Below, in pieces: positions 1 to 64,000 of a stretch of DNA of 64,000 nt; the first letter of the stretch is position 1; every line of letters begins with the position of its first letter. The DNA is from Thiomicrospira aerophila AL3. Its GTDB lineage: Bacteria; Pseudomonadota; Gammaproteobacteria; Thiomicrospirales; Thiomicrospiraceae. Both the position numbers and the translations under genes were made by a program. Under the pieces are notes generated by a model. The model searched no databases. It had not been told where the DNA came from and was given only the letters and a program-made list of their open reading frames with translations. The DNA lies in NCBI RefSeq assembly GCF_000227665.2, contig NZ_CP007030.1, forward strand, positions 1,240,001-1,304,000. Reading direction: 5' to 3'.

Positions 1-2
1 TG

Positions 3-1307
3 ATCTTACCGATTGTAGGTGAGGTGCCACAACGATATGAGAGTGCAACAACTTCAGGTGTTGGGGATGGCGTCACTGATGCGCTGACTGCTCGACGTTA
101 CTCGCGGTTCTATTATCAGGTGGGTACCGGGCTACCCCGCTCACAACCACCGGTTACAGCAACTGTGAGAATCAGAGCACAAGCGAATATTGGCCTAGGG
201 TACTCGTGTGGCAAATTTGATCCTGTAGCATCGTTAACCGATAGCTTTAATAATCTAGGTGATGAGTTGCGTGGTGCGCTTAATGTTGTGCAACAAAGCG
301 CGACAGCGGCTGTGCAGGCCGCCCCAATGCTACTTCTACAGCGTGTAAACCCTGGACTTTATCAATTAATGCAGCACCATATCGTAGGCTTTGAAGAGCA
401 ATTTAGAGTATCTGCATTAACGTGCCAAGAAATGGAGCGCCAAATTGCACAGGGAGGCAATCCATTTAAAAAGTGGGAAGAGTTCTCTGGCTTTACGATG
501 CTTAGAAACACGGGTACATCTAATGCCAAAAGAACAATGGATGATGTGCACGAGCGAGGATCTGAACACGGTGTTTATTTGCCTAACCCGGGTCGGGGCA
601 TTCAGCGTATGGGTGGCCGAAATCAGGATGCTATTGAAGTAAATAGTATTGGCTCGGTGACAGGGTATAACCTTGCAATAGGCCGAAATGACGTTACTTC
701 TGTTGCATCAGGCACAAGTGTTACCGACTCAAAGCTAACCCACTACTTTCCAACTCCTATTGATTTGCACAACTGGTTAGTTCGAGTCATTGGTGAACGA
801 ACCATTCACCTAGTGGATGGCACCAATCAAAACAATGTACCAGGTGTTGGGTTAATTGCTGTAGCACAGCAAGACAAAGGTGATTTTAATAACGCGTTAC
901 TTGATTTAGTTTCGACCCGCAGCGCCGCACAGCGTCAAGCTAAAGTTAGGGTTTTCAATAATAACTATGAAATATCTGGCATTACTCTAACCGCTGATCT
1001 TATTGAATTAGTTGGCAGCTCGCCTACTCGGGATCAGCTGATAGATGCCCTAACCTCACAATATTCTGTTACTCGTGAAATTGACAAGGCACTGGTGGCC
1101 CGTCGGATCTTAGTGACCTCATTAACTGAAGGTAACATTTACAAATCGCCGATGAAAGATGAAATTGAAGAAAGTGTTTCATTACTTGAACGCGAAATCG
1201 ATATGGCTATGCTGGAATTTAGGATTCAACGCGAAATGGTATCTGAACTGATTGATCGAATTTACCGCGAACCTCGTGCTTCCGGCTCTCCAGTAGATAA
1301 TCGATAG
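3..1307 (+). CDS. ICE conjugation protein, TIGR03755 / PFL_4711-like (5' partial)
   Basis: Probably a component of the mating-pair formation module of an integrative conjugative element. The sequence resembles the PFL_4711 (TIGR03755) family, recognised from memory of the family and from its position directly before a TraG-N gene. A GTG at 24 could start a 427-residue protein, but the frame stays open to the window edge and the residues before it (VGE) read naturally into the protein. The true start, and probably a signal peptide, therefore lie outside the window. The body is polar, with a central Ala/Gln-rich stretch (about residues 85-105) and a charged, helical C-terminus. The stop is 7 nt before the next gene, so the genes are probably co-transcribed. 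Confidence 0.7.
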   Translation: MLPIVGEVPQRYESATTSGVGDGVTDALTARRYSRFYYQVGTGLPRSQPPVTATVRIRAQANIGLGYSCGKFDPVASLTDSFNNLGDELRGALNVVQQSATAAVQAAPMLLLQRVNPGLYQLMQHHIVGFEEQFRVSALTCQEMERQIAQGGNPFKKWEEFSGFTMLRNTGTSNAKRTMDDVHERGSEHGVYLPNPGRGIQRMGGRNQDAIEVNSIGSVTGYNLAIGRNDVTSVASGTSVTDSKLTHYFPTPIDLHNWLVRVIGERTIHLVDGTNQNNVPGVGLIAVAQQDKGDFNNALLDLVSTRSAAQRQAKVRVFNNNYEISGITLTADLIELVGSSPTRDQLIDALTSQYSVTREIDKALVARRILVTSLTEGNIYKSPMKDEIEESVSLLEREIDMAMLEFRIQREMVSELIDRIYREPRASGSPVDNR

Positions 1308-1314
1308 GTGACAA

Positions 1315-1539
1315 ATGGATTACTTTATTGAATTGGCTGGAAACCCAAACGCTTACAAATATGCACTCCATGGTGGTGTCATTGCATATCTCTCAATTCG
1401 GTTTATGTTTGTAACAAACTCTACCTTTGGCCTTTTGGTTGAAGGAAAAACAAGCCTAGCGGAAGCAGCCAAAACTGTTGGATTGATGTTTATTTCCATC
1501 ATCCTATTAGTTTGGTTTTTGCTCTTCCAAGTTAACTAA
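1315..1539 (+). CDS. Small ICE-associated membrane protein
   Basis: A 74-residue protein with two hydrophobic stretches (about residues 18-36 and 52-72) joined by a short polar loop, so probably a two-helix inner-membrane protein. An AGGTGA Shine-Dalgarno lies just before the ATG. It sits between the TIGR03755-type gene and the TraG-N gene with gaps of 7 and 15 nt, the place where short membrane proteins are usual in this kind of conjugation cluster. I do not recognise a named family. A role in the transfer machinery is inferred from position only. Confidence 0.65.
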   Translation: MDYFIELAGNPNAYKYALHGGVIAYLSIRFMFVTNSTFGLLVEGKTSLAEAAKTVGLMFISIILLVWFLLFQVN

Positions 1540-1554
1540 TCTTGGGGTCAGTAT

Positions 1555-2724
1555 ATGTATAGCGATAGTATGGTTGAAATTGGAATGACTGCACTTGCAT
1601 GGAGTCATTACAATTATTACCTGGGTCTCATTGCATCAATCGGTGTATTGGCAATACCATTTTTTGTAATGATTTATAACAATCATCAAGAAACCCGCCG
1701 GTCTCAAAATGCGATGGCTGCTTCTCTTGCAGAGTCCAGAAGAACCTCAAGCGATGTGATTATGATGGTGGTGGTTGCCGCTTTATTTATTGTACCAATG
1801 CAAGCGACATCTATTAATCCAGGTCAGTGGACTCATCAACTTCAAATGAAACAAGCCGGTATTCAAGATGCTGACGACGAAGAGTTTGTTGTTGATACAA
1901 ATAGCTCAATTCCCGTACCACCCGCTTGGTATTTCATAACTCACATTTCAAAAGCTATTGTGAATGCTTACAAGGATATTGCCAGTCTGGATCAGTTAGA
2001 TGCAGATAATCTTAATTTGATGAGGGGCTTTGTTACAGCGAAAGTTGCTGATCATTTAAAAACAGAGCTTGAAGCATTTATAAATCATTGCTACATACCT
2101 GTTGGTGAAAAGGCTGCTAAAGGTGGATGGGTTTTCAATTCAGACACAAGTAGATCACATCTTGACCTATCATACATAGGTAATCAACACTACTTGCTTG
2201 GTAAAGGTTTATATCAATACTGCTCAGAATCAGATTGTATGTTTGATATGGCTCACACTGAACACAATATGCCGTATGAGTTTGCATCAAGAGTTACACC
2301 CAGATTTGACTTAATCCAAAATATCACTCTTCCTGATGGCAGCACTACTACGCAAACAATCCTCCCTAGTTGTTATGTATGGTGGGTCGGTCGTGGTGAT
2401 TCAGTTTACCCCGCCGGTGATTTAGGTTTTTCAGCAAGCAGAATACCTAGCGATCATATGGGGTTAAGAGATCAGCTTTTTGTGAACTCAGATTTTGGAC
2501 AAGGTGCCGTTGATAGAGTTAATGTTTTTAACGACTTAAGTTTATCTGCTAGGGATCGATTTAACGACTCACGATACAGGGATGCTGTTGTTCATCGTGC
2601 GCTCATAAATACTTATGAGGGTAGGCTAACCACACGAACTAGAGCTACAGATGCTGATAGATCTACAGTAGATAAGGCGCTTGATTTAGTTGGATTAACC
2701 GCTGCTGGAGGTCTGGCTTCTTGA
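1555..2724 (+). pseudogene. traG N-terminal-domain gene, 5' part, interrupted by IS256 element
   Basis: First 389 residues of a TraG-N-like mating-pair stabilisation protein (an inner-membrane component of F-type and ICE conjugation systems). Membrane helices appear at about residues 18-42 and 70-88, followed by a long, probably periplasmic domain with several Cys (near residues 180 and 220-228). A GGGG Shine-Dalgarno precedes the ATG. The frame ends at a TGA made partly from the first bases of the inserted element. If the element and one copy of the 8-bp duplication are removed, the frame joins perfectly to the fragment at 4040-4499 and gives one 539-residue protein, close to the usual size of the family's N-terminal region. 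The truncated product lacks the C-terminal membrane segments and is probably non-functional. Confidence 0.8.
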
Positions 2725-2752
2725 GCCTGTAAATTAAATTGTGTAAACGCTC
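2723..2752 (+). repeat. IS256-family left inverted repeat
   Basis: 30-bp terminal repeat that matches the reverse complement of 4010-4039 except in the central AT-rich part (AAATTAAATTG against AAATAATTCTG). The outer GAGCCTGTAAAT and the inner TGTAAACGCTC are identical. Confidence 0.93.
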
Positions 2753-2785
2753 ATAGTTTAAAATCCCCCAAAAAGGAAAAATACT

Positions 2786-4003
2786 ATGAGCCAATTCGAT
2801 CAAGAAAAACTTAAAGCCATGGCTGCTGAGCTGGCCAAAGACGTTAAAACCCAAGCCGACTTATCTCAACTTTCCGCCGCACTGCTCAAAATGACCGTAG
2901 AAGCGGCTCTCGGCGCTGAGATGGAAGCTCACCTAGGCTATGCCAAACATCAGCCATCCGAGGGTGCTAACAGTCGTAATGGCTATTCCACCAAAACCCT
3001 CAAGGGCGACCATGGTGAGGTTGATATTAGCGTACCGCGAGACCGCGAAAGCACCTTTGAGCCCGTTATGGTGAAAAAGGGTCAGACGCGCTTGACCAGC
3101 ATGGATGACCAAATTCTCGCCCTCTATGCCAAAGGCATGACCACCCGTGATATCGTCGCGACCTTTCAAGAGATGTATGGCGCGGAGGTTTCGCCCACAC
3201 TCATCTCAAAAGTCACCGAAGCGGTGATGGAAAAGGTCACCCTTTGGCGTTCCCGTCCGCTCGATGAGGTTTATCCGGTGCTCTATCTCGACGGCATTGT
3301 GATCAAAGTCCGTCAAGACAAGCAGATCGTCAGAAAAACCATGTACGTCGCACTCGGCATCAACCTCTCTGGTCAAAAAGAATGCTTAGGGCTATGGCTG
3401 TCAGAAACCGAATCTTCCAAGTTCTGGTTAAGCGTATTGAATGACATTCACGCCCGTGGCGTGAAAGACATTCTTATCGCCTCGGTCGACGGTTTAACCG
3501 GTTTTCCCGAAGCGATTAGTGCTGTGTACCCTAAAACCGATGTGCAACTGTGTATTGTTCACATGGTGCGCAATTCACTCAAATACGTCGGCTACAAAGA
3601 GCGCAAGGCGGTAGCCACTGACCTCAAGCAGATTTACCAATCCGTTACAGAGGAAGAGGCTCTATTGGCGCTGGAGCAGTTCGAGACGAAATGGGATGCC
3701 AAATTCCCCAGTATCAGCCGTTCCTGGCGCAATCATTGGGACAATATCGCCACGGTATTCCAATACTCGCAGGCGATTCGTAAGGTGATTTACACCACCA
3801 ATGCCATTGAATCCTTGAACTCAGTGATTCGCAAGGCGATTAAAAATCGCAAACTATTCAGTCATGACAATTCGGCCTTTAAAATCATCTTTCTGGCGAT
3901 TGAATCAGCCTCAAAGAAATGGACGATGCCAATTCGTGACTGGAATGCAGCAATGAACCAGTTTATGATTCTGCATGAAGAACGCTTGCAAGCATATGTT
4001 TAA
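2786..4003 (+). CDS. IS256-family (Mutator-type) transposase
   Basis: DDE transposase of 405 residues, the normal length for the IS256 family. It catalyses cut-and-paste or copy-out transposition of the surrounding element. The catalytic triad is visible as D169 (LYLDG), D235 (ASVDG) and E342 (NAIES). The C-x2-H signature of the family is present (QLCIVHMVRNS, C256 and H259). The start follows an AAAGGAAAAA Shine-Dalgarno. No frameshift or stop is seen, so it should be active. Its G+C content and codon use look richer than the flanking tra genes, as expected for an incoming element. Confidence 0.96.
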   Translation: MSQFDQEKLKAMAAELAKDVKTQADLSQLSAALLKMTVEAALGAEMEAHLGYAKHQPSEGANSRNGYSTKTLKGDHGEVDISVPRDRESTFEPVMVKKGQTRLTSMDDQILALYAKGMTTRDIVATFQEMYGAEVSPTLISKVTEAVMEKVTLWRSRPLDEVYPVLYLDGIVIKVRQDKQIVRKTMYVALGINLSGQKECLGLWLSETESSKFWLSVLNDIHARGVKDILIASVDGLTGFPEAISAVYPKTDVQLCIVHMVRNSLKYVGYKERKAVATDLKQIYQSVTEEEALLALEQFETKWDAKFPSISRSWRNHWDNIATVFQYSQAIRKVIYTTNAIESLNSVIRKAIKNRKLFSHDNSAFKIIFLAIESASKKWTMPIRDWNAAMNQFMILHEERLQAYV

Positions 4004-4009
4004 CCCAAC

Positions 4010-4039
4010 GAGCGTTTACACAGAATTATTTACAGGCTC
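4010..4039 (+). repeat. IS256-family right inverted repeat
   Basis: 30-bp right end of the insertion sequence, complementary to 2723-2752 and followed directly by the second copy of the 8-bp target duplication (4040-4047). Confidence 0.93.
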
Positions 4040-4499
4040 GGCTTCTTTAGGCTACATGTTCTCAAAAATTCTTTATATGGCATTACCACCATTTTTAGAA
4101 ATTACACATGCGCTTTTAAAGTTGGTCGTTATTTTTGGATCAATGATTGTGATCCTAATAGGCGGGATGAATATTTCTGTTGCACTCAAAACAACTGTCT
4201 ATGTGATGACTGTTTATTCTTTTGAGATACTGTGGCACATACTCGATACCATAAAAGCAAAGCTTATCCCTTACATTTATGGCGTCTCATCTATTTCTGA
4301 TGTACCCTCACCTGGTCTGTTGCCAGGAGCAGGAGGAAGCTTATTGGGTCATGCTATTTTTGAGATTGTTATGGTATTTTCTTATCTGGTAATACCGGGC
4401 GTGTTTGTTGCGTATTTGGCAGTGGCTGGTGCTAGAAGTGTTGCACAATTTGGTGAATCTAATGTTGCTGGTAAGACAGTTGCAGGAAAAAGAATTTAA
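4040..4499 (+). pseudogene. traG N-terminal-domain gene, 3' part, separated by IS256 element
   Basis: C-terminal 150 or so residues of the TraG-N-like protein, continuing in frame from the 5' fragment once the insertion is removed (the junction reads Ala-Ser-Leu-Gly-Tyr). It contains about four hydrophobic segments, including a long one near the start and two near the end, matching the membrane-embedded C-terminal part of the TraG N domain. An open frame extends upstream to an ATG inside the IS (3975), but that N-terminus is IS-derived. There is no promoter evidence for separate expression, and transcription could come only from read-through of the IS. Confidence 0.78.
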
Positions 4500-4527
4500 A
4501 TTAACCGGTATTTAGCCCGGTTAATTT
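4498..4527 (+). terminator. Probable terminator of the tra segment
   Basis: Perfect 11-bp inverted repeat (AAATTAACCGG and its complement) with an 8-nt loop, overlapping the stop codon of the TraG fragment. The A/T-rich outer part supplies a short U-rich tail. It marks the end of the conjugation operon visible here. The next 135 bases up to the minus-strand gene show nothing else I can name. Confidence 0.6.
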
Positions 4528-4663
4528 AAATGGCTTGATGTATTGGGGCATCTTGTTTTCGAGATCAAAATGACTTTTACAATGACTTAAGGAACGCACC
4601 TGTGTTTTTGAAACTGTCAGGATCGATGCTGGGGTGGCGATTGCAGAAAATGCGTCCAATTTA

Positions 4664-4936
4664 TTAATCTTGACGTTGGGAGTTTTCCCATTTCATGTAG
4701 TTATCGTAATTGTTATAGTCAGGTAATGCTGGAAAACTGTTCAACTCAAGCTCTTCGTTTTCAATATTGCGTTGGTAGCTTTTCGAGCTAGAACGACCTT
4801 CCCCTTGAAACATCACATATAAAATTGCGATCACTGAAAAAATGGCAAACAACAGGTAATCATAAAAGAACCAAATAGCTACCAGGCCCGCTATAAAAAT
4901 GGCCAGTATTTTGGTTAACAAGATTAGTATTTTCAT
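4664..4936 (-). CDS. Small membrane protein of unknown function
   Basis: I chose the ATG at 4936, giving 90 residues that begin with a strongly hydrophobic segment. The frame is open further upstream to 5020, but those 28 residues are polar and the extra start has no Shine-Dalgarno. Two adjacent membrane helices occupy about residues 2-45, followed by an acidic, Asn/Tyr-rich tail. I recognise no family. It is isolated on the minus strand between the tra segment and the first structured leader. Confidence 0.5.
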   Translation of the reverse strand: MKILILLTKILAIFIAGLVAIWFFYDYLLFAIFSVIAILYVMFQGEGRSSSKSYQRNIENEELELNSFPALPDYNNYDNYMKWENSQRQD

Positions 4937-5064
4937 GGTCACTTGCCTATTAGTCAGTTTGATGGAATAACTTCTACTTTGGGTCAATATTATAATAATC
5001 CTATTTAACTTATGCTTCAATTAAAACTAATCAATCTAACGTAACCTAGAGTAAAGGTGTCATT

Positions 5065-5093
5065 TCAAAGAGGATAGTTTTGTCTGGTATAAT
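5065..5093 (+). promoter_or_regulatory. Promoter for leader copy 1
   Basis: An extended -10 (TGGTATAAT, hexamer at 5088-5093) lies about 10 bases before the first base of the conserved leader. A -35 near 5065-5070 (TTCAAA-like) is weak, as is common with extended -10 promoters. This upstream sequence is unrelated to the promoters of leader copies 2 and 3, so the conserved block starts at about the predicted transcription start. Confidence 0.55.
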
Positions 5094-5103
5094 TTTAGGA
5101 AAT

Positions 5104-5267
5104 ATCCACGTTGTGGAGCTTAGGCTTGCATTGCAAGCACCCATCACCGGCCCTCGACTGCTTTAGCCGGTAACGATCCCTTGGATCGTGCAGTCACTGC
5201 TTACAATTCAATTTTAACCCCATGGGGATACATCATCCCTGTGGGGTTCGGTATATCCCCTTTTTTT
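5104..5267 (+). promoter_or_regulatory. Structured RNA leader, copy 1 of 3
   Basis: About 164 nt repeated almost identically at 19418 and 21382, each time between a promoter and the Shine-Dalgarno of an island gene. In order it can form CCAC/GTGG, GCTTGC/GCAAGC, ACCGGC/GCCGGT and CGATCC/GGATCG hairpins. The loop of the third (GACTGC) can pair with GCAGTC after the fourth, a pseudoknot. Near the 3' end GGGGATACA faces TATATCCCC (one mismatch in this copy) followed by seven T, like an intrinsic terminator. CCCCAT can pair with GTGGGG, interleaved with that stem. It may be the radC RNA motif or something similar, which I cannot confirm. A role as attenuator or riboswitch-like regulator is inference. 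Confidence 0.75.
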
Positions 5268-5284
5268 AAAAGAGGATATTGATC

Positions 5285-5713
5285 ATGAGACATTCATTAC
5301 AATCCAAATCAGAACGCTTGGTTCAACTATTAGTATGTGTAGTTGAGACAATAATTGAGTTTTTTGGTGCATTGCTCACCCAAAACTCAAAATCAGTCAG
5401 CTACAAAAACCAAAATCAATACAGTTTTTCACTCAAATCTGAAACTAAAAAACCATCAGGTGCTTTTATTATCAGCTTTGATGAAATCACGGATCAGCAA
5501 ATCGATTTCTTAAAATCGATAGGCATGATTCAGATACCCAAAACCAATAAATGGCGGCAATCGGAGGCTATGGCCAATACTGTTACCGTCAAAGGCGCTA
5601 ACAATGCAGATTTTAAGTTTAAAGTTGGTGTTGTTAAGCAGCTAGGTTATCGCTGGAATGGGGATGACAGGGTTTGGGTTTTAGGCTGGGCTGTCAGCCA
5701 AAAGTTGGCATAG
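5285..5713 (+). CDS. Hypothetical protein behind structured leader copy 1
   Basis: A 142-residue protein from the ATG at 5285, which has a good AGAGGA Shine-Dalgarno 8 nt upstream (a TTG at 5279 is less likely). The first 30 residues contain a hydrophobic patch (LLVCVVETIIEFFGALL) and the rest is basic and polar. The C-terminus (KQLGYRWNGDDRVWVLG) resembles a short Trp-rich motif seen in several DNA-processing proteins, but I cannot name the family. It is the only gene directly downstream of leader copy 1, so it is the likely regulatory target. Confidence 0.65.
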   Translation: MRHSLQSKSERLVQLLVCVVETIIEFFGALLTQNSKSVSYKNQNQYSFSLKSETKKPSGAFIISFDEITDQQIDFLKSIGMIQIPKTNKWRQSEAMANTVTVKGANNADFKFKVGVVKQLGYRWNGDDRVWVLGWAVSQKLA

Positions 5714-5762
5714 AGCCAAAATAGGAAACGGCACCTTTCGATGCCGCATTCATGGAGGTCTT

Positions 5763-5828
5763 ATGAGCAAAACAGCACTTTGCTTCATAATCCTTGCTTT
5801 ACTATTATACGCACCTGTTGCTTCATAA
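5763..5828 (+). CDS. Possible 21-residue hydrophobic peptide
   Basis: A short frame encoding MSKTALCFIILALLLYAPVAS, preceded by a near-ideal Shine-Dalgarno (GGAGG at 5754-5758, 4 nt before the ATG) and followed by a strong hairpin. The peptide is one membrane-spanning stretch after a Lys, like type I toxin peptides and other small membrane peptides. I see no antisense RNA gene. It could instead be a leader peptide. Expression is unproven. Confidence 0.4.
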   Translation: MSKTALCFIILALLLYAPVAS

Positions 5829-5856
5829 CAAGTAGCATGTGACATAGTGAGTAAGT

Positions 5857-5876
5857 GGTGGCCAGCAATGGCCACC
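5857..5876 (+). terminator. Probable terminator
   Basis: Perfect 8-bp stem GGTGGCCA/TGGCCACC closed by a GCAA tetraloop (GNRA type), followed by a pyrimidine-rich CTCCTTCTTCTC tract. It probably ends the transcript of the 5285 gene and the small peptide. Confidence 0.6.
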
Positions 5877-5918
5877 CTCCTTCTTCTCATAAACCTTTTT
5901 AAATGTTTGTTTTAAACA

Positions 5919-6054
5919 CCCTGTCTCAAAAACGCTTGTTTTTGAGACAGGGTTTCATATCTGCCACAACATCGGTGAAATCCATTGTTTACTATCTCAA
6001 AACACAATATCATAATCAAAGTATCAAAAATAAAATTATTAAAGAGTTTTGAGA
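5919..6054 (+). repeat. Inverted TCTCAAAA repeats, candidate recombinase site
   Basis: Four copies of a TCTCAAAA core lie in the 155 bases before the serine recombinase gene. Two form a perfect 15-bp hairpin (CCCTGTCTCAAAAAC at 5919-5933 and its complement at 5938-5952). Two more form a wider inverted pair (TCTCAAAAC at 5995-6003, GTTTTGAGA at 6046-6054). Paired inverted half-sites next to a resolvase gene are what a res or crossover site looks like. They could also be autoregulatory operators. Confidence 0.5.
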
Positions 6055-6073
6055 CTAGATTCGAGGTTCAAAT

Positions 6074-6646
6074 ATGAAAATTGGCTATGCGCGAGTTTCA
6101 ACACTACATCAAGATTTAAGTCTTCAATTGGATGCGCTCAACTTAGCCGGTTGCGAAATCATTTATCAAGAGACTGGATCAGGCTCTAAATCTGATCGAC
6201 CAGAATTAATGAATCTGCTCAAAGCAATCAGGCCTGGTGATGAATTAGTTGTTTGGAAACTAGATCGCCTTAGCCGGTCGCTAAAGGATTTGATAAACCT
6301 TATTAATGAACTTGAGTCAAAACAAGTTGGGTTTAGGTCTATCACAGATCATATTGACACAACCACCCCTGCCGGAAAACTGATGTTTCATATTTTCGGT
6401 GCGCTTGCTGAGTTTGAACGTAACATTATTAAAGAGCGCACAATGGCTGGATTAAAAGCAGCTAGATCAAGAGGCCGCCTTGGTGGTCGTAAAAAAAAAC
6501 TTACTAGGCTTCAGGTTGAAATGGCAAAGGCTTTGCTTGACAAGCCAAATAATAAGCTTAATGTTCAAGAAATTGCCAAACAGCTTAATGTATCAAGGGC
6601 AACTCTGTTTAGAGAGCTTTCATTGTTAAAATCGAATGGGGAATAA
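6074..6646 (+). CDS. Serine recombinase, resolvase/invertase family
   Basis: A 190-residue small serine recombinase of the Tn3 resolvase / DNA invertase type, which catalyses site-specific inversion or resolution. The N-terminal catalytic domain has the nucleophile S9 in YARVSTLHQD, the R/D region LDRLSRS (about residues 82-88), and the E-helix segment GALAEFERNIIKERT (about 115-130). A C-terminal helix-turn-helix (EIAKQLNVSRATLFREL, about 166-182) binds DNA. The length is normal. The inverted TCTCAAAA repeats just upstream are plausible binding sites. The stop is 2 nt from the next start, so the two genes are probably one operon. Confidence 0.93.
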   Translation: MKIGYARVSTLHQDLSLQLDALNLAGCEIIYQETGSGSKSDRPELMNLLKAIRPGDELVVWKLDRLSRSLKDLINLINELESKQVGFRSITDHIDTTTPAGKLMFHIFGALAEFERNIIKERTMAGLKAARSRGRLGGRKKKLTRLQVEMAKALLDKPNNKLNVQEIAKQLNVSRATLFRELSLLKSNGE

Positions 6647-6648
6647 TA

Positions 6649-7218
6649 TTGACCAAAGGTATTGGACAAATTTCAGAAGTTAAGGAGTGGAAACCTTTTC
6701 AATACAATGGTGAGGTATATCATTTGGATCACTTGGATGCGCACTTTGTAGAGTATAAGTTTGACTTAGATGATCCGCAGAGACATTACAAAGTAATAGT
6801 GACCTACAGTTTTCATTGTTTTGCAAAAGATTATGATCACTACACAGATGATGAGCGTCAAGGCCTGTTGTATCACGCCCCAAAGGAATCCAGACCATTT
6901 AATTTTGAAAGGTACAATTACTCGAAGAACATGCGTAAAATCATTGAAGAACTCCACCAGCGTGAGGATTGCATAATTGGTTATGCTGGATATGACAACT
7001 ATGCCGTTTTCACATACCAAACCAAGTCTGGTGAAAAGCATCAATACAAGATTGCATTCAATGTGTTTACGGAAAAGAAAAAGTTAAGGATGCACATAAG
7101 CAGTGCCTATCTTAATGACAATCTAGAAGACCCAAAAAAGATGAAGGTCAATTTTGAAGCAATTCTTAAAAATGTGAGATTAAACAAAAAACCGCCTAAA
7201 CCAAGGGGTTATAAATAA
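6649..7218 (+). CDS. Conserved ICE/plasmid-type hypothetical protein
   Basis: A 189-residue soluble protein rich in Tyr, His and Lys. It starts at a TTG 2 nt after the recombinase stop, with GGGGA as Shine-Dalgarno. The pattern (YHLDHL near residue 22, then YKVIVTYSFHCFAKD, later a YKIAFNVF...SAYL strand set) resembles small proteins on mobile elements often labelled 'stationary phase growth adaptation protein'. That name does not establish a function. Probably translated together with the recombinase. A terminator follows 3 nt after its stop. Confidence 0.65.
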   Translation: MTKGIGQISEVKEWKPFQYNGEVYHLDHLDAHFVEYKFDLDDPQRHYKVIVTYSFHCFAKDYDHYTDDERQGLLYHAPKESRPFNFERYNYSKNMRKIIEELHQREDCIIGYAGYDNYAVFTYQTKSGEKHQYKIAFNVFTEKKKLRMHISSAYLNDNLEDPKKMKVNFEAILKNVRLNKKPPKPRGYK

Positions 7219-7220
7219 CA

Positions 7221-7240
7221 AAACCCGCTTGGGCGGGTTT
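7221..7240 (+). terminator. Terminator after the recombinase operon
   Basis: AAACCCGC/GCGGGTTT, a perfect 8-bp stem with a 4-nt loop, its 3' arm ending in TTT followed by CGCTC. It is placed directly after the stop codon at 7218. Confidence 0.75.
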
Positions 7241-7242
7241 CG

Positions 7243-7261
7243 CTCAAAACTTAGTTTTGAG
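7243..7261 (+). repeat. CTCAAAAC inverted repeat
   Basis: CTCAAAAC, 3 nt, GTTTTGAG: a perfect palindrome with the same CTCAAAAC core as the repeats upstream of the recombinase gene. With those it brackets the recombinase operon (about 5919-7261), as sites for excision or resolution of that segment would. This reading is inference. Confidence 0.45.
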
Positions 7262-7496
7262 TATTCCGAACATCTTTACCGGCTATGCCAGACCAAATTT
7301 TGAAATTTGGTAATGGGATGTCGTACTTTTAATACGTCGGCTACATCTGCCACTTAATAATACCAAGAAAGTGATCGACACGCCAATAATTTTAACAACT
7401 TAATCAAACAAATATTGACTGCCTAAATTTTAAGCACTCATGTAAGAATGCACCGAAACTTAAGGCGCTAGGCGCTTGGTTCATTACTGAAAGCGA

Positions 7497-7525
7497 ATTT
7501 AATCCACAGAATTTGTGGATTAAAT
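7497..7525 (-). terminator. Hairpin at the end of the 7520-7951 gene
   Basis: Perfect 12-bp stem (ATTTAATCCACA and its complement) with a 5-nt loop overlapping the stop codon of the minus-strand gene. The U-tract on the minus strand is poor. The remaining intergenic DNA (7262-7496) shows no gene. Confidence 0.45.
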
Positions 7526-7951
7526 GAACATTGGTAAATTGTGTTTTGTGACATGTACCCGCTTTTCAAGATTTACCGATGACCTCCAATTAGGTGGGGA
7601 AATCATATAATCGATTGAATCATCAATATCTTTTTGGGAGTCCGTTGCAACATCAAGCCTGAATGATACAAGTGCGACCGTACCTTCTTGAACAAGAACG
7701 TAGTCTGCTGAAAGTTGGCACTCCTTCTGAGTGGCTATCACTGCACCATCCATAACATACTCAACTGTTTTGAAAGCTTCTGCTGATAGGTTTTTAAGAC
7801 TAAATTCTAAGATGTCATTAAAAAACAATCCACCAATAAAAGCATGCCCCCTCAGCTTAAAGTCTTCAAAGTCCGTGAAGCTACCATTCAGGTGAGACAC
7901 CTCAACTTCGTGATCAAGCTGATTGCAATATACATACATAATTTTGAGCAT
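7520..7951 (-). CDS. Hypothetical protein
   Basis: A 143-residue acidic soluble protein, with no signal peptide or membrane segment. AGGGA lies upstream of the ATG at 7951; a second ATG at 7939 is possible. The predicted secondary structure alternates strands and helices and I see no family motif. It lies on the minus strand, downstream of the CBASS operon but separated from it by about 380 bp, so it need not be part of that system. Confidence 0.5.
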   Translation of the reverse strand: MLKIMYVYCNQLDHEVEVSHLNGSFTDFEDFKLRGHAFIGGLFFNDILEFSLKNLSAEAFKTVEYVMDGAVIATQKECQLSADYVLVQEGTVALVSFRLDVATDSQKDIDDSIDYMISPPNWRSSVNLEKRVHVTKHNLPMFI

Positions 7952-8045
7952 TTCTAATTCCCTATCCCGGTTTAAAAGAACTCCATTAAATCAATGGATT
8001 GAACCTGTTTCAGAAATCCGAAAAACAAAAACTATTTTTTGGTTT

Positions 8046-8201
8046 AAGGGCTTGTAATGGATAAGGGTCAAAGCACGACCGAGGGCGGTCGTAAAAGGAA
8101 GTTGACGAAGGGAAATTTAAAAGGGATGGGGTTCAAGGGATGGGGGGCCTAGGGGATAGGCCCTATCCGTAAGGGCTTGTAAAAGCTAAGGGGTAAAGCA
8201 C
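8046..8201. repeat. Direct repeats and G-rich hairpins between 7951 and 8331
   Basis: This 379-bp gap has no gene I can support. It contains two related 30-bp direct repeats (starting AAGGGCTTGTAA at about 8046 and 8170, both ending GTAAAGCAC or GTCAAAGCAC), a hairpin ACGACCG/CGGTCGT (8075-8092), and GGGCCTA/TAGGCCC (8145-8163). Runs of GGGATGGGG lie between them. The hairpins may terminate transcription arriving from the CBASS operon on the minus strand. Otherwise their role is unknown. Confidence 0.5.
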
Positions 8202-8330
8202 AATTGCGTTTAAAAATATGTGTCATTTCGAAAATATTCCACAAGAAGGTATTTCCGTTCAATTAGAGGTGGATTAAAAAAACCAAAAGACTCCCAACTC
8301 GTCACAGTTCTTGCTTGATTTTCAATACTT

Positions 8331-8804
8331 TCAGCTTGCAAATATAGGATTCAGGCTTTTAATAACTCCCTCATCCCACACACCGTACCAATTGTTATTT
8401 TGCCCAATTATGATTAAAACTTTCGTTCTATCTCTTGGAAGGTTTTTGCGCCATTCGTTCAGATCAAAAGATGATGGATAAGCATCTTTCTCCGGGTGAG
8501 TGTGCCACTCCCCCAAATATGTTTCTGTGCTGTTTGAGTTTTGCCATGAGTGCATTACCGTTTCAATATGGCTTTTCGAGTATCTGGTAAAGGAGTTTCG
8601 CTTGCATATGTCTTCAGGCTTTGGGGTAGTAAATTGAGTAACCTCAATATGAGGGGTGCGATAGAGGCCAATTAATACACCACCTTTCTCAGTTGCGCTC
8701 GAAGGTTCTTGCCGGTACTGTTCTAGTGAATCCATTAACTTTTTAGGTATTAATAAATATGAGTTTTTATTGAACAAAAAAATCAAGTCTGACAACAGGG
8801 ACAC
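8331..8804 (-). CDS. cap3: CBASS Cap3, JAB/JAMM deconjugating protease
   Basis: A 157-residue JAMM-fold metalloprotease. In type II CBASS this enzyme cleaves the bond that Cap2 makes between the CD-NTase C-terminus and its target. The full zinc motif is visible: E39 before GGVLIG, H101-T-H103-P, and S111-x-x-D114. It is the last gene of the operon and overlaps the 3' end of the Cap2 gene by 22 nt, starting at GTG 8804, which suggests translational coupling. The length is typical. Without the neighbours it could only be called a JAMM protein; with them the assignment is firm. Confidence 0.9.
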   Translation of the reverse strand: MSLLSDLIFLFNKNSYLLIPKKLMDSLEQYRQEPSSATEKGGVLIGLYRTPHIEVTQFTTPKPEDICKRNSFTRYSKSHIETVMHSWQNSNSTETYLGEWHTHPEKDAYPSSFDLNEWRKNLPRDRTKVLIIIGQNNNWYGVWDEGVIKSLNPIFAS

Positions 8805-10504
8805 CTTTTTAAACGTTCTGGGTCTTGGTTTTTTGTATGATGAATATCGTCAGAAAGAGTAACGTGATTAAACCTGTACTGTTTGGTTTTATGCAAACCT
8901 TTAATGGCCTTATCCAATATTAAAGCTGCGGCTGTCATTGACGCGTTTGAAGAAAACTCAAAGTAACTTGAGCCTGCGCAACTTTTCCTGATTACGCTTG
9001 GTTCTGCCCCTTTTTTGAAAAGCTTGAATCGCTCACCACCCTCTTCGGTTCCGCTTGTGACACAGTAAAAACATGCTTTTTTATCATCATCCAGAAGTGC
9101 TCTTGCCGCACCGCCAGCAGCATCGATCCACCCATGAATGAGTAAAGGCGACCTACCCTTTGCCTGGTGCCAGCTTTTGCTTAAAAGTGTCGAAAACTGA
9201 CGATCGCCAGTTGCATCAATAATCAAGTCGTAGCCGCTGGTTGAATAAATGTCGTTATGGTCAAACTGTTCTTTTGCATGAATATTGAAGCCATAACTAT
9301 AGTAATCCCTTAAAAGAAACTCTTTCATTGCATAAGATTTCATCTGTCTAAGGTAATTGCCGCCAAGAATATGCCTACCAATGTTTGCCGACGAGTATTC
9401 ATCTGGATCATATAAAGTTAATTTTCCTTGCCCATAACCAGCACCGTTCTGAACAAGTGAATGTGCAAGATACCCGCCTATAGTGCCGCAACCTATAAGG
9501 ATAATTTTTTTGCCTTTTAGAGTAAATTGATTGTTACGCTTTAGCACGAACTCTTGGCTAGCATTCTCACAAACCAATCGAAGGATTGGCTCAATCATTC
9601 TTTTAGAATATAGCGCTTTCAAAAACCTATCTGATTTATCCTGGTGTATAGACGGTGTTATTGCTAAGTTGCCATAATCTGTCTTAGACAACGTAAATCC
9701 AATAGTGTGTTCACCATTGAACTGTACAAAGACAAATAACATTCTTTGCTTAAAAGTCTTTTTGACCAAATCCAGAAGGGTTTTGGCGGCATTCGAATCT
9801 GTACGTCGAAACCAAGTAAAAAACTCTTTAAAATCTTGAGGGGGCCATTTAATGCCTTTTTCGATAAGAGGGTCTTTCTCGCTCTTAACAAACACGCCAT
9901 TTGTTGGCTTTGAGCTTTGTTCGCTAAGACCTGGTACTGAGCTCAACCATGAACTTTTAAACGGAAGGTCGTCTCTTGAAAGGTAAACCCATTCCGTTAC
10001 GGTTTGATTTTTATGAAAATTCAAACGCTTATATTTATAAACCAAGCCCTGCTCATCAAGTGAAGCCAGGAATACTCGATCTGAAGCCCCCCAATAAGCT
10101 GTAAACTCAAACGCATGCTCATGAGCTACCTCTGAAGGTTCCAATGTTGCAATTTCTTTTAACACTTGATTTATTTGTTTTAGCAGTAGATTTAATGACT
10201 CTTGTGGCTTAAATGGATCTAGATAATAAGCATCCTTGTCCAGATAGCATAGCCGCTGATTGGCTTCTATGTGCGGCATTCTTTTTGGAACACCTTCCGG
10301 AAGTTCGAGTATGAAAACATCAGGAAGCTTTATAAACTCACAAACAGTTTCGAAATCAACTTGGATTTCAATTTTGAATTCTTTTCCAGCATGAATTATC
10401 CCTGCTTGATAACTTACTTTTGGAGTCCCTAGGATAACCCCCACTCGTCTATAGCCGTTATCACAAAGTGCCTTATGGATAATTCGATACTTAAAGTCGT
10501 CCAT
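8783..10504 (-). CDS. cap2: CBASS Cap2, fused E2-E1 ubiquitin-transfer-like enzyme
   Basis: A 573-residue fusion. The N-terminal E2-like domain (about 1-120) has H78 (MPHIE) and the putative catalytic C86 (RLCYLD). The C-terminal E1/ThiF adenylation domain (about 325-573) has the nucleotide loop IGCGTIGG (G338, G340, G343), D366 after the next strand, a candidate E1 cysteine C509 (KSCAGSS), and zinc-type cysteines C478/C481 and C568/C571. In type II CBASS, Cap2 adenylates the CD-NTase C-terminus and conjugates it to a target, priming cyclase activity. It overlaps the cyclase gene by 1 nt (TAATG). Which Cys is catalytic is inferred. Confidence 0.93.
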   Translation of the reverse strand: MDDFKYRIIHKALCDNGYRRVGVILGTPKVSYQAGIIHAGKEFKIEIQVDFETVCEFIKLPDVFILELPEGVPKRMPHIEANQRLCYLDKDAYYLDPFKPQESLNLLLKQINQVLKEIATLEPSEVAHEHAFEFTAYWGASDRVFLASLDEQGLVYKYKRLNFHKNQTVTEWVYLSRDDLPFKSSWLSSVPGLSEQSSKPTNGVFVKSEKDPLIEKGIKWPPQDFKEFFTWFRRTDSNAAKTLLDLVKKTFKQRMLFVFVQFNGEHTIGFTLSKTDYGNLAITPSIHQDKSDRFLKALYSKRMIEPILRLVCENASQEFVLKRNNQFTLKGKKIILIGCGTIGGYLAHSLVQNGAGYGQGKLTLYDPDEYSSANIGRHILGGNYLRQMKSYAMKEFLLRDYYSYGFNIHAKEQFDHNDIYSTSGYDLIIDATGDRQFSTLLSKSWHQAKGRSPLLIHGWIDAAGGAARALLDDDKKACFYCVTSGTEEGGERFKLFKKGAEPSVIRKSCAGSSYFEFSSNASMTAAALILDKAIKGLHKTKQYRFNHVTLSDDIHHTKNQDPERLKRCPCCQT

Positions 10505-11751
10505 TAGCCCGCCGAAAAATTTGGCTTCATCTCAGTTTCGGGTGAGGGTTGCGCCATTGCAGATGTGCCTCTAACTTGGTTGGCAATGCTTTCAACGCTT
10601 TCAGTATCATAGGGAAAGCGTGAACCAAAGATTGCCATGAAACCCGACACACACTCTTCTTGGCTCTCAGCGGACAACAAAGACCGGCGAATGTTGGTTT
10701 TTAATTTTTCAGCCTGGCTAACAATTTCGGAATGGTTTTTTTGATCACTTTCCCTAGGGTAAAGCATTTCGTTTTTGGTCATTAAATAAACCCCTTCGTT
10801 CAATTGTGTTGGCAAAGCAGTAACTACCGCCAATAACGCTTCTGAATCACCTGCAAATCCACTGCTATTCTGAGGGTCATTGTAAGTATTTACTGCACAA
10901 GCCATTAGTGAAATAGAGCTGGGTCCTCCCCCATCTTCCCATGTGTGGTCACGCCATGCTTTTAAGTAACGACAAACTCTTCGCAATCCCTCACCATGTA
11001 ATTTAACTTCACTCTTAAACCATTCAGAGATTTCCCTTGGATCAGACTGCTTCCAGTGCTCTTCATTTCTCATTGCTAGATAAACTTGATCAGGGTCTAA
11101 TATAACCTCCTGTTCCTTTGTAGCAAGCGCCTCAAGGCTGTAAGATGAACTATCGTACACCTCCGTAAGAGTGGCATACTCCCCTTCTGGAATAGCATAA
11201 AGAGGAACGTCAATATGCATATCTGTGCTAACAATAATTCGCGCGCACGTTGGTTTATTGTTGATAAATTTCCAATCTCTATTCTCTTGACATAACTGCT
11301 GCAAGGCTGAGTCAACAATTTTGAAAAAAGCTTCTTTGGCTATAATTGGTCCCGTTTCTTCAATGATTGTCATCGGTAAATAAGTACCATCATCGACATC
11401 CATTTGTTGCGGTGGTGTATGAGCTGGCTTGTTGAGTGTTTTATATACGCTAGAGCCTTGAGAACAAAACTTAGGCTTCACTTTTTTTAATGCATTAATC
11501 GCGTCATCAACATTGCCAGTGGCAGCAAGACTTTCTAAAGAAATGCCATATTCTTCAGTTAGTGCGCTAAGGCCTTTTTCTTCGGCCTTCTCTTGGAAAG
11601 TTCTAAATGCATTACGGATAGTTTTTCGAACCAGCATCTTAATCTCATTCATTTGAGTTAATGCATTTTCATCTGGCTGAAGATTTGCCCAAAAACAATC
11701 ACTAGACTGTCTCTGGTAGAGCAGCTTATCTACTGAATATTTTAAAATCAT
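10504..11751 (-). CDS. dncV: CBASS CD-NTase, DncV-like cyclic dinucleotide synthase
   Basis: A 415-residue cGAS/DncV-like nucleotidyltransferase (clade A CD-NTase). On phage infection such enzymes make a cyclic dinucleotide; DncV itself makes 3',3'-cGAMP. The active site is visible: G99-S100 (SQGSSVYKT), D118-x-D120 in QMDVDDGTYLP, and the third acid D181 in HIDVPLYAIPE. All closely match DncV, so the product is probably cGAMP. The protein ends with a flexible tail (PETEMKPNFSAG) finishing in Gly, as expected for a C-terminus that Cap2 activates. The gene lies 11 nt after capV. The product identity is inferred from similarity. Confidence 0.93.
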   Translation of the reverse strand: MILKYSVDKLLYQRQSSDCFWANLQPDENALTQMNEIKMLVRKTIRNAFRTFQEKAEEKGLSALTEEYGISLESLAATGNVDDAINALKKVKPKFCSQGSSVYKTLNKPAHTPPQQMDVDDGTYLPMTIIEETGPIIAKEAFFKIVDSALQQLCQENRDWKFINNKPTCARIIVSTDMHIDVPLYAIPEGEYATLTEVYDSSSYSLEALATKEQEVILDPDQVYLAMRNEEHWKQSDPREISEWFKSEVKLHGEGLRRVCRYLKAWRDHTWEDGGGPSSISLMACAVNTYNDPQNSSGFAGDSEALLAVVTALPTQLNEGVYLMTKNEMLYPRESDQKNHSEIVSQAEKLKTNIRRSLLSAESQEECVSGFMAIFGSRFPYDTESVESIANQVRGTSAMAQPSPETEMKPNFSAG

Positions 11752-11762
11752 GTGTTTACCCC

Positions 11763-12758
11763 CTAGTTGATTAAAATTGAGCGATCGGCTTGGTGTGACA
11801 ACATTGTTGCTAACAATTCACTACCAGAAACATCTGAAGCAGATTGGGTAGCATTGGCTTTTAATGTCTCAAGAGAGGCCTTTGATGAATTGTCCAAATC
11901 TAAATCCAAGCCTTGCTGCATAGTTGGAGCCGCATCAATGCTTAAATAGTGTGTTTTAGAGCCTAGCTTCCCATTCTCAAGGGCGTGCTGAACCATAAAG
12001 CTGTGCATTTGCTCGTTTGCAGAAATCGTTAAATCAAAAAGTTTTTTACCAAAACTCCACCCCTTCCCGTAACCCGAATTATTGTTCAATCCTGATCGCA
12101 GGGTGAAGCGAGAGCTCATAGTTCCCACGGAAAGAATTCTAATGTTTGATTTATCAATACCAAGCTTATTAACAGCTTCGTGCAGCCCAAGTAACGCTGG
12201 AGAGTTTGCCACCAGCCCACCATCAATGAACTTCTTTGAGTCGAAGGAATGAATTGGAAAGTATGTTGGAGCAGCGCTTGTTGCAAGTGCAACATCTACA
12301 AGGCTCACATCTTGGTCAAATGTGTAGTCTGAATGGTATTTGTTTTTAAACAACTTGGGCTGGCCCGTAGAAGCATTGACGGTTGGGATTAAAACCGGTG
12401 TTTTGAGATCCTTAATCTTTCCATCACCAAAAATATCTGTCAACACACCTCTTAGCGGAGCCTGGGAATAAAGAGGGCCAAAAAATCGCCAAAAATTTTT
12501 ACACCGTATCTTTGGGAAGATTTTTTGCGCATTCTTCTCAAGAAGATCGGATAAATCCGACGGACTCTTACCATAAGCAAGAGCCAAGGCCAAGATTCCA
12601 CCGATAGATGTACCGCAAATAAGGTCAAAATGTTCAGTTATTTTTGTCTGCTTATGCTTTTCTATCTCTGCTAAAACTTTTGCAGAGTAAAGCCCTTTTA
12701 CACCGCCTCCGCTTAGTGACAAAATCTGGAATGGTTTAATATCTAAATTGGTACTCAT
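11763..12758 (-). CDS. capV: CBASS effector CapV, patatin-like phospholipase
   Basis: A 331-residue patatin-fold lipase, the membrane-degrading effector of cGAMP-type CBASS. The oxyanion-hole motif GGGVKG lies at 17-22, the nucleophile S51 in GTSIGG and the catalytic D179 in DGG. There is no signal peptide, so it acts from the cytoplasm on the inner membrane once the cyclic dinucleotide binds, killing the infected cell (family knowledge). It is the first gene of the operon, which runs capV-dncV-cap2-cap3 like the El Tor Vibrio cholerae system. A weak GGTG Shine-Dalgarno precedes the ATG. Confidence 0.94.
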   Translation of the reverse strand: MSTNLDIKPFQILSLSGGGVKGLYSAKVLAEIEKHKQTKITEHFDLICGTSIGGILALALAYGKSPSDLSDLLEKNAQKIFPKIRCKNFWRFFGPLYSQAPLRGVLTDIFGDGKIKDLKTPVLIPTVNASTGQPKLFKNKYHSDYTFDQDVSLVDVALATSAAPTYFPIHSFDSKKFIDGGLVANSPALLGLHEAVNKLGIDKSNIRILSVGTMSSRFTLRSGLNNNSGYGKGWSFGKKLFDLTISANEQMHSFMVQHALENGKLGSKTHYLSIDAAPTMQQGLDLDLDNSSKASLETLKANATQSASDVSGSELLATMLSHQADRSILIN

Positions 12759-12836
12759 TTTTACACCGTAGATTTATCGGACTGAGTTCAAATATACTCA
12801 TAATACCCAATAGAAGCAAACACAATATATCAACAC

Positions 12837-12916
12837 TTATCCACACCAACACCCTACATGTAGTATTAAGAAAACACCACCAAGCCCATGAGCTCAAGGT
12901 CTTTCCTTGTGGATAA
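12837..12916. promoter_or_regulatory. Two inverted perfect DnaA-box sequences between CBASS and R-M operons
   Basis: TTATCCACA at 12837-12845 (plus strand) and the same nonamer on the minus strand at 12908-12916, in the 372-bp region between the divergent capV and mod genes. This region must hold both promoters; a TATTAT about 50 bases upstream of the capV start is a weak -10 candidate. Two consensus boxes 62 bases apart suggest DnaA binding, but regulation is not shown. No other gene is seen in this gap. Confidence 0.5.
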
Positions 12917-13130
12917 GAGTCGTTAACACTCAATAATTTATACCGGAATTATTTTCTCAATTATGCAATGTTGCGCTTTAATGTGAAATCGAATTGATTG
13001 TGCTCTAAAATACACCATGTTGCTCAAGGTGCTCATGCCTAGCTGTTTGAATAACCATTTGAAGATCATCGTGAAAAACTATCTTTTAAAGACAATTTAA
13101 GCTATCCACTTGCCATAAAAAAGAAACCCT

Positions 13131-15122
13131 ATGAACCAAATTAAGCCTGAAATTCTTGCCGACAACTCTGAAACCACAATCAATAGCCAACAAGTTGCAA
13201 CGCTGAAAAAACATTTTCCGCAATGTTTTGACAAGGAAGGCAACTTTATTGCTGAAAAACTGAATGAAATTATTAGCAGTAGTGGCACAGCTTTTTCAAA
13301 GGAATCTTATGGTCTGAGCTGGCTTGGTAAATCTTATGCACGCCTATTGGCAAATGAAAATCCACTTACCTTGCTGGCGGAAGACAAAGAACATAACCAA
13401 AAACCTGAAAACCAGGATAGCGAAAACCTGCTGATTAAAGGTGACAACCTTGAGGTGTTGAAACACCTTAAAGGGGCTTATTCTGAATGCATTAAGATGA
13501 TTTACATCGACCCACCTTACAACACTGGTTCAGATGGTTTTGTTTATCAGGATGACCGTAAGTTTACACCTGATCAACTAGCAGAGCTGGCTGGTATTGA
13601 GCAGAATGAAGCCAAACGTATTCTTGAGTTTACTCAGAGCAAGGCCAATAGCCATAGCGCATGGCTAACTTTCATGTACCCTCGCCTTTACATTGCCCGT
13701 GAGCTTCTAAAAGATGATGGCGTTATCTTTATTTCTATTGATAACAATGAGCAAGCCCAGTTAAGAGTTATTTGTGATGAAGTGTTTGGTGAGGCAAACT
13801 ATTTAGGACTGATTTGCTGGAAAAATGTTACGGATAACAATCCAACAAATATCGCAACTGAACATGAATATATTGTTGTTTATGCAAAATCTAAAGACTC
13901 TGTAAAACCTGTGTGGAAATCGTTTCTCTCTGACGTGAAAGATTTGTTAATTCAAATTGGTGATGAGTTTAATAAGAAATATAAAGATCAAGATAAGCTT
14001 CAAAAGGCATACACAAAATGGTTTCGTGAAAACAAATTTCAACTTGGTGAATTAGATAGGTACAAATATATTGATGAAGAAGGCGTTTACACAGGAAGCC
14101 AAAGTGTACATAACCCAGGGAAAGATGGTTATCGCTATGATGTTATCCACCCTGATACAGGCAAGCCGTGTAAAGAACCCTTGATGGGATACCGGTTCCC
14201 CGAATCAACAATGAAAGAACTTCTTGATAATGACCGAGTTTTATTTGGTAAAGATCATAATAAAATTATTGAATTGAAAGTATACGCAAAGGATTTCAAA
14301 GACAAACTTTCAAGTATATTTGTTCTTGATGGAAGGGTTGGTGCTACCGAGCTAAGAGATTTGTTCCCTGATGTTAAAACAATTTTCACAAATCCAAAAC
14401 CAGTTGAGTTATTAAAAAGACTAATCTCTTTTGCTACAGATCATGGCGATATAGTTTTAGATTTTTTTGGTGGTTCGGGAACCACAGCTCATTCTAATTT
14501 AGCTTTAAATTCAGAAGACAACGGAAGCCGTAAGTTTATTATTATTCAAATTGATGAAAAAACTGATTCCAAGAAAGATGCTCATAAAGCTGGGTTTAAT
14601 ACAATTTTTGAGATTACCAAAGCACGTATTAAAAAAGCCGCTGAAAAAATTCGTGCTGAAAATCCAGATTACAACGGGGATTTAGGTTTTCAAATTTTTG
14701 AAACCTTGCCGGTTTTTGAGGGTTATTTAGATAATATAGAAACCCTTGAAGGAGAACAGGGTGAACTGTTCGACGGCTCAGCGCTATCAGACGATCAACT
14801 TGAGCACCTTCTAAGCACCTGGAAAGTTTATGATGGCATTCCCCTTACTCAACGACTTATTGAAACCGATTTAGCCGGCTACATAGCCTACCGTCACGAC
14901 AGAGTTTTGTATTTAATGCACCAAGGTTTTAGAACCGAATCCTTAAAGGCGTTTCTATCCAGGTTAGATGAAACGGATGGAGATGATAAAAACTTCGACG
15001 TTGAGAAAGTGGTTTTATTTGGTTACAACTTTGACAGCAAAAACCAGTTAGAAATTAATGAGGCGGTTCGCCAATACCAAAATCGCAAAGAGAAAACCGT
15101 TAGTGTTTTGGTGAGGTACTAA
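13131..15122 (+). CDS. mod: Type III restriction-modification methyltransferase (Mod)
   Basis: A 663-residue adenine-N6 DNA methyltransferase subunit, which also recognises the target site. The motif order is that of the beta class: catalytic DPPYNTG at 127-133, then SAM-binding DFFGGSGTT at about 443-451. The long segment between them (about 225-400) is the probable target-recognition domain. The C-terminal 150 residues fit Mod proteins. It forms a two-gene operon with the helicase-nuclease, which starts 1 nt after its stop. The Shine-Dalgarno is weak (AAAGAAA). The sequence specificity cannot be read from the sequence. Confidence 0.95.
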   Translation: MNQIKPEILADNSETTINSQQVATLKKHFPQCFDKEGNFIAEKLNEIISSSGTAFSKESYGLSWLGKSYARLLANENPLTLLAEDKEHNQKPENQDSENLLIKGDNLEVLKHLKGAYSECIKMIYIDPPYNTGSDGFVYQDDRKFTPDQLAELAGIEQNEAKRILEFTQSKANSHSAWLTFMYPRLYIARELLKDDGVIFISIDNNEQAQLRVICDEVFGEANYLGLICWKNVTDNNPTNIATEHEYIVVYAKSKDSVKPVWKSFLSDVKDLLIQIGDEFNKKYKDQDKLQKAYTKWFRENKFQLGELDRYKYIDEEGVYTGSQSVHNPGKDGYRYDVIHPDTGKPCKEPLMGYRFPESTMKELLDNDRVLFGKDHNKIIELKVYAKDFKDKLSSIFVLDGRVGATELRDLFPDVKTIFTNPKPVELLKRLISFATDHGDIVLDFFGGSGTTAHSNLALNSEDNGSRKFIIIQIDEKTDSKKDAHKAGFNTIFEITKARIKKAAEKIRAENPDYNGDLGFQIFETLPVFEGYLDNIETLEGEQGELFDGSALSDDQLEHLLSTWKVYDGIPLTQRLIETDLAGYIAYRHDRVLYLMHQGFRTESLKAFLSRLDETDGDDKNFDVEKVVLFGYNFDSKNQLEINEAVRQYQNRKEKTVSVLVRY

Positions 15123-15123
15123 G

Positions 15124-18100
15124 ATGACCGGTTTTAACTTTGAAAAAGACCTTGCTCATCAAACTGATGCAGTCCAATCAATCATGGCTGTTTTTAGCAA
15201 AGTGGCCAAGGTTGAAAATAATCCTCAACCTGCAATGACCATGTTAAGCAATCCATCCGCATCTTTCAATAGCGATGTTGAATTTGGCATGACCGTGGTA
15301 CAAATTCAGAAAACAAATCAAATTACCAAGCCAAACTCTATCCCTGTAATCAACAAAAAGAGCCGTGTACTCGATATTTCAATGGAAACCGGTACGGGTA
15401 AAACTTATACCTATACCAAGGCTATATTTGAACTCAACAAAGCCTTTGGCATGACCAAATTCATTGTCGTTGTACCCACGCTCTCCATTAAAGCTGGTAC
15501 CGTAAGTTTTCTTCGCTCAGAAGCCACTAAAAGACACTTTATGGAAAGCTACAACGGTAAACAGCTAAAGATCCATGTTGTTGAGAGTCAAAACGGAAGC
15601 AGAAGCAAAAAAGCTTATATGCCTCAGTCTATCATAGACTTTGTTGAAGCGAAAAAACACCCTAATCCTGCACTGGATAATACCATCCACATCATGGTTA
15701 TTAATGCTGGAATGATTAACTCGGACACCCTTAGCAAGAAGTTCGACACTCGCATTAATGACACTTACGATAATCTCTTTGATGCGATTGCATCTGTCAA
15801 TCCAATTACAATTATCGACGAACCCCATAAATTTAAGCAAGAGAATGCAACTTGGCAAAACATCCTAAAGTTTGGTTCTCAATACACCTTGCGCTTTGGG
15901 GCTACTTTTGATGATCGTTACGAAAACCTTATCCATGAATTATCAGCGGTTGATGCATTTAATCAAGATCTTGTAAAAGGTGTTGTTGCAGACATTGAAA
16001 TGTTTGATGGCGGTTCGGATGAGCACATCAAGCTACTCTCATACGGCGCAAAAGCCATCCGTGAAGTAGAAATTAAGTCTGGAAAGGACAAGGGGCAAAC
16101 AAGTAACAAGGAGTTCCCTGAGGCCAAATTTGAGTATTTTAACGGAACTAAAAAGATGGTTTTCAAGTTGATTGAGGGAGAAAGCCTTTCAATAATCCAT
16201 CCTGAAATGGATGGTATCTACATTGAGAAACTTAACACTCAAAAGGTGCTGCTTTCAAATGGATTGGAGCTTAAAAACAACCAAAAAATTAGCCCCTACT
16301 CTTATTCATCAACCATTCAAGACAAAATGATTGCCAAAGCAGTTAAGCGTCACTTTGAAATCGAAAAATCACTACTTTCTCGTGATGTAAAAATTAAGCC
16401 TCTAACCCTGTTTTTCATTGATGACATTGAGGGGTACCGGGGTAATCACGAAATCACCGGTGATCTCAAAGCTAAATTTGAAGCCCTGCTCAAACAGCAA
16501 ATTGAAAACATACTCAAAGAAGATGGCTTAACATCCTTTTATCGCACATATCTGGAAGACTCTATACAAGACCTGTCGGTTTGTCACGGTGGTTATTTTG
16601 CACAAGACAATAGCGAGACAGACGAAGCCATTGAAAAAGAAGTCTCAGAGATCTTGCATGATAAAGAATCACTTCTGAGCCTTGATAACAAAAGAAGATT
16701 CATTTTCTCTAAATGGACACTGCGTGAAGGCTGGGATAACCCGAATGTATTCCAGATTTGCAAATTACGCTCTAGTGGCTCACAAACATCGAAGCTACAA
16801 GAGGTTGGACGTGGATTACGATTGCCAGTAAACGAGTATATGAGCCGAGTTAAAAATGAAGCTTTCGATCTGTACTACTACGTGGATTTCTCAGAGCGTG
16901 ACTTTGCAGAACAGCTAGTCAATGAAATCAATCAAAAATCAGGACAAACACCGGTTGAAAAACTCACCAAGCTCACCGATACAGTTGTGCAAAGTATTAT
17001 TGCAAAGTATCCCGAACAATCCGTGGATACCATTCGCAATACATTGGGTGAAGCTGGCGCAATTGATTTTTCAGGAAACTTCAAGGAAGGCGGTTTAGAC
17101 ATTATCAAAGCTGAGTTTCCAAGCGCCTTTGAAGCGGCTGGAGGCTTGAAAAAAGGCAAGGTTCGCGTTGAAGGGAAAACCAAGTCCAGTGCAACTCTTC
17201 GTGTTGGTAAGTACACCGAACTCCAAAAGTTATGGGAGGCAATTAATCAGCGCGTAATCTTAGAATATAAAATTAATAGCGAATCGGATTTTCAGGCCAT
17301 TTTTGAATCCTACTTAATAGACTATAAAGAGTCCTTTAAGCCACGCGGTAGTGTGTCACAAACCAAACGATTGATCTTTGACAACGGGCTTGCTTCTTTA
17401 AAAGAAGAGGATGATCTTGATAATGAGATTCTGCCAATCGTAACACTGCATTACAGACAGTTTATTGAAGAGCTTGCCGTACTGCTTGGCGTCAACATGA
17501 TAACGTTGCACAAGGCATTTGTCGCGGTCAAAGATAGATTAAATATCAATGATTATTTGAGTCATCAGACTATCCGAACAATAAAGGCGCAGTTTCATAA
17601 ATACTTACTGGATAATGCTTTTTCAAAGTTCCATATTGGGTACCAACAAGTATCAAATAAAGTCCACCCTACTGTTTTTACATACGAAAATGGAAAGCCC
17701 CGGACTAACATCCCAGCTCATAACTTGGGGGTGCATTGTGATGAATCAAAACCTGCGGATCAATACCTCTTTGAAGAAGTTTTCTATGATGCGCCCCTTG
17801 AGCAGGAAAACATTAAGAAGTCGATTACAGGAGTTACTGTATTTACCAAAATACCACGCAACTCAATACGCATACCGGTTGCTGGAGGCGGTACCTATTC
17901 GCCAGACTTTGCTTATGTAGTTGAGTACGAGAGTGGTCAGAAGCAACTTAACCTCATTATTGAAACCAAGGACAAAGAAAAGCGTGCCCTATTTGATGAT
18001 GAGAAGCAAAAAATCAAGCACGCTCAAGAACTCTTCAGCTCATTAAAACAAGGTTTTGAGGTTCGATTTGAAACGCAATTTAAGAATGCTCAGATCAAAG

Positions 18101-18132
18101 AGATTCTTCAACAAGCTATTAATCAGGCCTAG
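15124..18132 (+). CDS. res: Type III restriction endonuclease (Res)
   Basis: A 1002-residue restriction subunit combining an SF2 helicase/ATPase and a nuclease. Walker A METGTGKT ends at K93-T94, the DEPH box is at 232-235, a motif III-like RFGATFDD follows at about 257, and the helicase C-terminal motif QEVGRGLRLP is near 560. The C-terminal PD-(D/E)xK nuclease is seen as SPD928 followed by E947-T-K949. All key residues are present, so the enzyme should be active with Mod. It cuts DNA where unmethylated sites lie in opposite orientation (family knowledge). With the CBASS operon it makes this part of the ICE a defence island. Confidence 0.95.
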   Translation: MTGFNFEKDLAHQTDAVQSIMAVFSKVAKVENNPQPAMTMLSNPSASFNSDVEFGMTVVQIQKTNQITKPNSIPVINKKSRVLDISMETGTGKTYTYTKAIFELNKAFGMTKFIVVVPTLSIKAGTVSFLRSEATKRHFMESYNGKQLKIHVVESQNGSRSKKAYMPQSIIDFVEAKKHPNPALDNTIHIMVINAGMINSDTLSKKFDTRINDTYDNLFDAIASVNPITIIDEPHKFKQENATWQNILKFGSQYTLRFGATFDDRYENLIHELSAVDAFNQDLVKGVVADIEMFDGGSDEHIKLLSYGAKAIREVEIKSGKDKGQTSNKEFPEAKFEYFNGTKKMVFKLIEGESLSIIHPEMDGIYIEKLNTQKVLLSNGLELKNNQKISPYSYSSTIQDKMIAKAVKRHFEIEKSLLSRDVKIKPLTLFFIDDIEGYRGNHEITGDLKAKFEALLKQQIENILKEDGLTSFYRTYLEDSIQDLSVCHGGYFAQDNSETDEAIEKEVSEILHDKESLLSLDNKRRFIFSKWTLREGWDNPNVFQICKLRSSGSQTSKLQEVGRGLRLPVNEYMSRVKNEAFDLYYYVDFSERDFAEQLVNEINQKSGQTPVEKLTKLTDTVVQSIIAKYPEQSVDTIRNTLGEAGAIDFSGNFKEGGLDIIKAEFPSAFEAAGGLKKGKVRVEGKTKSSATLRVGKYTELQKLWEAINQRVILEYKINSESDFQAIFESYLIDYKESFKPRGSVSQTKRLIFDNGLASLKEEDDLDNEILPIVTLHYRQFIEELAVLLGVNMITLHKAFVAVKDRLNINDYLSHQTIRTIKAQFHKYLLDNAFSKFHIGYQQVSNKVHPTVFTYENGKPRTNIPAHNLGVHCDESKPADQYLFEEVFYDAPLEQENIKKSITGVTVFTKIPRNSIRIPVAGGGTYSPDFAYVVEYESGQKQLNLIIETKDKEKRALFDDEKQKIKHAQELFSSLKQGFEVRFETQFKNAQIKEILQQAINQA

Positions 18133-18487
18133 CTTTGAGTATGAATTTTCTAAGAAATCGAATAAATATTTAAACACTTCTATTCATGTCCAATACTACA
18201 AACTAATTTTGTAGCTTGAAAATAAGCCCTTGCAGTTTGTTTTACAAATATTAAAGCAAAAAGAGCAATGGGCCATGCGCCGGGCGGTGTGTTCACCTCG
18301 CTATACCACTCGACTTAGTGAAGTGATGGTGGTTTCATAATAGGGACAATGCAAATTTACTAAATCCAGTGACATGGCGCATAAATTTTAAAAAAACTTT
18401 TTCTAACCTTGTAATTCTGGCTTGTCATCCCCTGCCTGATAGAATCGACGGCATCTTAATCGTGCTCTAAAAAAAGTGATTCACGCA
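18133..18487. other. Intergenic region after res
   Basis: About 350 bases without a supportable gene. A 7-bp hairpin CTACAAA/TTTGTAG with a 5-nt loop (18196-18214) may help end the res transcript, but it has no U-tract. The remainder is A/T-rich except for a G/C-rich island at about 18270-18300. A promoter for the following small gene must lie here, but I cannot place it with confidence. Confidence 0.4.
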
Positions 18488-18754
18488 ATGAAAAAGTCCG
18501 AAAAGCTGATGATTCAAGCAATTCGCAGAGAGAAAGTTAAAGCTCTATGGCATGAGGGTAAAACATGCTCTGAAATTGCTAAATTAATCGATTCAAATAT
18601 GCCAACTATTATGCGTGATTGCCGTGCTATGGATTTGCCGACATCTAAAGAAGAGCGTGCTAGTGTGCAGTTGCTGCAAAACATTGAACCCGACCCTGAA
18701 GCCGATCTCTGGCACTGGGCCACATACCGCAAGCCGCTTAACCGGCTGGTTTGA
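18488..18754 (+). CDS. Small helix-turn-helix protein
   Basis: An 88-residue basic protein from the ATG at 18488 (a GTG at 18476 in the same frame is possible). The middle holds a helix-turn-helix: a recruiting helix KALWHEGKTCSEIAKLI followed by a recognition helix around MPTIMRDCRAMDLP. The pattern is like the DNA-binding part of GcrA-like or resolvase-type HTH proteins. It is probably a small regulator, with an unknown target. It ends 22 nt before the signal-peptide nuclease-fold gene and may be co-transcribed with it. Confidence 0.6.
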   Translation: MKKSEKLMIQAIRREKVKALWHEGKTCSEIAKLIDSNMPTIMRDCRAMDLPTSKEERASVQLLQNIEPDPEADLWHWATYRKPLNRLV

Positions 18755-18776
18755 CTTTTTAACGACGGAGATAAAT

Positions 18777-19331
18777 ATGAAATTTAGATTTTTAGTTCTA
18801 ATCGTACCGCTTCTTGTTACTTCACAGTTGGTTGCCGCCCAAAAGCTGCCATTTGGAGGGGAAGTTACTAACAGATACGGCCCATCTACATCGGAAGTTG
18901 ATGTACTTGAAGTCATAAGAGGCGACCTAATCCGTGTTAGAGGTGAGGTCAGAACTTATGAGCTGCATTTAATGAATATCATGACACCCGCATATAACTA
19001 TCCTGATATTTGTAATCAAGCGTATGGTAAAGAGGCTAAAGAATACCTTAAAAATAGAATAGATGGTAAGCGTATAACTGTTAGGGAATACCCGCCCTAC
19101 TATCCCGAAACGAGGGGAGTTGTTTATTTAAACGGAGTAGATATAAACATGGAGTTGATCGAAGAAGGACTAGCCTGGCCGGGGCGACCGATTGGAATGA
19201 CCCACTACTATGAGATTAAAGAAGCTTTTGATCGGTTTAAGCATAGAGGGGTTCGAGTTTTTTCTGAACCAGACCCGGTTCACCCACACAAATTCATTAA
19301 TAATGAATCAGATAGAAAGTGCGTTAAATAA
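18777..19331 (+). CDS. Secreted staphylococcal-nuclease-fold protein, probably inactive
   Basis: 184 residues from the ATG at 18777, which has an ACGGAG Shine-Dalgarno. A clear signal peptide (MKFRFLVLIVPLLV, cleavage probably after VAA near residue 21) is followed by an SNase-like domain, recognisable by the order of strands and the ending VYLNGVDINMELIEEGLAWPG. The active-site segment, normally RLxxIDTPE, reads HLMNIMTPA here, so the catalytic Arg, Asp and Glu are all replaced, and the DGDT turn reads RGDL. It is therefore more likely a binding protein than a nuclease. It acts in the periplasm or outside the cell. The exact alignment is by eye. Confidence 0.75.
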   Translation: MKFRFLVLIVPLLVTSQLVAAQKLPFGGEVTNRYGPSTSEVDVLEVIRGDLIRVRGEVRTYELHLMNIMTPAYNYPDICNQAYGKEAKEYLKNRIDGKRITVREYPPYYPETRGVVYLNGVDINMELIEEGLAWPGRPIGMTHYYEIKEAFDRFKHRGVRVFSEPDPVHPHKFINNESDRKCVK

Positions 19332-19355
19332 TGTACTAAGGCCTTCAAACCCACA

Positions 19356-19380
19356 ACCCACACTTCGGTGTGGGTCTTTA
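19356..19380 (+). terminator. UUCG terminator
   Basis: Perfect 8-bp stem ACCCACAC/GTGTGGGT with a TTCG tetraloop (19356-19375), followed by CTTTA. It ends the transcript of the SNase-fold gene. The U-tract is short and runs into the -35 of the next promoter. Confidence 0.75.
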
Positions 19381-19404
19381 CATTAAGCGATTTGGTATTA
19401 AAAT
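19377..19404 (+). promoter_or_regulatory. Promoter for leader copy 2
   Basis: TTTACA (19377-19382), a 16-base spacer, then TAAAAT (19399-19404); each hexamer is one base from consensus. It lies 14 bases before the structured leader. Confidence 0.65.
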
Positions 19405-19417
19405 CGTTTGTTGTAAG

Positions 19418-19581
19418 GATCCACGTTGTGGAACTTAGGCTTGCATTGCAAGCACCCATCACCGGCCCTCGACTGCGTTAGCCGGTAACGATCCCTTGGA
19501 TCGTGCAGTCACTGCTTACAATTCAATTTTAACCCCATGGGGATACATCATCCTCATGGGGTTCGGTGTATCCCCTTTTTT
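19418..19581 (+). promoter_or_regulatory. Structured RNA leader, copy 2 of 3
   Basis: Same fold as copy 1. The four hairpins and the GACTGC/GCAGTC loop pairing are all perfect. In the 3' part CCCCATG pairs exactly with CATGGGG, interleaved with GGGGATACA/TGTATCCCC (9 bp), which is followed by TTTTTT. This gives an H-type pseudoknot or a competition between a terminator stem and an alternative stem. The Shine-Dalgarno of the methyltransferase gene (AGGAGAT) begins about 12 bases after the T-tract. This copy shows the intended pairing best. Confidence 0.8.
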
Positions 19582-19605
19582 GTTTTTCAAATTAGGAGAT
19601 ATGCT

Positions 19606-21309
19606 ATGTCAAGTTTACTAGAGCAAGTTAAGCTTTTTAACGAGGATTATGAGTGGTACCCAACCACGAATGAACAGATCGACGCCGTTTATCTGAAGCT
19701 GAAGCAACTTAAAGAGAAACGCTATTCACTTTTAGATATTGGCGCTGGTAATGGTAAGGTTTTATCACGATTAACTGATTTAGGTAGTATGGATCCCTCA
19801 GTTGATGGATATAACAAGGTTATACCAGCTAAAAAGTATGCCATCGAAAAGTCTAAGCCACTGATTGACGCACTTCCTGAAGATGTGTTTTTGGTAGGTT
19901 GTGATTTTTATGAGCAAACTTTAATCGACAAAAAAGTTAATGTTATATTTTCTAACCCACCCTATAGCCAGTTTTCTGAATGGGCAGTTAAGATTATTAA
20001 GGAGGCAAGAGCTTCTCACCTCTTTATGGTTTTACCTAAAAGATGGGTTTTTGATCAATCAATTCATGAAGCGCTTGGTATTCGTAAACCTTTCTCGACT
20101 AAAAAGGGCAAGTTGGGTTATGAAATACTTGGTAGCTTTGACTACCATAATGCTGAAGACCGCAAGGCTCGGGCTAAAGTTGATGTGATTTATATTTCAT
20201 TGGGTCATGATTATTATGGGTCAATGGATATGGAAACAGATCCGTTTAATGTTTGGTTCAATGAATCATTTTCGGGCCTGAGTGCGCCGAAAAGTAAGAT
20301 TGCTGAATATGAGCGAAAGCAAGCTGAGCGGGATAGCATGTCATCTAAAATCAAAGATCAATTGGTGAAAGGTGATGACCTGGTTCAAGTTCTAGTTTCT
20401 TTGTATGAATCAGAAATGAGTCATCTTTTTCAAAATTATAAAAGCGTCAGTGAGCTTGATGCTGATATTTTGAGAACGCTTGATGTAAATATTGAATCAA
20501 TCAAAGAGGCGCTAAAGCAACGCATTGAGTCGATGAAGGATCGCTACTGGCGTGAACTTTTCGATAAGCTTGACAAAATTACATCCAAGCTTACACATGA
20601 TAGTCGTAAAGTGGTTTTGGATACACTGACTTGTAATACAAGTGTTGATTTTAATCACGGTAATATTTATGCGGTTTTGTCTTGGGTCTTCAAGAACGCT
20701 AATAAGTATTTTGATTCTCAGTTAGTTGATACTTATGAGAGGATGATTGAAAAGGCAAACATTGTTCCGTATAAATCCAATCAACGTGTCTTTGCAGATT
20801 TTGATTGGCGTTATAATCGCAAGCCTGATGACTTAACGCACTTTAAACTAGACTATAGGATCGTGTTAGAGCGAGTTGGAGGGATTTGCAATGACTCTTC
20901 TCGCTATGGACAAGAAAGGTTTAATGGCTTATCTCAAGGGGCAGCCAACCTAATTGATGACTTATGCACCATTGCATCTAACTTAGGTTTTGTGGTCTTT
21001 GAAAACCATAAAAGCTTTTTTTGGAATGCAGGTAATAAAAATGCCATCAGATATAGGGATGCTCAGGGGATTTGGAATGACCTTTTGGAAGTAAGAGCGT
21101 TTAAGAATGGTAACTTACATCTTCGACTGTCATCAAAGTTCGCTGCAAAACTGAATGTTGAGTTTGGTAGGCTAAAAGGCTGGTTAACCTCCGCATCAAG
21201 TGCTGCAAGTGAGATTGATATTAGTGATGAAGACGCTTTGGATTCATTTCGATCTAACTATGTTTTAACAATCGAAAATGCTAACAACCTAATTGGTTTT
21301 AGAGGTTAA
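19606..21309 (+). CDS. Class I SAM DNA methyltransferase, probable DUF4942 C-terminus
   Basis: 567 residues from the ATG at 19606, with an AGGAGAT Shine-Dalgarno; upstream in-frame starts lie inside the leader RNA and are rejected. The N-terminal methyltransferase domain has SAM motif DIGAGNG (44-50) and catalytic NPPY (117-120), as in adenine-N6 DNA methyltransferases. A helical middle (about 230-340) leads to a C-terminal domain with LSQGAANLIDDLC and FKNGNLHLRL, which I associate with DUF4942, common on ICEs. There is no partner nuclease beside it, so it is probably an orphan methyltransferase protecting the element. It has its own promoter and structured leader and lies between the two 230-bp repeats. 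Confidence 0.8.
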   Translation: MSSLLEQVKLFNEDYEWYPTTNEQIDAVYLKLKQLKEKRYSLLDIGAGNGKVLSRLTDLGSMDPSVDGYNKVIPAKKYAIEKSKPLIDALPEDVFLVGCDFYEQTLIDKKVNVIFSNPPYSQFSEWAVKIIKEARASHLFMVLPKRWVFDQSIHEALGIRKPFSTKKGKLGYEILGSFDYHNAEDRKARAKVDVIYISLGHDYYGSMDMETDPFNVWFNESFSGLSAPKSKIAEYERKQAERDSMSSKIKDQLVKGDDLVQVLVSLYESEMSHLFQNYKSVSELDADILRTLDVNIESIKEALKQRIESMKDRYWRELFDKLDKITSKLTHDSRKVVLDTLTCNTSVDFNHGNIYAVLSWVFKNANKYFDSQLVDTYERMIEKANIVPYKSNQRVFADFDWRYNRKPDDLTHFKLDYRIVLERVGGICNDSSRYGQERFNGLSQGAANLIDDLCTIASNLGFVVFENHKSFFWNAGNKNAIRYRDAQGIWNDLLEVRAFKNGNLHLRLSSKFAAKLNVEFGRLKGWLTSASSAASEIDISDEDALDSFRSNYVLTIENANNLIGFRG

Positions 21310-21321
21310 ATCTTAATCACA

Positions 21322-21346
21322 ACCCACACTTCGGTGTGGGTCTTTA
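21322..21346 (+). terminator. UUCG terminator after the methyltransferase gene
   Basis: Identical 8-bp stem ACCCACAC/GTGTGGGT with a TTCG loop (21322-21341), 12 bases after the methyltransferase stop codon. Confidence 0.75.
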
Positions 21347-21370
21347 CATTAAGCGATTTAGTATTAAAAT
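21343..21370 (+). promoter_or_regulatory. Promoter for leader copy 3
   Basis: TTTACA (21343-21348), 16 bases, TAAAAT (21365-21370), as in the other cassette copy. Confidence 0.65.
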
Positions 21371-21381
21371 CATTTGATGTA

Positions 21382-21547
21382 AGGATCCACGTTGTGGAAC
21401 TTAGGCTTGCATTGCAAGCACCCATCACCGGCCCTCGACTGCGTTAGCCGGTAACGATCCCCTGGATCGTGCAGTCATGCTTACAATTCTATTTTTAACC
21501 CCATGGGGATACATCATCCTCATAGGGGTTGGTGTATCCCCTTTTTT
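21382..21547 (+). promoter_or_regulatory. Structured RNA leader, copy 3 of 3
   Basis: All hairpins and the GACTGC/GCAGTC pairing are kept. GGGGATACA/TGTATCCCC plus TTTTTT is perfect. The interleaved pairing is weaker, since CATAGGGG has one extra A against CCCCATG. The Shine-Dalgarno AGGAGATA follows directly (21551). The following gene is short and of unknown function. Confidence 0.78.
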
Positions 21548-21563
21548 GTCAGGAGATACACCT

Positions 21564-22019
21564 ATGAAAATTCAAACTGTGTTCTATAAAGAAAATCCAG
21601 CTAAACCAGGATTCATGATGCTTGATCGCTATGCAACGATTCAAGAAATTGAAGACCAGGTTCATGCTGTATTATCTGTTTCACACGAAATTAACAACTT
21701 CAACACTTCAAGATTAATTGGCGAGCAGTTAACAAGCTGTCTCTTTAATGGCTTGGAGTATGAGTGGCTAAGTTGGGATCGTAGCATTCTTGATTGGCGA
21801 GCAGATCCTAAAACCACTGTATTACCCGAAAAGTTTGCTTATAACCTTCATTTTTTAGTAAGGAAGGGTAACTCTGAGGGTATGGTTATTTCATTGCTCC
21901 ACCTATCCAATGACGGCAAGTTTACTGAAGTTTGTTCAATCAAATACCTCGGTTATACCGATGAACAGGTGTACTTAATTGGCAATCACCTATCAAAAGC
22001 ACTAAGTTTGGGCTACTAA
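21564..22019 (+). CDS. Hypothetical protein behind structured leader copy 3
   Basis: 151 residues from the ATG at 21564, with an AGGAGATA Shine-Dalgarno. An earlier in-frame start at 21477 lies inside the leader RNA and is rejected. A soluble alpha/beta protein with several Trp and Asp (SWDRSILDWRADP), no signal peptide and no recognised motif. It is the target gene of leader copy 3 by position. Confidence 0.7.
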   Translation: MKIQTVFYKENPAKPGFMMLDRYATIQEIEDQVHAVLSVSHEINNFNTSRLIGEQLTSCLFNGLEYEWLSWDRSILDWRADPKTTVLPEKFAYNLHFLVRKGNSEGMVISLLHLSNDGKFTEVCSIKYLGYTDEQVYLIGNHLSKALSLGY

Positions 22020-22068
22020 TTGATTCGATTCATCGTTAAACTTGTCACAATTCACCCAAGGAATCTAA

Positions 22069-22644
22069 ATGAAAACTATCAAAATGATTACAGCAGTCAT
22101 GCTTGCGGTATCCGTATCTAGCTGCATGGCCACATCAAAAAAACCGCTTAATATATCAGATGATGACTGGGCGGCTATGTCAGATGAAATGAAGTTATAC
22201 GCTTATGAGCGTCAAGCTCAACTTGATGCACAATACAATGCTGAACTTCAAAGACAGCAATCAGCACCAACCCCCGTTATGCCCGAGTCATTAACTGGCT
22301 CAACGGCGGATTCATACGGCCAGCGTGTTCAATGCACATTGAATGGCGAGGCTAGAATCGGTGGTAAATGGCGTAAGGCTGAACCTTTTGGTTTCGATAT
22401 TGGTCGTGCTGAAAGCGTTGAATTTGATCTTTACTCTGGCAATCACAGCAGCTTTGGCACGGCGACATTTGATGGTGTGAATGTTCAAGCTTGCGGTACA
22501 ACTAACTTACCCAGTTATTGTGTTCGCATTGCGGCAACAGCACATCAGCTTGATAGAGGCGGGATTAGTCAATCCGTTTCATCAAGTCACTTTTTTCGCG
22601 GCGAGATGACATGCTCACTTGCTGATAGGCCAACGCGTCGCTAA
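22069..22644 (+). CDS. Putative lipoprotein
   Basis: A 191-residue protein with a lipoprotein signal peptide ending in VSSC (C19), so probably lipid-anchored after processing. Next comes a charged, Gln-rich helical linker (about residues 40-75), then a beta-rich domain with three Cys (about 100, 141 and 150) that could form disulfides. I do not recognise the family. It lies 49 nt after the gene of leader copy 3 and may share that transcript. A strong terminator follows. Some ICE lipoproteins act in entry exclusion or mating, but nothing here shows that. Confidence 0.65.
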   Translation: MKTIKMITAVMLAVSVSSCMATSKKPLNISDDDWAAMSDEMKLYAYERQAQLDAQYNAELQRQQSAPTPVMPESLTGSTADSYGQRVQCTLNGEARIGGKWRKAEPFGFDIGRAESVEFDLYSGNHSSFGTATFDGVNVQACGTTNLPSYCVRIAATAHQLDRGGISQSVSSSHFFRGEMTCSLADRPTRR

Positions 22645-22653
22645 TCAATTAAT

Positions 22654-22674
22654 GCACCTCGTAAGAGGTGCTTT
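22654..22674 (+). terminator. Terminator after the lipoprotein gene
   Basis: GCACCTC/GAGGTGC 7-bp perfect stem with a GTAA loop, followed by TTTCCC. 10 bases after the stop codon. Confidence 0.7.
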
Positions 22675-22782
22675 CCCTACCTTAAATTTCAAAATAACTT
22701 TTTTATTTTTTGTTTTACCCACCCTCCCCTTCACTTTTGCGACAATTGCCCGAAGTCATTTTGAACCACTTAGGGATAAGGT

Positions 22783-23448
22783 ATGTCACACAATTTAGTC
22801 CAGGTTTCTTTTTCCACCCATCGCGTAATTAAGTTTTTGGATGGAATCTATGAATTTGGGCCAACAATTTATTACCAGTCTGTATCGGACATTGACGATG
22901 GTTTAAAGCTTTTTGATGCGGTCATTTCGCAACTTTGTAATGATCAGCTCAATACGGCTCTAAGACGTATTGAAACCCTAGCTAACAAAAAACGCATTAC
23001 GATTAAACCGTTTGAACTCAAAGTCATTGCTCAGGCAACTGATCAAGAATGGTCAACGCTGAAAAATGATTATCAAAATATGGCCGGGCGCAAAATAGCT
23101 ATCAATGAATCTATTGTTTTATTGATTACTGACCAGCTTAAGGAGCGTTATGAGGGGTCTCAGGCGTGTATTGGCGACGAATTTAATTTTGACGAATTAG
23201 CGATAAAAATCAGCGAAGATCTTATTGGTCAAGGGGATGTAAGAGCCTTAATCGCTCATCGTTTACTTGAGTCAGGCTGTTTTGCTGTAGTCGTTTACGA
23301 CAAGCACACAAAAGATAGGTGGGATCCAATGAAAGTGAGCTTCAAAGAGTTTGTATCCACCCATTCTGCTATATCCGCTTATGTTGATTATGAGTCAGCC
23401 AAGAGTTTTGATGATATTTATAACTGGATCAATTGCTTGCAAGCCTAA
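22783..23448 (+). CDS. Hypothetical protein upstream of the relaxase
   Basis: A 221-residue soluble protein, Ile/Asp/Lys-rich, mostly helical with a few strands. Its ATG follows GGGATAAGG. It has no motif I can name. The stop codon is 2 nt before the relaxase ATG, so the two genes are almost certainly one operon. A role in DNA processing or relaxosome function is possible by position only. Confidence 0.65.
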   Translation: MSHNLVQVSFSTHRVIKFLDGIYEFGPTIYYQSVSDIDDGLKLFDAVISQLCNDQLNTALRRIETLANKKRITIKPFELKVIAQATDQEWSTLKNDYQNMAGRKIAINESIVLLITDQLKERYEGSQACIGDEFNFDELAIKISEDLIGQGDVRALIAHRLLESGCFAVVVYDKHTKDRWDPMKVSFKEFVSTHSAISAYVDYESAKSFDDIYNWINCLQA

Positions 23449-23450
23449 AT

Positions 23451-25535
23451 ATGCTAAATTTCCTGATCAATAAGCTAAAGCATAACGACGCCAAACTCCT
23501 TAAAAGTAATGGGGTACATCATGGTCGCTATTTAAAGCGTCTGCCGGTCGAGCGGTTATTGCATTCGTACAATGATCAGTTGGATGAAATTAAGGTCTTA
23601 ACTGGCATCCCTGACAAGCATTTTGACTATCTCTACCTTACACCTCTCAAAACCTATATTAATTTTATGCAGCTGGCACCGGCCAGTGAATCACATCATC
23701 ATGCAGACCATGGCGGAATGCTTGAACATACCTTAGAAGTCGTTGTTAATGCACTGAGACTTCGACGGGGCCAAATATTGCCAACGGGTGTGCCACCGGA
23801 AGAAATTGAACATCGTAAAGACATTTGGACGTTTGTTGTCTTTGTCAGTGCTTTATTGCACGACGCCGGTAAACTAATTTCAGATGTTGAATTTCATGGT
23901 GAACAAGGGGATGTTTGGCATTTACTTTCAAGCGCCCCGCCTCCCCCCCTGTATCGTGTTGTTTACAACGCCGGTCGCCGACACAAGTTTCATGAAAAAC
24001 TAGCCTCATTTGCGCTGTATAAAATATTTAACCAAGATCACATTAACTGGGTTATGACTGATGATGAGGCCTGGTATGCACTGGTGAACTATTTGACTGC
24101 AAATTATACCGAGGCCTCCATCATTGCTGAGATTGTTCAAAAAGCTGATCAGGCCAGTGTAATCGCTAACCTTGGTGGCAATGTGAATGATGCGATTAAG
24201 CGACCTGTGCAGGCCCTAAGCTTACCTGAGCGGTTACTTAAATCGCTACAGCAGCTACTTGAAGAAAATGCCATCGGAATTAATAAACAAGGCGCTATGG
24301 GTTATGTAGATGGTGACTATGTTTATTTCACCGTAAAACCCATGTTGGATAAAGTAAAAGAGAAAATGCGCGATCAAGGCCTCTCCGTACCGGCTTCAAA
24401 CAATACGCTTATGGGTGAGTTACAACAATCTAAAATCGTTGAATCAAATGGTGATAAAGCAACTTTCAGAGTACGGGTTAATGTAGGCAGTTGGCAACAA
24501 GATTTTAGTGTTTTAAAGATTCATGTAATGAAGGCCTGGCCAGAAAAACGCCCCGCCATTAATGACACCATTAGCGTAGTTCAGATTAACGATGATGGCG
24601 ACGTTATACAAGCAACTAAAGCCCCTGATAATAACAGCCCTGCCCAAGCTGGAGTGCCCTCCAGTGAGAATCAGAAAACCGTTAGTGATCCAAAGACTGA
24701 TCAGAATCATCAAGTATTGCCAGAAAAGCCAGTTCAAACTCAACCCGCACAACCAAAACAAGTTACACCGGATAGCACTATTACAGAAAGCTTAGCGGAG
24801 CCGTTGATTGAGGATTTGGCTGATTTGGCAGAATTAGACGAAGTAATGGGGCTGGTGGGTGAACCCAATCAAGTTGAAAATAATTTTGATGAATTGGCAG
24901 GTATCGATCTTAATGATGATGGTGATGATACGGATGACTGGTCGCCAGCGATGATAGACGATGAAATCGACGATAAAAATAATATTGGTGGCGTTTCACA
25001 CAACAAGCCTAAGTCTGATCAATCAAGGCTAGAAGCTGACCATAACAACCGCAAGAGCGTAATTGATGAAGTTAAAAATCAGATAACCGAAGGGCCTAAA
25101 AACTTCATCAACAAATACAATGATGAGGTTTTAGATACTCAAATTACTTTTGCAGACCTAGAGGATCCGGGCGCTCAGTTTATCGGTTGGCTTAAAGCAG
25201 GACTTAAAACAGGTGCCATTCCGCTAAATATAGCGGGTGGCCCGGCTCACTTTGTTAATGAAGGTTTATTTTTAGTTTCTCCTCAGATTTTTAGAACATT
25301 TCAGACTGAAACCGGTGTGGGTTGGTCGCAAGCCCAGCGTTCAGTTACAAAATCCAGTCGAAAAATTAATCTGAAAACCCCAAAAGGGGAAAACATGTTC
25401 ACCTATGAAATCTTGTCAAAGACAGGCCGAACAAAAGATATAAGCTCAATAAAGGGCATATTAATCCCCAAGCCATGCGAAAAGCTAGGATTAACGCTTG
25501 ATGAAAGAAATACAAATATGAAGATTGTTGAGTGA
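23451..25535 (+). CDS. traI: MobH-family conjugative relaxase (TraI_2, PFL_4751-like)
   Basis: 694 residues from the ATG at 23451. The N-terminal third is the TraI_2 relaxase domain with HD-type metal motifs: HHHADHGG (82-89) with LEHTLEVV just after, and LLHDAGKL with H137-D138. These relaxases nick the ICE at oriT and pilot the strand during transfer. A Pro/Gln/Asp-rich linker (about 400-560) separates a conserved C-terminal domain (about 570-690, FIGWLKAGLKTG...FVNEGLFLVSPQIF) typical of ICE relaxases of about 700 residues. The ATG has a poor Shine-Dalgarno and probably depends on translation of the gene 2 nt upstream. oriT is not identified. Confidence 0.9.
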   Translation: MLNFLINKLKHNDAKLLKSNGVHHGRYLKRLPVERLLHSYNDQLDEIKVLTGIPDKHFDYLYLTPLKTYINFMQLAPASESHHHADHGGMLEHTLEVVVNALRLRRGQILPTGVPPEEIEHRKDIWTFVVFVSALLHDAGKLISDVEFHGEQGDVWHLLSSAPPPPLYRVVYNAGRRHKFHEKLASFALYKIFNQDHINWVMTDDEAWYALVNYLTANYTEASIIAEIVQKADQASVIANLGGNVNDAIKRPVQALSLPERLLKSLQQLLEENAIGINKQGAMGYVDGDYVYFTVKPMLDKVKEKMRDQGLSVPASNNTLMGELQQSKIVESNGDKATFRVRVNVGSWQQDFSVLKIHVMKAWPEKRPAINDTISVVQINDDGDVIQATKAPDNNSPAQAGVPSSENQKTVSDPKTDQNHQVLPEKPVQTQPAQPKQVTPDSTITESLAEPLIEDLADLAELDEVMGLVGEPNQVENNFDELAGIDLNDDGDDTDDWSPAMIDDEIDDKNNIGGVSHNKPKSDQSRLEADHNNRKSVIDEVKNQITEGPKNFINKYNDEVLDTQITFADLEDPGAQFIGWLKAGLKTGAIPLNIAGGPAHFVNEGLFLVSPQIFRTFQTETGVGWSQAQRSVTKSSRKINLKTPKGENMFTYEILSKTGRTKDISSIKGILIPKPCEKLGLTLDERNTNMKIVE

Positions 25536-25627
25536 TTTTTTCTACATAAATTTACTGAAATTTCATACGTTATAGTTAAAAATGCGGTTCCACTTTATGA
25601 CAAATAAAATAATAGGAATCCGCACAA

Positions 25628-26509
25628 ATGAATCAAGTTATTAATGATGACGTAAATGACCTTTTAACCTCTCAATTAGCAAAACTTGTAGGAGCCAATA
25701 AACCCCGAATGTTATTTGATGATGCCGTTCAAAAGTTTGTGTCTGAATCAAATAACAAAGATGAAGTCGGTGAACTTCATTTATTTAAGGTGATCTCCCC
25801 CTACTTCAAAGGGATGTATCTCGATCAGATCACCCGGCAAGACATTAATCGCCTGATAGAAGGCAGAAAAGCCGATGGCGTGTCGAATACAACTATTAAT
25901 CGAGCGTTACAGAAGATTAGAGCCTTGTTAAGACGCGCTGCCATTGAATGGGATGTGTTGTGTGATGTACCCCATATTAAGTTACTCAAAGAGCCAAGAT
26001 TGAGGGTTAGGTGGCTCACCAAGATAGAGGCCAGTCGATTAGTAAGTGTATTGCCAGATCATCTTGCCGCCATGATGCAATTTACCCTTGAAACTGGTTT
26101 ACGTGAATCTAACGTAACCCTATTGGAATGGCGACAGATAGATTTACATAACAGGGTTATTTTCATTGAAGGGGATGATGTTTTAAAGGGTGAAAAATCG
26201 TTTGCTGTTCCCCTATCAGAGAAAGCCATGTCAATCCTTATAAAAGAGCGAGGCAAACATACCACACGCGTGTTCACCTACAAGGACAAACCTGTTAGAC
26301 GAGCCAATGGACGAGCGTTTAGGAAGGCACTACAGCAAGTGAACATAGAGGATTTTAGGTGGCATGATCTACGTCATACCTGGGCTACGTGGCATGTGCA
26401 GAAAGGCACCCCGCTACACGTTCTCCAAGAACTGGGTGGCTGGCAAAATATTAACATGGTCAAACGCTATGCACACTATGATCATAAATTTTTGCATCAG
26501 TGGGTATAG
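25628..26509 (+). CDS. int: Tyrosine integrase of the ICE
   Basis: A 293-residue tyrosine recombinase with the complete catalytic set: R159 (ETGLRESN), a Lys near 188-190 (LKGEK), H246-x-x-R249-H250 (WHDLRHTW), W272 in the H/W position (LGGW) and nucleophile Y281 (VKRYAHY). The N-terminal part (about 25-110) is a SAM-like core-binding domain. It is shorter than the common 400-residue tRNA integrases. The ATG follows AGGAATCCGCACAA. The gene is the last of the island and reads toward the 3' end of tRNA-fMet 300 bases away, the typical layout for an element integrated in that tRNA gene. Confidence 0.94.
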   Translation: MNQVINDDVNDLLTSQLAKLVGANKPRMLFDDAVQKFVSESNNKDEVGELHLFKVISPYFKGMYLDQITRQDINRLIEGRKADGVSNTTINRALQKIRALLRRAAIEWDVLCDVPHIKLLKEPRLRVRWLTKIEASRLVSVLPDHLAAMMQFTLETGLRESNVTLLEWRQIDLHNRVIFIEGDDVLKGEKSFAVPLSEKAMSILIKERGKHTTRVFTYKDKPVRRANGRAFRKALQQVNIEDFRWHDLRHTWATWHVQKGTPLHVLQELGGWQNINMVKRYAHYDHKFLHQWV

Positions 26510-26650
26510 GTAGCATAAGAAATATTTATGAAATGAATAGGCCGCAAAGCAGCGAGAAGCGAAATTTGTGGCTAGACAAAAAAACTAGGATAATTTACTA
26601 TTGCACAATGATTGTCAAATTAGACAATTCTTAATTAACCAATTTACAGA

Positions 26651-26699
26651 AATAAAAAACCCCAAGACCTTTTTTTGAAAGACAGGAATCTTGGGGTTT
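26651..26699 (-). terminator. Terminator between integrase and tRNA-fMet
   Basis: AAACCCCAAGA (26657-26667) and its complement (26689-26699) form an 11-bp stem with a 21-nt loop. On the minus strand the stem ends in a T-run, so it best serves the tRNA transcript. The surrounding region 26510-26809 holds no gene; a small ATTGTC/GACAAT repeat near 26611 may belong to the integrase arm sites. Confidence 0.65.
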
Positions 26700-26809
26700 C
26701 CAGATAGTCTAAGTTAACTAAAACTTAGGGAACTGCATTTCTGCATGGTTTGATTTTAATGCCGTGATAGTTGATTTTCAACCTCTTTCACAACATTAAT
26801 ATCGAAAAT

Positions 26810-26886
<77 letters not shown>

Positions 26887-26948
26887 TTAATTGATGTGCG
26901 TATTATAGGGGATGAAGCAGATATTGCAACCCCTATTTGCGTTTTTAT

Positions 26949-27302
26949 TTAAGATTGGCCCTCTGCTTGCTTACGAGCTGCTTTTTGATGCTTGTCCAGA
27001 TACATCTTGAAGTTAAAACGGTAAATAAAACCAGGGAACGCAAAGATCATGAACAAAAACAGGTTAACGACATAAAACTCCCATTCCTGCGGTGCGATAT
27101 TGCCCATGGCGGTAAATTCAATCATATATGCGAAGCCACCCATCACAAAAAACAACACGAACCATTCAACAATATAGATGGGTATGGTTTTTTCCTGCTT
27201 AAGCGGAATCAACAGAAACAAGCGCTGGGTAAACAAAAAAGGTAGATTGGCCATCACAATGGCTAAAAACAATAAAATCCATACCGACTGCTCTAAACTC
27301 AT
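26949..27302 (-). CDS. DUF2818 family membrane protein
   Basis: A 117-residue protein with about four membrane helices (about 5-24, 35-55, 60-80 and 78-98) and a basic C-terminus. It matches the DUF2818 family by sequence feel and by its place directly downstream of nuoN, where this family is usual in beta- and gammaproteobacteria. Function unknown; the position suggests a link to complex I. A hairpin terminator separates it from nuoN. Confidence 0.8.
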   Translation of the reverse strand: MSLEQSVWILLFLAIVMANLPFLFTQRLFLLIPLKQEKTIPIYIVEWFVLFFVMGGFAYMIEFTAMGNIAPQEWEFYVVNLFLFMIFAFPGFIYRFNFKMYLDKHQKAARKQAEGQS

Positions 27303-27340
27303 GCAACTGCCCCTTACTAATTTAGCGTTATTGCCAATAA

Positions 27341-27361
27341 AAAGGCGCCTTCGGCGCCTTT
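27341..27361 (-). terminator. Terminator of the nuo operon
   Basis: AAAGGCGCC/GGCGCCTTT, a perfect 9-bp stem with a 3-nt loop and a T-rich flank, 20 bases beyond the nuoN stop. It may act in both directions. Confidence 0.8.
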
Positions 27362-27380
27362 ATTCACTCTACTATACATC

Positions 27381-28823
27381 TTAGCCTAATAAGCTATTGT
27401 AAGCCACGCCCATTAAGAGTGCAGGCATTAAACCTAACAATAAAAGTGAAACCGAATAGGCGCTTACCCCAACTGCTACATCTCGAGCAGCCACGGGTAG
27501 TGGACTAGAGTCCTCGTTCGAATCAAAATACATGACTTTAACGACTTTTAGGTAATAGAATGCACCAATAACAGCGGATACCACACCGACTAACGCAAGC
27601 CATAAGAAGCCAGCAGAAATAACTTCCTCAAGCACCACCAATTTCGCATAGAAACCAATAAAAGGTGGAATCCCTGCCATTGAGAACATAACAATCAACA
27701 TCATAGCTGCTAACCAAGGATTACGCTGATTCAATCCTTTAAAGTCGACAATTTCTTCAAACTGGTTGCCGGTGCGGGCCAGAGCAATAATCAAACCAAA
27801 CGCTGCCACACTGCTAATCGCATACACCAGAACATAGAACATAGCCGCTGAGTAGCCTTCTGGAGTGGCCGCAATAAAGCCCATAAGTAAAAAGCCAATA
27901 TGCGAAATACCAGAATAAGCCAGTAAGCGTTTAAAGTTGGTTTGCATCAACGCAATCAACGTACCTATAACCATTGATAACACAGACAAAATAATCAATA
28001 ACTGCTGCCAATCGACAACCAGGCCTGGTAATCCGTCTACTAGCAAGCGATACACTATAGCAAAAGCAGCAATCTTAGGTGCTGAGGCAATAAACAGTGT
28101 GACCGCAGTAGGTGAGCCCTGGTAAACGTCAGGCACCCACATATGAAACGGAACTGCACCTAACTTAAAGCCAAGACCAATAACAATAAATACGACACCA
28201 AAGGCTAACACGGTTGCATTAGCTTCACCTGATGCAATCACATCCTTCACATCAGGAATAGTTAAAGTTCCTGTTGCACCGTAGATCATGGATAAACCAT
28301 AGAGCAACAAACCCGTTGCCATTGCACCTAACACGAAATACTTTAGCGCGGCTTCCGTTGCGGCCGATGAGTCACGCTGCATAGCAATCATGGCATACAT
28401 CGCTAACGACATGATTTCTAAACCTACAAAAAGCGTGATGAAGTTGTAAGACGACACCATCACGAACATGCCTAAAATCGCGAATAAACCCAGGGTAAAA
28501 AACTCACCTTTATAAAAGTTATTCATGCGCATGTAGTCACGAGAAAACAAAAACACACCAATGGATACAATGACGATAAACAATTTCAACACATCACCAA
28601 AGGCATCGCGAATAAAGCTATCGTTAAATGTGACCTGTGTTTCAGTCGTGAAGCTCAATAAAATAAGCACACCCACAATAACTAATGCAATCTGGGATGC
28701 CCAATAAGTTGCATTCGGATGTTTTTTGGACCACACGGTATCAGCAATCAAAATAAATGAGGCCAATGCCAGAAGCACCATTTCAGGGATGGCGGGACTA
28801 AATGCTGGAATTTCAAAATGCAT
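27381..28823 (-). CDS. nuoN: NADH-quinone oxidoreductase subunit N
   Basis: A 480-residue antiporter-like membrane subunit of complex I, with about 14 predicted helices. The functional features of the family are seen: a Glu in helix 5 (FVGLEIMSLAMYAMI), a Lys in helix 7 and GAVPFHMWVPDVYQGSP, the conserved loop before the discontinuous helix. It helps pump protons in the inner membrane. Last of the 14 nuo genes; 33 nt after nuoM. Confidence 0.97.
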   Translation of the reverse strand: MHFEIPAFSPAIPEMVLLALASFILIADTVWSKKHPNATYWASQIALVIVGVLILLSFTTETQVTFNDSFIRDAFGDVLKLFIVIVSIGVFLFSRDYMRMNNFYKGEFFTLGLFAILGMFVMVSSYNFITLFVGLEIMSLAMYAMIAMQRDSSAATEAALKYFVLGAMATGLLLYGLSMIYGATGTLTIPDVKDVIASGEANATVLAFGVVFIVIGLGFKLGAVPFHMWVPDVYQGSPTAVTLFIASAPKIAAFAIVYRLLVDGLPGLVVDWQQLLIILSVLSMVIGTLIALMQTNFKRLLAYSGISHIGFLLMGFIAATPEGYSAAMFYVLVYAISSVAAFGLIIALARTGNQFEEIVDFKGLNQRNPWLAAMMLIVMFSMAGIPPFIGFYAKLVVLEEVISAGFLWLALVGVVSAVIGAFYYLKVVKVMYFDSNEDSSPLPVAARDVAVGVSAYSVSLLLLGLMPALLMGVAYNSLLG

Positions 28824-28856
28824 AGTGACGTTACCTAATCTTAGTGTTCTGTTTAA

Positions 28857-30371
28857 TTAAAGCTTACTAGTGGTTGCTTGGATCAGTAGATTATCCACTG
28901 AGGCATGCATGACTTCGAGCAATGGGTTCGGCCACACACCCAACAACACAATAACAAAAGCCAGGATCGCCATAATGGCAAACTCGCGACGGTTAAGGTC
29001 CTGCAACTGCGCAACATTGTCATTGGCTACCTTACCGAACACAACGCGCTTAATCATCCAGAGTGTATAGGCTGCGCCCACAATCAAAGTCGTTGCCGCC
29101 AAAATGCCATACCAAACATTCGCTTTGAAGGCACTTAGAATAACCATAAACTCACCTACGAAACCAGATGTACCCGGCAAACCGGCATTGGCCATTGCAA
29201 AGAGTACTGCAAAGAATCCGAACCATGGCATGGTATTGACTACCCCACCATAGGCACTGATATCTCGCGTATGCAGTCGATCGTATAGAACGCCAATTGC
29301 CAAAAACATCGCGCCAGAGATGAAACCATGCGAAATCATTTGTACCATGGCCCCTTCCATACCCAAGGCTGCCCCTTGAGTATCGCCGGTTTTGGCAACA
29401 ATTGAATAAACTAAGAACATACCCAGGGTGACAAAGCCCATGTGCGCAATCGATGAATAAGCCACAAGCTTTTTCATGTCACTTTGAATAAGCGCAATAA
29501 AGCCGATGTACACAATTGCTATCAAGGACAATAAGATAATTAACCAATCTAATGTCGCTGACGCATCCGGCGTAATAGGTAGACTGAAGCGAACAAAGCC
29601 GTACCCACCCATTTTGAGCATAATTGCAGCTAGCACTACTGAACCCGCTGTTGGAGCCTCCACGTGCGCATCTGGTAACCAGGTATGCACTGGGAACATT
29701 GGAATCTTAACTGCAAAAGCAACCAAAAATGCCAAGAAGATCAAGATTTGCGCGGTGATACCCAATGGCATCGCATGGAAATCAAGAATCGAGAAGCTAC
29801 CGATTTGGAAGTACATGTAGAGAAACGCAATGAACATGAAGACTGAACCCAAGAAGGTATAGAGAAAGAACTTCATAGTCGCATATACACGACGTGGCCC
29901 GCCCCACTTACCGATAACAATAAACATCGGAATTAATAGCGCTTCCCAGAACACATAAAACAAAATTGAATCAAGTGCAGTAAAGACACCAATCATGATG
30001 CCTTGCATAATCATAAACGCACCCATGTATTGCTCTACGCGATCCTTAATAACCGTCCAAGCAGAGGCAATAACAAGAATCTGGGTAAAAGTGGTTAACA
30101 AGACCAAGGGCATTGACAAACCATCCACACCCAAAAAGTATTGTATGTTGTATTGCGGAATCCAATCCATGCGCTCAACAAACTGCATCTCTGCAGTAGT
30201 CATGTCGAACGCAAAATAAAGCGGCAAGGATAAGATAAAAGTGAGCACAGCTGCAGCAAGTGAAAACCACTTGGCAAAGTTTGGACTATTCCGTCCTGCA
30301 AACAGGACTATAAGTCCCGCTATGATCGGAAGCCAAATCAGCGTGCTAAGAATTGGGTAGCCTAAAGACAT
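28857..30371 (-). CDS. nuoM: NADH-quinone oxidoreductase subunit M
   Basis: A 504-residue antiporter-like subunit of complex I with about 14 helices. The essential helix-5 Glu is in FWEALLIPMFIVIG, and the conserved Lys and Pro segment reads KIPMFPVHTWLPDAHVEAP. Membrane-arm proton channel. Typical length. 30 nt from nuoL on one side and 33 nt from nuoN on the other. Confidence 0.98.
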   Translation of the reverse strand: MSLGYPILSTLIWLPIIAGLIVLFAGRNSPNFAKWFSLAAAVLTFILSLPLYFAFDMTTAEMQFVERMDWIPQYNIQYFLGVDGLSMPLVLLTTFTQILVIASAWTVIKDRVEQYMGAFMIMQGIMIGVFTALDSILFYVFWEALLIPMFIVIGKWGGPRRVYATMKFFLYTFLGSVFMFIAFLYMYFQIGSFSILDFHAMPLGITAQILIFLAFLVAFAVKIPMFPVHTWLPDAHVEAPTAGSVVLAAIMLKMGGYGFVRFSLPITPDASATLDWLIILLSLIAIVYIGFIALIQSDMKKLVAYSSIAHMGFVTLGMFLVYSIVAKTGDTQGAALGMEGAMVQMISHGFISGAMFLAIGVLYDRLHTRDISAYGGVVNTMPWFGFFAVLFAMANAGLPGTSGFVGEFMVILSAFKANVWYGILAATTLIVGAAYTLWMIKRVVFGKVANDNVAQLQDLNRREFAIMAILAFVIVLLGVWPNPLLEVMHASVDNLLIQATTSKL

Positions 30372-30401
30372 GAATACGTTTTCCTTTTCTTATTCTTATT
30401 C

Positions 30402-32384
30402 TTACCAAAGTGCCCAGATCAATAGACCTAATAGGCCGAAGATCATCACAAAAGCATAGTGATACATATAACCGGTTTGAGATTCACGGGACATGCTGGC
30501 TAGGTTGGCAATTTGCTTAACCGTACCATTAACCATGCCCGAGTCGATAACCTTAGTATCGATTGACTTCCAGCAGAACTGGCCAAGCTTAATCGAACCT
30601 TTAGTAAATACAACATCATTAAAGCGATCAAACCCGTATGCATTTTCAAGCACACTTTTAGCACGTGGCAGGCTCGCAGCAATTTTTGCTGGTATATCAG
30701 GACGCTTCAGATAGAAGAACCAAGCTAGAGCCACACCCGCAAACGCCAACCAAACGGGTACTGACATAAAGCCATGAAGGATAAAGCCCACCACAGAATC
30801 AAAGTACTGGTCATGTACGCGTGCTAACACATCGTTTTGAGCCAGAACAAAAATAGAGTCTGAGAAATAGCTACCATTTAGGACCGACTCAACCATCAAC
30901 AAACCGAGTAATACCGACGGAATCGCTAACATGATTAATGGAATCGTCACCACCTTAGGCGATTCATGAATTTTATGCGTGCGTACATAGTCACTTTCTT
31001 GGCCGTGGAAGACAAGGAAGAACATTCTAAAGCTGTAGAAGGCCGTAACGAACACACCCATTAACAGTAACGCATAAGCAAAACTAGAACCCGCCAGATT
31101 ACTCTCACCCACTGCTAGTAGGATGGAGTCTTTTGAAAAGAATCCAGCAAAACCTGGGAAGCCAATCAAGGCTAGCGAACCAATTAGCAATGCCACATAG
31201 GTAATAGGCATGTGTTTACGCAAGCCGCCCATTTGACGAATATCTTGAATGTGATGCATCGCAATAATGACCGAGCCGGCGGCTAGGAACAACAAGGCTT
31301 TAAAGAAGGCATGAGTCAGTACATGGAACATAGATGCCGCATAGGCCGATGCACCCAAAGCAGCCGTCATATAGCCAAGTTGTGACAGGGTTGAATAGGC
31401 AACGACACGCTTAATGTCGTTTTGAATGATACCTAGCAAGCCCATCATAAAGGCGGTTAACGCACCGACAATCAAAATAAATTGCAACGCTGCTTCTGAC
31501 ATTTCATAAGCTGGCGATAAACGAGCGACCATGAAGATACCGGCAGTAACCATGGTGGCCGCATGAATCAAAGCTGAAATGGGTGTAGGGCCTTCCATTG
31601 ATTCGGGTAGCCATACGTGCAATGGCATCTGCGCAGATTTACCCATCGCTCCAATAAACAGCAGAATGACCATCACAGTAATAACAGACCACTCAACACC
31701 TGGGATGAACTGGACCATGGTGTGTTCATGCTCAGCTAAACGATCAAAGAACTCTTGGTAGTCCATTGTATTGAAATAAACAAATACCATCGCAATGCCA
31801 AGAATGAAACCAAAATCACCCACCCGGTTAACTAAGAAGGCTTTCAAGTTAGCCACAATCGCTGATTCACGCTTCATATAGAAGCCAATCAATAGATACG
31901 ACACTAAGCCTACTGCTTCCCAGCCAAAGAATAACTGCAAGAAGTTGTTAGCCATGACCAATGACAACATTGAAAAGGTAAATAAAGATAAATAACTAAA
32001 GAAGCGCTGGTAATAAGGATTATCGTGATCATAATCCTCATCATGATCCATATAGCCAATAGTGTAGATGTGCACCATTAAAGACACGAAGGTGACCACC
32101 AACATCATCGTTGCACTAAGCTTATCGATTAAGAAACCAATCTCGAAGCGAATACCATCACTAACCATCCAAGTATAAAGTGACGCATTGTAGGGGTCAG
32201 CACCTTGGAATAGGTACAAATAGAATACATAAGCAGACAGTACTGTCGACACAGCAACAGAGCCAATGGTTACACTTTGCGCCCCTACTCGACCCACTTG
32301 GCGACCAAGCAGGCCTGCTACTGCAGCACCAAACAAAGGCGCTAGTAGGATAATCGTTAAAATTAAATGTAAATGTTGTTCCAT
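30402..32384 (-). CDS. nuoL: NADH-quinone oxidoreductase subunit L
   Basis: The distal antiporter-like subunit of complex I, 660 residues. Conserved elements include FFGWEAVGLVSYLLIGF (helix-5 Glu), KSAQMPLHVWLPESMEGPTP, and a long C-terminal lateral-helix region with a final membrane anchor. It starts 3 nt after nuoK. Confidence 0.98.
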   Translation of the reverse strand: MEQHLHLILTIILLAPLFGAAVAGLLGRQVGRVGAQSVTIGSVAVSTVLSAYVFYLYLFQGADPYNASLYTWMVSDGIRFEIGFLIDKLSATMMLVVTFVSLMVHIYTIGYMDHDEDYDHDNPYYQRFFSYLSLFTFSMLSLVMANNFLQLFFGWEAVGLVSYLLIGFYMKRESAIVANLKAFLVNRVGDFGFILGIAMVFVYFNTMDYQEFFDRLAEHEHTMVQFIPGVEWSVITVMVILLFIGAMGKSAQMPLHVWLPESMEGPTPISALIHAATMVTAGIFMVARLSPAYEMSEAALQFILIVGALTAFMMGLLGIIQNDIKRVVAYSTLSQLGYMTAALGASAYAASMFHVLTHAFFKALLFLAAGSVIIAMHHIQDIRQMGGLRKHMPITYVALLIGSLALIGFPGFAGFFSKDSILLAVGESNLAGSSFAYALLLMGVFVTAFYSFRMFFLVFHGQESDYVRTHKIHESPKVVTIPLIMLAIPSVLLGLLMVESVLNGSYFSDSIFVLAQNDVLARVHDQYFDSVVGFILHGFMSVPVWLAFAGVALAWFFYLKRPDIPAKIAASLPRAKSVLENAYGFDRFNDVVFTKGSIKLGQFCWKSIDTKVIDSGMVNGTVKQIANLASMSRESQTGYMYHYAFVMIFGLLGLLIWALW

Positions 32385-32387
32385 TCC

Positions 32388-32693
32388 TTACCCCTTCAAT
32401 GAACCTAGATCATCGACATTGATACTGTTTCGATTACGAAACACTAAGACGATAATGGCCAGACCAATTGCCGCTTCAGCAGCCGCGACTGTTAGGATAA
32501 AAAATACAAATATTTGACCTGAAATATCATTCAAGAAATAAGAGAAGGCAATCAAGTTAGTATTGACGGCGAGCAACATTAACTCGATGGCCATCAACAA
32601 AATGATGACGTTTTTCCGGTTTAAGAAAATACCTGCTAGACTTAGCGTAAATAAAATGGCACTAAACACCAAATAATCGGACAATGCGACCAT
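32388..32693 (-). CDS. nuoK: NADH-quinone oxidoreductase subunit K
   Basis: A 101-residue, three-helix membrane subunit. The conserved acids of the proton path are present in IELMLLAVN (helix 2) and [11 protein letters not shown] (helix 3). Gaps of 2 and 3 nt to nuoJ and nuoL. Confidence 0.98.
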
Positions 32694-32695
32694 CT

Positions 32696-33337
32696 TTATT
32701 CATCCCCTTCTTGTTTTTGTGTAACAGGTTTTTCTTTGACAGCGCTCATCTTCACCATTTCAAAACGCTCTTTTGGGTTAACACGAACTTGTTTATCAAT
32801 ATTCTGATATTTCACTTCATGCGGTGGACGACGACGAATAGTTAATGCAATCGCCGCTACAATACCCACTAACAGGAGCACCGCCGCTAGAATAAACGCA
32901 TAGGCATGAACGGTATAAAGTTGTAAACCGAGGGCTTCAGTATTGCTGTAATCAGCCGCGAAGCGAACAGGTTCACCTGTTTTGTCTAAACCGAACTGAT
33001 GAGGTCCAAGCACCATATACATCATCGCAAAAATCGCCACCGCAGCTAAAACACCAATGGGCAGATAACGGGTAAAACCTTCTTTAAGCTGAACCAGGTT
33101 GATATCTAGCATCATTACGACGAAGAGGAATAACACCATAACCGCGCCCGCATAGACTAGGATAAGTACAATACCGAGGAACTCAGCCTGCATCATAATC
33201 CACACCCCTGCCGTCGCAATAAATGCGAGCACCAGCCATAACGCCGCCTTAACCGGGTTATTGACTGAAATCATCATAATCGACGCTAACACGGCGATAC
33301 CGGCTAGTACATAAAAAATCAACTGTTCAAATGTCAT
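32696..33337 (-). CDS. nuoJ: NADH-quinone oxidoreductase subunit J
   Basis: A 213-residue membrane subunit with five helices. The conserved [17 protein letters not shown] segment of helix 3 (the flexible pi-bulge helix at the quinone-to-membrane-arm junction) is clear. The C-terminus is longer than in E. coli, with a charged tail ([14 protein letters not shown]) of unknown role. Confidence 0.97.
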
Positions 33338-33369
33338 ATTATAGGTTTCCTATTCCTCACCAGGCCTGC

Positions 33370-33861
33370 TTAACGGTACTTCGCATCAGCTTGGCGATCT
33401 GCTGCAATCTGTGCTTCGTATTTATCACCAAAAGCGAGTAGCTTGTCTTTGGTCATCACATTTTCGCCGCGCTCTTGAAAATCGTATTCAAAAACACGTG
33501 TTTCAACAATTGCATCCACTGGACAGGCTTCTTCACAAAACCCACAGTAGATACATTTGAACATATCAATATCATAACGTGTCGTTCTACGTGTACCATC
33601 GTCCCGCTGTTCAGCTTCAATGGTAATCGCGTTCGCAGGGCAAACCGCCTCACACAACTTACAAGCAATGCAGCGCTCTTCACCATTCGCATAACGGCGC
33701 AAAGCATGGTGACCACGGAAACGCGGTGACAGTGGGGTTTTTTCTTCTGGGTAGCGAACCGTTATCTTCTTTTTAAAGAAATACTTACCAGTCAAGGCTA
33801 AGCCTTTAAATAGTTCCGTTAACCCGAAGGTTTTAACTTGATGTTTTAGGAATGCAATCAT
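33370..33861 (-). CDS. nuoI: NADH-quinone oxidoreductase subunit I
   Basis: 163 residues from the ATG at 33861, preceded by GGGGG; a TTG at 33873 is less likely. It carries the two [4Fe-4S] clusters N6a and N6b in two ferredoxin motifs: C64-x2-C67-x2-C70-x3-C74 and C103-x2-C106-x2-C109-x3-C113. Peripheral-arm electron carrier next to the quinone site. Starts 12 nt from the nuoH stop. Confidence 0.97.
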
Positions 33862-33873
33862 GGTAACCCCCAA

Positions 33874-34935
33874 TTAATTGAACCATGGACCGATGCTGAA
33901 ATAGTGCATGATAGCCACTACAAATACCCAGACAATCGTTAATGGAATAAGGACCTTCCAACCCAAACGCATCAGTTGATCATAACGATAACGTGGGAAG
34001 GTTGCGCGGAACCACAAGAAACAGAATAACAAGAAGGCAACTTTAAGGAACAACCATACAAAACCTGGAATCCAAGCAGTAAGCGGGTCTAACAACCAAA
34101 TACCTTCGAAAGGTGAATACCACCCCCCTAAAAACATAATAGCAGTCATAAACGAGATCAACACCATCATGGCGTACTCAGCCAACATGAATACGCCAAA
34201 GCCCATGGAAGAATATTCAACATGGAAGCCCGCCACAATTTCAGCTTCACCTTCTACGACATCGAATGGCGTGCGGTTAGTTTCGGCTAGACCAGAAATA
34301 AAATACACCGCCAACATTGGCAACAATGGAATCCAATACCAGTTCCAAAAACCACCCTGCTGGCCATGCACGATTTCGGTTAGATTCATGGTGCCAGCTA
34401 CCATGAGAACCGTAACAAGTGCGAAGCCCATGGCAATTTCATAAGATACCTTTTGTGCTGAAGCACGCAAAGCACCCAAAAAGGCATACTTAGAGTTAGA
34501 GGCCCACCCTGCAATAATGACACCATAAACGACAATCGAGCTTACAGCTAGTACATACATGACACCAACGTTGATATCCGAAACTACGACACCTTCATCA
34601 AACGGAATAACGGCCCAAGCGGCTACAACCGGTGCTAAAGCTAATACCGGTGCTATTATAAATAGATACAGGTTAGATTGATGCGGACGGATAAACTCTT
34701 TCATGATGAGCTTCAACGCGTCAGCAAAGGGTTGCAAAATACCATAGGGGCCTACACGATTGGGTCCCATTCGGACTTGCATAAACCCAATAACCTTACG
34801 TTCAGCAAGGGTAAGAAATGCAACTGCAATCATAATGGGCACAATGACCACCATCACTTGAATAACAAGTGTAATTAAGATGGCCAGCCAATCATACAAA
34901 AAAAGACTTAGCCAATTTTGAAGCGCATTAAACAT
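33874..34935 (-). CDS. nuoH: NADH-quinone oxidoreductase subunit H
   Basis: A 353-residue, eight-helix membrane subunit that forms much of the quinone chamber. The hallmark segments [19 protein letters not shown] and [20 protein letters not shown] (quinone-site loop with its Glu residues) are intact. Confidence 0.98.
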
Positions 34936-34950
34936 GTAGGTGTCCTTTAA

Positions 34951-37065
34951 TTAGATTGTACGAACCGCTGCTTGCGCATCCGGTGTTGCTTGCAACGCCG
35001 GAGCACGACGCACCAAGCTATCAATCGCATAACAACCCATATAGGCTTGGGTTAAGTTCATAGTATTTTCAGGTTTAACCAGTGTCAGTTGGTTATAGTC
35101 CACAATAGCGAGTGGACGAAGTTGACTGGTTAACTCATCTAATACTTCTTGGCTTGAAACGTAATCAAAACCATCAACATGACATAGATTTCCTAACACG
35201 CGAAGTATTTTCCAGAGCGGTTTTGCTTCACCTGACGCATTGGCAACAATTTTGAAACTCTGTAAATCACCCTGTAGGTTAATATAGCTGCCACAGTTTT
35301 CAGCAAAAATAGCCATAGGCAATTGCAGAGAAGCATGCTCGTTCGCCACTTGACTGCTAAAGGCATTAATATGAATCCAATCTTCAGCGTTTTTTAGTAA
35401 AGCCAAAGCTGCGTTAGCATCAATGGCATCTGCTTCAGGCTCAACACCTAAAGTAATAACCAACTTTTTGTTCGCTAAACGCTGCGCTAAACTATAAGCC
35501 TGTGCCATTTGCAAATCACCGAGGATTTGATGCGCACCTTGTGTATTAGCAAACATGGCTAAATCAGCTACTTTCGTTTCGGTTAATTGCGCTAGCAAAC
35601 TAGCGAGCTTTAACAAAATAGCATAATCTTTATCAGACTGAGCCATCTGACCTAGGATCACTAACCCATCTTTAGCCGCGATTAATTGTTCAACTGTTTG
35701 TTTGGCATCAGCGGTAACAGCGACATCAGCTATTTCACTTGGTACAGCTTGACCTTTAAGCTCACAAGCGACTTTAACCAGGCCTGCTAACCCATTGAAA
35801 AGTGATTGGTTAACCATATCTGGCTTAACCAAGATATTTTGATCGAGTGCATCAGTAGCCAAACTGCTGATCTTTGCCCCCGCCAACTGTGCTTTTCTTA
35901 AACGATTGTTTAATAAGGGTAACTCTTTACGAAGGTAACACCCCACTAATAACGCCGCATCAAGCTGTTCGATACTGGCAAAAGTTCTACCCAACCCCTG
36001 ATTAAGCCCAGCTTTATCAGCACGAAAATCTTGCTGATTTAAACGATACTCAATCTGAGTCATACCCAAGTGAGTAAATAATTTTCGCGTTAAATAAAGC
36101 TCTTCTAGCGTTGCATTGGGCGAAACCATGACCACAACTTCAGCCGACTGGTTTTTATACTTAGATAAGATTTGTTCAGCCTTTTCAAGTGCGCCTTCCC
36201 ATTCTAGTGCCTGCCATTCACCCTGCTCTTTAACCATAGGCTGAGGTAAACGGTCTTGATGAGCCAAAGCTTCATAAGAAAAACGATCACGATCCGAAAT
36301 CCAGGTTTCATTAACCGCTTCATTTTCTTTAGGTACCACACGCATCACTTCACCATTGCGCGTATGAACATAAATATTTGAGCCGATGGAGTCATGAGGA
36401 GCAATAGACGCAGAGGATTTCATTTCCCAGGAACGTGCTTTATAGCGGTAAGGTTTAGAGGTTAGAGCACCAACAGGGCAAAGATCGATCATGTTGCCAG
36501 AGAGTTCAGATGAAATGGACTTTTCAATATAGGTACCAATCTCCATCCACTCGGAACGACCCGTCGCACCCAACTCTTTAAGGCCTGCAATTTCCTGTCC
36601 AAAGCGTACACAACGGGTACAGTGAATGCACCGTGTCATATCAGTTTGAATTAATGAACCAACGTTACGATCCCCTACAATACGCTTTCCTTCAGAATAA
36701 CGTGATACATCATCGCCATAATCCATTGCCACGTCTTGCAACTCACACTCACCACCCTGATCACAAATAGGGCAGTCTAGTGGATGATTGATCAACAAAA
36801 ACTCCATCACCGCTTTTTGAGCCGCAACGGCTTTAGGTGATTTGGTATTGACCTTCATACCATCGGTAACCGGTGTAGCACAAGCTGGCACTGCTTTAGG
36901 TGCGCCTTCAACTTCAACCAAGCACATCCGACAGTTTGCTGCGATAGACAGTTTTTTATGATAACAAAAACGGGGAATCGAAATTTTCGCGCCATCTGCC
37001 ACATCGATGAGCATATCACCTTCGCGCGCATTGACAATTTGACCGTTGATTTCAATTTTAATCAT
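34951..37065 (-). CDS. nuoG: NADH-quinone oxidoreductase subunit G
   Basis: A 704-residue iron-sulfur subunit. An N-terminal [2Fe-2S] domain (NCRMCLVEVEGAPK, about 46-59) is followed by the His/Cys [4Fe-4S] motif (HPLDCPICDQGGECELQD, about 95-112) and a further [4Fe-4S] motif (CIHCTRCVRF, about 146-155). The molybdopterin-oxidoreductase-like body follows and is degenerate, as usual in NuoG. Shorter than the E. coli protein (about 900 residues) but normal for many proteobacteria. Confidence 0.97.
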   Translation of the reverse strand: MIKIEINGQIVNAREGDMLIDVADGAKISIPRFCYHKKLSIAANCRMCLVEVEGAPKAVPACATPVTDGMKVNTKSPKAVAAQKAVMEFLLINHPLDCPICDQGGECELQDVAMDYGDDVSRYSEGKRIVGDRNVGSLIQTDMTRCIHCTRCVRFGQEIAGLKELGATGRSEWMEIGTYIEKSISSELSGNMIDLCPVGALTSKPYRYKARSWEMKSSASIAPHDSIGSNIYVHTRNGEVMRVVPKENEAVNETWISDRDRFSYEALAHQDRLPQPMVKEQGEWQALEWEGALEKAEQILSKYKNQSAEVVVMVSPNATLEELYLTRKLFTHLGMTQIEYRLNQQDFRADKAGLNQGLGRTFASIEQLDAALLVGCYLRKELPLLNNRLRKAQLAGAKISSLATDALDQNILVKPDMVNQSLFNGLAGLVKVACELKGQAVPSEIADVAVTADAKQTVEQLIAAKDGLVILGQMAQSDKDYAILLKLASLLAQLTETKVADLAMFANTQGAHQILGDLQMAQAYSLAQRLANKKLVITLGVEPEADAIDANAALALLKNAEDWIHINAFSSQVANEHASLQLPMAIFAENCGSYINLQGDLQSFKIVANASGEAKPLWKILRVLGNLCHVDGFDYVSSQEVLDELTSQLRPLAIVDYNQLTLVKPENTMNLTQAYMGCYAIDSLVRRAPALQATPDAQAAVRTI

Positions 37066-37096
37066 AGTTTTAACCTATTTATGAGTCTGACCCTAA

Positions 37097-38380
37097 TTAC
37101 GCGCGGTCGTAAATACTGCAGCCGTGATCTATATAATGACGGAATTCATGTTCATAATGCTTCAAAAAGCTCGCCACAGGAATGGCTGCTGCATCACCCA
37201 AACCACAAATAACCCGCCCCATAATCTTGCCAGATACATCTTTTAGTGTCTCAATATCTTCTGGACGACCTTTGCCCTGAACAATACGATGAACCATGCG
37301 ATACATCCAACCTGTACCCTCACGACAGGGTGTACATTGACCACAAGATTCATCATAGTAGAACCAGGTTAAACGCTCGAGTGCTTTAACCATATCAGTT
37401 TGATCATCCATAATAATGACCGAACCGGCACCGAGAAACGAGCCGGCCTTGGCTATAGAGTCATAATCCATTGTCATCGCTAAAGCATTTTCAGCTGGTA
37501 ACACCGCCGTAGATGAACCCCCTGGAATAACCGCTTTCAGTTGGCGACCTTTCCACATCCCACCAGCTTCAGCTAATAAGTCTTTAAACGGCGTACCCAT
37601 CGGAATTTCATAGTTACCCGGTTTGTTAATATGACCAGACATTGAAAACAATTTAGTACCACCCGCATTGGCCACACCAATGTCACGGAACCATTCGCCG
37701 CCTTTCGCCAAAATCATTGGAATGGATGCAAGGGTTTCAGTATTGTTTATTGTGGTGGGCTTGCCATACAAACCATAACTTGCTGGGAAGGGAGGCTTAA
37801 AACGAGGCTGACCTTTTTTACCTTCGATAGATTCAATTAAGGCTGTTTCTTCACCGCAAATATAGGCACCTGCACCTAAATGTGCATGAAGATCAAAACT
37901 GTGACCTGAACCTAGAATATTTTCGCCAAGCAGGCCTGCTTCACGTGCTTGCTCTACTGCACCAGTAAAACGTTTATAAGGCTCCCAGAATTCGCCACGG
38001 ATATAGTTATAACCTGCATGCGCACCAATAACATAGCCAGCAATCATCATACCTTCGATTAACTGATGCGGGTTATAGCGCATAATGTCACGGTCTTTAA
38101 AGGTACCCGGCTCACTTTCGTCGGAGTTACACAACAAATACTTAGGACCAGGTGCGTGACGGTTCATGAAACTCCATTTTAATCCGGTAGGAAAACCCGC
38201 ACCACCGCGGCCGCGCAAATTAGACGTCTTCACTTCATCAATAATTTCTTGAGGCGTTAGCTCGCCAGCAAGCACACGCTTCCAAACTTCATAGCCGCCT
38301 TGAGAGATGTATACATCAATATCCCAAGAACGCTCTAAATGATTATTTCTGTAACAACATTGGTTTAGCTCGATACTCAT
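37097..38380 (-). CDS. nuoF: NADH-quinone oxidoreductase subunit F
   Basis: The NADH-binding flavoprotein subunit, 427 residues from the ATG at 38380 (a GTG codon lies just before it; GGAG of the nuoE end serves as Shine-Dalgarno). FMN/NADH-binding glycine loops [13 protein letters not shown] and [12 protein letters not shown] are seen, and the N3 [4Fe-4S] motif [14 protein letters not shown] lies near residue 350. It hands electrons from NADH to the cluster chain. Three nt after nuoE. Confidence 0.97.
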
Positions 38381-38383
38381 CAC

Positions 38384-38887
38384 TTACTCCAAATTGTCCA
38401 GGATTTCGTCAACACGCGATTCAGTTAAATCCTCGTAAAATACTTTGCCGATTTGCATCATTGGCGCGCCACCACAAGCGCCTAAGCATTCTACTTTTTT
38501 TATCGAGAATTTACCGTCTGGCGTAACCTCACCAACCTTCACATTTAATTTCTTCTCTAAATAACCGAGTAACTCATCCGAGCCACGAAGCATACAAGAG
38601 ATGTTAGTACACAAACAAATTTTGTGACGCCCTACTGGCTTATGCTCAAAGTTCGAATAAAATGTAGCGACTTCATAAACTGAGATAGGTGTCATCTCAA
38701 GATAGTCAGCTACTTGATCCATTAAATCCTTAGTAAGATGTCCACCCTGCGTTTCTTGCACAATGCGCAAAGCTGCAATCACTGCGGACTGTTTCTGATC
38801 ATTTGGATAACGGGCTAGCCAACGGTCAATACGCGTCTTAACTTCACCTTGAATCACATTATCTGCTACTGCTTGAGTTTGGCTCAT
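38384..38887 (-). CDS. nuoE: NADH-quinone oxidoreductase subunit E
   Basis: A 167-residue thioredoxin-fold subunit with the [2Fe-2S] cluster N1a. Its four Cys sit in CTNISCM and [10 protein letters not shown]. It partners NuoF in the NADH dehydrogenase module. The ATG overlaps the nuoD stop by 4 nt, which implies translational coupling. Confidence 0.97.
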
Positions 38888-40137
38888 CGATCAATCTCTC
38901 CAAATACAATGTCTTGGGTACCAATGATAGTTACAACATCGGCAATCATGTGGCCTTTCGCCATCTCATCGAGTGCCGCAAGATGCGGGAAGCCCGGTGC
39001 ACGAATTTTTAAGCGATAGGGTTTATTTGCACCATCAGATACCAAATAAACGCCAAACTCACCCTTAGGATGCTCTACAGCACTATAAACTTCGCCAGGA
39101 GGGGTAATAAAACCTTCCGTGAACAGCTTAAAGTGATGAATTAAGGCTTCCATATTGGATTTAGCGTCAACGCGTGAGGGAGGTGTAACTTTATGATTGT
39201 CGGCAATAACTGGACCTGGATTAGCTTTAAGCCATTGCACACATTGTTTGATAATTTTGTTTGATTCGCGCATTTCAGCAACGCGCACCAGGTAACGGTC
39301 ATAGCTATCACCCGTTTTACCCACTGGAATATCAAAATCTAATCGGTCATATACTTCGTAGGGTTGTTTTTTACGCAAATCCCAAGCAATGCCCGAGCCT
39401 CTTAACATCGGACCAGAAAAACCTAGCTGCAAAGCTCGCTCTGGTGAAACAATACCAATATCTACTGTACGCTGCTTCCAAATACGGTTATCTGTTAATA
39501 ATGTCTCGTACTCATCAACATAGCCCGGAAAACGTTCAGTAAAGGCTTCAATAAAATCCAGTAAACTACCTTCGCGCGTTTCATTAAGCTTAGCTAAATC
39601 CTTGCCTTTGTGCCAAGGTGATTCAGAATATTTGGCCATCGTCTCTGGTAAATCGCGATATACACCACCTGGGCGATAATAAGTCGCATGCATACGGGCG
39701 CCAGAAACGGCTTCATAGCAATCCATCAAATCTTCGCGCTCACGGAAGGCATATAAAAAGACAGTCATTGCACCGATATCGAGGGCGTGAGCACCTAACC
39801 ACATCAAATGATTCAGAATGCGGGTAATCTCATCAAACATAACACGAATATACTGTGCGCGCTCCGGCACCTCCACGCCCAACAACTTCTCAATTGCAAG
39901 GACATAACCATGTTCATTCGCCATCATAGAGACATAATCTAGGCGATCCATGTATCCGATAGATTGATTATAAGGTTTATATTCAGCAAGCTTTTCGGTA
40001 CCGCGATGCAATAAACCAATATGAGGATCAGAACGTACAATTGTTTCACCATCCAGCTCAAGAACCAAACGAAGTACACCATGAGCTGAAGGATGCTGGG
40101 GGCCAAAATTCAGGGTATAGTTTTTAATTTCAGGCAT
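38884..40137 (-). CDS. nuoD: NADH-quinone oxidoreductase subunit D
   Basis: The 417-residue 49-kDa-type subunit forming the quinone site with NuoB. Conserved [13 protein letters not shown] at the N-terminus holds the quinone-site His, and the C-terminus ends DIVFGEIDR as is standard. It is encoded separately from nuoC, unlike in E. coli where the two are fused. Confidence 0.98.
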
Positions 40138-40154
40138 GATAGAGTCCCTTACCG

Positions 40155-40808
40155 TTAATGGCGAATAACACGAGGTACGTTAACGCGATTTTCTATTGAA
40201 ACCGGCTCATAAACAACACGGCCCTTCTCACTGTCATAACGCATTTCAACATGCCCAACCAACGGGAAGTCCTTGCGCAGTGGGTGTCCTACAAAGCCAT
40301 AATCGGTCAAAATACGACGCAAATCTGGGTGACCTACAAAAATAATGCCAAATAAATCAAATGCTTCACGCTCAAACCAATTGGCAACATTCCATATATC
40401 ACTTACCGAATCAAACATAGGTTGAGCGGAATTAGGCGAGTAGGATTTGACACGTAAACGCAGGTTTTGGTTGATAGATAGCAAATGATATACAACACAG
40501 AAACGATTAGGTGCGTCTAAACCATCAGGTTCGTGAATCGGCTCGAAGTCAAACACACCACGACTGAATCCTGTATTGACAGCTTGATCTGACTCCCAAT
40601 TTGTTTGTCCAAAGGACAAATAGTCAACACCACACAAGTCCATCAACATTTCAAACCCAAGCTCATCACGTAAACGCAGCATCGTTTCGTGAAGATTTTC
40701 TGGAGCTACAGTAAGTGTTAACTCGTCAAACTCATGGTTAAGTTGCTCGTATTGACCCGACAAAGTTTGTTCAATACGTGTTTGCAAATCGTGAACAGAT
40801 TGTTTCAT
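40155..40808 (-). CDS. nuoC: NADH-quinone oxidoreductase subunit C
   Basis: A 217-residue 30-kDa-type subunit of the peripheral arm. The family signature [10 protein letters not shown][12 protein letters not shown] (about 148-170) and the terminal DFPL segment are present. 17 nt before nuoD. Confidence 0.97.
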
Positions 40809-40837
40809 AAGCTTACCTAAGATGAGTACTTGAATTG

Positions 40838-41314
40838 CTAGCGAGCAATCGTATTAGTCTTACGGATTTTCTTTTGCAATTGCAAAATACCGTACAACAA
40901 AGCTTCTGCAGTGGGTGGACAGCCTGGTACGTAAACATCAACCGGCACAATGCGATCACAACCTCTTACAACAGAATAAGAATAATGATAGTAGCCACCA
41001 CCATTGGCACAAGAACCCATTGAGATAACCCAGCGCGGCTCGGCCATTTGGTCATATACTTTTCTTAGAGCAGGTGCCATTTTATTGACAAGTGTACCAG
41101 CCACAATCATAACGTCAGATTGACGTGGACTGGGTCGGAAAATAATGCCGAAACGATCAAGGTCATAACGTGAAGCACCAGCATGCATCATTTCAACCGC
41201 ACAACAGGCAAGACCAAAGGTCATCGGCCAGAGCGATCCTGTTCTAGCCCAGTTAATAAGTTTGTCTGCTGATGTTGTTACAACACCTTCTTTTAATACG
41301 CCTTCTATTCCCAT
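40838..41314 (-). CDS. nuoB: NADH-quinone oxidoreductase subunit B
   Basis: 158 residues from the ATG at 41314, with GGGAG in front; the frame is open to 41335 but the shorter form has the usual length. It carries cluster N2: tandem Cys in [10 protein letters not shown], then [13 protein letters not shown] and [13 protein letters not shown]. Electron donor to the quinone. It overlaps nuoA by 10 nt. Confidence 0.97.
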
Positions 41315-41661
41315 TCTAAGGCTCCCTTTCTCCATTCATAAATAAAGCCCACTACCAATAGGGTTAAAAACACACCCATAGAGAGCAAGCCAAATAAGCC
41401 GATGTCATCAAGCACAACGGCCCAAGGGAACAAGAAAGCGATTTCAAGGTCGAATATTATAAATAGAATGGCAACTAGATAAAAACGCACATCAAACTTC
41501 ATGCGCGAATCTTCAAAGGCTTCAAACCCACACTCATAGGGCGAGTTCTTTTCTGCATCTGGCTTATTCGGCGCTAACACAAAACTCATCACTAGTGGGC
41601 CAATCCCAAAAAGAATCCCTATTACGGCAAACACCAAAATAGGCAAATAATTTTCTAGCAT
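41305..41661 (-). CDS. nuoA: NADH-quinone oxidoreductase subunit A
   Basis: A 118-residue, three-helix membrane subunit and first gene of the complex I operon. The family loop [20 protein letters not shown] (Cys-Gly-Phe) and [12 protein letters not shown] in helix 2 are intact. The operon promoter must lie at or before the tRNA-Leu gene, 48 bases upstream, so tRNA and nuo may share a transcript. Confidence 0.97.
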
Positions 41662-41709
41662 AGGTTTTTCACCTCTTCTAGTTTACATGAAAGGCGTAAG
41701 CCTGAAAAA

Positions 41710-41794
41710 TGGTGCCGATGGCCGGACTCGAACCGGCACAGCTTGCGCCACTACCCCCTCAAGATAGCGTGTCTACCAATTTCACCACATCGGC
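41710..41794 (-). tRNA. tRNA-Leu (GAG)
   Basis: An 85-nt class II tRNA on the minus strand with a long variable arm, GAG anticodon in the loop TTGAGG, G18-G19-type D-loop (TTGGTAGAC), T-arm GGTTCGAGTCC, and encoded CCA. It lies between secG and nuoA, a common neighbourhood for tRNA-Leu in gammaproteobacteria. Confidence 0.97.
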
Positions 41795-41807
41795 GTGTAT
41801 TTAAGAT

Positions 41808-42119
41808 TTAGTCTGGAACCACTGGGCCACGGTTTGCAGGCCGGTCAGCAGGAACAGATTGTTCGGTTACCACACTTTGATAACCTTTCGCTTGTTTACT
41901 TGCAATGTAAGCAAGTGACAAACTGGTAATAAAAAACAATGTAGCTAGTAGTGCTGTCATTCTGGATAAGAATGTAGCACTACCACGACTACCAAACACA
42001 GACTGAGATGAACCACCAAAGTTCGCACCGGCGTCTGCGCCTTTTCCGTGCTGTAACAACACTAAAACGATCAATCCAAATGCAAGGACAATGTGGACTG
42101 CAAGAACTATTTCAAACAT
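41808..42119 (-). CDS. secG: Preprotein translocase subunit SecG
   Basis: A 103-residue membrane subunit of the SecYEG channel with two helices (about 1-22 and 52-72). The conserved segment [16 protein letters not shown] between them identifies the family. It starts inside the 3' end of tpiA (13-nt overlap). Confidence 0.95.
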
Positions 42120-42877
42120 GATTGCGCTGCCGCCTTACATATTGCTAAAAAATCTATTGGATCAAGAGATGCGCCACCAATTAAGCCACCATCAATATCA
42201 GGCTGAGCAAACAATGTTGCTGCATTATCTGGCTTAACGCTCCCACCATATTGAATAATGACGCTCTCTGCTATTTTTTGATCGTGCTGAGCTAACAGGT
42301 TACGAATAAACGCATGAACGGCTTGAGCTTGATCAGGTGTTGCTGTTTTACCTGTGCCAATAGCCCATACAGGCTCATAGGCAATTACAATATTTGCGAA
42401 AGCGGCTGCACCGACCTTTTTAATAACGGCATTTAACTGTATTGCAACGACCTGCTCAGTTTGATCAGCCTCGCGTTCATCTAACGTTTCACCCACACAA
42501 AGAATGGGGGTTATGTTTGATGCTAGTAACGCAGCTACTTTATCAGCAACTTGTGCATCCGTCTCACCGTAAATTGCTCTACGTTCTGAATGACCTACGA
42601 TGGCATAAGGAATCGAAAAGTCAGCTAGCATATCGACTGAAACCTCACCCGTAAAAGCACCATAGCCAGCTTGCTCACATACGTTTTGAACGCCAACTGC
42701 TATCAAGCTGCCAGCGAGTTTCGATTGTACATCACTTATATACAAACTTGGCGGACAAACTGCTATCTTCACATTGTTTAATGCACTAGCTTGTTGTGTA
42801 AATTGCCCCAAGTGGTCTTGAATCATAGCTTTGGAGCCATGCATTTTCCAATTTCCTGCAACAAATGGGATTCTCAC
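42107..42877 (-). CDS. tpiA: Triosephosphate isomerase
   Basis: 256 residues, interconverting dihydroxyacetone phosphate and glyceraldehyde-3-phosphate. Active-site residues: Lys in NWKMHG, His in VGHSERR, Glu in [11 protein letters not shown]. The TIM-barrel phosphate loop GGSVKPDN is near the end. It starts at GTG 42877, with GGAG upstream; no better start is seen. Confidence 0.97.
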
Positions 42878-42945
42878 GCATCCATCTCCAATTTAAAGGT
42901 CGCATAATATTACTGGCTTTATTGTTAAATTACAATCTTGACAAC

Positions 42946-44283
42946 TTATGAAAAACCCTTTTCAACCCATTTAGCGAGCAATTTAGCCTGTTCATCAACT
43001 AATTTAGCATCTTTCCCTTCTACCATAACTCGCACTAACGGCTCAGTTCCCGATGCTCGGATAAGTAAACGCGCTTCTGCCTGATGATTTTTTTCAAAGT
43101 CTGCAATAGCTTGAAGCAATGGCGGATAGGTCTCAGGATCATAATGACTGGCTACTTTTACATTAATCATCCGCATTGGAAACTTGGTAAGGCCCTGTAA
43201 AATTGTTTGCCAACCACCTTGTTCACGATACACACTAAGAAACTGTAGCGCAGCGATAATACCATCACCGGTCGATGCTTTGTCTAGGCATAGAATGTGC
43301 CCCGAACCCTCTGCCCCAACCAGAAGTGATTGATCTTTTAATTTAGCCATTACATAACGATCACCCACGGCCGCACGATACAATTTTTTACCTATTGCCG
43401 CTAAGGCCTGTTCAATACCTAAGTTCGTCATCAATGTGCCCACTACGGCACGCTCATCAGGATATTTGTAACGCGCTAGAATATAAAGGATATCATCGCC
43501 ATCGACTATGCGACCCTTATCGGTCACCAGCATTAAACGGTCACCATCACCATCAAGGGCAATACCTATATCTGCGTGCAAAGCTTGCACCTTGGCTATT
43601 AACGCATCAAGGTGCGTTGCCCCACAACCTTGGTTAATGTTTAAACCATTGGGCTCCACACCCATACGCGTAACCTTAGCACCCAACTCTTCAAAAACAG
43701 CGGGGGCGATGTGATAGGTTGCACCATGCGCACAATCTACGACAAGGTGCAGCCCCTCCAGTGAGGCTTGACCATCAAAGGTGCTTTTACAAAACTCAAT
43801 ATAACGACCTGGTGCATCATTAACCCGCTGTGCCTTACCCAGCGCAGCCAGGTGATCAGCTTGTTGTGGATGGGTCATTGATTGATCAAAGGCCGCCTCA
43901 ATGGCCAACTCCAATTCATCCGACACCTTAAGACCCTGTGCATCGAAAAACTTGATACCGTTATCATAGTGTGGATTATGTGAAGCACTGATTACAATCC
44001 CTAAATCAGCTCGAAAAGTGCGCGTCAAATACGCAATAGCCGGCGTTGGCATCGGACCAAGTAGTAACACATCAATGCCTGCATAGATTAATCCCGCCTC
44101 AAGGGCTGATTCAAACATATAACCTGATATACGCGTGTCTTTACCAATCAACACCTTTGTAGCGCCGCGCTGCTTTAAAACTTGGCCTGTCGCCCAACCC
44201 AATCTTAATACTTGATCAGGCGTCATCAAACCCTGCCCCACGCGACTTCTTATACCATCCGTACCAAAATATCGTTTTTTCAT
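42946..44283 (-). CDS. glmM: Phosphoglucosamine mutase
   Basis: A 445-residue enzyme converting glucosamine-6-phosphate to glucosamine-1-phosphate for UDP-GlcNAc, peptidoglycan and LPS synthesis. The phosphoserine loop VISASHNPHYDNG, metal loop ALDGDGDRL and phosphate-binding RASGTEPLVRVMVE are present. The start overlaps the folP stop by 4 nt (ATGA), the usual folP-glmM coupling. Confidence 0.97.
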   Translation of the reverse strand: MKKRYFGTDGIRSRVGQGLMTPDQVLRLGWATGQVLKQRGATKVLIGKDTRISGYMFESALEAGLIYAGIDVLLLGPMPTPAIAYLTRTFRADLGIVISASHNPHYDNGIKFFDAQGLKVSDELELAIEAAFDQSMTHPQQADHLAALGKAQRVNDAPGRYIEFCKSTFDGQASLEGLHLVVDCAHGATYHIAPAVFEELGAKVTRMGVEPNGLNINQGCGATHLDALIAKVQALHADIGIALDGDGDRLMLVTDKGRIVDGDDILYILARYKYPDERAVVGTLMTNLGIEQALAAIGKKLYRAAVGDRYVMAKLKDQSLLVGAEGSGHILCLDKASTGDGIIAALQFLSVYREQGGWQTILQGLTKFPMRMINVKVASHYDPETYPPLLQAIADFEKNHQAEARLLIRASGTEPLVRVMVEGKDAKLVDEQAKLLAKWVEKGFS

Positions 44284-45125
44284 AACTTACCTTTTTGCTC
44301 TAACCATGGCGTTAAGCTAGCAACTAGTTGCCAGGCCTGCCTAGTTTCTACAACATCATGAACCCTTATAATCTGCGCACCTTGCGACAAGGCAATCACC
44401 GCAGCAACCACGCTAGGTAACATGCGCTCATTAACTGGCAAATCATTCAACAACGCACCTAGCATGGATTTACGGGACACCCCCACCAGCAATGGGTGTC
44501 CCAATGAATGGAAGCTTTTAATCTGCCTAAACAGTTGCGTATTATGATCAAGTGTTTTACCAAAACCAAACCCTGGATCTAAGCAGATACGCTCTGGCAA
44601 AATACCTTCTTGACGACATGCCTGAACACGCTCTGTTAAAAAACGCATCACCTCGCTGACAACATCATTGTAAGAAGGCGATTGCTGCATGGTAGCAATG
44701 TCACCTTGTTTATGCATAAGACAGATGGCCGCCTCAGGGTACTCACTTAACACGGCTATCGCACCCTCTGCTTGCAAGGCATTCACATCATTAATCATAT
44801 CAACACCTTGTGACAAGGCCTGACGCATCACTTCGGGCTTATAGGTATCAACAGAAATATAGCAATCGGTGTAACGTTGCGCGAGCTCTATGGCCGGCAT
44901 AACACGAGATAATTCTTCATCCAAGCCTACCGAGTGGGCACCAGGCCTGGTCGATTCACCCCCTATATCTAGAATATCGACCTGCTGCTGTGCACATAAT
45001 TCCAACTGTCGCTTCAGCTGCTCCTGCTGTAGCAACTTGCCACCATCACTAAACGAATCAGGCGTTAGATTTAAAATGGCCATTAACATCGGGGGAGATG
45101 AGTTGAGTGCTTTAATCAATGACAT
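44280..45125 (-). CDS. folP: Dihydropteroate synthase
   Basis: A 281-residue TIM-barrel enzyme of folate synthesis that joins p-aminobenzoate to the pterin pyrophosphate; the target of sulfonamides. LNLTPDSFSDGG, DIGGESTRPGA and VGVSRKSMLG loops are intact. Between ftsH and glmM, the standard gene order. Confidence 0.97.
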   Translation of the reverse strand: MSLIKALNSSPPMLMAILNLTPDSFSDGGKLLQQEQLKRQLELCAQQQVDILDIGGESTRPGAHSVGLDEELSRVMPAIELAQRYTDCYISVDTYKPEVMRQALSQGVDMINDVNALQAEGAIAVLSEYPEAAICLMHKQGDIATMQQSPSYNDVVSEVMRFLTERVQACRQEGILPERICLDPGFGFGKTLDHNTQLFRQIKSFHSLGHPLLVGVSRKSMLGALLNDLPVNERMLPSVVAAVIALSQGAQIIRVHDVVETRQAWQLVASLTPWLEQKGKL

Positions 45126-45141
45126 ATCACTTCTCTTAAAC

Positions 45142-45166
45142 GAAAAAACCCTCCATGAGGAGGGCT
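45142..45166 (-). terminator. Terminator after ftsH
   Basis: On the minus strand, CCCTCC/GGAGGG with a 4-nt loop is followed by TTTTTT, 30 bases beyond the ftsH stop and just before folP, so folP-glmM may need read-through or its own start. Confidence 0.75.
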
Positions 45167-45197
45167 ATTTTATCCTATCTAGCTTAATAAGATTGAG

Positions 45198-47159
45198 TTA
45201 AGAGTGCTTAGGATGACCCTCTGCACTTGGATCCTGATCAGCTGAAGTATCAAACGTATCATCTAACTTCGCTTCAACCGAGTCATCACCCTCTTTCGAA
45301 TCATTAGAGGGAGTAGCTAAATCTGACTCAGTCCAATCAGCAGGTTTACCGGGATCACGCCCTTCCATAATATTTTTAATTTGCTGAGCATCAATCGTTT
45401 CATATTGCATTAATGCTTCAGCCATGATGTCAAGCTTATCTCTGTGCTCAGTAAGAATGCGCTCTGAGCGCTTATAATTTTCATCGATAACACGACGAAC
45501 TTCAGCATCAATTAACTTAGCTGTTTCATCTGACACAGAGGTAGTGCGACTAGAACTACCCAAGAAGCCATGCTGCTCTTCTTCTTCATAAAGCAACGGA
45601 CCCAACTTATCAGACAAACCCCACTTCATCACCATGCTGCGTGCTAACTTGGTCGCCCGCTCAATATCATTAGACGCACCGGTCGTGACCGCATCACTAC
45701 CAAAAATAATTTCCTCAGCAATACGACCACCGTAAAGGCTCGAAAGCTGACTTTCCAATTTACGCTTTGAATAACTCCAGGAATCTTCTTCAGGCAGATA
45801 CATTGTGACACCTAAAGCACGCCCCCTTGGAATAATAGACACTTTGTAAACCGGATCATGCTCGGGAACGAGATAACCAATAATGGCGTGACCCGCTTCA
45901 TGGTAAGCGGTCAAACGTTTCTCAGCCTCACTCATCACCATTGAACGACGCTCAACACCCATCAGAATTTTATCTTTTGCTTTCTCAAAGTGTCCTTGCG
46001 TCACCATTCGATCGCCTAAACGTGCAGCAAATAGCGCAGCTTCGTTAACGAGGTTAGCTAAGTCTGCGCCTGAAAAGCCTGGTGTACCACGTGCAATCAA
46101 AGCTGGCTTAACATCTTCTGCCACAGGCACTTTGCGCATGTGAACCTTAAGAATCTGCTCACGACCACGCACATCTGGTAACCCTACGGTCACTTGACGG
46201 TCAAAACGACCTGGACGTAGCAATGCAGGATCCAGTACGTCAGGACGGTTAGTTGCAGCAATAACAATAATACCTTCGTGCCCCTCAAAGCCGTCCATTT
46301 CTACCAGCATCTGGTTTAGGGTTTGCTCACGTTCATCATTACCGCCACCCATACCAACGCCACGGCTGCGCCCTACCGCGTCAATCTCATCGATAAAGAT
46401 GATACATGGTGCGTGCGCCTTCGCTTGTTCAAACATGTCGCGTACGCGCGAGGCACCGACACCGACAAACATTTCTACGAAATCTGAACCAGAAATAGTG
46501 AAGAAAGGCACTTTGGCTTCGCCGGCAATCGCTTTGGCTAGCAATGTTTTACCTGTACCGGGCGGCCCCACCATCAACACACCACGGGGTATTTGACCAC
46601 CTAAATTCTGATATTTTGTGGGGTCACGTAAGAAGTCAACTAATTCAGCCACTTCTTCTTTAGCCTCATCAGCACCCGCTACATCATTGAAATTAACCTT
46701 GACCTGGTCTTCTGACAGCATTCGAGCCTTACTCTTACCGAACGACATCGGACCACCTTTACCACCCAAGCCACCGCCCATTGAGCGCATGAAGAAAATC
46801 CACAACGCAATAAGCAGCAACATCGGGAACCATGAAATAAAAATCTGTAATAACAAACTTTGTTTTTCAGGTGGTTGCGAGCTCACTGTGACACGATTCT
46901 GTAGCAAATCCCCCATTAAACCAGGGTCACCGGGATTATAAGTAGTGAAAGCTTCACCATTGTTGTAGACACCACGGATCGTTGGGCCCTCAATGTTAAC
47001 GCGGCTAATCTGTCCTTCGCGAACCTGATCAATAAATTGAGAATAATCAAGACGTGTGTTGGTATTTTGCGTGTTACCACCAAAATGGTTGAACACCGAC
47101 ATTAATACCAACGCAACCGCTGCCCAAATCAGAATGTTTTTTAACATATCGTTTTTCAT
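45198..47159 (-). CDS. ftsH: ATP-dependent zinc metalloprotease FtsH
   Basis: A 653-residue, membrane-anchored AAA+ protease degrading membrane proteins and regulators. Two N-terminal helices (about 7-24 and 105-123) bracket a periplasmic domain. The AAA core has [19 protein letters not shown] and the second-region [22 protein letters not shown]. The zinc site is HEAGH. The C-terminal tail is acidic and Ser-rich. Next to rlmE as in most proteobacteria. Confidence 0.98.
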
Positions 47160-47269
47160 TTACAACTTCCTTAAGTGCCAAACATTAGGCTATCAGAAAC
47201 TTCTATAGGCTCAATAATAGCATGAGCCACGACACCCCGCAAAAACTAAAGGATGTAAACTTAGCGCAA

Positions 47270-47887
47270 TTAGCGTTTTTTAAGCCCTAACAAATAGATT
47301 TCACTACTACGAGCACGTGATGCTTGTGGCTTACGCGTGATAACTTTTGCATAGTCTTGGCGCATTTGTGCCAGTAATTGTTCATAACCCTCACCTTGAA
47401 ATACTTTCATAAGGACATTACCGCCGGGTTTCAATACGCGTTCCGCTAAATCTAACGTAAGCTCGACCAAATACATGGCTCGTGGGATATCAATGGCCTT
47501 ATTACCACTAAAATTAGGCGCCATATCTGACATCACCAAATCAACAGGTCGCTCATTAATCGAAGCCAGCAATTGTTCAAAGATCGTTTCATCGGTAAAG
47601 TCGCCTTGTAAAAATGAGACGCCTGCATAGGGTTCAACCGGCAAAATATCTAAGGCTAACACTTTACCAGCGGGACTTACGTTCTGAGCCGCATATTGTG
47701 ACCATCCGCCTGGTGCCGCGCCCAAATCCAAGACCAACATACCAGGCTTGAGCAGCTGATCTTTTTCATTTATTTCTTTCAGCTTGTAAATAGCACGAGA
47801 ACGCCAGCCCTCTTTTTGTGCTTGCAACACATAAGGGTCATCAAAGTGCTCTTGTAACCAACGTGAACTTGATTTTGATCTAGCCAT
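47270..47887 (-). CDS. rlmE: 23S rRNA 2'-O-ribose U2552 methyltransferase
   Basis: A 205-residue RrmJ/FtsJ enzyme methylating the ribose of U2552 in the peptidyl-transferase A-loop. The SAM site is LDLGAAPGGWSQYA. The catalytic K-D-K-E tetrad is represented by the early Lys (IYKLKEI), SDMAPNFSG, LMKVFQGEG and the late SSEIYLL. Divergent from yhbY across an 87-bp promoter region. Confidence 0.97.
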   Translation of the reverse strand: MARSKSSSRWLQEHFDDPYVLQAQKEGWRSRAIYKLKEINEKDQLLKPGMLVLDLGAAPGGWSQYAAQNVSPAGKVLALDILPVEPYAGVSFLQGDFTDETIFEQLLASINERPVDLVMSDMAPNFSGNKAIDIPRAMYLVELTLDLAERVLKPGGNVLMKVFQGEGYEQLLAQMRQDYAKVITRKPQASRARSSEIYLLGLKKR

Positions 47888-47974
47888 GAAATTCCTATTT
47901 ACAATATCGATTTAGGTTAAGATTTTTAGGGTAATTTGCTATAAGATAGCGACAATTTTTATGAAAGGTAAACT

Positions 47975-48274
47975 ATGACAACACTAACTAAAACACAACT
48001 TAAATATTTAAAAGGGCTTGGACATCATCTCAACCCCGTTATTTTAGTTGGCGCGCAAGGCATCACTGACAACCTGCTCAAAGAACTTAATAATGCATTA
48101 AGTCACCATGAGCTCATTAAAATCAAAATCGCGCATGATGACCGAGATGCTAGGCGTGCGATGAATGATGAAATATTAACCGCTAGCAAGGCCCAATTAG
48201 TGGGTGCGATTGGTAAAACATTTATCTTGTACCGCACCAACCCTAAAGAGCCAAAAATCTCGCTGCCTCGTTAG
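47975..48274 (+). CDS. yhbY: CRM-domain RNA-binding protein YhbY
   Basis: A 99-residue single CRM domain that binds pre-50S ribosomes. The family pattern KGLGHHLNPVILVGAQGIT and IGKTFILYR is clear. It is the only plus-strand gene in the long minus-strand backbone stretch, divergent to rlmE as is usual. A GAAAGG Shine-Dalgarno precedes the ATG. Confidence 0.95.
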   Translation: MTTLTKTQLKYLKGLGHHLNPVILVGAQGITDNLLKELNNALSHHELIKIKIAHDDRDARRAMNDEILTASKAQLVGAIGKTFILYRTNPKEPKISLPR

Positions 48275-48286
48275 GCTATCGCAGAG

Positions 48287-49471
48287 TTATTTTGCTAGCA
48301 GTGCGTCCAGACCGCGCGATAGATCGGCCTTGATATCCTCAAGGTCTTCTAGTCCCACCGAAATACGCACCAAGTTATCAGTAATACCCGTTGCTATCCG
48401 CTGAGCGGGCTCAACACGACAATGGGTTGTAGTCGCTGGATGAGTAATGCTCGTTTTAACGTCACCTAAATTAGCGGTTATAGATAAAAATTGTGTTGCA
48501 TCTATCACTGACCAAGCCGCCGCTTGATCACCCTTAACCCTAAAACTTAGCAGCCCACCGCCACCAGATTGTTGACGCATTGCTAGCTCATGCTGCGGAT
48601 GAGAAGTCAAGCCAGGATAGAAAACCTGCTCTACTGCGGGGTGTTCACTTAACCATTCCGCCAAAGACTGCGCCGCTGCGCTATGGGCTTTCATTCTAAG
48701 AGAAAGTGTTTCTAAGCCTTTTAAGAATACCCAAGCATTAAAAGGACTCATACTTGGGCCCGCCGTGCGAATGACTCCCCGCACAGCCTCACCCACAGCT
48801 TCATGGCTTCCAACCACCGCACCACCCAAACATCGACCTTGACCATCTAAAAACTTAGTAGCCGAATGAATAACAATATCTGCGCCTAATGCAATTGGCC
48901 GTTGTAATATGGGGGTGCAAAAACAATTATCAACGACCAGTAAAGCTTGGTGTTGCTTAGCCAGGCCTGCTAAAAAGCCAATATCAGCCACTTCGGTCAA
49001 CGGATTGGATGGTGTTTCTAAAAATAGCATTTTGGTGTTAGGCTGAATCGCAGCCGACCAGGCCTGCTGATCCGTTTGTGCAACAAACGAGACCTCAATA
49101 CCAAAATTAGCCAAGTACTTCGTAAACAACACTTTGGTGGTACCAAAAATACTACTGGATGAGAGCAAATGATCGCCCGCTTTCAACAACCCCATACAAC
49201 AGGCCAAAATAGCTGACATCCCCGATGCTGTCGCGACACAGGCCTCACCCCCTTCTAAAACCGCTAATTTGTTTTCGAAGGTACGCACAGTTGGGTTAGT
49301 AAAGCGCGAATACACATTACCGGGTGCTTCACCACTAAATCGCTGCGCTGCTTCTTGAGCACTACGATAAACAAAGCTTGAAGTTGGAAAAATGGCCTCT
49401 GAGTTCTCTTGTTCATGGGTTCGCTCATAGCCCATGCGAATCGCCAGTGTATCTAAAGACCAGTTTTCCAT
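48287..49471 (-). CDS. metZ: O-succinylhomoserine sulfhydrylase
   Basis: A 394-residue PLP enzyme of the Cys/Met metabolism family forming homocysteine directly from succinylhomoserine and sulfide. The PLP lysine lies in SATKFLDGQGR, and the phosphate-binding ATASGMSAI loop is near residue 80. It is the gene after purF, the standard metZ location. Direct sulfhydrylation rather than cystathionine synthesis is inferred from position and sequence type. Confidence 0.92.
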   Translation of the reverse strand: MENWSLDTLAIRMGYERTHEQENSEAIFPTSSFVYRSAQEAAQRFSGEAPGNVYSRFTNPTVRTFENKLAVLEGGEACVATASGMSAILACCMGLLKAGDHLLSSSSIFGTTKVLFTKYLANFGIEVSFVAQTDQQAWSAAIQPNTKMLFLETPSNPLTEVADIGFLAGLAKQHQALLVVDNCFCTPILQRPIALGADIVIHSATKFLDGQGRCLGGAVVGSHEAVGEAVRGVIRTAGPSMSPFNAWVFLKGLETLSLRMKAHSAAAQSLAEWLSEHPAVEQVFYPGLTSHPQHELAMRQQSGGGGLLSFRVKGDQAAAWSVIDATQFLSITANLGDVKTSITHPATTTHCRVEPAQRIATGITDNLVRISVGLEDLEDIKADLSRGLDALLAK

Positions 49472-50995
49472 TTAACTTCCTTGATTATGTAAGCCTATTG
49501 CTTCAGGTGTGGGTGTTTTTTGCTGCGTTTTAGCATCGTCATTACGGCTTTTATCAATTGATGCTAAGTACTCAGGGGTAATATCACCGGTTACATAGAC
49601 ACCGCTAAAGCATGACGTATCAAAGGATGAAATTAATTCACTGCCCGCCCCTACGGCTTCAACAAGATCATCTAAATCCTGGTAGATCAACTTGTCTGCA
49701 CCAATAAAAGCAGCGACTTCTTCAGTAGTCCGATTATTGGCTACCAATTCAGACGCCGAAGGCATATCAATACCATAGACATAAGGATAACGTACCGCAG
49801 GCGCTGCCGAAGCAAAATACACATTTTTAGCGCCAGCATCACGTGCCATTTGAACAATTTCACCCGATGTGGTGCCACGAACAATTGAGTCATCTACCAG
49901 CAATACATTCTTGCCTTCAAACTCAAGGTCAATCGCGTTTAGTTTTTGACGCACTGATTTTTTACGTTGGGTCTGACCAGGCATGATGAAGGTACGACCA
50001 ATGTAGCGGTTTTTAATAAACCCTTCGCGGTAAGGTACATTTAACATTGCAGCCAGTTGTAGAGCTGACGTTCGACTGGTATCAGGGATGGGCATGACAA
50101 CGTCAATATCATGCCCTTGCCATTCACGCTGAATCTTCTCTGCAAGCTTTTCGCCCATGCGCAAACGGGATTTATAAACTGAAATATCGTCAATCATTGA
50201 ATCAGGACGCGCAAAATAAACGAATTCAAAAATACACGGCGAATAAACTGGATTGTCATGACATTGTTCAAAGAAGATTTGTCCTTCCGGGGTAACAACC
50301 ACGGCTTCGCCTGGCGCCACGTCACGATAACGAGTAAAGCCAAGTCCATCAAGCGCAACACTCTCTGAGGCAATCATGTAATCAGTAGAACCGGCTGCAT
50401 TAACACGCTTACCAACTATTAACGGCCGAAGCGCATAGGGGTCACGGAAAGCAAACAAGCCAACACCTGATACAATACCGATTGCAGCATACCCCCCTCT
50501 AACCCGCCTGTGCACACTACGAACGGCGTTAAAAATATCCTTTTGATCGACAAATAGCTTTTTTTGATTCATCAACTCATGGGCAAACACATTCAGCAAA
50601 ACCTCTGAGTCAGAGTTGGTGTTTAAATGACGCAGATCTTGCTGATAGATCTCTTGACTAAGCTGCTCGGTGTTAGTCAAGTTCCCATTGTGGCCCAATA
50701 CAATGCCATAAGGTGAGTTCACATAAAAGGGCTGTGCTTCTGAACTAGATGAAGAACCCGCCGTTGGGTATCGAACATGCCCCAAACCAGTGCTACCATG
50801 CAGATCACGCATATGGCGCGTACGGAACACATCTTTAACTAAACCGTTTTCTTTACGCTGGTAAAATCGTCCACCTTGGTGGGTTACAATCCCGGCGGCA
50901 TCTTGACCACGGTGCTGCAAGATTGTTAGCGCATCGTAAATCTCTTGGTTTACGGGCGCACCCATGGCTGACACTATTCCGACTACTCCACACAT
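49472..50995 (-). CDS. purF: Amidophosphoribosyltransferase
   Basis: 507 residues; the first committed step of purine synthesis (PRPP plus glutamine). It starts MCGVVGIV, so Met removal exposes the catalytic Cys of the glutamine-amidohydrolase domain. The PRPP loop is [14 protein letters not shown]. Adjacent to metZ with no gap. Confidence 0.97.
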
Positions 50996-51063
50996 TTGTC
51001 CTGCTCACTTGCTTGAAGGTTAAAATTATGGCAAGCATTTTACCTGATTATACTCGCGCTGCC

Positions 51064-51642
51064 TTACTGATTTGTTCGATCGAGAATGATAGATTCTACA
51101 CGCAGCTCGACATCTAAAATCGCCTTAACCCGCTCTGCTTGTGCACGCGTATCATAAGGACCCACTCTCACCGTATAAAAACGACCTGACGATGTCGTAA
51201 AGCTGCCGATCGAAACAGGATAGTGAGGTTTAAGTCGTTGCTCTAACCTCAATGCACTGTCTGGATTTTGATAACTGATTAAGCGTACATAAAAACCAGG
51301 TTGAGTAATTTCAGCAACAACAGGCTCAGCCAATTGTGCTGAAGCAGACCCAGACGTATTAGCTGGGCGGCTTACTTGCGGTCTTGGCGTTGCTGCAGTC
51401 GAACTTTCTACTGCTGTTGAAGGTTCTGACTGAACAGCGATTTCGGATGCCAATGGCTTACTCACCAAACGATCAAAATCTATGTCATCAAGATTATCAA
51501 CAGCCGCTTTCGTGCCCGAAAATACCAGTTTAGGATAATCTACTGGGTTGGCATACCATTGCGGCACCAGCCAAATCAGTGCTCCAAGCCATATCACCGC
51601 ACCGGTTAAACGATTTTTAGTTAGCTTATCCATCCTGTTCAA
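51064..51642 (-). CDS. dedD: SPOR-domain membrane protein (DedD-like)
   Basis: A 192-residue, single-pass protein: a short cytoplasmic basic segment, a helix at about 12-28, a Pro/Ala/Ser-rich linker, then a C-terminal SPOR domain (GFYVRLISYQNPDSALRL to YTVRVGPYDTRAQAERV, about 115-185). SPOR domains bind denuded peptidoglycan at the septum. The position between folC and purF is that of dedD. It overlaps folC by 17 nt. The usual next gene, cvpA, is missing: purF starts just 68 bases downstream. Confidence 0.9.
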   Translation of the reverse strand: MNRMDKLTKNRLTGAVIWLGALIWLVPQWYANPVDYPKLVFSGTKAAVDNLDDIDFDRLVSKPLASEIAVQSEPSTAVESSTAATPRPQVSRPANTSGSASAQLAEPVVAEITQPGFYVRLISYQNPDSALRLEQRLKPHYPVSIGSFTTSSGRFYTVRVGPYDTRAQAERVKAILDVELRVESIILDRTNQ

Positions 51643-52960
51643 GCTCCGTCAAAATCGCGCCTACGGTAATAAAGGATCCAAACACCAAAACACGCGCTGA
51701 CCCAGAAAACTTTGCAGCATCAACCGCTGCCGAAGCATTCTGGACTACCTGGCCTATAGGTGATAAGGAAGTTTTATCAGTCGATGTCACTTCGTCAAGA
51801 AATTGCTGCATAATCTTGGGGTCCAGCGCGCGAGGCTGTGGTCGCAAATCTAACAAAATCCATTGATCTATATGAGGTGCCATTCTAGCCATCATGCCTT
51901 TGACATCTTTATCTGCCAAGGCAGCGAAAATAGCAATAGGTTTTGATTGGTGTACAGAATTTTGTTGCCCAACCCACAATGCAAGCTGCTCGGCCGATTG
52001 CGGGTTATGGGCAACATCCAACAACCAGGTCTGGTGTTGCACTTGCAAAGACTGCAGACGGCCTGGGTGACGAACGGCTTGTAAACCTACTTCAATAGCA
52101 GGCCTGCTTACTGCAAAATCAGACTGATTAGCCAACCATGCTAATACGCCAGCTGCATTCTGTAGTTGAAAATCACCCAAAAGGGCCGGCATAGGCAAAG
52201 ATAGCTCTTCAGGCTGGTCGTTATATTTAAAACACCAGACCCCAGCCCCTTGCTGGTAGGTAAAGTCTTTGCCTAAACATTTTAACGAAACCTGTAGATT
52301 GTTAGCATGGTCGAGCAAACGCTTCGGCGGCATCGAATCAGAACACACACACAACCGACCAGGTCGCATTACCCCGGCCTTTTCATAACCAATATCTTCG
52401 CGATTATTGCCCAGATACTCCTGATGATCTAAATCAATCGCCGTGATGATGCAACTCGAATTTTCTACCGCATTAACCGCGTCTAAACGCCCACCTAAAC
52501 CTACTTCCAGTATCACTAAATCAAGTGGCTGCTGTTGAAAAAACCAAATAGCCGCAAGGGTAGTAAATTCAAAAAAGCTAAGTGAAATATTGCCACGCGC
52601 CTCTTCAACAGCGATAAATGCGGCAATCCAGTCTTGGTCGCTCAATGACTGACCATTGATTTGCGCTCGCTCATTGAAACGGACCAAATGAGGTGAGGTG
52701 TAGCAGCCAACATGATATCCAGCCGCCTGCATAATCGCACTTAACATAGCTACACTGGAACCTTTACCATTGGTTCCAGCCACTACTACACGCTGCATCC
52801 CAGGTTTAATTTGAACGATATCTAGATTATGCGCAACTTGACCAACACGGGCTAACCCCATATCGATAGCTTTAGTGTGCAGCTGCATCAAATAATCCAA
52901 CCAATCCGCTAAGGAGGATTGAGAGTTAGGTAAAGCAGGGGTAGCTGTAAGCGCCATCAT
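51626..52960 (-). CDS. folC: Folylpolyglutamate synthase / dihydrofolate synthase
   Basis: A 444-residue Mur-ligase-type enzyme adding Glu to (dihydro)pteroate and folates. The P-loop is VAGTNGKGSSVAM, with the folate loop GCYTSPHLVRFNERAQ, the metal region LDHQEYLG, and C-terminal DVAHNPQSAE. The gene is 3 nt after accD. Confidence 0.96.
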   Translation of the reverse strand: MMALTATPALPNSQSSLADWLDYLMQLHTKAIDMGLARVGQVAHNLDIVQIKPGMQRVVVAGTNGKGSSVAMLSAIMQAAGYHVGCYTSPHLVRFNERAQINGQSLSDQDWIAAFIAVEEARGNISLSFFEFTTLAAIWFFQQQPLDLVILEVGLGGRLDAVNAVENSSCIITAIDLDHQEYLGNNREDIGYEKAGVMRPGRLCVCSDSMPPKRLLDHANNLQVSLKCLGKDFTYQQGAGVWCFKYNDQPEELSLPMPALLGDFQLQNAAGVLAWLANQSDFAVSRPAIEVGLQAVRHPGRLQSLQVQHQTWLLDVAHNPQSAEQLALWVGQQNSVHQSKPIAIFAALADKDVKGMMARMAPHIDQWILLDLRPQPRALDPKIMQQFLDEVTSTDKTSLSPIGQVVQNASAAVDAAKFSGSARVLVFGSFITVGAILTELEQDG

Positions 52961-52963
52961 AAC

Positions 52964-53815
52964 TTAACGATCAAGAAGCATTCTAGCTTGAGATGCAATT
53001 GTTTTAGCCAATTTGTGGCGATGCACAATTTGATCTATGGCACCATGCTCCAATAAAAACTCACTGCGCTGAAACCCCTCTGGCAAGGTCTCACGAACCG
53101 TTTGTTCAATCACGCGAGGACCTGCAAAGCCGATTAATGCTTTAGGTTCACCAATATTGATATCACCCAGCATCGCAAAACTGGCCGACACCCCACCCAT
53201 GGTTGGATCCGTTAATACAGAGAAATAAGGCAACCTTTCTTCACGCAGCTTACCCAATGCAGCACTGGTTTTAGCCATTTGCATCAAGGAGAATAAGGCT
53301 TCTTGCATACGGGCACCCCCACTGGCAGAAAAACAAACCAGGGGCGCACGACGCGTAATCGCTTCCTCAACGGCCAGAACAAACTTGTGCCCCACGACAG
53401 AACCCATTGAGCCGCCCATAAACTGAAACTCAAACGAGGCCGCTACCACTTCTAGCCCATCAATCTGTCCAACCTGAACAATTAACGCATCTTTCTCTCC
53501 GGTGGTTTTTTGCGCCTGAACATAGCGATCTTTATATTTTTTTTGATCCTTAAACTTAAGCGCATCTACCGGACCAATCTGGCCACCTATCTCAGTGATT
53601 GGGCTATTCTCATCAAAAAAATAGGTCAAGCGTTTACGACCGGAAACCCGCATATGATGGTCACACTTTGGACAAACTTGTTGATTACGCTCGACTTCGC
53701 TGCGATATAGCACACTTTCGCACTTGGGACATTTGACCCATAGCCCTTCAGGTACTGATTTTTTTCGCTCAGTAACCTGCTTGATACTAGGTAGAATTTT
53801 TTCAAACCAACTCAT
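52964..53815 (-). CDS. accD: Acetyl-CoA carboxylase carboxyltransferase subunit beta
   Basis: 283 residues. An N-terminal zinc finger (CPKC and CPKC, about 28-50) is followed by the carboxyltransferase domain with [18 protein letters not shown] and the [12 protein letters not shown] loop. It forms malonyl-CoA with AccA. The ATG overlaps the trpA stop by 4 nt. Confidence 0.97.
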
Positions 53816-54639
53816 AGCGCCTCTCCCTTATCGGCAGCATCAATAGCCGAGCGAAACTCGACCATCTTGGGTGTAAGTGCCGCCATAATAGTTGCGATGT
53901 CGGCATGTTGGTGTTGCTCAATAAGGCTCACCAACGCTGAACCTATAATAACACCCTCGCCATGTTGTGCCATTTTGTAAGCCGCTTGGCCATCTCGCAC
54001 GCCAAAACCGATTCCGACCGGTAAGTCAATCACCTCTTTGAGTGCATTAACATGACTGGCCACATCGCCCACATCAGCCTGCCCCACACCGGTCACACCC
54101 TTCAGCGAAACATAATAGACAAAACCTTTACCCTGTTGAGCAATCGCACCTAGCCTTGATGCAGGCGTAGTGGGTGATACCAAGAAAATACATGCTAAAC
54201 CATGAGATGCAAGGGTTTGATGATATCCAACACTTTCCTCTGGTGGCATATCAACGGTTAACACGCCATCTAAACCCGCTGCAACAGCCGATTTAGCAAA
54301 CTCTTCTTCACCCATCGCTTCAATTGGATTTAAATAGCCCATTAAAAGCACAGGCGTTTGTTGGTCTTGTTCACGAAACTTGGCCACCATCGCCAACACA
54401 TTACGCAAAGAAACACGATGCGCCAACGCTCTTTCGACAGCTTTTTGAATCGTCGGACCATCGGCCAAAGGATCAGAAAATGGGACACCTAATTCCAATA
54501 AGTCAGCGCCCTGAGCCACCAAGTGATGCATAAGTGTAACCGTCATGTCAGGATGAGGATCACCTGCTGTCAAATACGGAATAAGCGCTGTTTTTTGTTG
54601 TGCTTGCAGAGACGCAAAGCGTGCTTCAATTCGATTCAC
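53812..54639 (-). CDS. trpA: Tryptophan synthase alpha subunit
   Basis: 275 residues from the GTG at 54639 (Shine-Dalgarno AAGGA 7 nt away). The open frame reaches 54678, but that extension overlaps trpB and adds residues not found in TrpA. Catalytic Glu in [11 protein letters not shown], catalytic Asp in [10 protein letters not shown], and the glycine phosphate loop GIGFGVRDG are present. It cleaves indole-glycerol phosphate and passes indole to TrpB. Confidence 0.96.
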
Positions 54640-54649
54640 AAACAATCCT

Positions 54650-55873
54650 TTAAAATTCAAAACCTTCAAGTTTGGCAATAGTATTCATATCCTTATCACC
54701 GCGGCCAGATAAATTAATAATAATGCGTTGCGTTTTGGGCAAAGTCGGCGCCAATTTCATCGCGTAAGCTAATGCATGACTCGTTTCCAATGCCGAGATG
54801 ATCCCTTCCATTCTAGTGACATCACGCCAACCTGCCATCGCTTCATCGTCTGTGGCGGCCACAAATTCAGCTCGACCAATATCTTTTAACCAAGCCAACT
54901 CTGGCCCCACACCTGGGTAATCAAGACCTGCAGAAATCGAATGCGTACCCATAATCTGCCCTGCTTCATCCTGCATTAAGTAGGTACGGTTACCATGAAG
55001 CACACCAGGTGTCCCTTTGCAAAGTGGTGCAGCATGACGCCCCGTTTCAAGACCATCACCGCCTGCTTCAACACCAATAATACGTACCGATTCGTCAGCT
55101 AAAAAAGCATGAAACAGCCCCATGGCATTAGAACCACCGCCGACACAAGCCATAACAATGTCAGGCAATACCCCTTCTTGATCAAGCATTTGTTGACGTG
55201 CTTCTTGACCAATAATCGCTTGAAAATCTCTGACCATCATAGGATAGGGATGAGGGCCGGCTACGGTACCAATAATGTAAAAGGTATTATCAACATTGGT
55301 CACCCAATCACGCATCGCTTCATTAAGCGCATCTTTTAACGTACGCGTACCAGATTCAACCGGGACAACTGTTGCACCTAACATTTTCATGCGTGCCACA
55401 TTAGGCGCTTGGCGAACAACGTCATCAGCACCCATATAGACCACACATTCTAACCCCAGCCTGGCTGCAACAGTGGCACTCGCAACACCATGCTGCCCCG
55501 CACCTGTTTCGGCAATAATACGTGTTTTACCAAGACGCTTAGCTAATAACGCCTGTCCAATAGTGTTGTTGATTTTATGTGCACCGGTGTGGTTTAGATC
55601 TTCTCGCTTTAAATAAATTTGCGCGCCACCCAAATGTTCAGACCAACGTTTGGCATGATAAAGTGGTGTTGGTCTACCTATGTAGTTTTGATAATCATTT
55701 AAAAGCTCAGCTTTAAATACTGGGTCATCTTTAACCGCTGCATATTGATCACGCAAAGCCTCCAGTGGCGCCATTAGAGTTTCCGGCGCAAAAATTCCAC
55801 CATAGGGACCAAAATGACCATGGCTATCTGGATACTGTGAAAAATCAACTTTCTGTTCACTCAACTTGCTCAC
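54650..55873 (-). CDS. trpB: Tryptophan synthase beta subunit
   Basis: A 407-residue PLP enzyme condensing indole and serine. The PLP Lys is in HTGAHKINN, the phosphate loop is [10 protein letters not shown] and the Ser in NLSGRGDKD closes the site. 9 nt after trpF. Confidence 0.98.
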
Positions 55874-55882
55874 CTACCACTC

Positions 55883-56512
55883 CTAAACGATTATTTGTTT
55901 GATAAATTGTTGCATTTTTTCGGCTGATTTTACACCTTTACTCACCTCAATACCGCCACTGACATCGACACCATAGACGCCAGTTTGCTGACAAGCTTTT
56001 TTAACATTACCTGCATCTAAACCGCCCGCCAAAATGATCGGCTGGCTCACTTGTTTGCTGTCTGGCAACCAATCCCAGTTAAATGTTTCACCGGTACCCC
56101 CTGGAACACCGGGTTTATAGGTATCTAGTAACCACCCACGTGCGTCGTCATACTCGCTATTCAATGCATCCCAATCCATCTGTTGGTGCATAGCTAACGC
56201 TTTAATATAAGGGCGGTTAAACTGACGACAAAAATCACCTGACTCTTCACCATGAAACTGCAACAAGTCAACAGGTAATTGAGTGATAACGTCTTCAACA
56301 TCATTTGCATCAGGATTTACAAACAGTGCAGTCGTGGTGACAAATGCAGGCAAACCAGCCATTACCTTTTTAGCCTGGTCTATGGTCACCGCTCTAGGAC
56401 TGGGTGAATAAAAAACCAAGCCTATTGCATCAACGCCAAGCTTTGCAGCAAACAAAGCATCCTCAGCACGCGTAATACCGCAAAACTTAACTCTTGTACG
56501 TTGATTTACCAT
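55883..56512 (-). CDS. trpF: Phosphoribosylanthranilate isomerase
   Basis: A 209-residue TIM-barrel enzyme of tryptophan synthesis. The catalytic Cys is in VKFCGITRAEDA, the general-acid Asp in WLLDTYKPG, and the phosphate loop in LAGGLDAGNV with DVSGGIE. It overlaps truA by 7 nt. Confidence 0.97.
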   Translation of the reverse strand: MVNQRTRVKFCGITRAEDALFAAKLGVDAIGLVFYSPSPRAVTIDQAKKVMAGLPAFVTTTALFVNPDANDVEDVITQLPVDLLQFHGEESGDFCRQFNRPYIKALAMHQQMDWDALNSEYDDARGWLLDTYKPGVPGGTGETFNWDWLPDSKQVSQPIILAGGLDAGNVKKACQQTGVYGVDVSGGIEVSKGVKSAEKMQQFIKQIIV

Positions 56513-57288
56513 AACACCTCATTAACCGGTAATTGCGGCAAAGAAAAAGATTCAGCATAAAATGCTTTAACAAAATAAAGACCTTCAGCCGGTGCGGTAG
56601 CATAAGCAAGCGTGCGATCTTGCATGGCCAACAACTCACCCGCCCAATCAGCCGGTTTTTCACCTCGCCCAATCTGCATTAGGGTGCCCGCAATATTTCT
56701 AACCATGTGATGAACAAAAGCGTTCGCTTTGATATCTAGGTGAACAAAATCACCATAACGACTTACATTCAAGAGTTGTAACTCACGTCGACCATGTTGT
56801 GCTTGGCACTGTGCAGCTCGAAAGGAACTAAAATCTTGCTCACCCAATAAAGCCTGACCAGCACAATGCATCATATGCTCATCTAATCTGTGACGCTCCC
56901 AATGGACTCGGCCGTGTAATAATGCACTGGGCTGCTGGCGATTATAAATAACATAACGATACTGGCGCGCCTGTGCACTAAAACGAGCATGAAAACCCTG
57001 ATCCACTTGGTGGGCCCATACCACACGGATATCTCGCGGAAGTTGCGTATTGACTCCTTGAACCCATGCCGATGTGGGACGGGATTTGTCAGTATCAAAA
57101 TGTACCACCTGTCCAAAACCGTGAACACCGGCATCTGTTCGGCCTGCACAATGCACCTCAATCGAAGACTGAGCAATGTAACTCAGTGCTTGTTCAAGCC
57201 GACCTTGAACTGAATCACAATGCGCTTGACGCTGCCATCCACAATAAGCAGTACCGACATACTCAACGCCCAAAGCCCATCGCAACAT
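56506..57288 (-). CDS. truA: tRNA pseudouridine(38-40) synthase
   Basis: 260 residues. The catalytic Asp is in CAGRTDAGVHGFGQV, and YRYVIYN and FVHHMVRNIAG are conserved. It modifies the anticodon arm. Between asd and trpF; the fimV gene found between asd and truA in many gammaproteobacteria is absent. Confidence 0.97.
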   Translation of the reverse strand: MLRWALGVEYVGTAYCGWQRQAHCDSVQGRLEQALSYIAQSSIEVHCAGRTDAGVHGFGQVVHFDTDKSRPTSAWVQGVNTQLPRDIRVVWAHQVDQGFHARFSAQARQYRYVIYNRQQPSALLHGRVHWERHRLDEHMMHCAGQALLGEQDFSSFRAAQCQAQHGRRELQLLNVSRYGDFVHLDIKANAFVHHMVRNIAGTLMQIGRGEKPADWAGELLAMQDRTLAYATAPAEGLYFVKAFYAESFSLPQLPVNEVLW

Positions 57289-58307
57289 TACAGGTAGTGC
57301 GCAATCAATAATTCAGCAATCTGAACGGTATTAGTCGCAGCACCCTTACGGACATTATCTGCCACTACCCAAAGGTTGATGCCATTTTCACAAGAAATAT
57401 CTTCACGAATACGCCCAACATACACAGGGTTGGTGTCAGCCGCATCAGATACAGCCGTTGGATACCCGCCATCTTTGCGCTCATCAATAACAACCACACC
57501 CTCAGTTTTGCTCAACAAATCACGAACTTGTGCAGCCGTTATTTTGGCCTTTGTCTCAATGTGCACCGCTTCACTATGACCATAAAACACAGGAACACGA
57601 ACAGCAGTTGGATTCAACAGCACTGAATCATCACCTAAAATTTTCTTCGTTTCCCAAACCATTTTCATTTCTTCTTTGGTATAACCGTTATCCATAAACA
57701 CGTCAATTTGTGGAATACAATTAAACGCAATTTGTTTTGGATAGACTTCAGGCGTAATGGGCTTTAGGTTAAGCAAATTAGCTGTTTGAGTGGCCAATTC
57801 TTCGATTGCCTCTTTACCTGTACCAGAAACCGCTTGATAGGTTGCAACATTAATACGTTTGATGCCCACTGCATCATAAATCGGTTTCAAGGCGACAAGC
57901 ATTTGAATAGTTGAACAGTTTGGGTTGGCAATAATGCCTCGTGTTTTATAGCCCGCAACGGCATCCGGGTTGACCTCAGGTACCACAAGCGGAACATCAT
58001 CGTCGTAGCGAAACTGCGAGGTGTTATCAACCACAACACAACCAGCAGCCGCGGCTTTTGGCGCATAAACTGCTGAAATACTTGCTCCGGGTGAAAATAA
58101 GCCTATCTGAACTTTACTAAAATCAAATGTTTCCAAGTCTTCAACAACATGCCATTGACCCTTGAATTCAATTCGCTTACCGGCCGATCGTGCACTAGCC
58201 AATAAATAAAGCTCACCCACTGGGAAATTTCGCTCTTCTAAAACTTTTAAAATAGTTTCACCAACAGCACCAGTCGCACCCACGACAGCAATATCATATT
58301 TTTTCAT
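57288..58307 (-). CDS. asd: Aspartate-semialdehyde dehydrogenase
   Basis: A 339-residue enzyme reducing aspartyl phosphate for Lys, Thr and Met synthesis. NADP loop VGATGAVGETI, catalytic Cys in NPNCSTIQM, catalytic His in VFYGHSEAVHIE. The stop and the truA start share one base. Confidence 0.97.
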   Translation of the reverse strand: MKKYDIAVVGATGAVGETILKVLEERNFPVGELYLLASARSAGKRIEFKGQWHVVEDLETFDFSKVQIGLFSPGASISAVYAPKAAAAGCVVVDNTSQFRYDDDVPLVVPEVNPDAVAGYKTRGIIANPNCSTIQMLVALKPIYDAVGIKRINVATYQAVSGTGKEAIEELATQTANLLNLKPITPEVYPKQIAFNCIPQIDVFMDNGYTKEEMKMVWETKKILGDDSVLLNPTAVRVPVFYGHSEAVHIETKAKITAAQVRDLLSKTEGVVVIDERKDGGYPTAVSDAADTNPVYVGRIREDISCENGINLWVVADNVRKGAATNTVQIAELLIAHYL

Positions 58308-58738
58308 TTTGAATCCTTTTCATCAATTAATTCTGGTTTGGGGCCACTACCGAGCAACATAGGCTCTTGGTTAGCTTCAAGATGATCCACACCATGGCTG
58401 TTGCCATAGAAACGCCCGCCTTTCTCAATAATTAAGTCGCCACTCAATAAATCACCATATAACTGACCTTGACTTAGTATCTCAACTTCCTTTGCGTTCA
58501 CGGAACCTTTTAATACACCACTGATATAGACCTTTTGGGCATTAATCTGTCCAGTTACACTACCAGAGACACCGATGATAACGTCATTTTGACTATGAAT
58601 CTGCCCCTCAACCAACCCATCAATCAACAGCGGCCCCGTCAATTCAACTAGTTCACCGCAGACTCTGACCCCTTCTGCGATAATAGTCTTTCCATTTTTT
58701 GAACCTGTTGATGAACGGCTTGAACTAAAGATCCCCAT
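58304..58738 (-). CDS. Bactofilin (polymer-forming cytoskeletal protein)
   Basis: A 144-residue protein with a right-handed beta-helix core of short repeats (VEGQIHSQNDVIIGVSGSVT to GDLIIEKGGRFYG) flanked by short disordered ends, as in bactofilins (DUF583). It forms filaments that scaffold cell-wall enzymes. The start is supported by a GAGGGAG Shine-Dalgarno although the gene overlaps the 3' end of the M23 peptidase gene by 91 nt. It overlaps asd by 4 nt. The pairing with an M23 peptidase is a common bactofilin context. Confidence 0.92.
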   Translation of the reverse strand: MGIFSSSRSSTGSKNGKTIIAEGVRVCGELVELTGPLLIDGLVEGQIHSQNDVIIGVSGSVTGQINAQKVYISGVLKGSVNAKEVEILSQGQLYGDLLSGDLIIEKGGRFYGNSHGVDHLEANQEPMLLGSGPKPELIDEKDSK

Positions 58739-59613
58739 GGTACTCCCTCAACTTGCTCAAAAATATCTTCATAATTTTCTAAATTCCACCGCACAAATGG
58801 CGCTGGATCGAGTTTTCTTTGTATAAATGTAACTTCATAATGCAAATGCGGGCCTGTCGATACACCTGTATTACCAATGCCACCTATTAATTCGCCACTA
58901 CGCACATACTGTCCTGGTCGAACTTGCATAGAGTCTAGATGCGCATAGTAAGTTCTAAAACCAAAAGCATGACTCAAAATAATTAAATTACCATAGCCAC
59001 TACCTTTGCTATATCCAGCAAACTCAACAATGCCATCTGCAGTTGCAATCACCCCATCACCTCGGTTGCCTCGATAATCGATACCAGAGTGGAACTCACG
59101 CGTTCCTCTTACAGGATGACTTCGCCAACCATACCCGCTCGAAACACCTTGAAAATCGGCTACTGGACGACCTGTAGGTAAAGCTTGCAACAAAAACTGC
59201 TTTTCTAATGCACTGAGCTGAAGCAACTTAACACGTTCTTCAATATCAAAAACATCTTGCTCAGATTGTGTACCCACTAAATCCTCTAAACTTCGCAAGG
59301 TTTCATCTAAAAACACGACTTGTCGTTCAGTAGCATCAAGCTGATCTAATACATAATTTTTTTCTGCAATAATACGATCACGCTGAACTTGATACTGTTC
59401 AATCCTAGCTAAAAATGCTGACTCTGACTGATATTGTCTATACTTTAATTGCTCGTATTGATCATAGGTCCATATAAAGCTCATCATCACGACCACTGCA
59501 AGCGTTAAACCTAAAACAAAAATCAGCAATACAAACTTTTTCAGAAATGCAGATATAGAGTAGTGTTTAGCTCCCCTAATATCTGAAATAGTAATGCTGA
59601 TCCGGTTTTTCAT
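58648..59613 (-). CDS. M23-family (LytM) peptidoglycan endopeptidase, membrane-anchored
   Basis: 321 residues: an N-terminal membrane helix at about 27-48, a periplasmic coiled coil (about 52-125), then a LytM domain with zinc ligands in HSGIDY (H and D) and HLHYE, plus YYAHLD. The active-site residues are complete, so it may be an active peptidase rather than a degenerate activator. Probably works with the overlapping bactofilin gene in shaping the wall. Confidence 0.93.
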   Translation of the reverse strand: MKNRISITISDIRGAKHYSISAFLKKFVLLIFVLGLTLAVVVMMSFIWTYDQYEQLKYRQYQSESAFLARIEQYQVQRDRIIAEKNYVLDQLDATERQVVFLDETLRSLEDLVGTQSEQDVFDIEERVKLLQLSALEKQFLLQALPTGRPVADFQGVSSGYGWRSHPVRGTREFHSGIDYRGNRGDGVIATADGIVEFAGYSKGSGYGNLIILSHAFGFRTYYAHLDSMQVRPGQYVRSGELIGGIGNTGVSTGPHLHYEVTFIQRKLDPAPFVRWNLENYEDIFEQVEGVPWGSLVQAVHQQVQKMERLLSQKGSESAVN

Positions 59614-59622
59614 AAATCAGAC

Positions 59623-60696
59623 TTAAAGTTGTGCAACCACAGCATCACCCATTTGCGAGGTTGATACACGCGTCATCCCTTCCGAGAAAATGTCACCCGT
59701 TCGCAAGCCTTGATCCAACACTGCACTCACAGCTTGCTCAACTTTAACTGCCAAATCTTCTCGCCCAAGACTGTAACGCAGCATCATGGCCGCCGATAAG
59801 ATCGTTGCTAAAGGGTTAGCAAGATTTTGGCCAGCAATATCAGGCGCCGAACCATGGCTTGGTTCATACATCCCTTTGTTATGTGCATCTAATGAAGCAG
59901 AGGGTAACATACCAATCGAACCGGTTAGCATCGAAGCTTCATCTGATAAAATATCACCAAACATATTACCGGTTACAATGACGTCAAACTGCTTTGGATT
60001 ACGCACTAACTGCATGGCTGCATTATCAACGTACATGTGGCTTAATTGAACCTCAGGATACTCCTTCGCAAGATCAGTCATCACTTCACGCCACAGCTCG
60101 GTCACTTCTAAAACATTCGCTTTATCTACTGAACAGACCTTCTTATTGCGCTTCATTGCAGCTTGGAAGGCAACATGACCTATACGCTTAATTTCTGTCT
60201 CAGAATACACATAAGTGTTATACCCCTGACGCTCACCGTTTTCTAGCGTGCGAATGCCTCGTGGCTGACCAAAGTAAATACCCCCGGTCAGTTCACGCAC
60301 AATTAGAATATCTAGCCCGCTGACCACCTCAGGTTTCAGCGTAGAAGCATTGGCGAGTTGTGGGTATAGCATCGCCGGACGTAAGTTCGCAAACAGCTTT
60401 AAATTTGAACGAATACCAAGCAAGCCTTTTTCTGGACGCACTGAGATATCAAGGGACTCCCACTGATACCCCCCCACTGCACCTAATAAGATGGCATCTG
60501 CTGCCAAAGCCGCTTTTAAAGTCTCATCAGGTAGAGGGTGACCATGCACATCATAAGCAGCACCACCAACCAGCCCTTCAGTCATATTGATATCAAGGTT
60601 GTACTTGGTATTTAGTACATCAAGCACCTTAACTGCTTGTGCGACGATTTCAGGACCGATTCCATCACCTGGCAACAATAAAACCTGCTTTGTCAT
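59623..60696 (-). CDS. leuB: 3-isopropylmalate dehydrogenase
   Basis: A 357-residue NAD-dependent decarboxylating dehydrogenase of leucine synthesis. Substrate-site [10 protein letters not shown], metal-site [11 protein letters not shown], and NAD-site [15 protein letters not shown] are clear. Follows leuD by 21 nt. Confidence 0.98.
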
Positions 60697-60717
60697 ATAA
60701 ACCTCTAAAATTATAAA

Positions 60718-61377
60718 TTAAGATAAATTGGGCGTTACAAATAGCCACGGAGCTTGTTGCTGACGCTTAGCTTCATAGGCTGCAATATCATCGCGATGGA
60801 CTAGGGTCAATCCAATATCATCAAGGCCGTTTAATAAGCAATGCTTGCGAAAGCTATCTACCTCAAATGAAATCTGTTGACCGCTTGGCGTCGTAATGGT
60901 TTGACTCGCCAAATCAACTTCTAGCATGTAACCCTCCTGCTCCGACACCTCATTAAATAAGTGTTCAACTAACTCATCACCTAAGGTAATCGGCAGGATG
61001 CCATTTTTAAAACTATTATTAAAGAAAATGTCAGCAAAGCTGGGAGCAATAATGACATCAAAACCATAGTCTTTTAACGCCCAAGGTGCATGTTCACGAC
61101 TCGAGCCACAACCGAAGTTTTCTCTCGCCAGTAAAATTTTTGCACCTTTATAGCGTGGTTGATTTAATACAAACTCCGGATTGAGCGGACGCGCGGAACA
61201 GTCTTGCTCAGGTTGCCCCACATCCAAATAACGCCATTCATCAAATAGATTAGGACCAAATCCACTTCGTTTGATCGACTTTAAAAACTGCTTAGGGATA
61301 ATCGCATCTGTATCAACGTTGGCACGATCTAAGGGCGCTACGATAGCTTTTAATTGGGTAAACTGGGTTAAACTCAT
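60718..61377 (-). CDS. leuD: 3-isopropylmalate dehydratase small subunit
   Basis: 219 residues from the ATG at 61377 (GGAGAA in front; the GTG one codon earlier is less likely). The mobile-loop signature [15 protein letters not shown] is present. It pairs with LeuC. Confidence 0.97.
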
Positions 61378-61388
61378 CACTACTTCTC

Positions 61389-62804
61389 CTAGACCATTTC
61401 TCGAATATCAACAAAACGACCCGCAATAGCCGCCGCTGCTGCCATGCTAGGGCTGACCAGGTGGGTTCGCCCACCGGCACCTTGCCGACCTTCGAAGTTA
61501 CGGTTAGAGGTTGATGCGCAATGTTTTTGAGCCGGCAAACGATCCGCGTTCATCGCTAAGCACATTGAGCAACCAGGATTTCGCCATTCAAACCCAGCTT
61601 CGATAAAAACCTTATCCAGCCCTTCCTGCTCAGCTTGTTGCTTAACCAGGCCTGACCCTGGCACAACCAACGCTTGCTCAATACTTGCCGCTACTTTTTT
61701 ACCTTTCACCACATTTGCGGCAGCACGCAGGTCTTCAATTCGGGAATTGGTACAAGAGCCAATGAAAACATAATCCAGCTGGATATCTTTAATAGCCATA
61801 TTAGCCTTCAGACCCATGTAATCAAGCGCACGACGAATACTATTTGCTTTGACTGGATCAGCTTCCAACGCAGGATCAGGTACTTTATCATTCACACCCA
61901 CAACCATTTCTGGCGAGGTACCCCATGAAACTTGTGGCTGAATAGTCGAACCTTCAAGGACCACAGTCTTATCGAAATGCGCACCTTCATCTGAATGCAA
62001 TGTTTGCCAGTGCGCAACCGCCGCTTCCCATTGCGCCCCCGTAGGCGCAAACGGACGACCTTTCACGTATTCAATCGTTTTTTCGTCAACAGCTACCAGG
62101 CCTGCTCGCGCGCCGGCTTCAATCGACATGTTGCAAACGCTCATACGCCCTTCAATTGACATGTCACGGAATACTTGGCCACCAAACTCAATGGTATAAC
62201 CCGTGCCACCAGCGGTACCAATTTCACCGATAATAGCTAATACCACATCTTTTGGCCCAACGCCAGGTTGCAACTGACCATCAACACGGATCAACATATT
62301 TTTGTTTTTCTTTTGAATCAGACACTGAGTTGCTAAGACATGCTCTACTTCAGAGGTACCAATACCATGTGCCAATGCACCTAATGCACCATGTGTTGAA
62401 GTGTGAGAATCGCCACAAACAATCGTCATACCAGGCAGGGTGGCACCGTTTTCTGGTCCAACCACATGCACAATACCTTGACGGATGTGCCCCATACCAA
62501 ACTCAGTAATGCCAAACTCTTGCGTATTACGATGCAATGTTTGCACTTGAATGCGGGAAATAGGATCAACAATACCTTCTGCGCCCCCTTCAACAGGAGT
62601 GGTTGGGACGTTATGATCCGCGGTGGCTAGATTCGCACTGATGCGCCAAGGAGTGCGCCCTGCAATACGCAAACCCTCAAAGGCTTGCGGAGAGGTGACC
62701 TCATGCAACAATTGACGATCAATATAAATTAATGCAGTACCATCCTCTTCTTGACGGACAACATGTTCGTCCCACAACTTATCATAAAGCGTTTTTGCAG
62801 ACAT
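61389..62804 (-). CDS. leuC: 3-isopropylmalate dehydratase large subunit
   Basis: A 471-residue aconitase-family subunit. [4Fe-4S] ligands: Cys in [12 protein letters not shown] and the pair in [20 protein letters not shown] and the late [14 protein letters not shown] are conserved. First gene of leuCDB. A possible promoter (TATAAT on the minus strand at 62874-62879) lies 70 bases upstream. Confidence 0.98.
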
Positions 62805-62873
62805 GACCTTTCCTACTCATCTTGACTTTTGCGATCTAACGCCGCGTTGAATACAGCTAAAAATTAACTATTT

Positions 62874-62903
62874 ATTATAACATTTTGTGATTTCAGCAAA
62901 AGA
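62874..62903 (-). promoter_or_regulatory. Possible leuC promoter
   Basis: On the minus strand TTTTGC, a 16-base spacer, then TATAAT, in the 139-bp divergent region between leuC and queE. The -10 is consensus and the -35 is weak. A plus-strand TATAAT (about 62909) may serve queE. Confidence 0.35.
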
Positions 62904-62943
62904 TTAAAATATAATCCAAAGCCTTAATACCTAGGTTGACACC

Positions 62944-63582
62944 ATGAGTTATCAGATTAAAGAAGCATTTTACACTTTACAGGGCGAGGGTTTTCACACC
63001 GGGAGACCGGCTATATTTTGCCGATTCACCCAATGCAATTTATGGACTGGCCGAGAATCAGACCGCGCCCAAGCTGTGTGCCAATTTTGTGACACCGATT
63101 TCATAGGTACAGATGGTCAAAATGGCGGCCGATTTGAAAGCGCTGCCAGCCTTGTAGAACATCTACTAACATTGTGGCCCAGTTCTTCTGCAACTGATCC
63201 ATTTGTAGTTCTAACCGGCGGTGAACCCCTTTTACAAGTCGATCAAACACTTGTTGATGCTTTTCATGACTTTAAATTTGAAATAGCACTTGAAACCAAC
63301 GGCACCAAATACCCCCCAAAAGGCATTGACTGGGTTTGTGTGAGCCCAAAAGCCAATGCACCCTGGCTTCTCACCAAGGGAGATGAGTTAAAACTCGTGT
63401 TCCCACAACCTCAACTCATGCCAGATCAAATTGCGCATATGGACCAATTCAAATATTGTTACTTACAACCAATGGACGGCGAAAATGCCAGCAGCAACAT
63501 TCAGCGAGCTGTTACATATTGCCTAACACATCCACAGTGGCGCCTAAGCTTACAAACTCATAAAATTTTAGGCATTGACTAG
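62944..63582 (+). CDS. queE: 7-carboxy-7-deazaguanine synthase QueE
   Basis: A 212-residue radical-SAM enzyme of queuosine synthesis. LQGEGFHTGRPAIFCRF starts the family signature. The cluster motif is the C-x14-C-x2-C variant (QCN, then VCQFCDTDF) seen in a subset of QueE proteins rather than the classical C-x3-C-x2-C. LTGGEPLLQ and ETNGT are conserved. Confidence 0.95.
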   Translation: MSYQIKEAFYTLQGEGFHTGRPAIFCRFTQCNLWTGRESDRAQAVCQFCDTDFIGTDGQNGGRFESAASLVEHLLTLWPSSSATDPFVVLTGGEPLLQVDQTLVDAFHDFKFEIALETNGTKYPPKGIDWVCVSPKANAPWLLTKGDELKLVFPQPQLMPDQIAHMDQFKYCYLQPMDGENASSNIQRAVTYCLTHPQWRLSLQTHKILGID

Positions 63583-63631
63583 ACTTTGATCAAATACCCA
63601 CTCAATTAGCTTTAAAAAGGAGCAATCTTTA

Positions 63632-64000
63632 ATGGATTGGAATGAAAAATATCAAGGACCAGACTACTTTTATGGCACCGAGCCAAATGATTTTTTACGA
63701 GCCCAAGCTGCAAACTGGCCATCACCAAAAAAAATTCTGTGTATTGCTGAAGGCGAAGGACGCAACGCTGCATTTCTAGCCTCGCTAGGTCACAAAGTGA
63801 AAGCGATTGATAGCTCAAGCGTTGCACGAGATAAAGCCCTTGCCTTAGCAAAATCCAAAAACCTAGAAATTGACTATGAACTAGCCGACCTAAAAGAGTT
63901 TGACTTTGGTCAGGAAACCTGGGATGTCGTTGTGAGCATTTTTTGCCACCTGCCCAATAAGCTGCGTCAACAGGTTCACCAAGGCGTTGAGGCAGGCCTG
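63632..64000 (+). CDS. Class I SAM-dependent methyltransferase (3' partial)
   Basis: First 123 residues, running off the window edge. The ATG follows AAAAAGGAG. SAM motif I reads ILCIAEGEGRNAAFLA, with KVKAIDSS as motif II, a TehB/Methyltransf_25-like pattern. The substrate cannot be told. It follows queE by 49 nt on the same strand. Confidence 0.85.
   Translation, partial: MDWNEKYQGPDYFYGTEPNDFLRAQAANWPSPKKILCIAEGEGRNAAFLASLGHKVKAIDSSSVARDKALALAKSKNLEIDYELADLKEFDFGQETWDVVVSIFCHLPNKLRQQVHQGVEAGL

Follow-up and report, generated by a model that had tools for sequence, protein, structure and literature searches.

In the pLS20 family, similar regions (EGeRS1 and EGeRS2) are repeated upstream of ardC and other establishment operons; the sections of the report cited here give the EGeRS1 copies on pLS20 as 62-95% alike and rich in inverted repeats, and the establishment genes of the family as variable and distributed over multiple operons (PMC8708921). 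On F and ColIb-P9, similar stem-loop promoter regions (Frpo1, Frpo2 and ssi) precede groups of early genes, which, according to the portions cited, include anti-restriction genes and methyltransferases (PMC9849209, PMC11541004, PMC7736820). On F, about 5 kb separates Frpo1 from Frpo2; the two are 92% alike, and recombination between them is noted there as possible (PMC9849209).

The locus described here resembles both systems. It was found in a 64,000-nucleotide stretch of the Thiomicrospira aerophila AL3 genome (the window), inside a 63.5-kb ICE that is bounded by att sites and has a MobH relaxase of the PFGI-1 class; the TraI relaxase of that class is accompanied by an attachment repeat at a tRNA gene with an adjoining integrase. 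A methyltransferase-like gene of the ICE stands between two near-identical repeats. We consider it probable that these are copies of a control module, and that accessory genes plug in and out of the element by recombination between its leaders.

Repeat pair and leader copies

The two repeats (Table 1) are direct, each of 230 bp, and start 1966 bp apart. Their alignment has ungapped blocks of 160 nt (98%) and 57 nt (95%), between which a short stretch is offset by compensating 1-nt indels; overall they are about 96% identical (95.7% over 233 columns with gaps), a similarity well beyond chance (E about 1e-102), and the claim of an earlier note on this DNA that they are equal in length and nearly identical is borne out. 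The same note took them as brackets of the enclosed gene. We read them not as cassette ends made for the methyltransferase gene but as control regions, each serving the gene that follows it, and the module also precedes other genes of the ICE. The enclosed gene encodes a DUF4942 domain, and its methyltransferase match falls just under the Pfam cut-off; its start was picked by hand, after AGGAGATATG, and the list of open reading frames has an ATG upstream at 19537.

Table 1. Coordinates of the repeat pair, its parts and the surrounding landmarks (positions in the window)
Feature	Position	Strand	Remark
Nuclease-like gene, left neighbour	18615..19331	+	SNase domain (domain search); also in G007
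Leader module, copy 1	19352..19581	+	Upstream of methyltransferase-like gene
UUCG hairpin, copy 1	19356..19375	+	On terminator-scan list; weak U-tract
Promoter-like TTTACA-16-TAAAAT, copy 1	19377..19404	+	10/12 consensus positions
Imperfect palindrome enclosing promoter, copy 1	19378..19416	+	
Pseudoknot RNA element (C), copy 1	19435..19512	+	
Double-hairpin element (D), copy 1	19533..19604	+	First hairpin, then arm GTGTATC
Methyltransferase-like gene, 567 aa	19606..21309	+	DUF4942 domain (Pfam search); between leaders
Leader module, copy 2	21318..21547	+	Upstream of gene Y
UUCG hairpin, copy 2	21322..21341	+	On terminator-scan list; weak U-tract
Promoter-like TTTACA-16-TAAAAT, copy 2	21343..21370	+	10/12 consensus positions
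Imperfect palindrome enclosing promoter, copy 2	21344..21382	+	
Pseudoknot RNA element (C), copy 2	21401..21478	+	
Double-hairpin element (D), copy 2	21499..21561	+	
Gene Y, 151 aa	21564..22019	+	No family match; G007 counterpart 77% identical, behind a single leader
Small gene, right neighbour	22069..22644	+	No family match; lipoprotein-like by eye
Third leader copy in window	5093..5266	+	Pseudoknot and D parts
TraI relaxase, MobH, PFGI-1 class	23433..25535	+	Above TIGR03760 and MobH cut-offs
Tyrosine integrase	25628..26509	+	Adjoins att site (domain search)
attR, 65 bp	26805..26869	.	At tRNA-Met 3' end; identical to attL C1:1203385-1203449

This genome (G000) has seven closely similar leaders, nine if diverged ones are included, all with the pseudoknot element (C) and all inside the ICE. 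A repeat search of the genome returned ten sites, again all within the ICE. Seven of them include the pseudoknot part, at 86-100% identity across the stretch matched, and three have the last hairpin only. The leaders form two clusters and one single site, spread over 45 kb, and the third copy in the window has an upstream part of its own, with TATAAT; in the related genomes G035 and G029, one leader copy each is oriented opposite to the others. ArdC, RadC and methyltransferase genes are among those behind leaders and, as with EGeRS, a like regulatory region is found upstream of ardC and several other genes of one element. Gene content behind the module is variable and mosaic, and it is patchy across ICEs: five of the 11 genes preceded by a leader or D element in this genome lack a homologue in the sampled segments (not whole genomes) of four other elements. 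The module also precedes genes common to most elements, such as ArdC (four of the five elements sampled).

Similarity among leaders is mostly within a genome. The ArdC and gene Y leaders here are 99.1% identical and the G035 ArdC and 154-aa leaders 93.4%, while the ArdC leaders of the two genomes are 32.5% identical to one another. Clustering by genome has exceptions, in a tree with weakly supported nodes, because by identity the gene Y leader of the sister ICE in genome G007 has its nearer match in our gene Y leader (90.7%, against 86.9% for the other leader of G007), and because ncRNA leaders cluster across the G029 and G035 genomes. Individual leaders are mosaic. That of the methyltransferase has an indel tract found otherwise in the 5120 leader alone, and a CCTCAT variant found otherwise in the gene Y leader alone. 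Homologous recombination fits, since the leaders mostly resemble those of their own genome and are mosaic.

Architecture of the module

The repeated parts are a UUCG hairpin, a promoter-like site in an imperfect palindrome, an RNA pseudoknot and two hairpins. The earlier note had assigned to each copy a UUCG terminator, a promoter and a structured leader, and this we can follow in part. The hairpin is present in both copies; as a terminator it would be weak, since its tail, CTTTACATT, is a poor U-tract. The promoter-like match, also in both copies, counts for little by itself because the region has fewer such sites than shuffles do (three versus a mean of 6.6). The leader of copy 1, on which the whole-leader fold was run, folds much better than shuffled sequences (z -5.6).

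Stems spanning the promoter were seen in about 16 of 36 leaders, a soft count made by eye, and their sequence families differ among ICEs. Folding reaches z <= -3.5 in 20 of 36 upstream windows, a score that also counts the UUCG hairpin and other small hairpins; some leaders, the 5120 leader (z -0.06) among them, have no such promoter-spanning stem. In palindromes of the type found in this genome the two hexamers do not share a duplex: the outer 5' arm carries the -35, and the -10 falls close to the loop and the 3' arm. The G029 palindromes vary in sequence from leader to leader.

The C element of copy 1 has a hairpin (GCTTGC/GCAAGC), two stems (CCGGC/GCCGG and CGATC/GATCG) and a pseudoknot helix (GACTGC/GCAGTC). 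A pseudoknot helix of 5-9 bp can form in every one of 28 leaders, which come from four genomes and differ greatly in sequence, and the pairing is conserved: the mean score is 15.9 versus 12.8 for swapped pairs, and none of 20000 permutations, in which relatives are treated as independent, is as high.

In the D element, the arm GTGTATC of copy 1 (19566-19572) can pair with GATATGC at the ribosome-binding site (19598-19604) and that of copy 2 (21532-21538) with GATACAC (21555-21561); the second hairpin is thus predicted to cover the ribosome-binding site. Over 35 elements, the arm scores 14.9 with its own ribosome-binding-site region versus 13.0 (sd 0.32; 0 of 20000 permutations), in a test that treats related sequences as independent, includes at least three elements with a doubtful start, and entered the methyltransferase-leader element with a start five bases too early. 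The ribosome-binding site is paired in the minimum-energy fold of all five D elements folded, where the masked end missed part of the site in some cases and g29_11272 used the wrong arm; the comparison of closed and open states is usable for gene Y and g35_ardC only. Processive antitermination by C with a terminator in D, the first mechanism considered, fits one C element followed by several D elements at L009 13270-14150 but is now the less favoured one. A terminator role of D is not general because 10 of the 35 elements lack five T after the arm, and for this reason, and because the folds hide the ribosome-binding site, we prefer translational control.

Rfam gave no leader match at the gathering cut-off across the window; from 18000 to 23000, six matches up to E 10 were all far under their own cut-offs (best E 0.33), and seven leaders gave none up to E 1.

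Related elements and searches

We checked related ICEs for the unit at this leader and, as expected under the cassette idea of the earlier note, it is absent from the one sister ICE found: G007 has the nuclease gene, one leader and then gene Y, with 77% amino acid identity in the last. The 61 other genomes searched in the family lack the methyltransferase gene, the G007 genome included. The right neighbour of the locus is shared with G007 and with contig C231 of G427, whose matching backbone site has a third arrangement of two leaders followed by other genes. With one sister ICE sharing the same two neighbours, gain and loss are indistinguishable; the G007 element may be decaying, since its 5120-type leader is without a ribosome-binding site and start.

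A second leader-bracketed gene is present in G035 (79aa-leader-227aa-79aa-leader-ArdC) and absent in G029 (79aa-leader-ArdC), where the 227-aa protein is missing from the whole genome. This is not a clean empty site because in G029 a further 216-bp repeat, with a tiny ORF, separates the 79aa gene from the leader; with the patchy gene content, it nevertheless agrees with the earlier suggestion that leader-driven genes are assembled as modules. The idea of a self-contained unit holds for presence and absence at the leader and fails on indivisibility, because a G427 methyltransferase relative (60% identical) has no leader above noise. A RadC relative on a G427 contig is likewise leaderless.

The leader family was seen in five genomes, namely four of the 62 searched in the family and one bin labelled Methyloprofundus; no leader match came from the 200 remaining genomes of that bin's set. 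Among 369 genomes of the class, model R2, run with stricter filters and few candidates scored per genome, gave no credible match beyond the host, its matches in G148 and G209 being dismissed as ordinary coding sequence on reading the DNA; the narrow model R1, in a class draw of equal size, returned the host and weak matches at L026 and L027, both dismissed on reading. The source alignment of R2 (A4) has 22 rows, comprising 13 leaders and nine short opposite-strand matches of the palindromic first hairpin, and the G035 and G427 copies are not part of it. Viral contigs gave no match to three leader patterns or to gene Y peptide patterns, and none of the 12 stretches matched by a methyltransferase peptide pattern in a scan of named genomes was confirmed as a relative. 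Searching plasmids with the leader gave a best E of 0.6, and a longer query matched the DUF4942 gene only. Among the open-licence papers listed by literature searches, none deals with this leader family.

Discussion

We suggest that the ICE sets a control module before many of its accessory genes, which probably act in the establishment phase. At each copy, transcription from upstream would stop and a new transcript would start at the promoter within the palindrome; the RNA leader would consist of the pseudoknot and then the double hairpin, the second hairpin of which would hide the ribosome-binding site until something opens it. Since the module differs so little between genes, recombination between leaders is possible, and would add, drop or homogenise units with the junctions left intact. 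The methyltransferase and its leader would be one such unit, carried here but not by the sister ICE. The earlier proposal that homologous recombination could lose, gain or swap the gene fits the similarity and mosaicism of the leaders; homologous recombination as the agent, like the direction of the change, is our inference. A bolder version, which we put forward only tentatively, is that an undescribed structured-RNA family, made of the pseudoknot and a ribosome-binding-site switch, sits on a palindromic promoter and acts as a universal plug: any anti-defence gene would join an entry-phase regulon on landing behind one copy and be swapped like a cartridge by recombination between copies, each ICE lineage would keep its own homogenised version, which would favour exchange within the lineage, and the leaderless G427 methyltransferase and RadC relatives would be the recruitment stock.

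The leaders might be alike only since one regulator serves them all, through selection and gene conversion, the methyltransferase having moved otherwise and the repeats being a by-product. Gene conversion alone accounts for similarity within a genome, the module precedes widely common genes such as ArdC, and the G427 relatives have no leader; yet at the G007 site the limits of the variable gene coincide exactly with leaders and the G007 allele has exactly one, a pattern to which the G035/G029 pair is similar if less clean, and we think this explanation unlikely. Another proposal, to our minds somewhat unlikely, is that the palindrome is the operator of an ICE-encoded repressor, as for EGeRS2, with genes on until repressor accumulates in the recipient. 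The palindrome overlaps both -35 and -10, and in p576, by the portion of the report cited, a repressor governs strong promoters upstream of establishment genes (PMC8708921); one operator-binding protein would, however, hardly tolerate the differences among the G029 palindromes.

It is also improbable that the palindrome is a leading-region single-strand promoter like Frpo, which would fold on the entering strand and turn anti-defence genes on before the second strand is present. The promoter-spanning stems and low z values point this way, as do a Vibrio fluvialis plasmid on which a DUF4942 homologue is found together with psiA, parB and radC, upstream of a mobF gene, and the naming of the alike Frpo copies of F as a possible recombination substrate in the part cited (PMC9849209). 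The separation of -35 and -10, the leaders without such a stem and the contribution of small hairpins to z argue against it, and both copies in the window also match an ordinary promoter. An integron-like origin, in which the repeats are sites of a site-specific cassette system, was set aside on anatomy as extremely improbable: palindromes do lie near the left edge of many units, but identity spans the whole 230 bp of promoter and leader, RNA pairing is conserved to the ribosome-binding site, and the sole integrase among nine window proteins scanned adjoins the att site.

The module of our preferred reading joins two topics usually studied apart, the switching on of anti-defence genes at entry and the exchange of those genes. 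Should the shared control regions prove to be where exchange happens, one could test how anti-defence islands are put together by tracking individual leaders. The pseudoknot leader is also a handle for finding establishment-type genes in related ICEs, and several of these genes have no known family.

Among known elements, PFGI-1-class ICEs share the TraI relaxase, the DUF3577 and topoisomerase genes and the tRNA att site, whereas the leader family is restricted to five genomes in those searched. The Vibrio fluvialis plasmid (NZ_CP046854.1) has its DUF4942 homologue (44% identity) near psiA, parB and radC, in a four-gene block flanked by repeats of about 300 nt, and has a short repeated hairpin (five copies) and a promoter-like repeat (three copies) before several genes; its sequence is unrelated, with no match to the RNA model. 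Compared with Frpo and ssi, the module is present in more copies, spread over three places of the ICE, and adds an RNA leader; in the palindrome type of this genome, -35 and -10 do not come together in one stem. EGeRS are from Bacillus plasmids, EGeRS1 being 420-751 bp with no strong promoter found and EGeRS2 repressor-based, according to the sections cited (PMC8708921), whereas the modules here are about 230 bp, belong to ICEs and have a promoter-like site, a conserved pseudoknot and a predicted hairpin over the ribosome-binding site. Our best reading is a control module of the establishment type, present in repeated copies and comparable to EGeRS of pLS20 plasmids or Frpo of F.

Repeats and leaders

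The near-identical direct repeats described in the earlier note are real: window positions 19352-19581 (copy 1, before the methyltransferase gene) and 21318-21547 (copy 2, before gene Y) lie 1966 bp apart start to start and align in two ungapped blocks, one of 160 nt (98%) and one of 57 nt (95%); identity is 95.7% when gaps are included. A UUCG hairpin and a promoter-like TTTACA-16-TAAAAT are present in both, and the leader of copy 1 has a strong fold (z -5.6; 0 of 200 shuffles as good). With copy 1 as query, the whole genome gives ten places, all within 1218272-1261549. With a covariance model the number of leaders carrying the pseudoknot element rises to nine: seven resemble each other closely, and two more divergent ones precede the DUF3577 gene and a non-coding stretch, respectively. 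All nine are inside the ICE, because att-type 65-bp sites bound it on both sides. The relaxase of the ICE is MobH, of the PFGI-1 class. As a Type III pair adjoins the leader cassette, this stretch looks like a cargo region.

Features of the element and of the leader
Feature	Location	Remarks
Window	NZ_CP007030.1:1240001-1304000	Within the 2.16-Mb genome
ICE ends	1203385-1203449; window 26805-26869	Identical 65-bp sites; latter at tRNA-Met 3' end
CBASS-like genes	Window 8783-12758, minus	PADLOC model matches: phospholipase effector, oligonucleotide cyclase, E1-E2 protein
Type III restriction-modification pair	Window 13131-18132	Directly left of leader cassette
1318-bp stretch	Window 2723-4040; NZ_CP007030.1:1209447-1210764	Two copies at 100%; inverted repeats near window copy's ends; probably a recent insertion sequence
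Post-DUF3577 non-coding stretches	L009 12847-13260 (NZ_CP007030.1:1217847-1218260); L024 ~10715-10300 minus; L076 ~18556-18100 minus; L090 6274-6700	
Leader part A	Shortly 3' of upstream gene's stop codon	UUCG hairpin
Leader part B		Promoter-like site within imperfect palindrome
Leader part C		Hairpin, then stem with loop pairing to stretch past third stem (pseudoknot)
Leader part D		Two tandem hairpins; second includes ribosome-binding site

The T-run of D marks the end of the repeat, the start and ribosome-binding site being part of the gene. Five of the seven similar copies have both A and B; the other two, at 5120 (window) and 13270 (L009), differ in their upstream parts. D also stands without the rest of the leader before later cistrons (L009, left of the window, 13661, 14077 and 16048).

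In each of four ICEs, a leader and then a structured-looking non-coding stretch, with no gene, follow the DUF3577 gene. By eye these stretches have motifs in common, such as GCCCCTTAGTGC; they might serve as a replication origin or encode a regulatory RNA.

Conservation of the leader structure

Leaders of our genome and of G007, a relative of the same genus, have no pair altered on both sides (n=9), and being near-identical are uninformative alone. We therefore rely on 28 leaders, from T. aerophila (9), G007 (2) and the relatives G029 (7) and G035 (10). A loop-to-downstream helix of 5-9 bp is possible in all 28 (GACTGC/GCAGTC, GGTCTC/GAGACC, GACACC/GGTGTC, GAATCC/GGATTC and GGTTTTAC/GTAAAACC among them), one DUF3577 leader of G035 having its best-scoring helix elsewhere in the loop. 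The 18 distinct loops score 15.9 on average, a mean that 0 of 20000 permutations attained, against 12.8 for swapped pairs; shuffled downstream stretches average 11.8 (top of 300 means, 13.1). For D, 35 elements were picked by script (ribosome-binding-site-like motif, arm motif, hairpin of at least 7 pairs), and the 3' arm is complementary to its own ribosome-binding-site region (14.9 versus 13.0, sd 0.32; 0 of 20000); since the sequences are related, these permutation figures for C and D are guides, not probabilities. Arm and site change together, as in GTGTATC/GATACAC, ATATATC/GATATAT, ACGTATC/GATACGT and GCGAATC/GATTCGT. The ribosome-binding site is paired in the minimum-energy folds of all five D elements folded; the gene Y element gives -35.3 kcal/mol closed and -25.9 with the stretch's 3' end held open, and that of G035 ArdC -32.5 and -26.1. 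Five T directly follow the D arm in 25 of the 35 elements and are lacking in 10. We conclude that the predicted leader structure is conserved, the support coming from diverged leaders.

The promoter palindromes recur in G035 and G029 with different sequences, which favours a structural role. The palindrome may instead be a repressor operator, for which the portion of PMC8708921 on p576 offers a precedent.

Possible gain, loss and exchange of genes

The proposal that the gene between the repeats is a module is borne out as presence or absence. In the related ICE of G007, 32787-33901 corresponds to our nuclease gene and leader, and 33681-36980 to leader and gene Y onward (reverse-complement coordinates); the site has a single leader, gene Y and no methyltransferase. 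The methyltransferase was not found in any of the 61 other family genomes searched, G007 included, and gene Y occurs in 2 of 62, T. aerophila and G007. Two features shared by the gene Y leaders of both genomes, a TTGG within D and the context of the ribosome-binding site, are missing from the methyltransferase leader; on few sites, this is the pattern expected had the leader been the unit's point of entry. The difference may be a gain in T. aerophila or a loss in G007; the other G007 leader has lost its ribosome-binding site, so decay of that element is possible.

Other sites vary too. G035 has the order 79aa-leader-227aa-(second 79aa ORF)-leader-ArdC, its two leaders 93.8% alike, and G029 has 79aa-(216-bp repeat with a tiny ORF)-leader-ArdC; the extra repeat makes this case less clean than that of G007. 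The 227aa protein, absent from the whole G029 genome, occurs in two of five genomes searched (G035 and T. aerophila). In G029 two copies of the 216-bp unit, alike at 97.7%, flank leader-ArdC (L024, reverse-complement 11614-11829 and 13281-13496). G427, a bin labelled Methyloprofundus sp., has two leaders with other genes at the site upstream of a small conserved gene, TraI and integrase; gene Y was not found in G427 in a search without positive control. For five of the 11 T. aerophila genes preceded by a leader or D, the segments sampled from the other four elements contain no homologue. ArdC on the G427 ICE contig (L080/L090) is 91% identical to ours, which could mean that the contig is misbinned or that DNA was transferred between distant hosts.

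G427 speaks against leader and gene as a strict unit. Its methyltransferase-DUF4942 relative (~60% identical) is represented by its two ends, each at a contig end (L100 1-250 minus; L101 1-450), with no leader upstream of its start (on neither stretch does the model score above 6 bits, E 1.4); a RadC relative ~3 kb further downstream on the second of these contigs (L101 3489-3944) has no leader match either. Such genes thus also travel without the leader, and placing them under it seems to be the ICE's doing.

Leaders mostly resemble others of their own genome: ArdC and gene Y leaders are 99.1% identical in T. aerophila, and ArdC and 154aa leaders 93.4% in G035, against 32.5% for ArdC leaders of T. 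aerophila and G035 and 62.0% for those of G029 and G035. Not all leaders follow this pattern. Those of the ncRNA in G029 and G035 cluster (72%, support 0.95); the ArdC and 78aa leaders of G029 are only 69.8% alike over a stretch that includes 30 upstream bases; and the gene Y leader of G007 is closer to its T. aerophila counterpart (90.7%) than to the second leader of G007 (86.9%). The tree nonetheless pairs the two G007 leaders (support 0.92), and the P4 loop of both is two bases shorter than in T. aerophila, whose copies are mosaic among themselves. Such similarity and mosaicism would be expected from gene conversion, unequal exchange or one copy's recent spread.

Comparison with known systems

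Genes behind leaders include ArdC, RadC and the DUF4942 methyltransferase, and a role in establishment is likely. Methyltransferase relatives occur in 32 of 72,556 plasmid records, all below 60% identity; of 50,697 phage records, 2 have one. On a Pseudoalteromonas plasmid the relative lies among other genes with tra genes nearby; on a Vibrio fluvialis plasmid (L094, NZ_CP046854.1) it accompanies psiA, parB and radC upstream of mobF, in a block flanked by unrelated repeats; this arrangement resembles the leading regions in the excerpts of PMC11541004 and PMC7736820. On the Vibrio plasmid, at 870-10346, a TTGACA..GATAAT stretch (three copies) and a GGCCGGAGTTCGTGGCC-type hairpin (five copies) precede several genes; these repeats are unrelated to the leader family and parallel it in design. 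Plasmid NZ_CP023400.1 (L095) has, at 9063-9519, eight ~28-nt repeats at intervals of exactly 60 nt. They lie next to genes for DUF4942 and TnpB proteins and look like a small CRISPR array.

The leader RNA was not found in Rfam. On recombination the closest parallel is the Frpo1/Frpo2 pair of F, as outlined in part of PMC9849209. Closest in kind are the EGeRS of pLS20 plasmids (PMC8708921), upstream regions that recur in front of ardC and further variable establishment operons; the resemblance is one of outline, and the leader module is known in kind and new in form.
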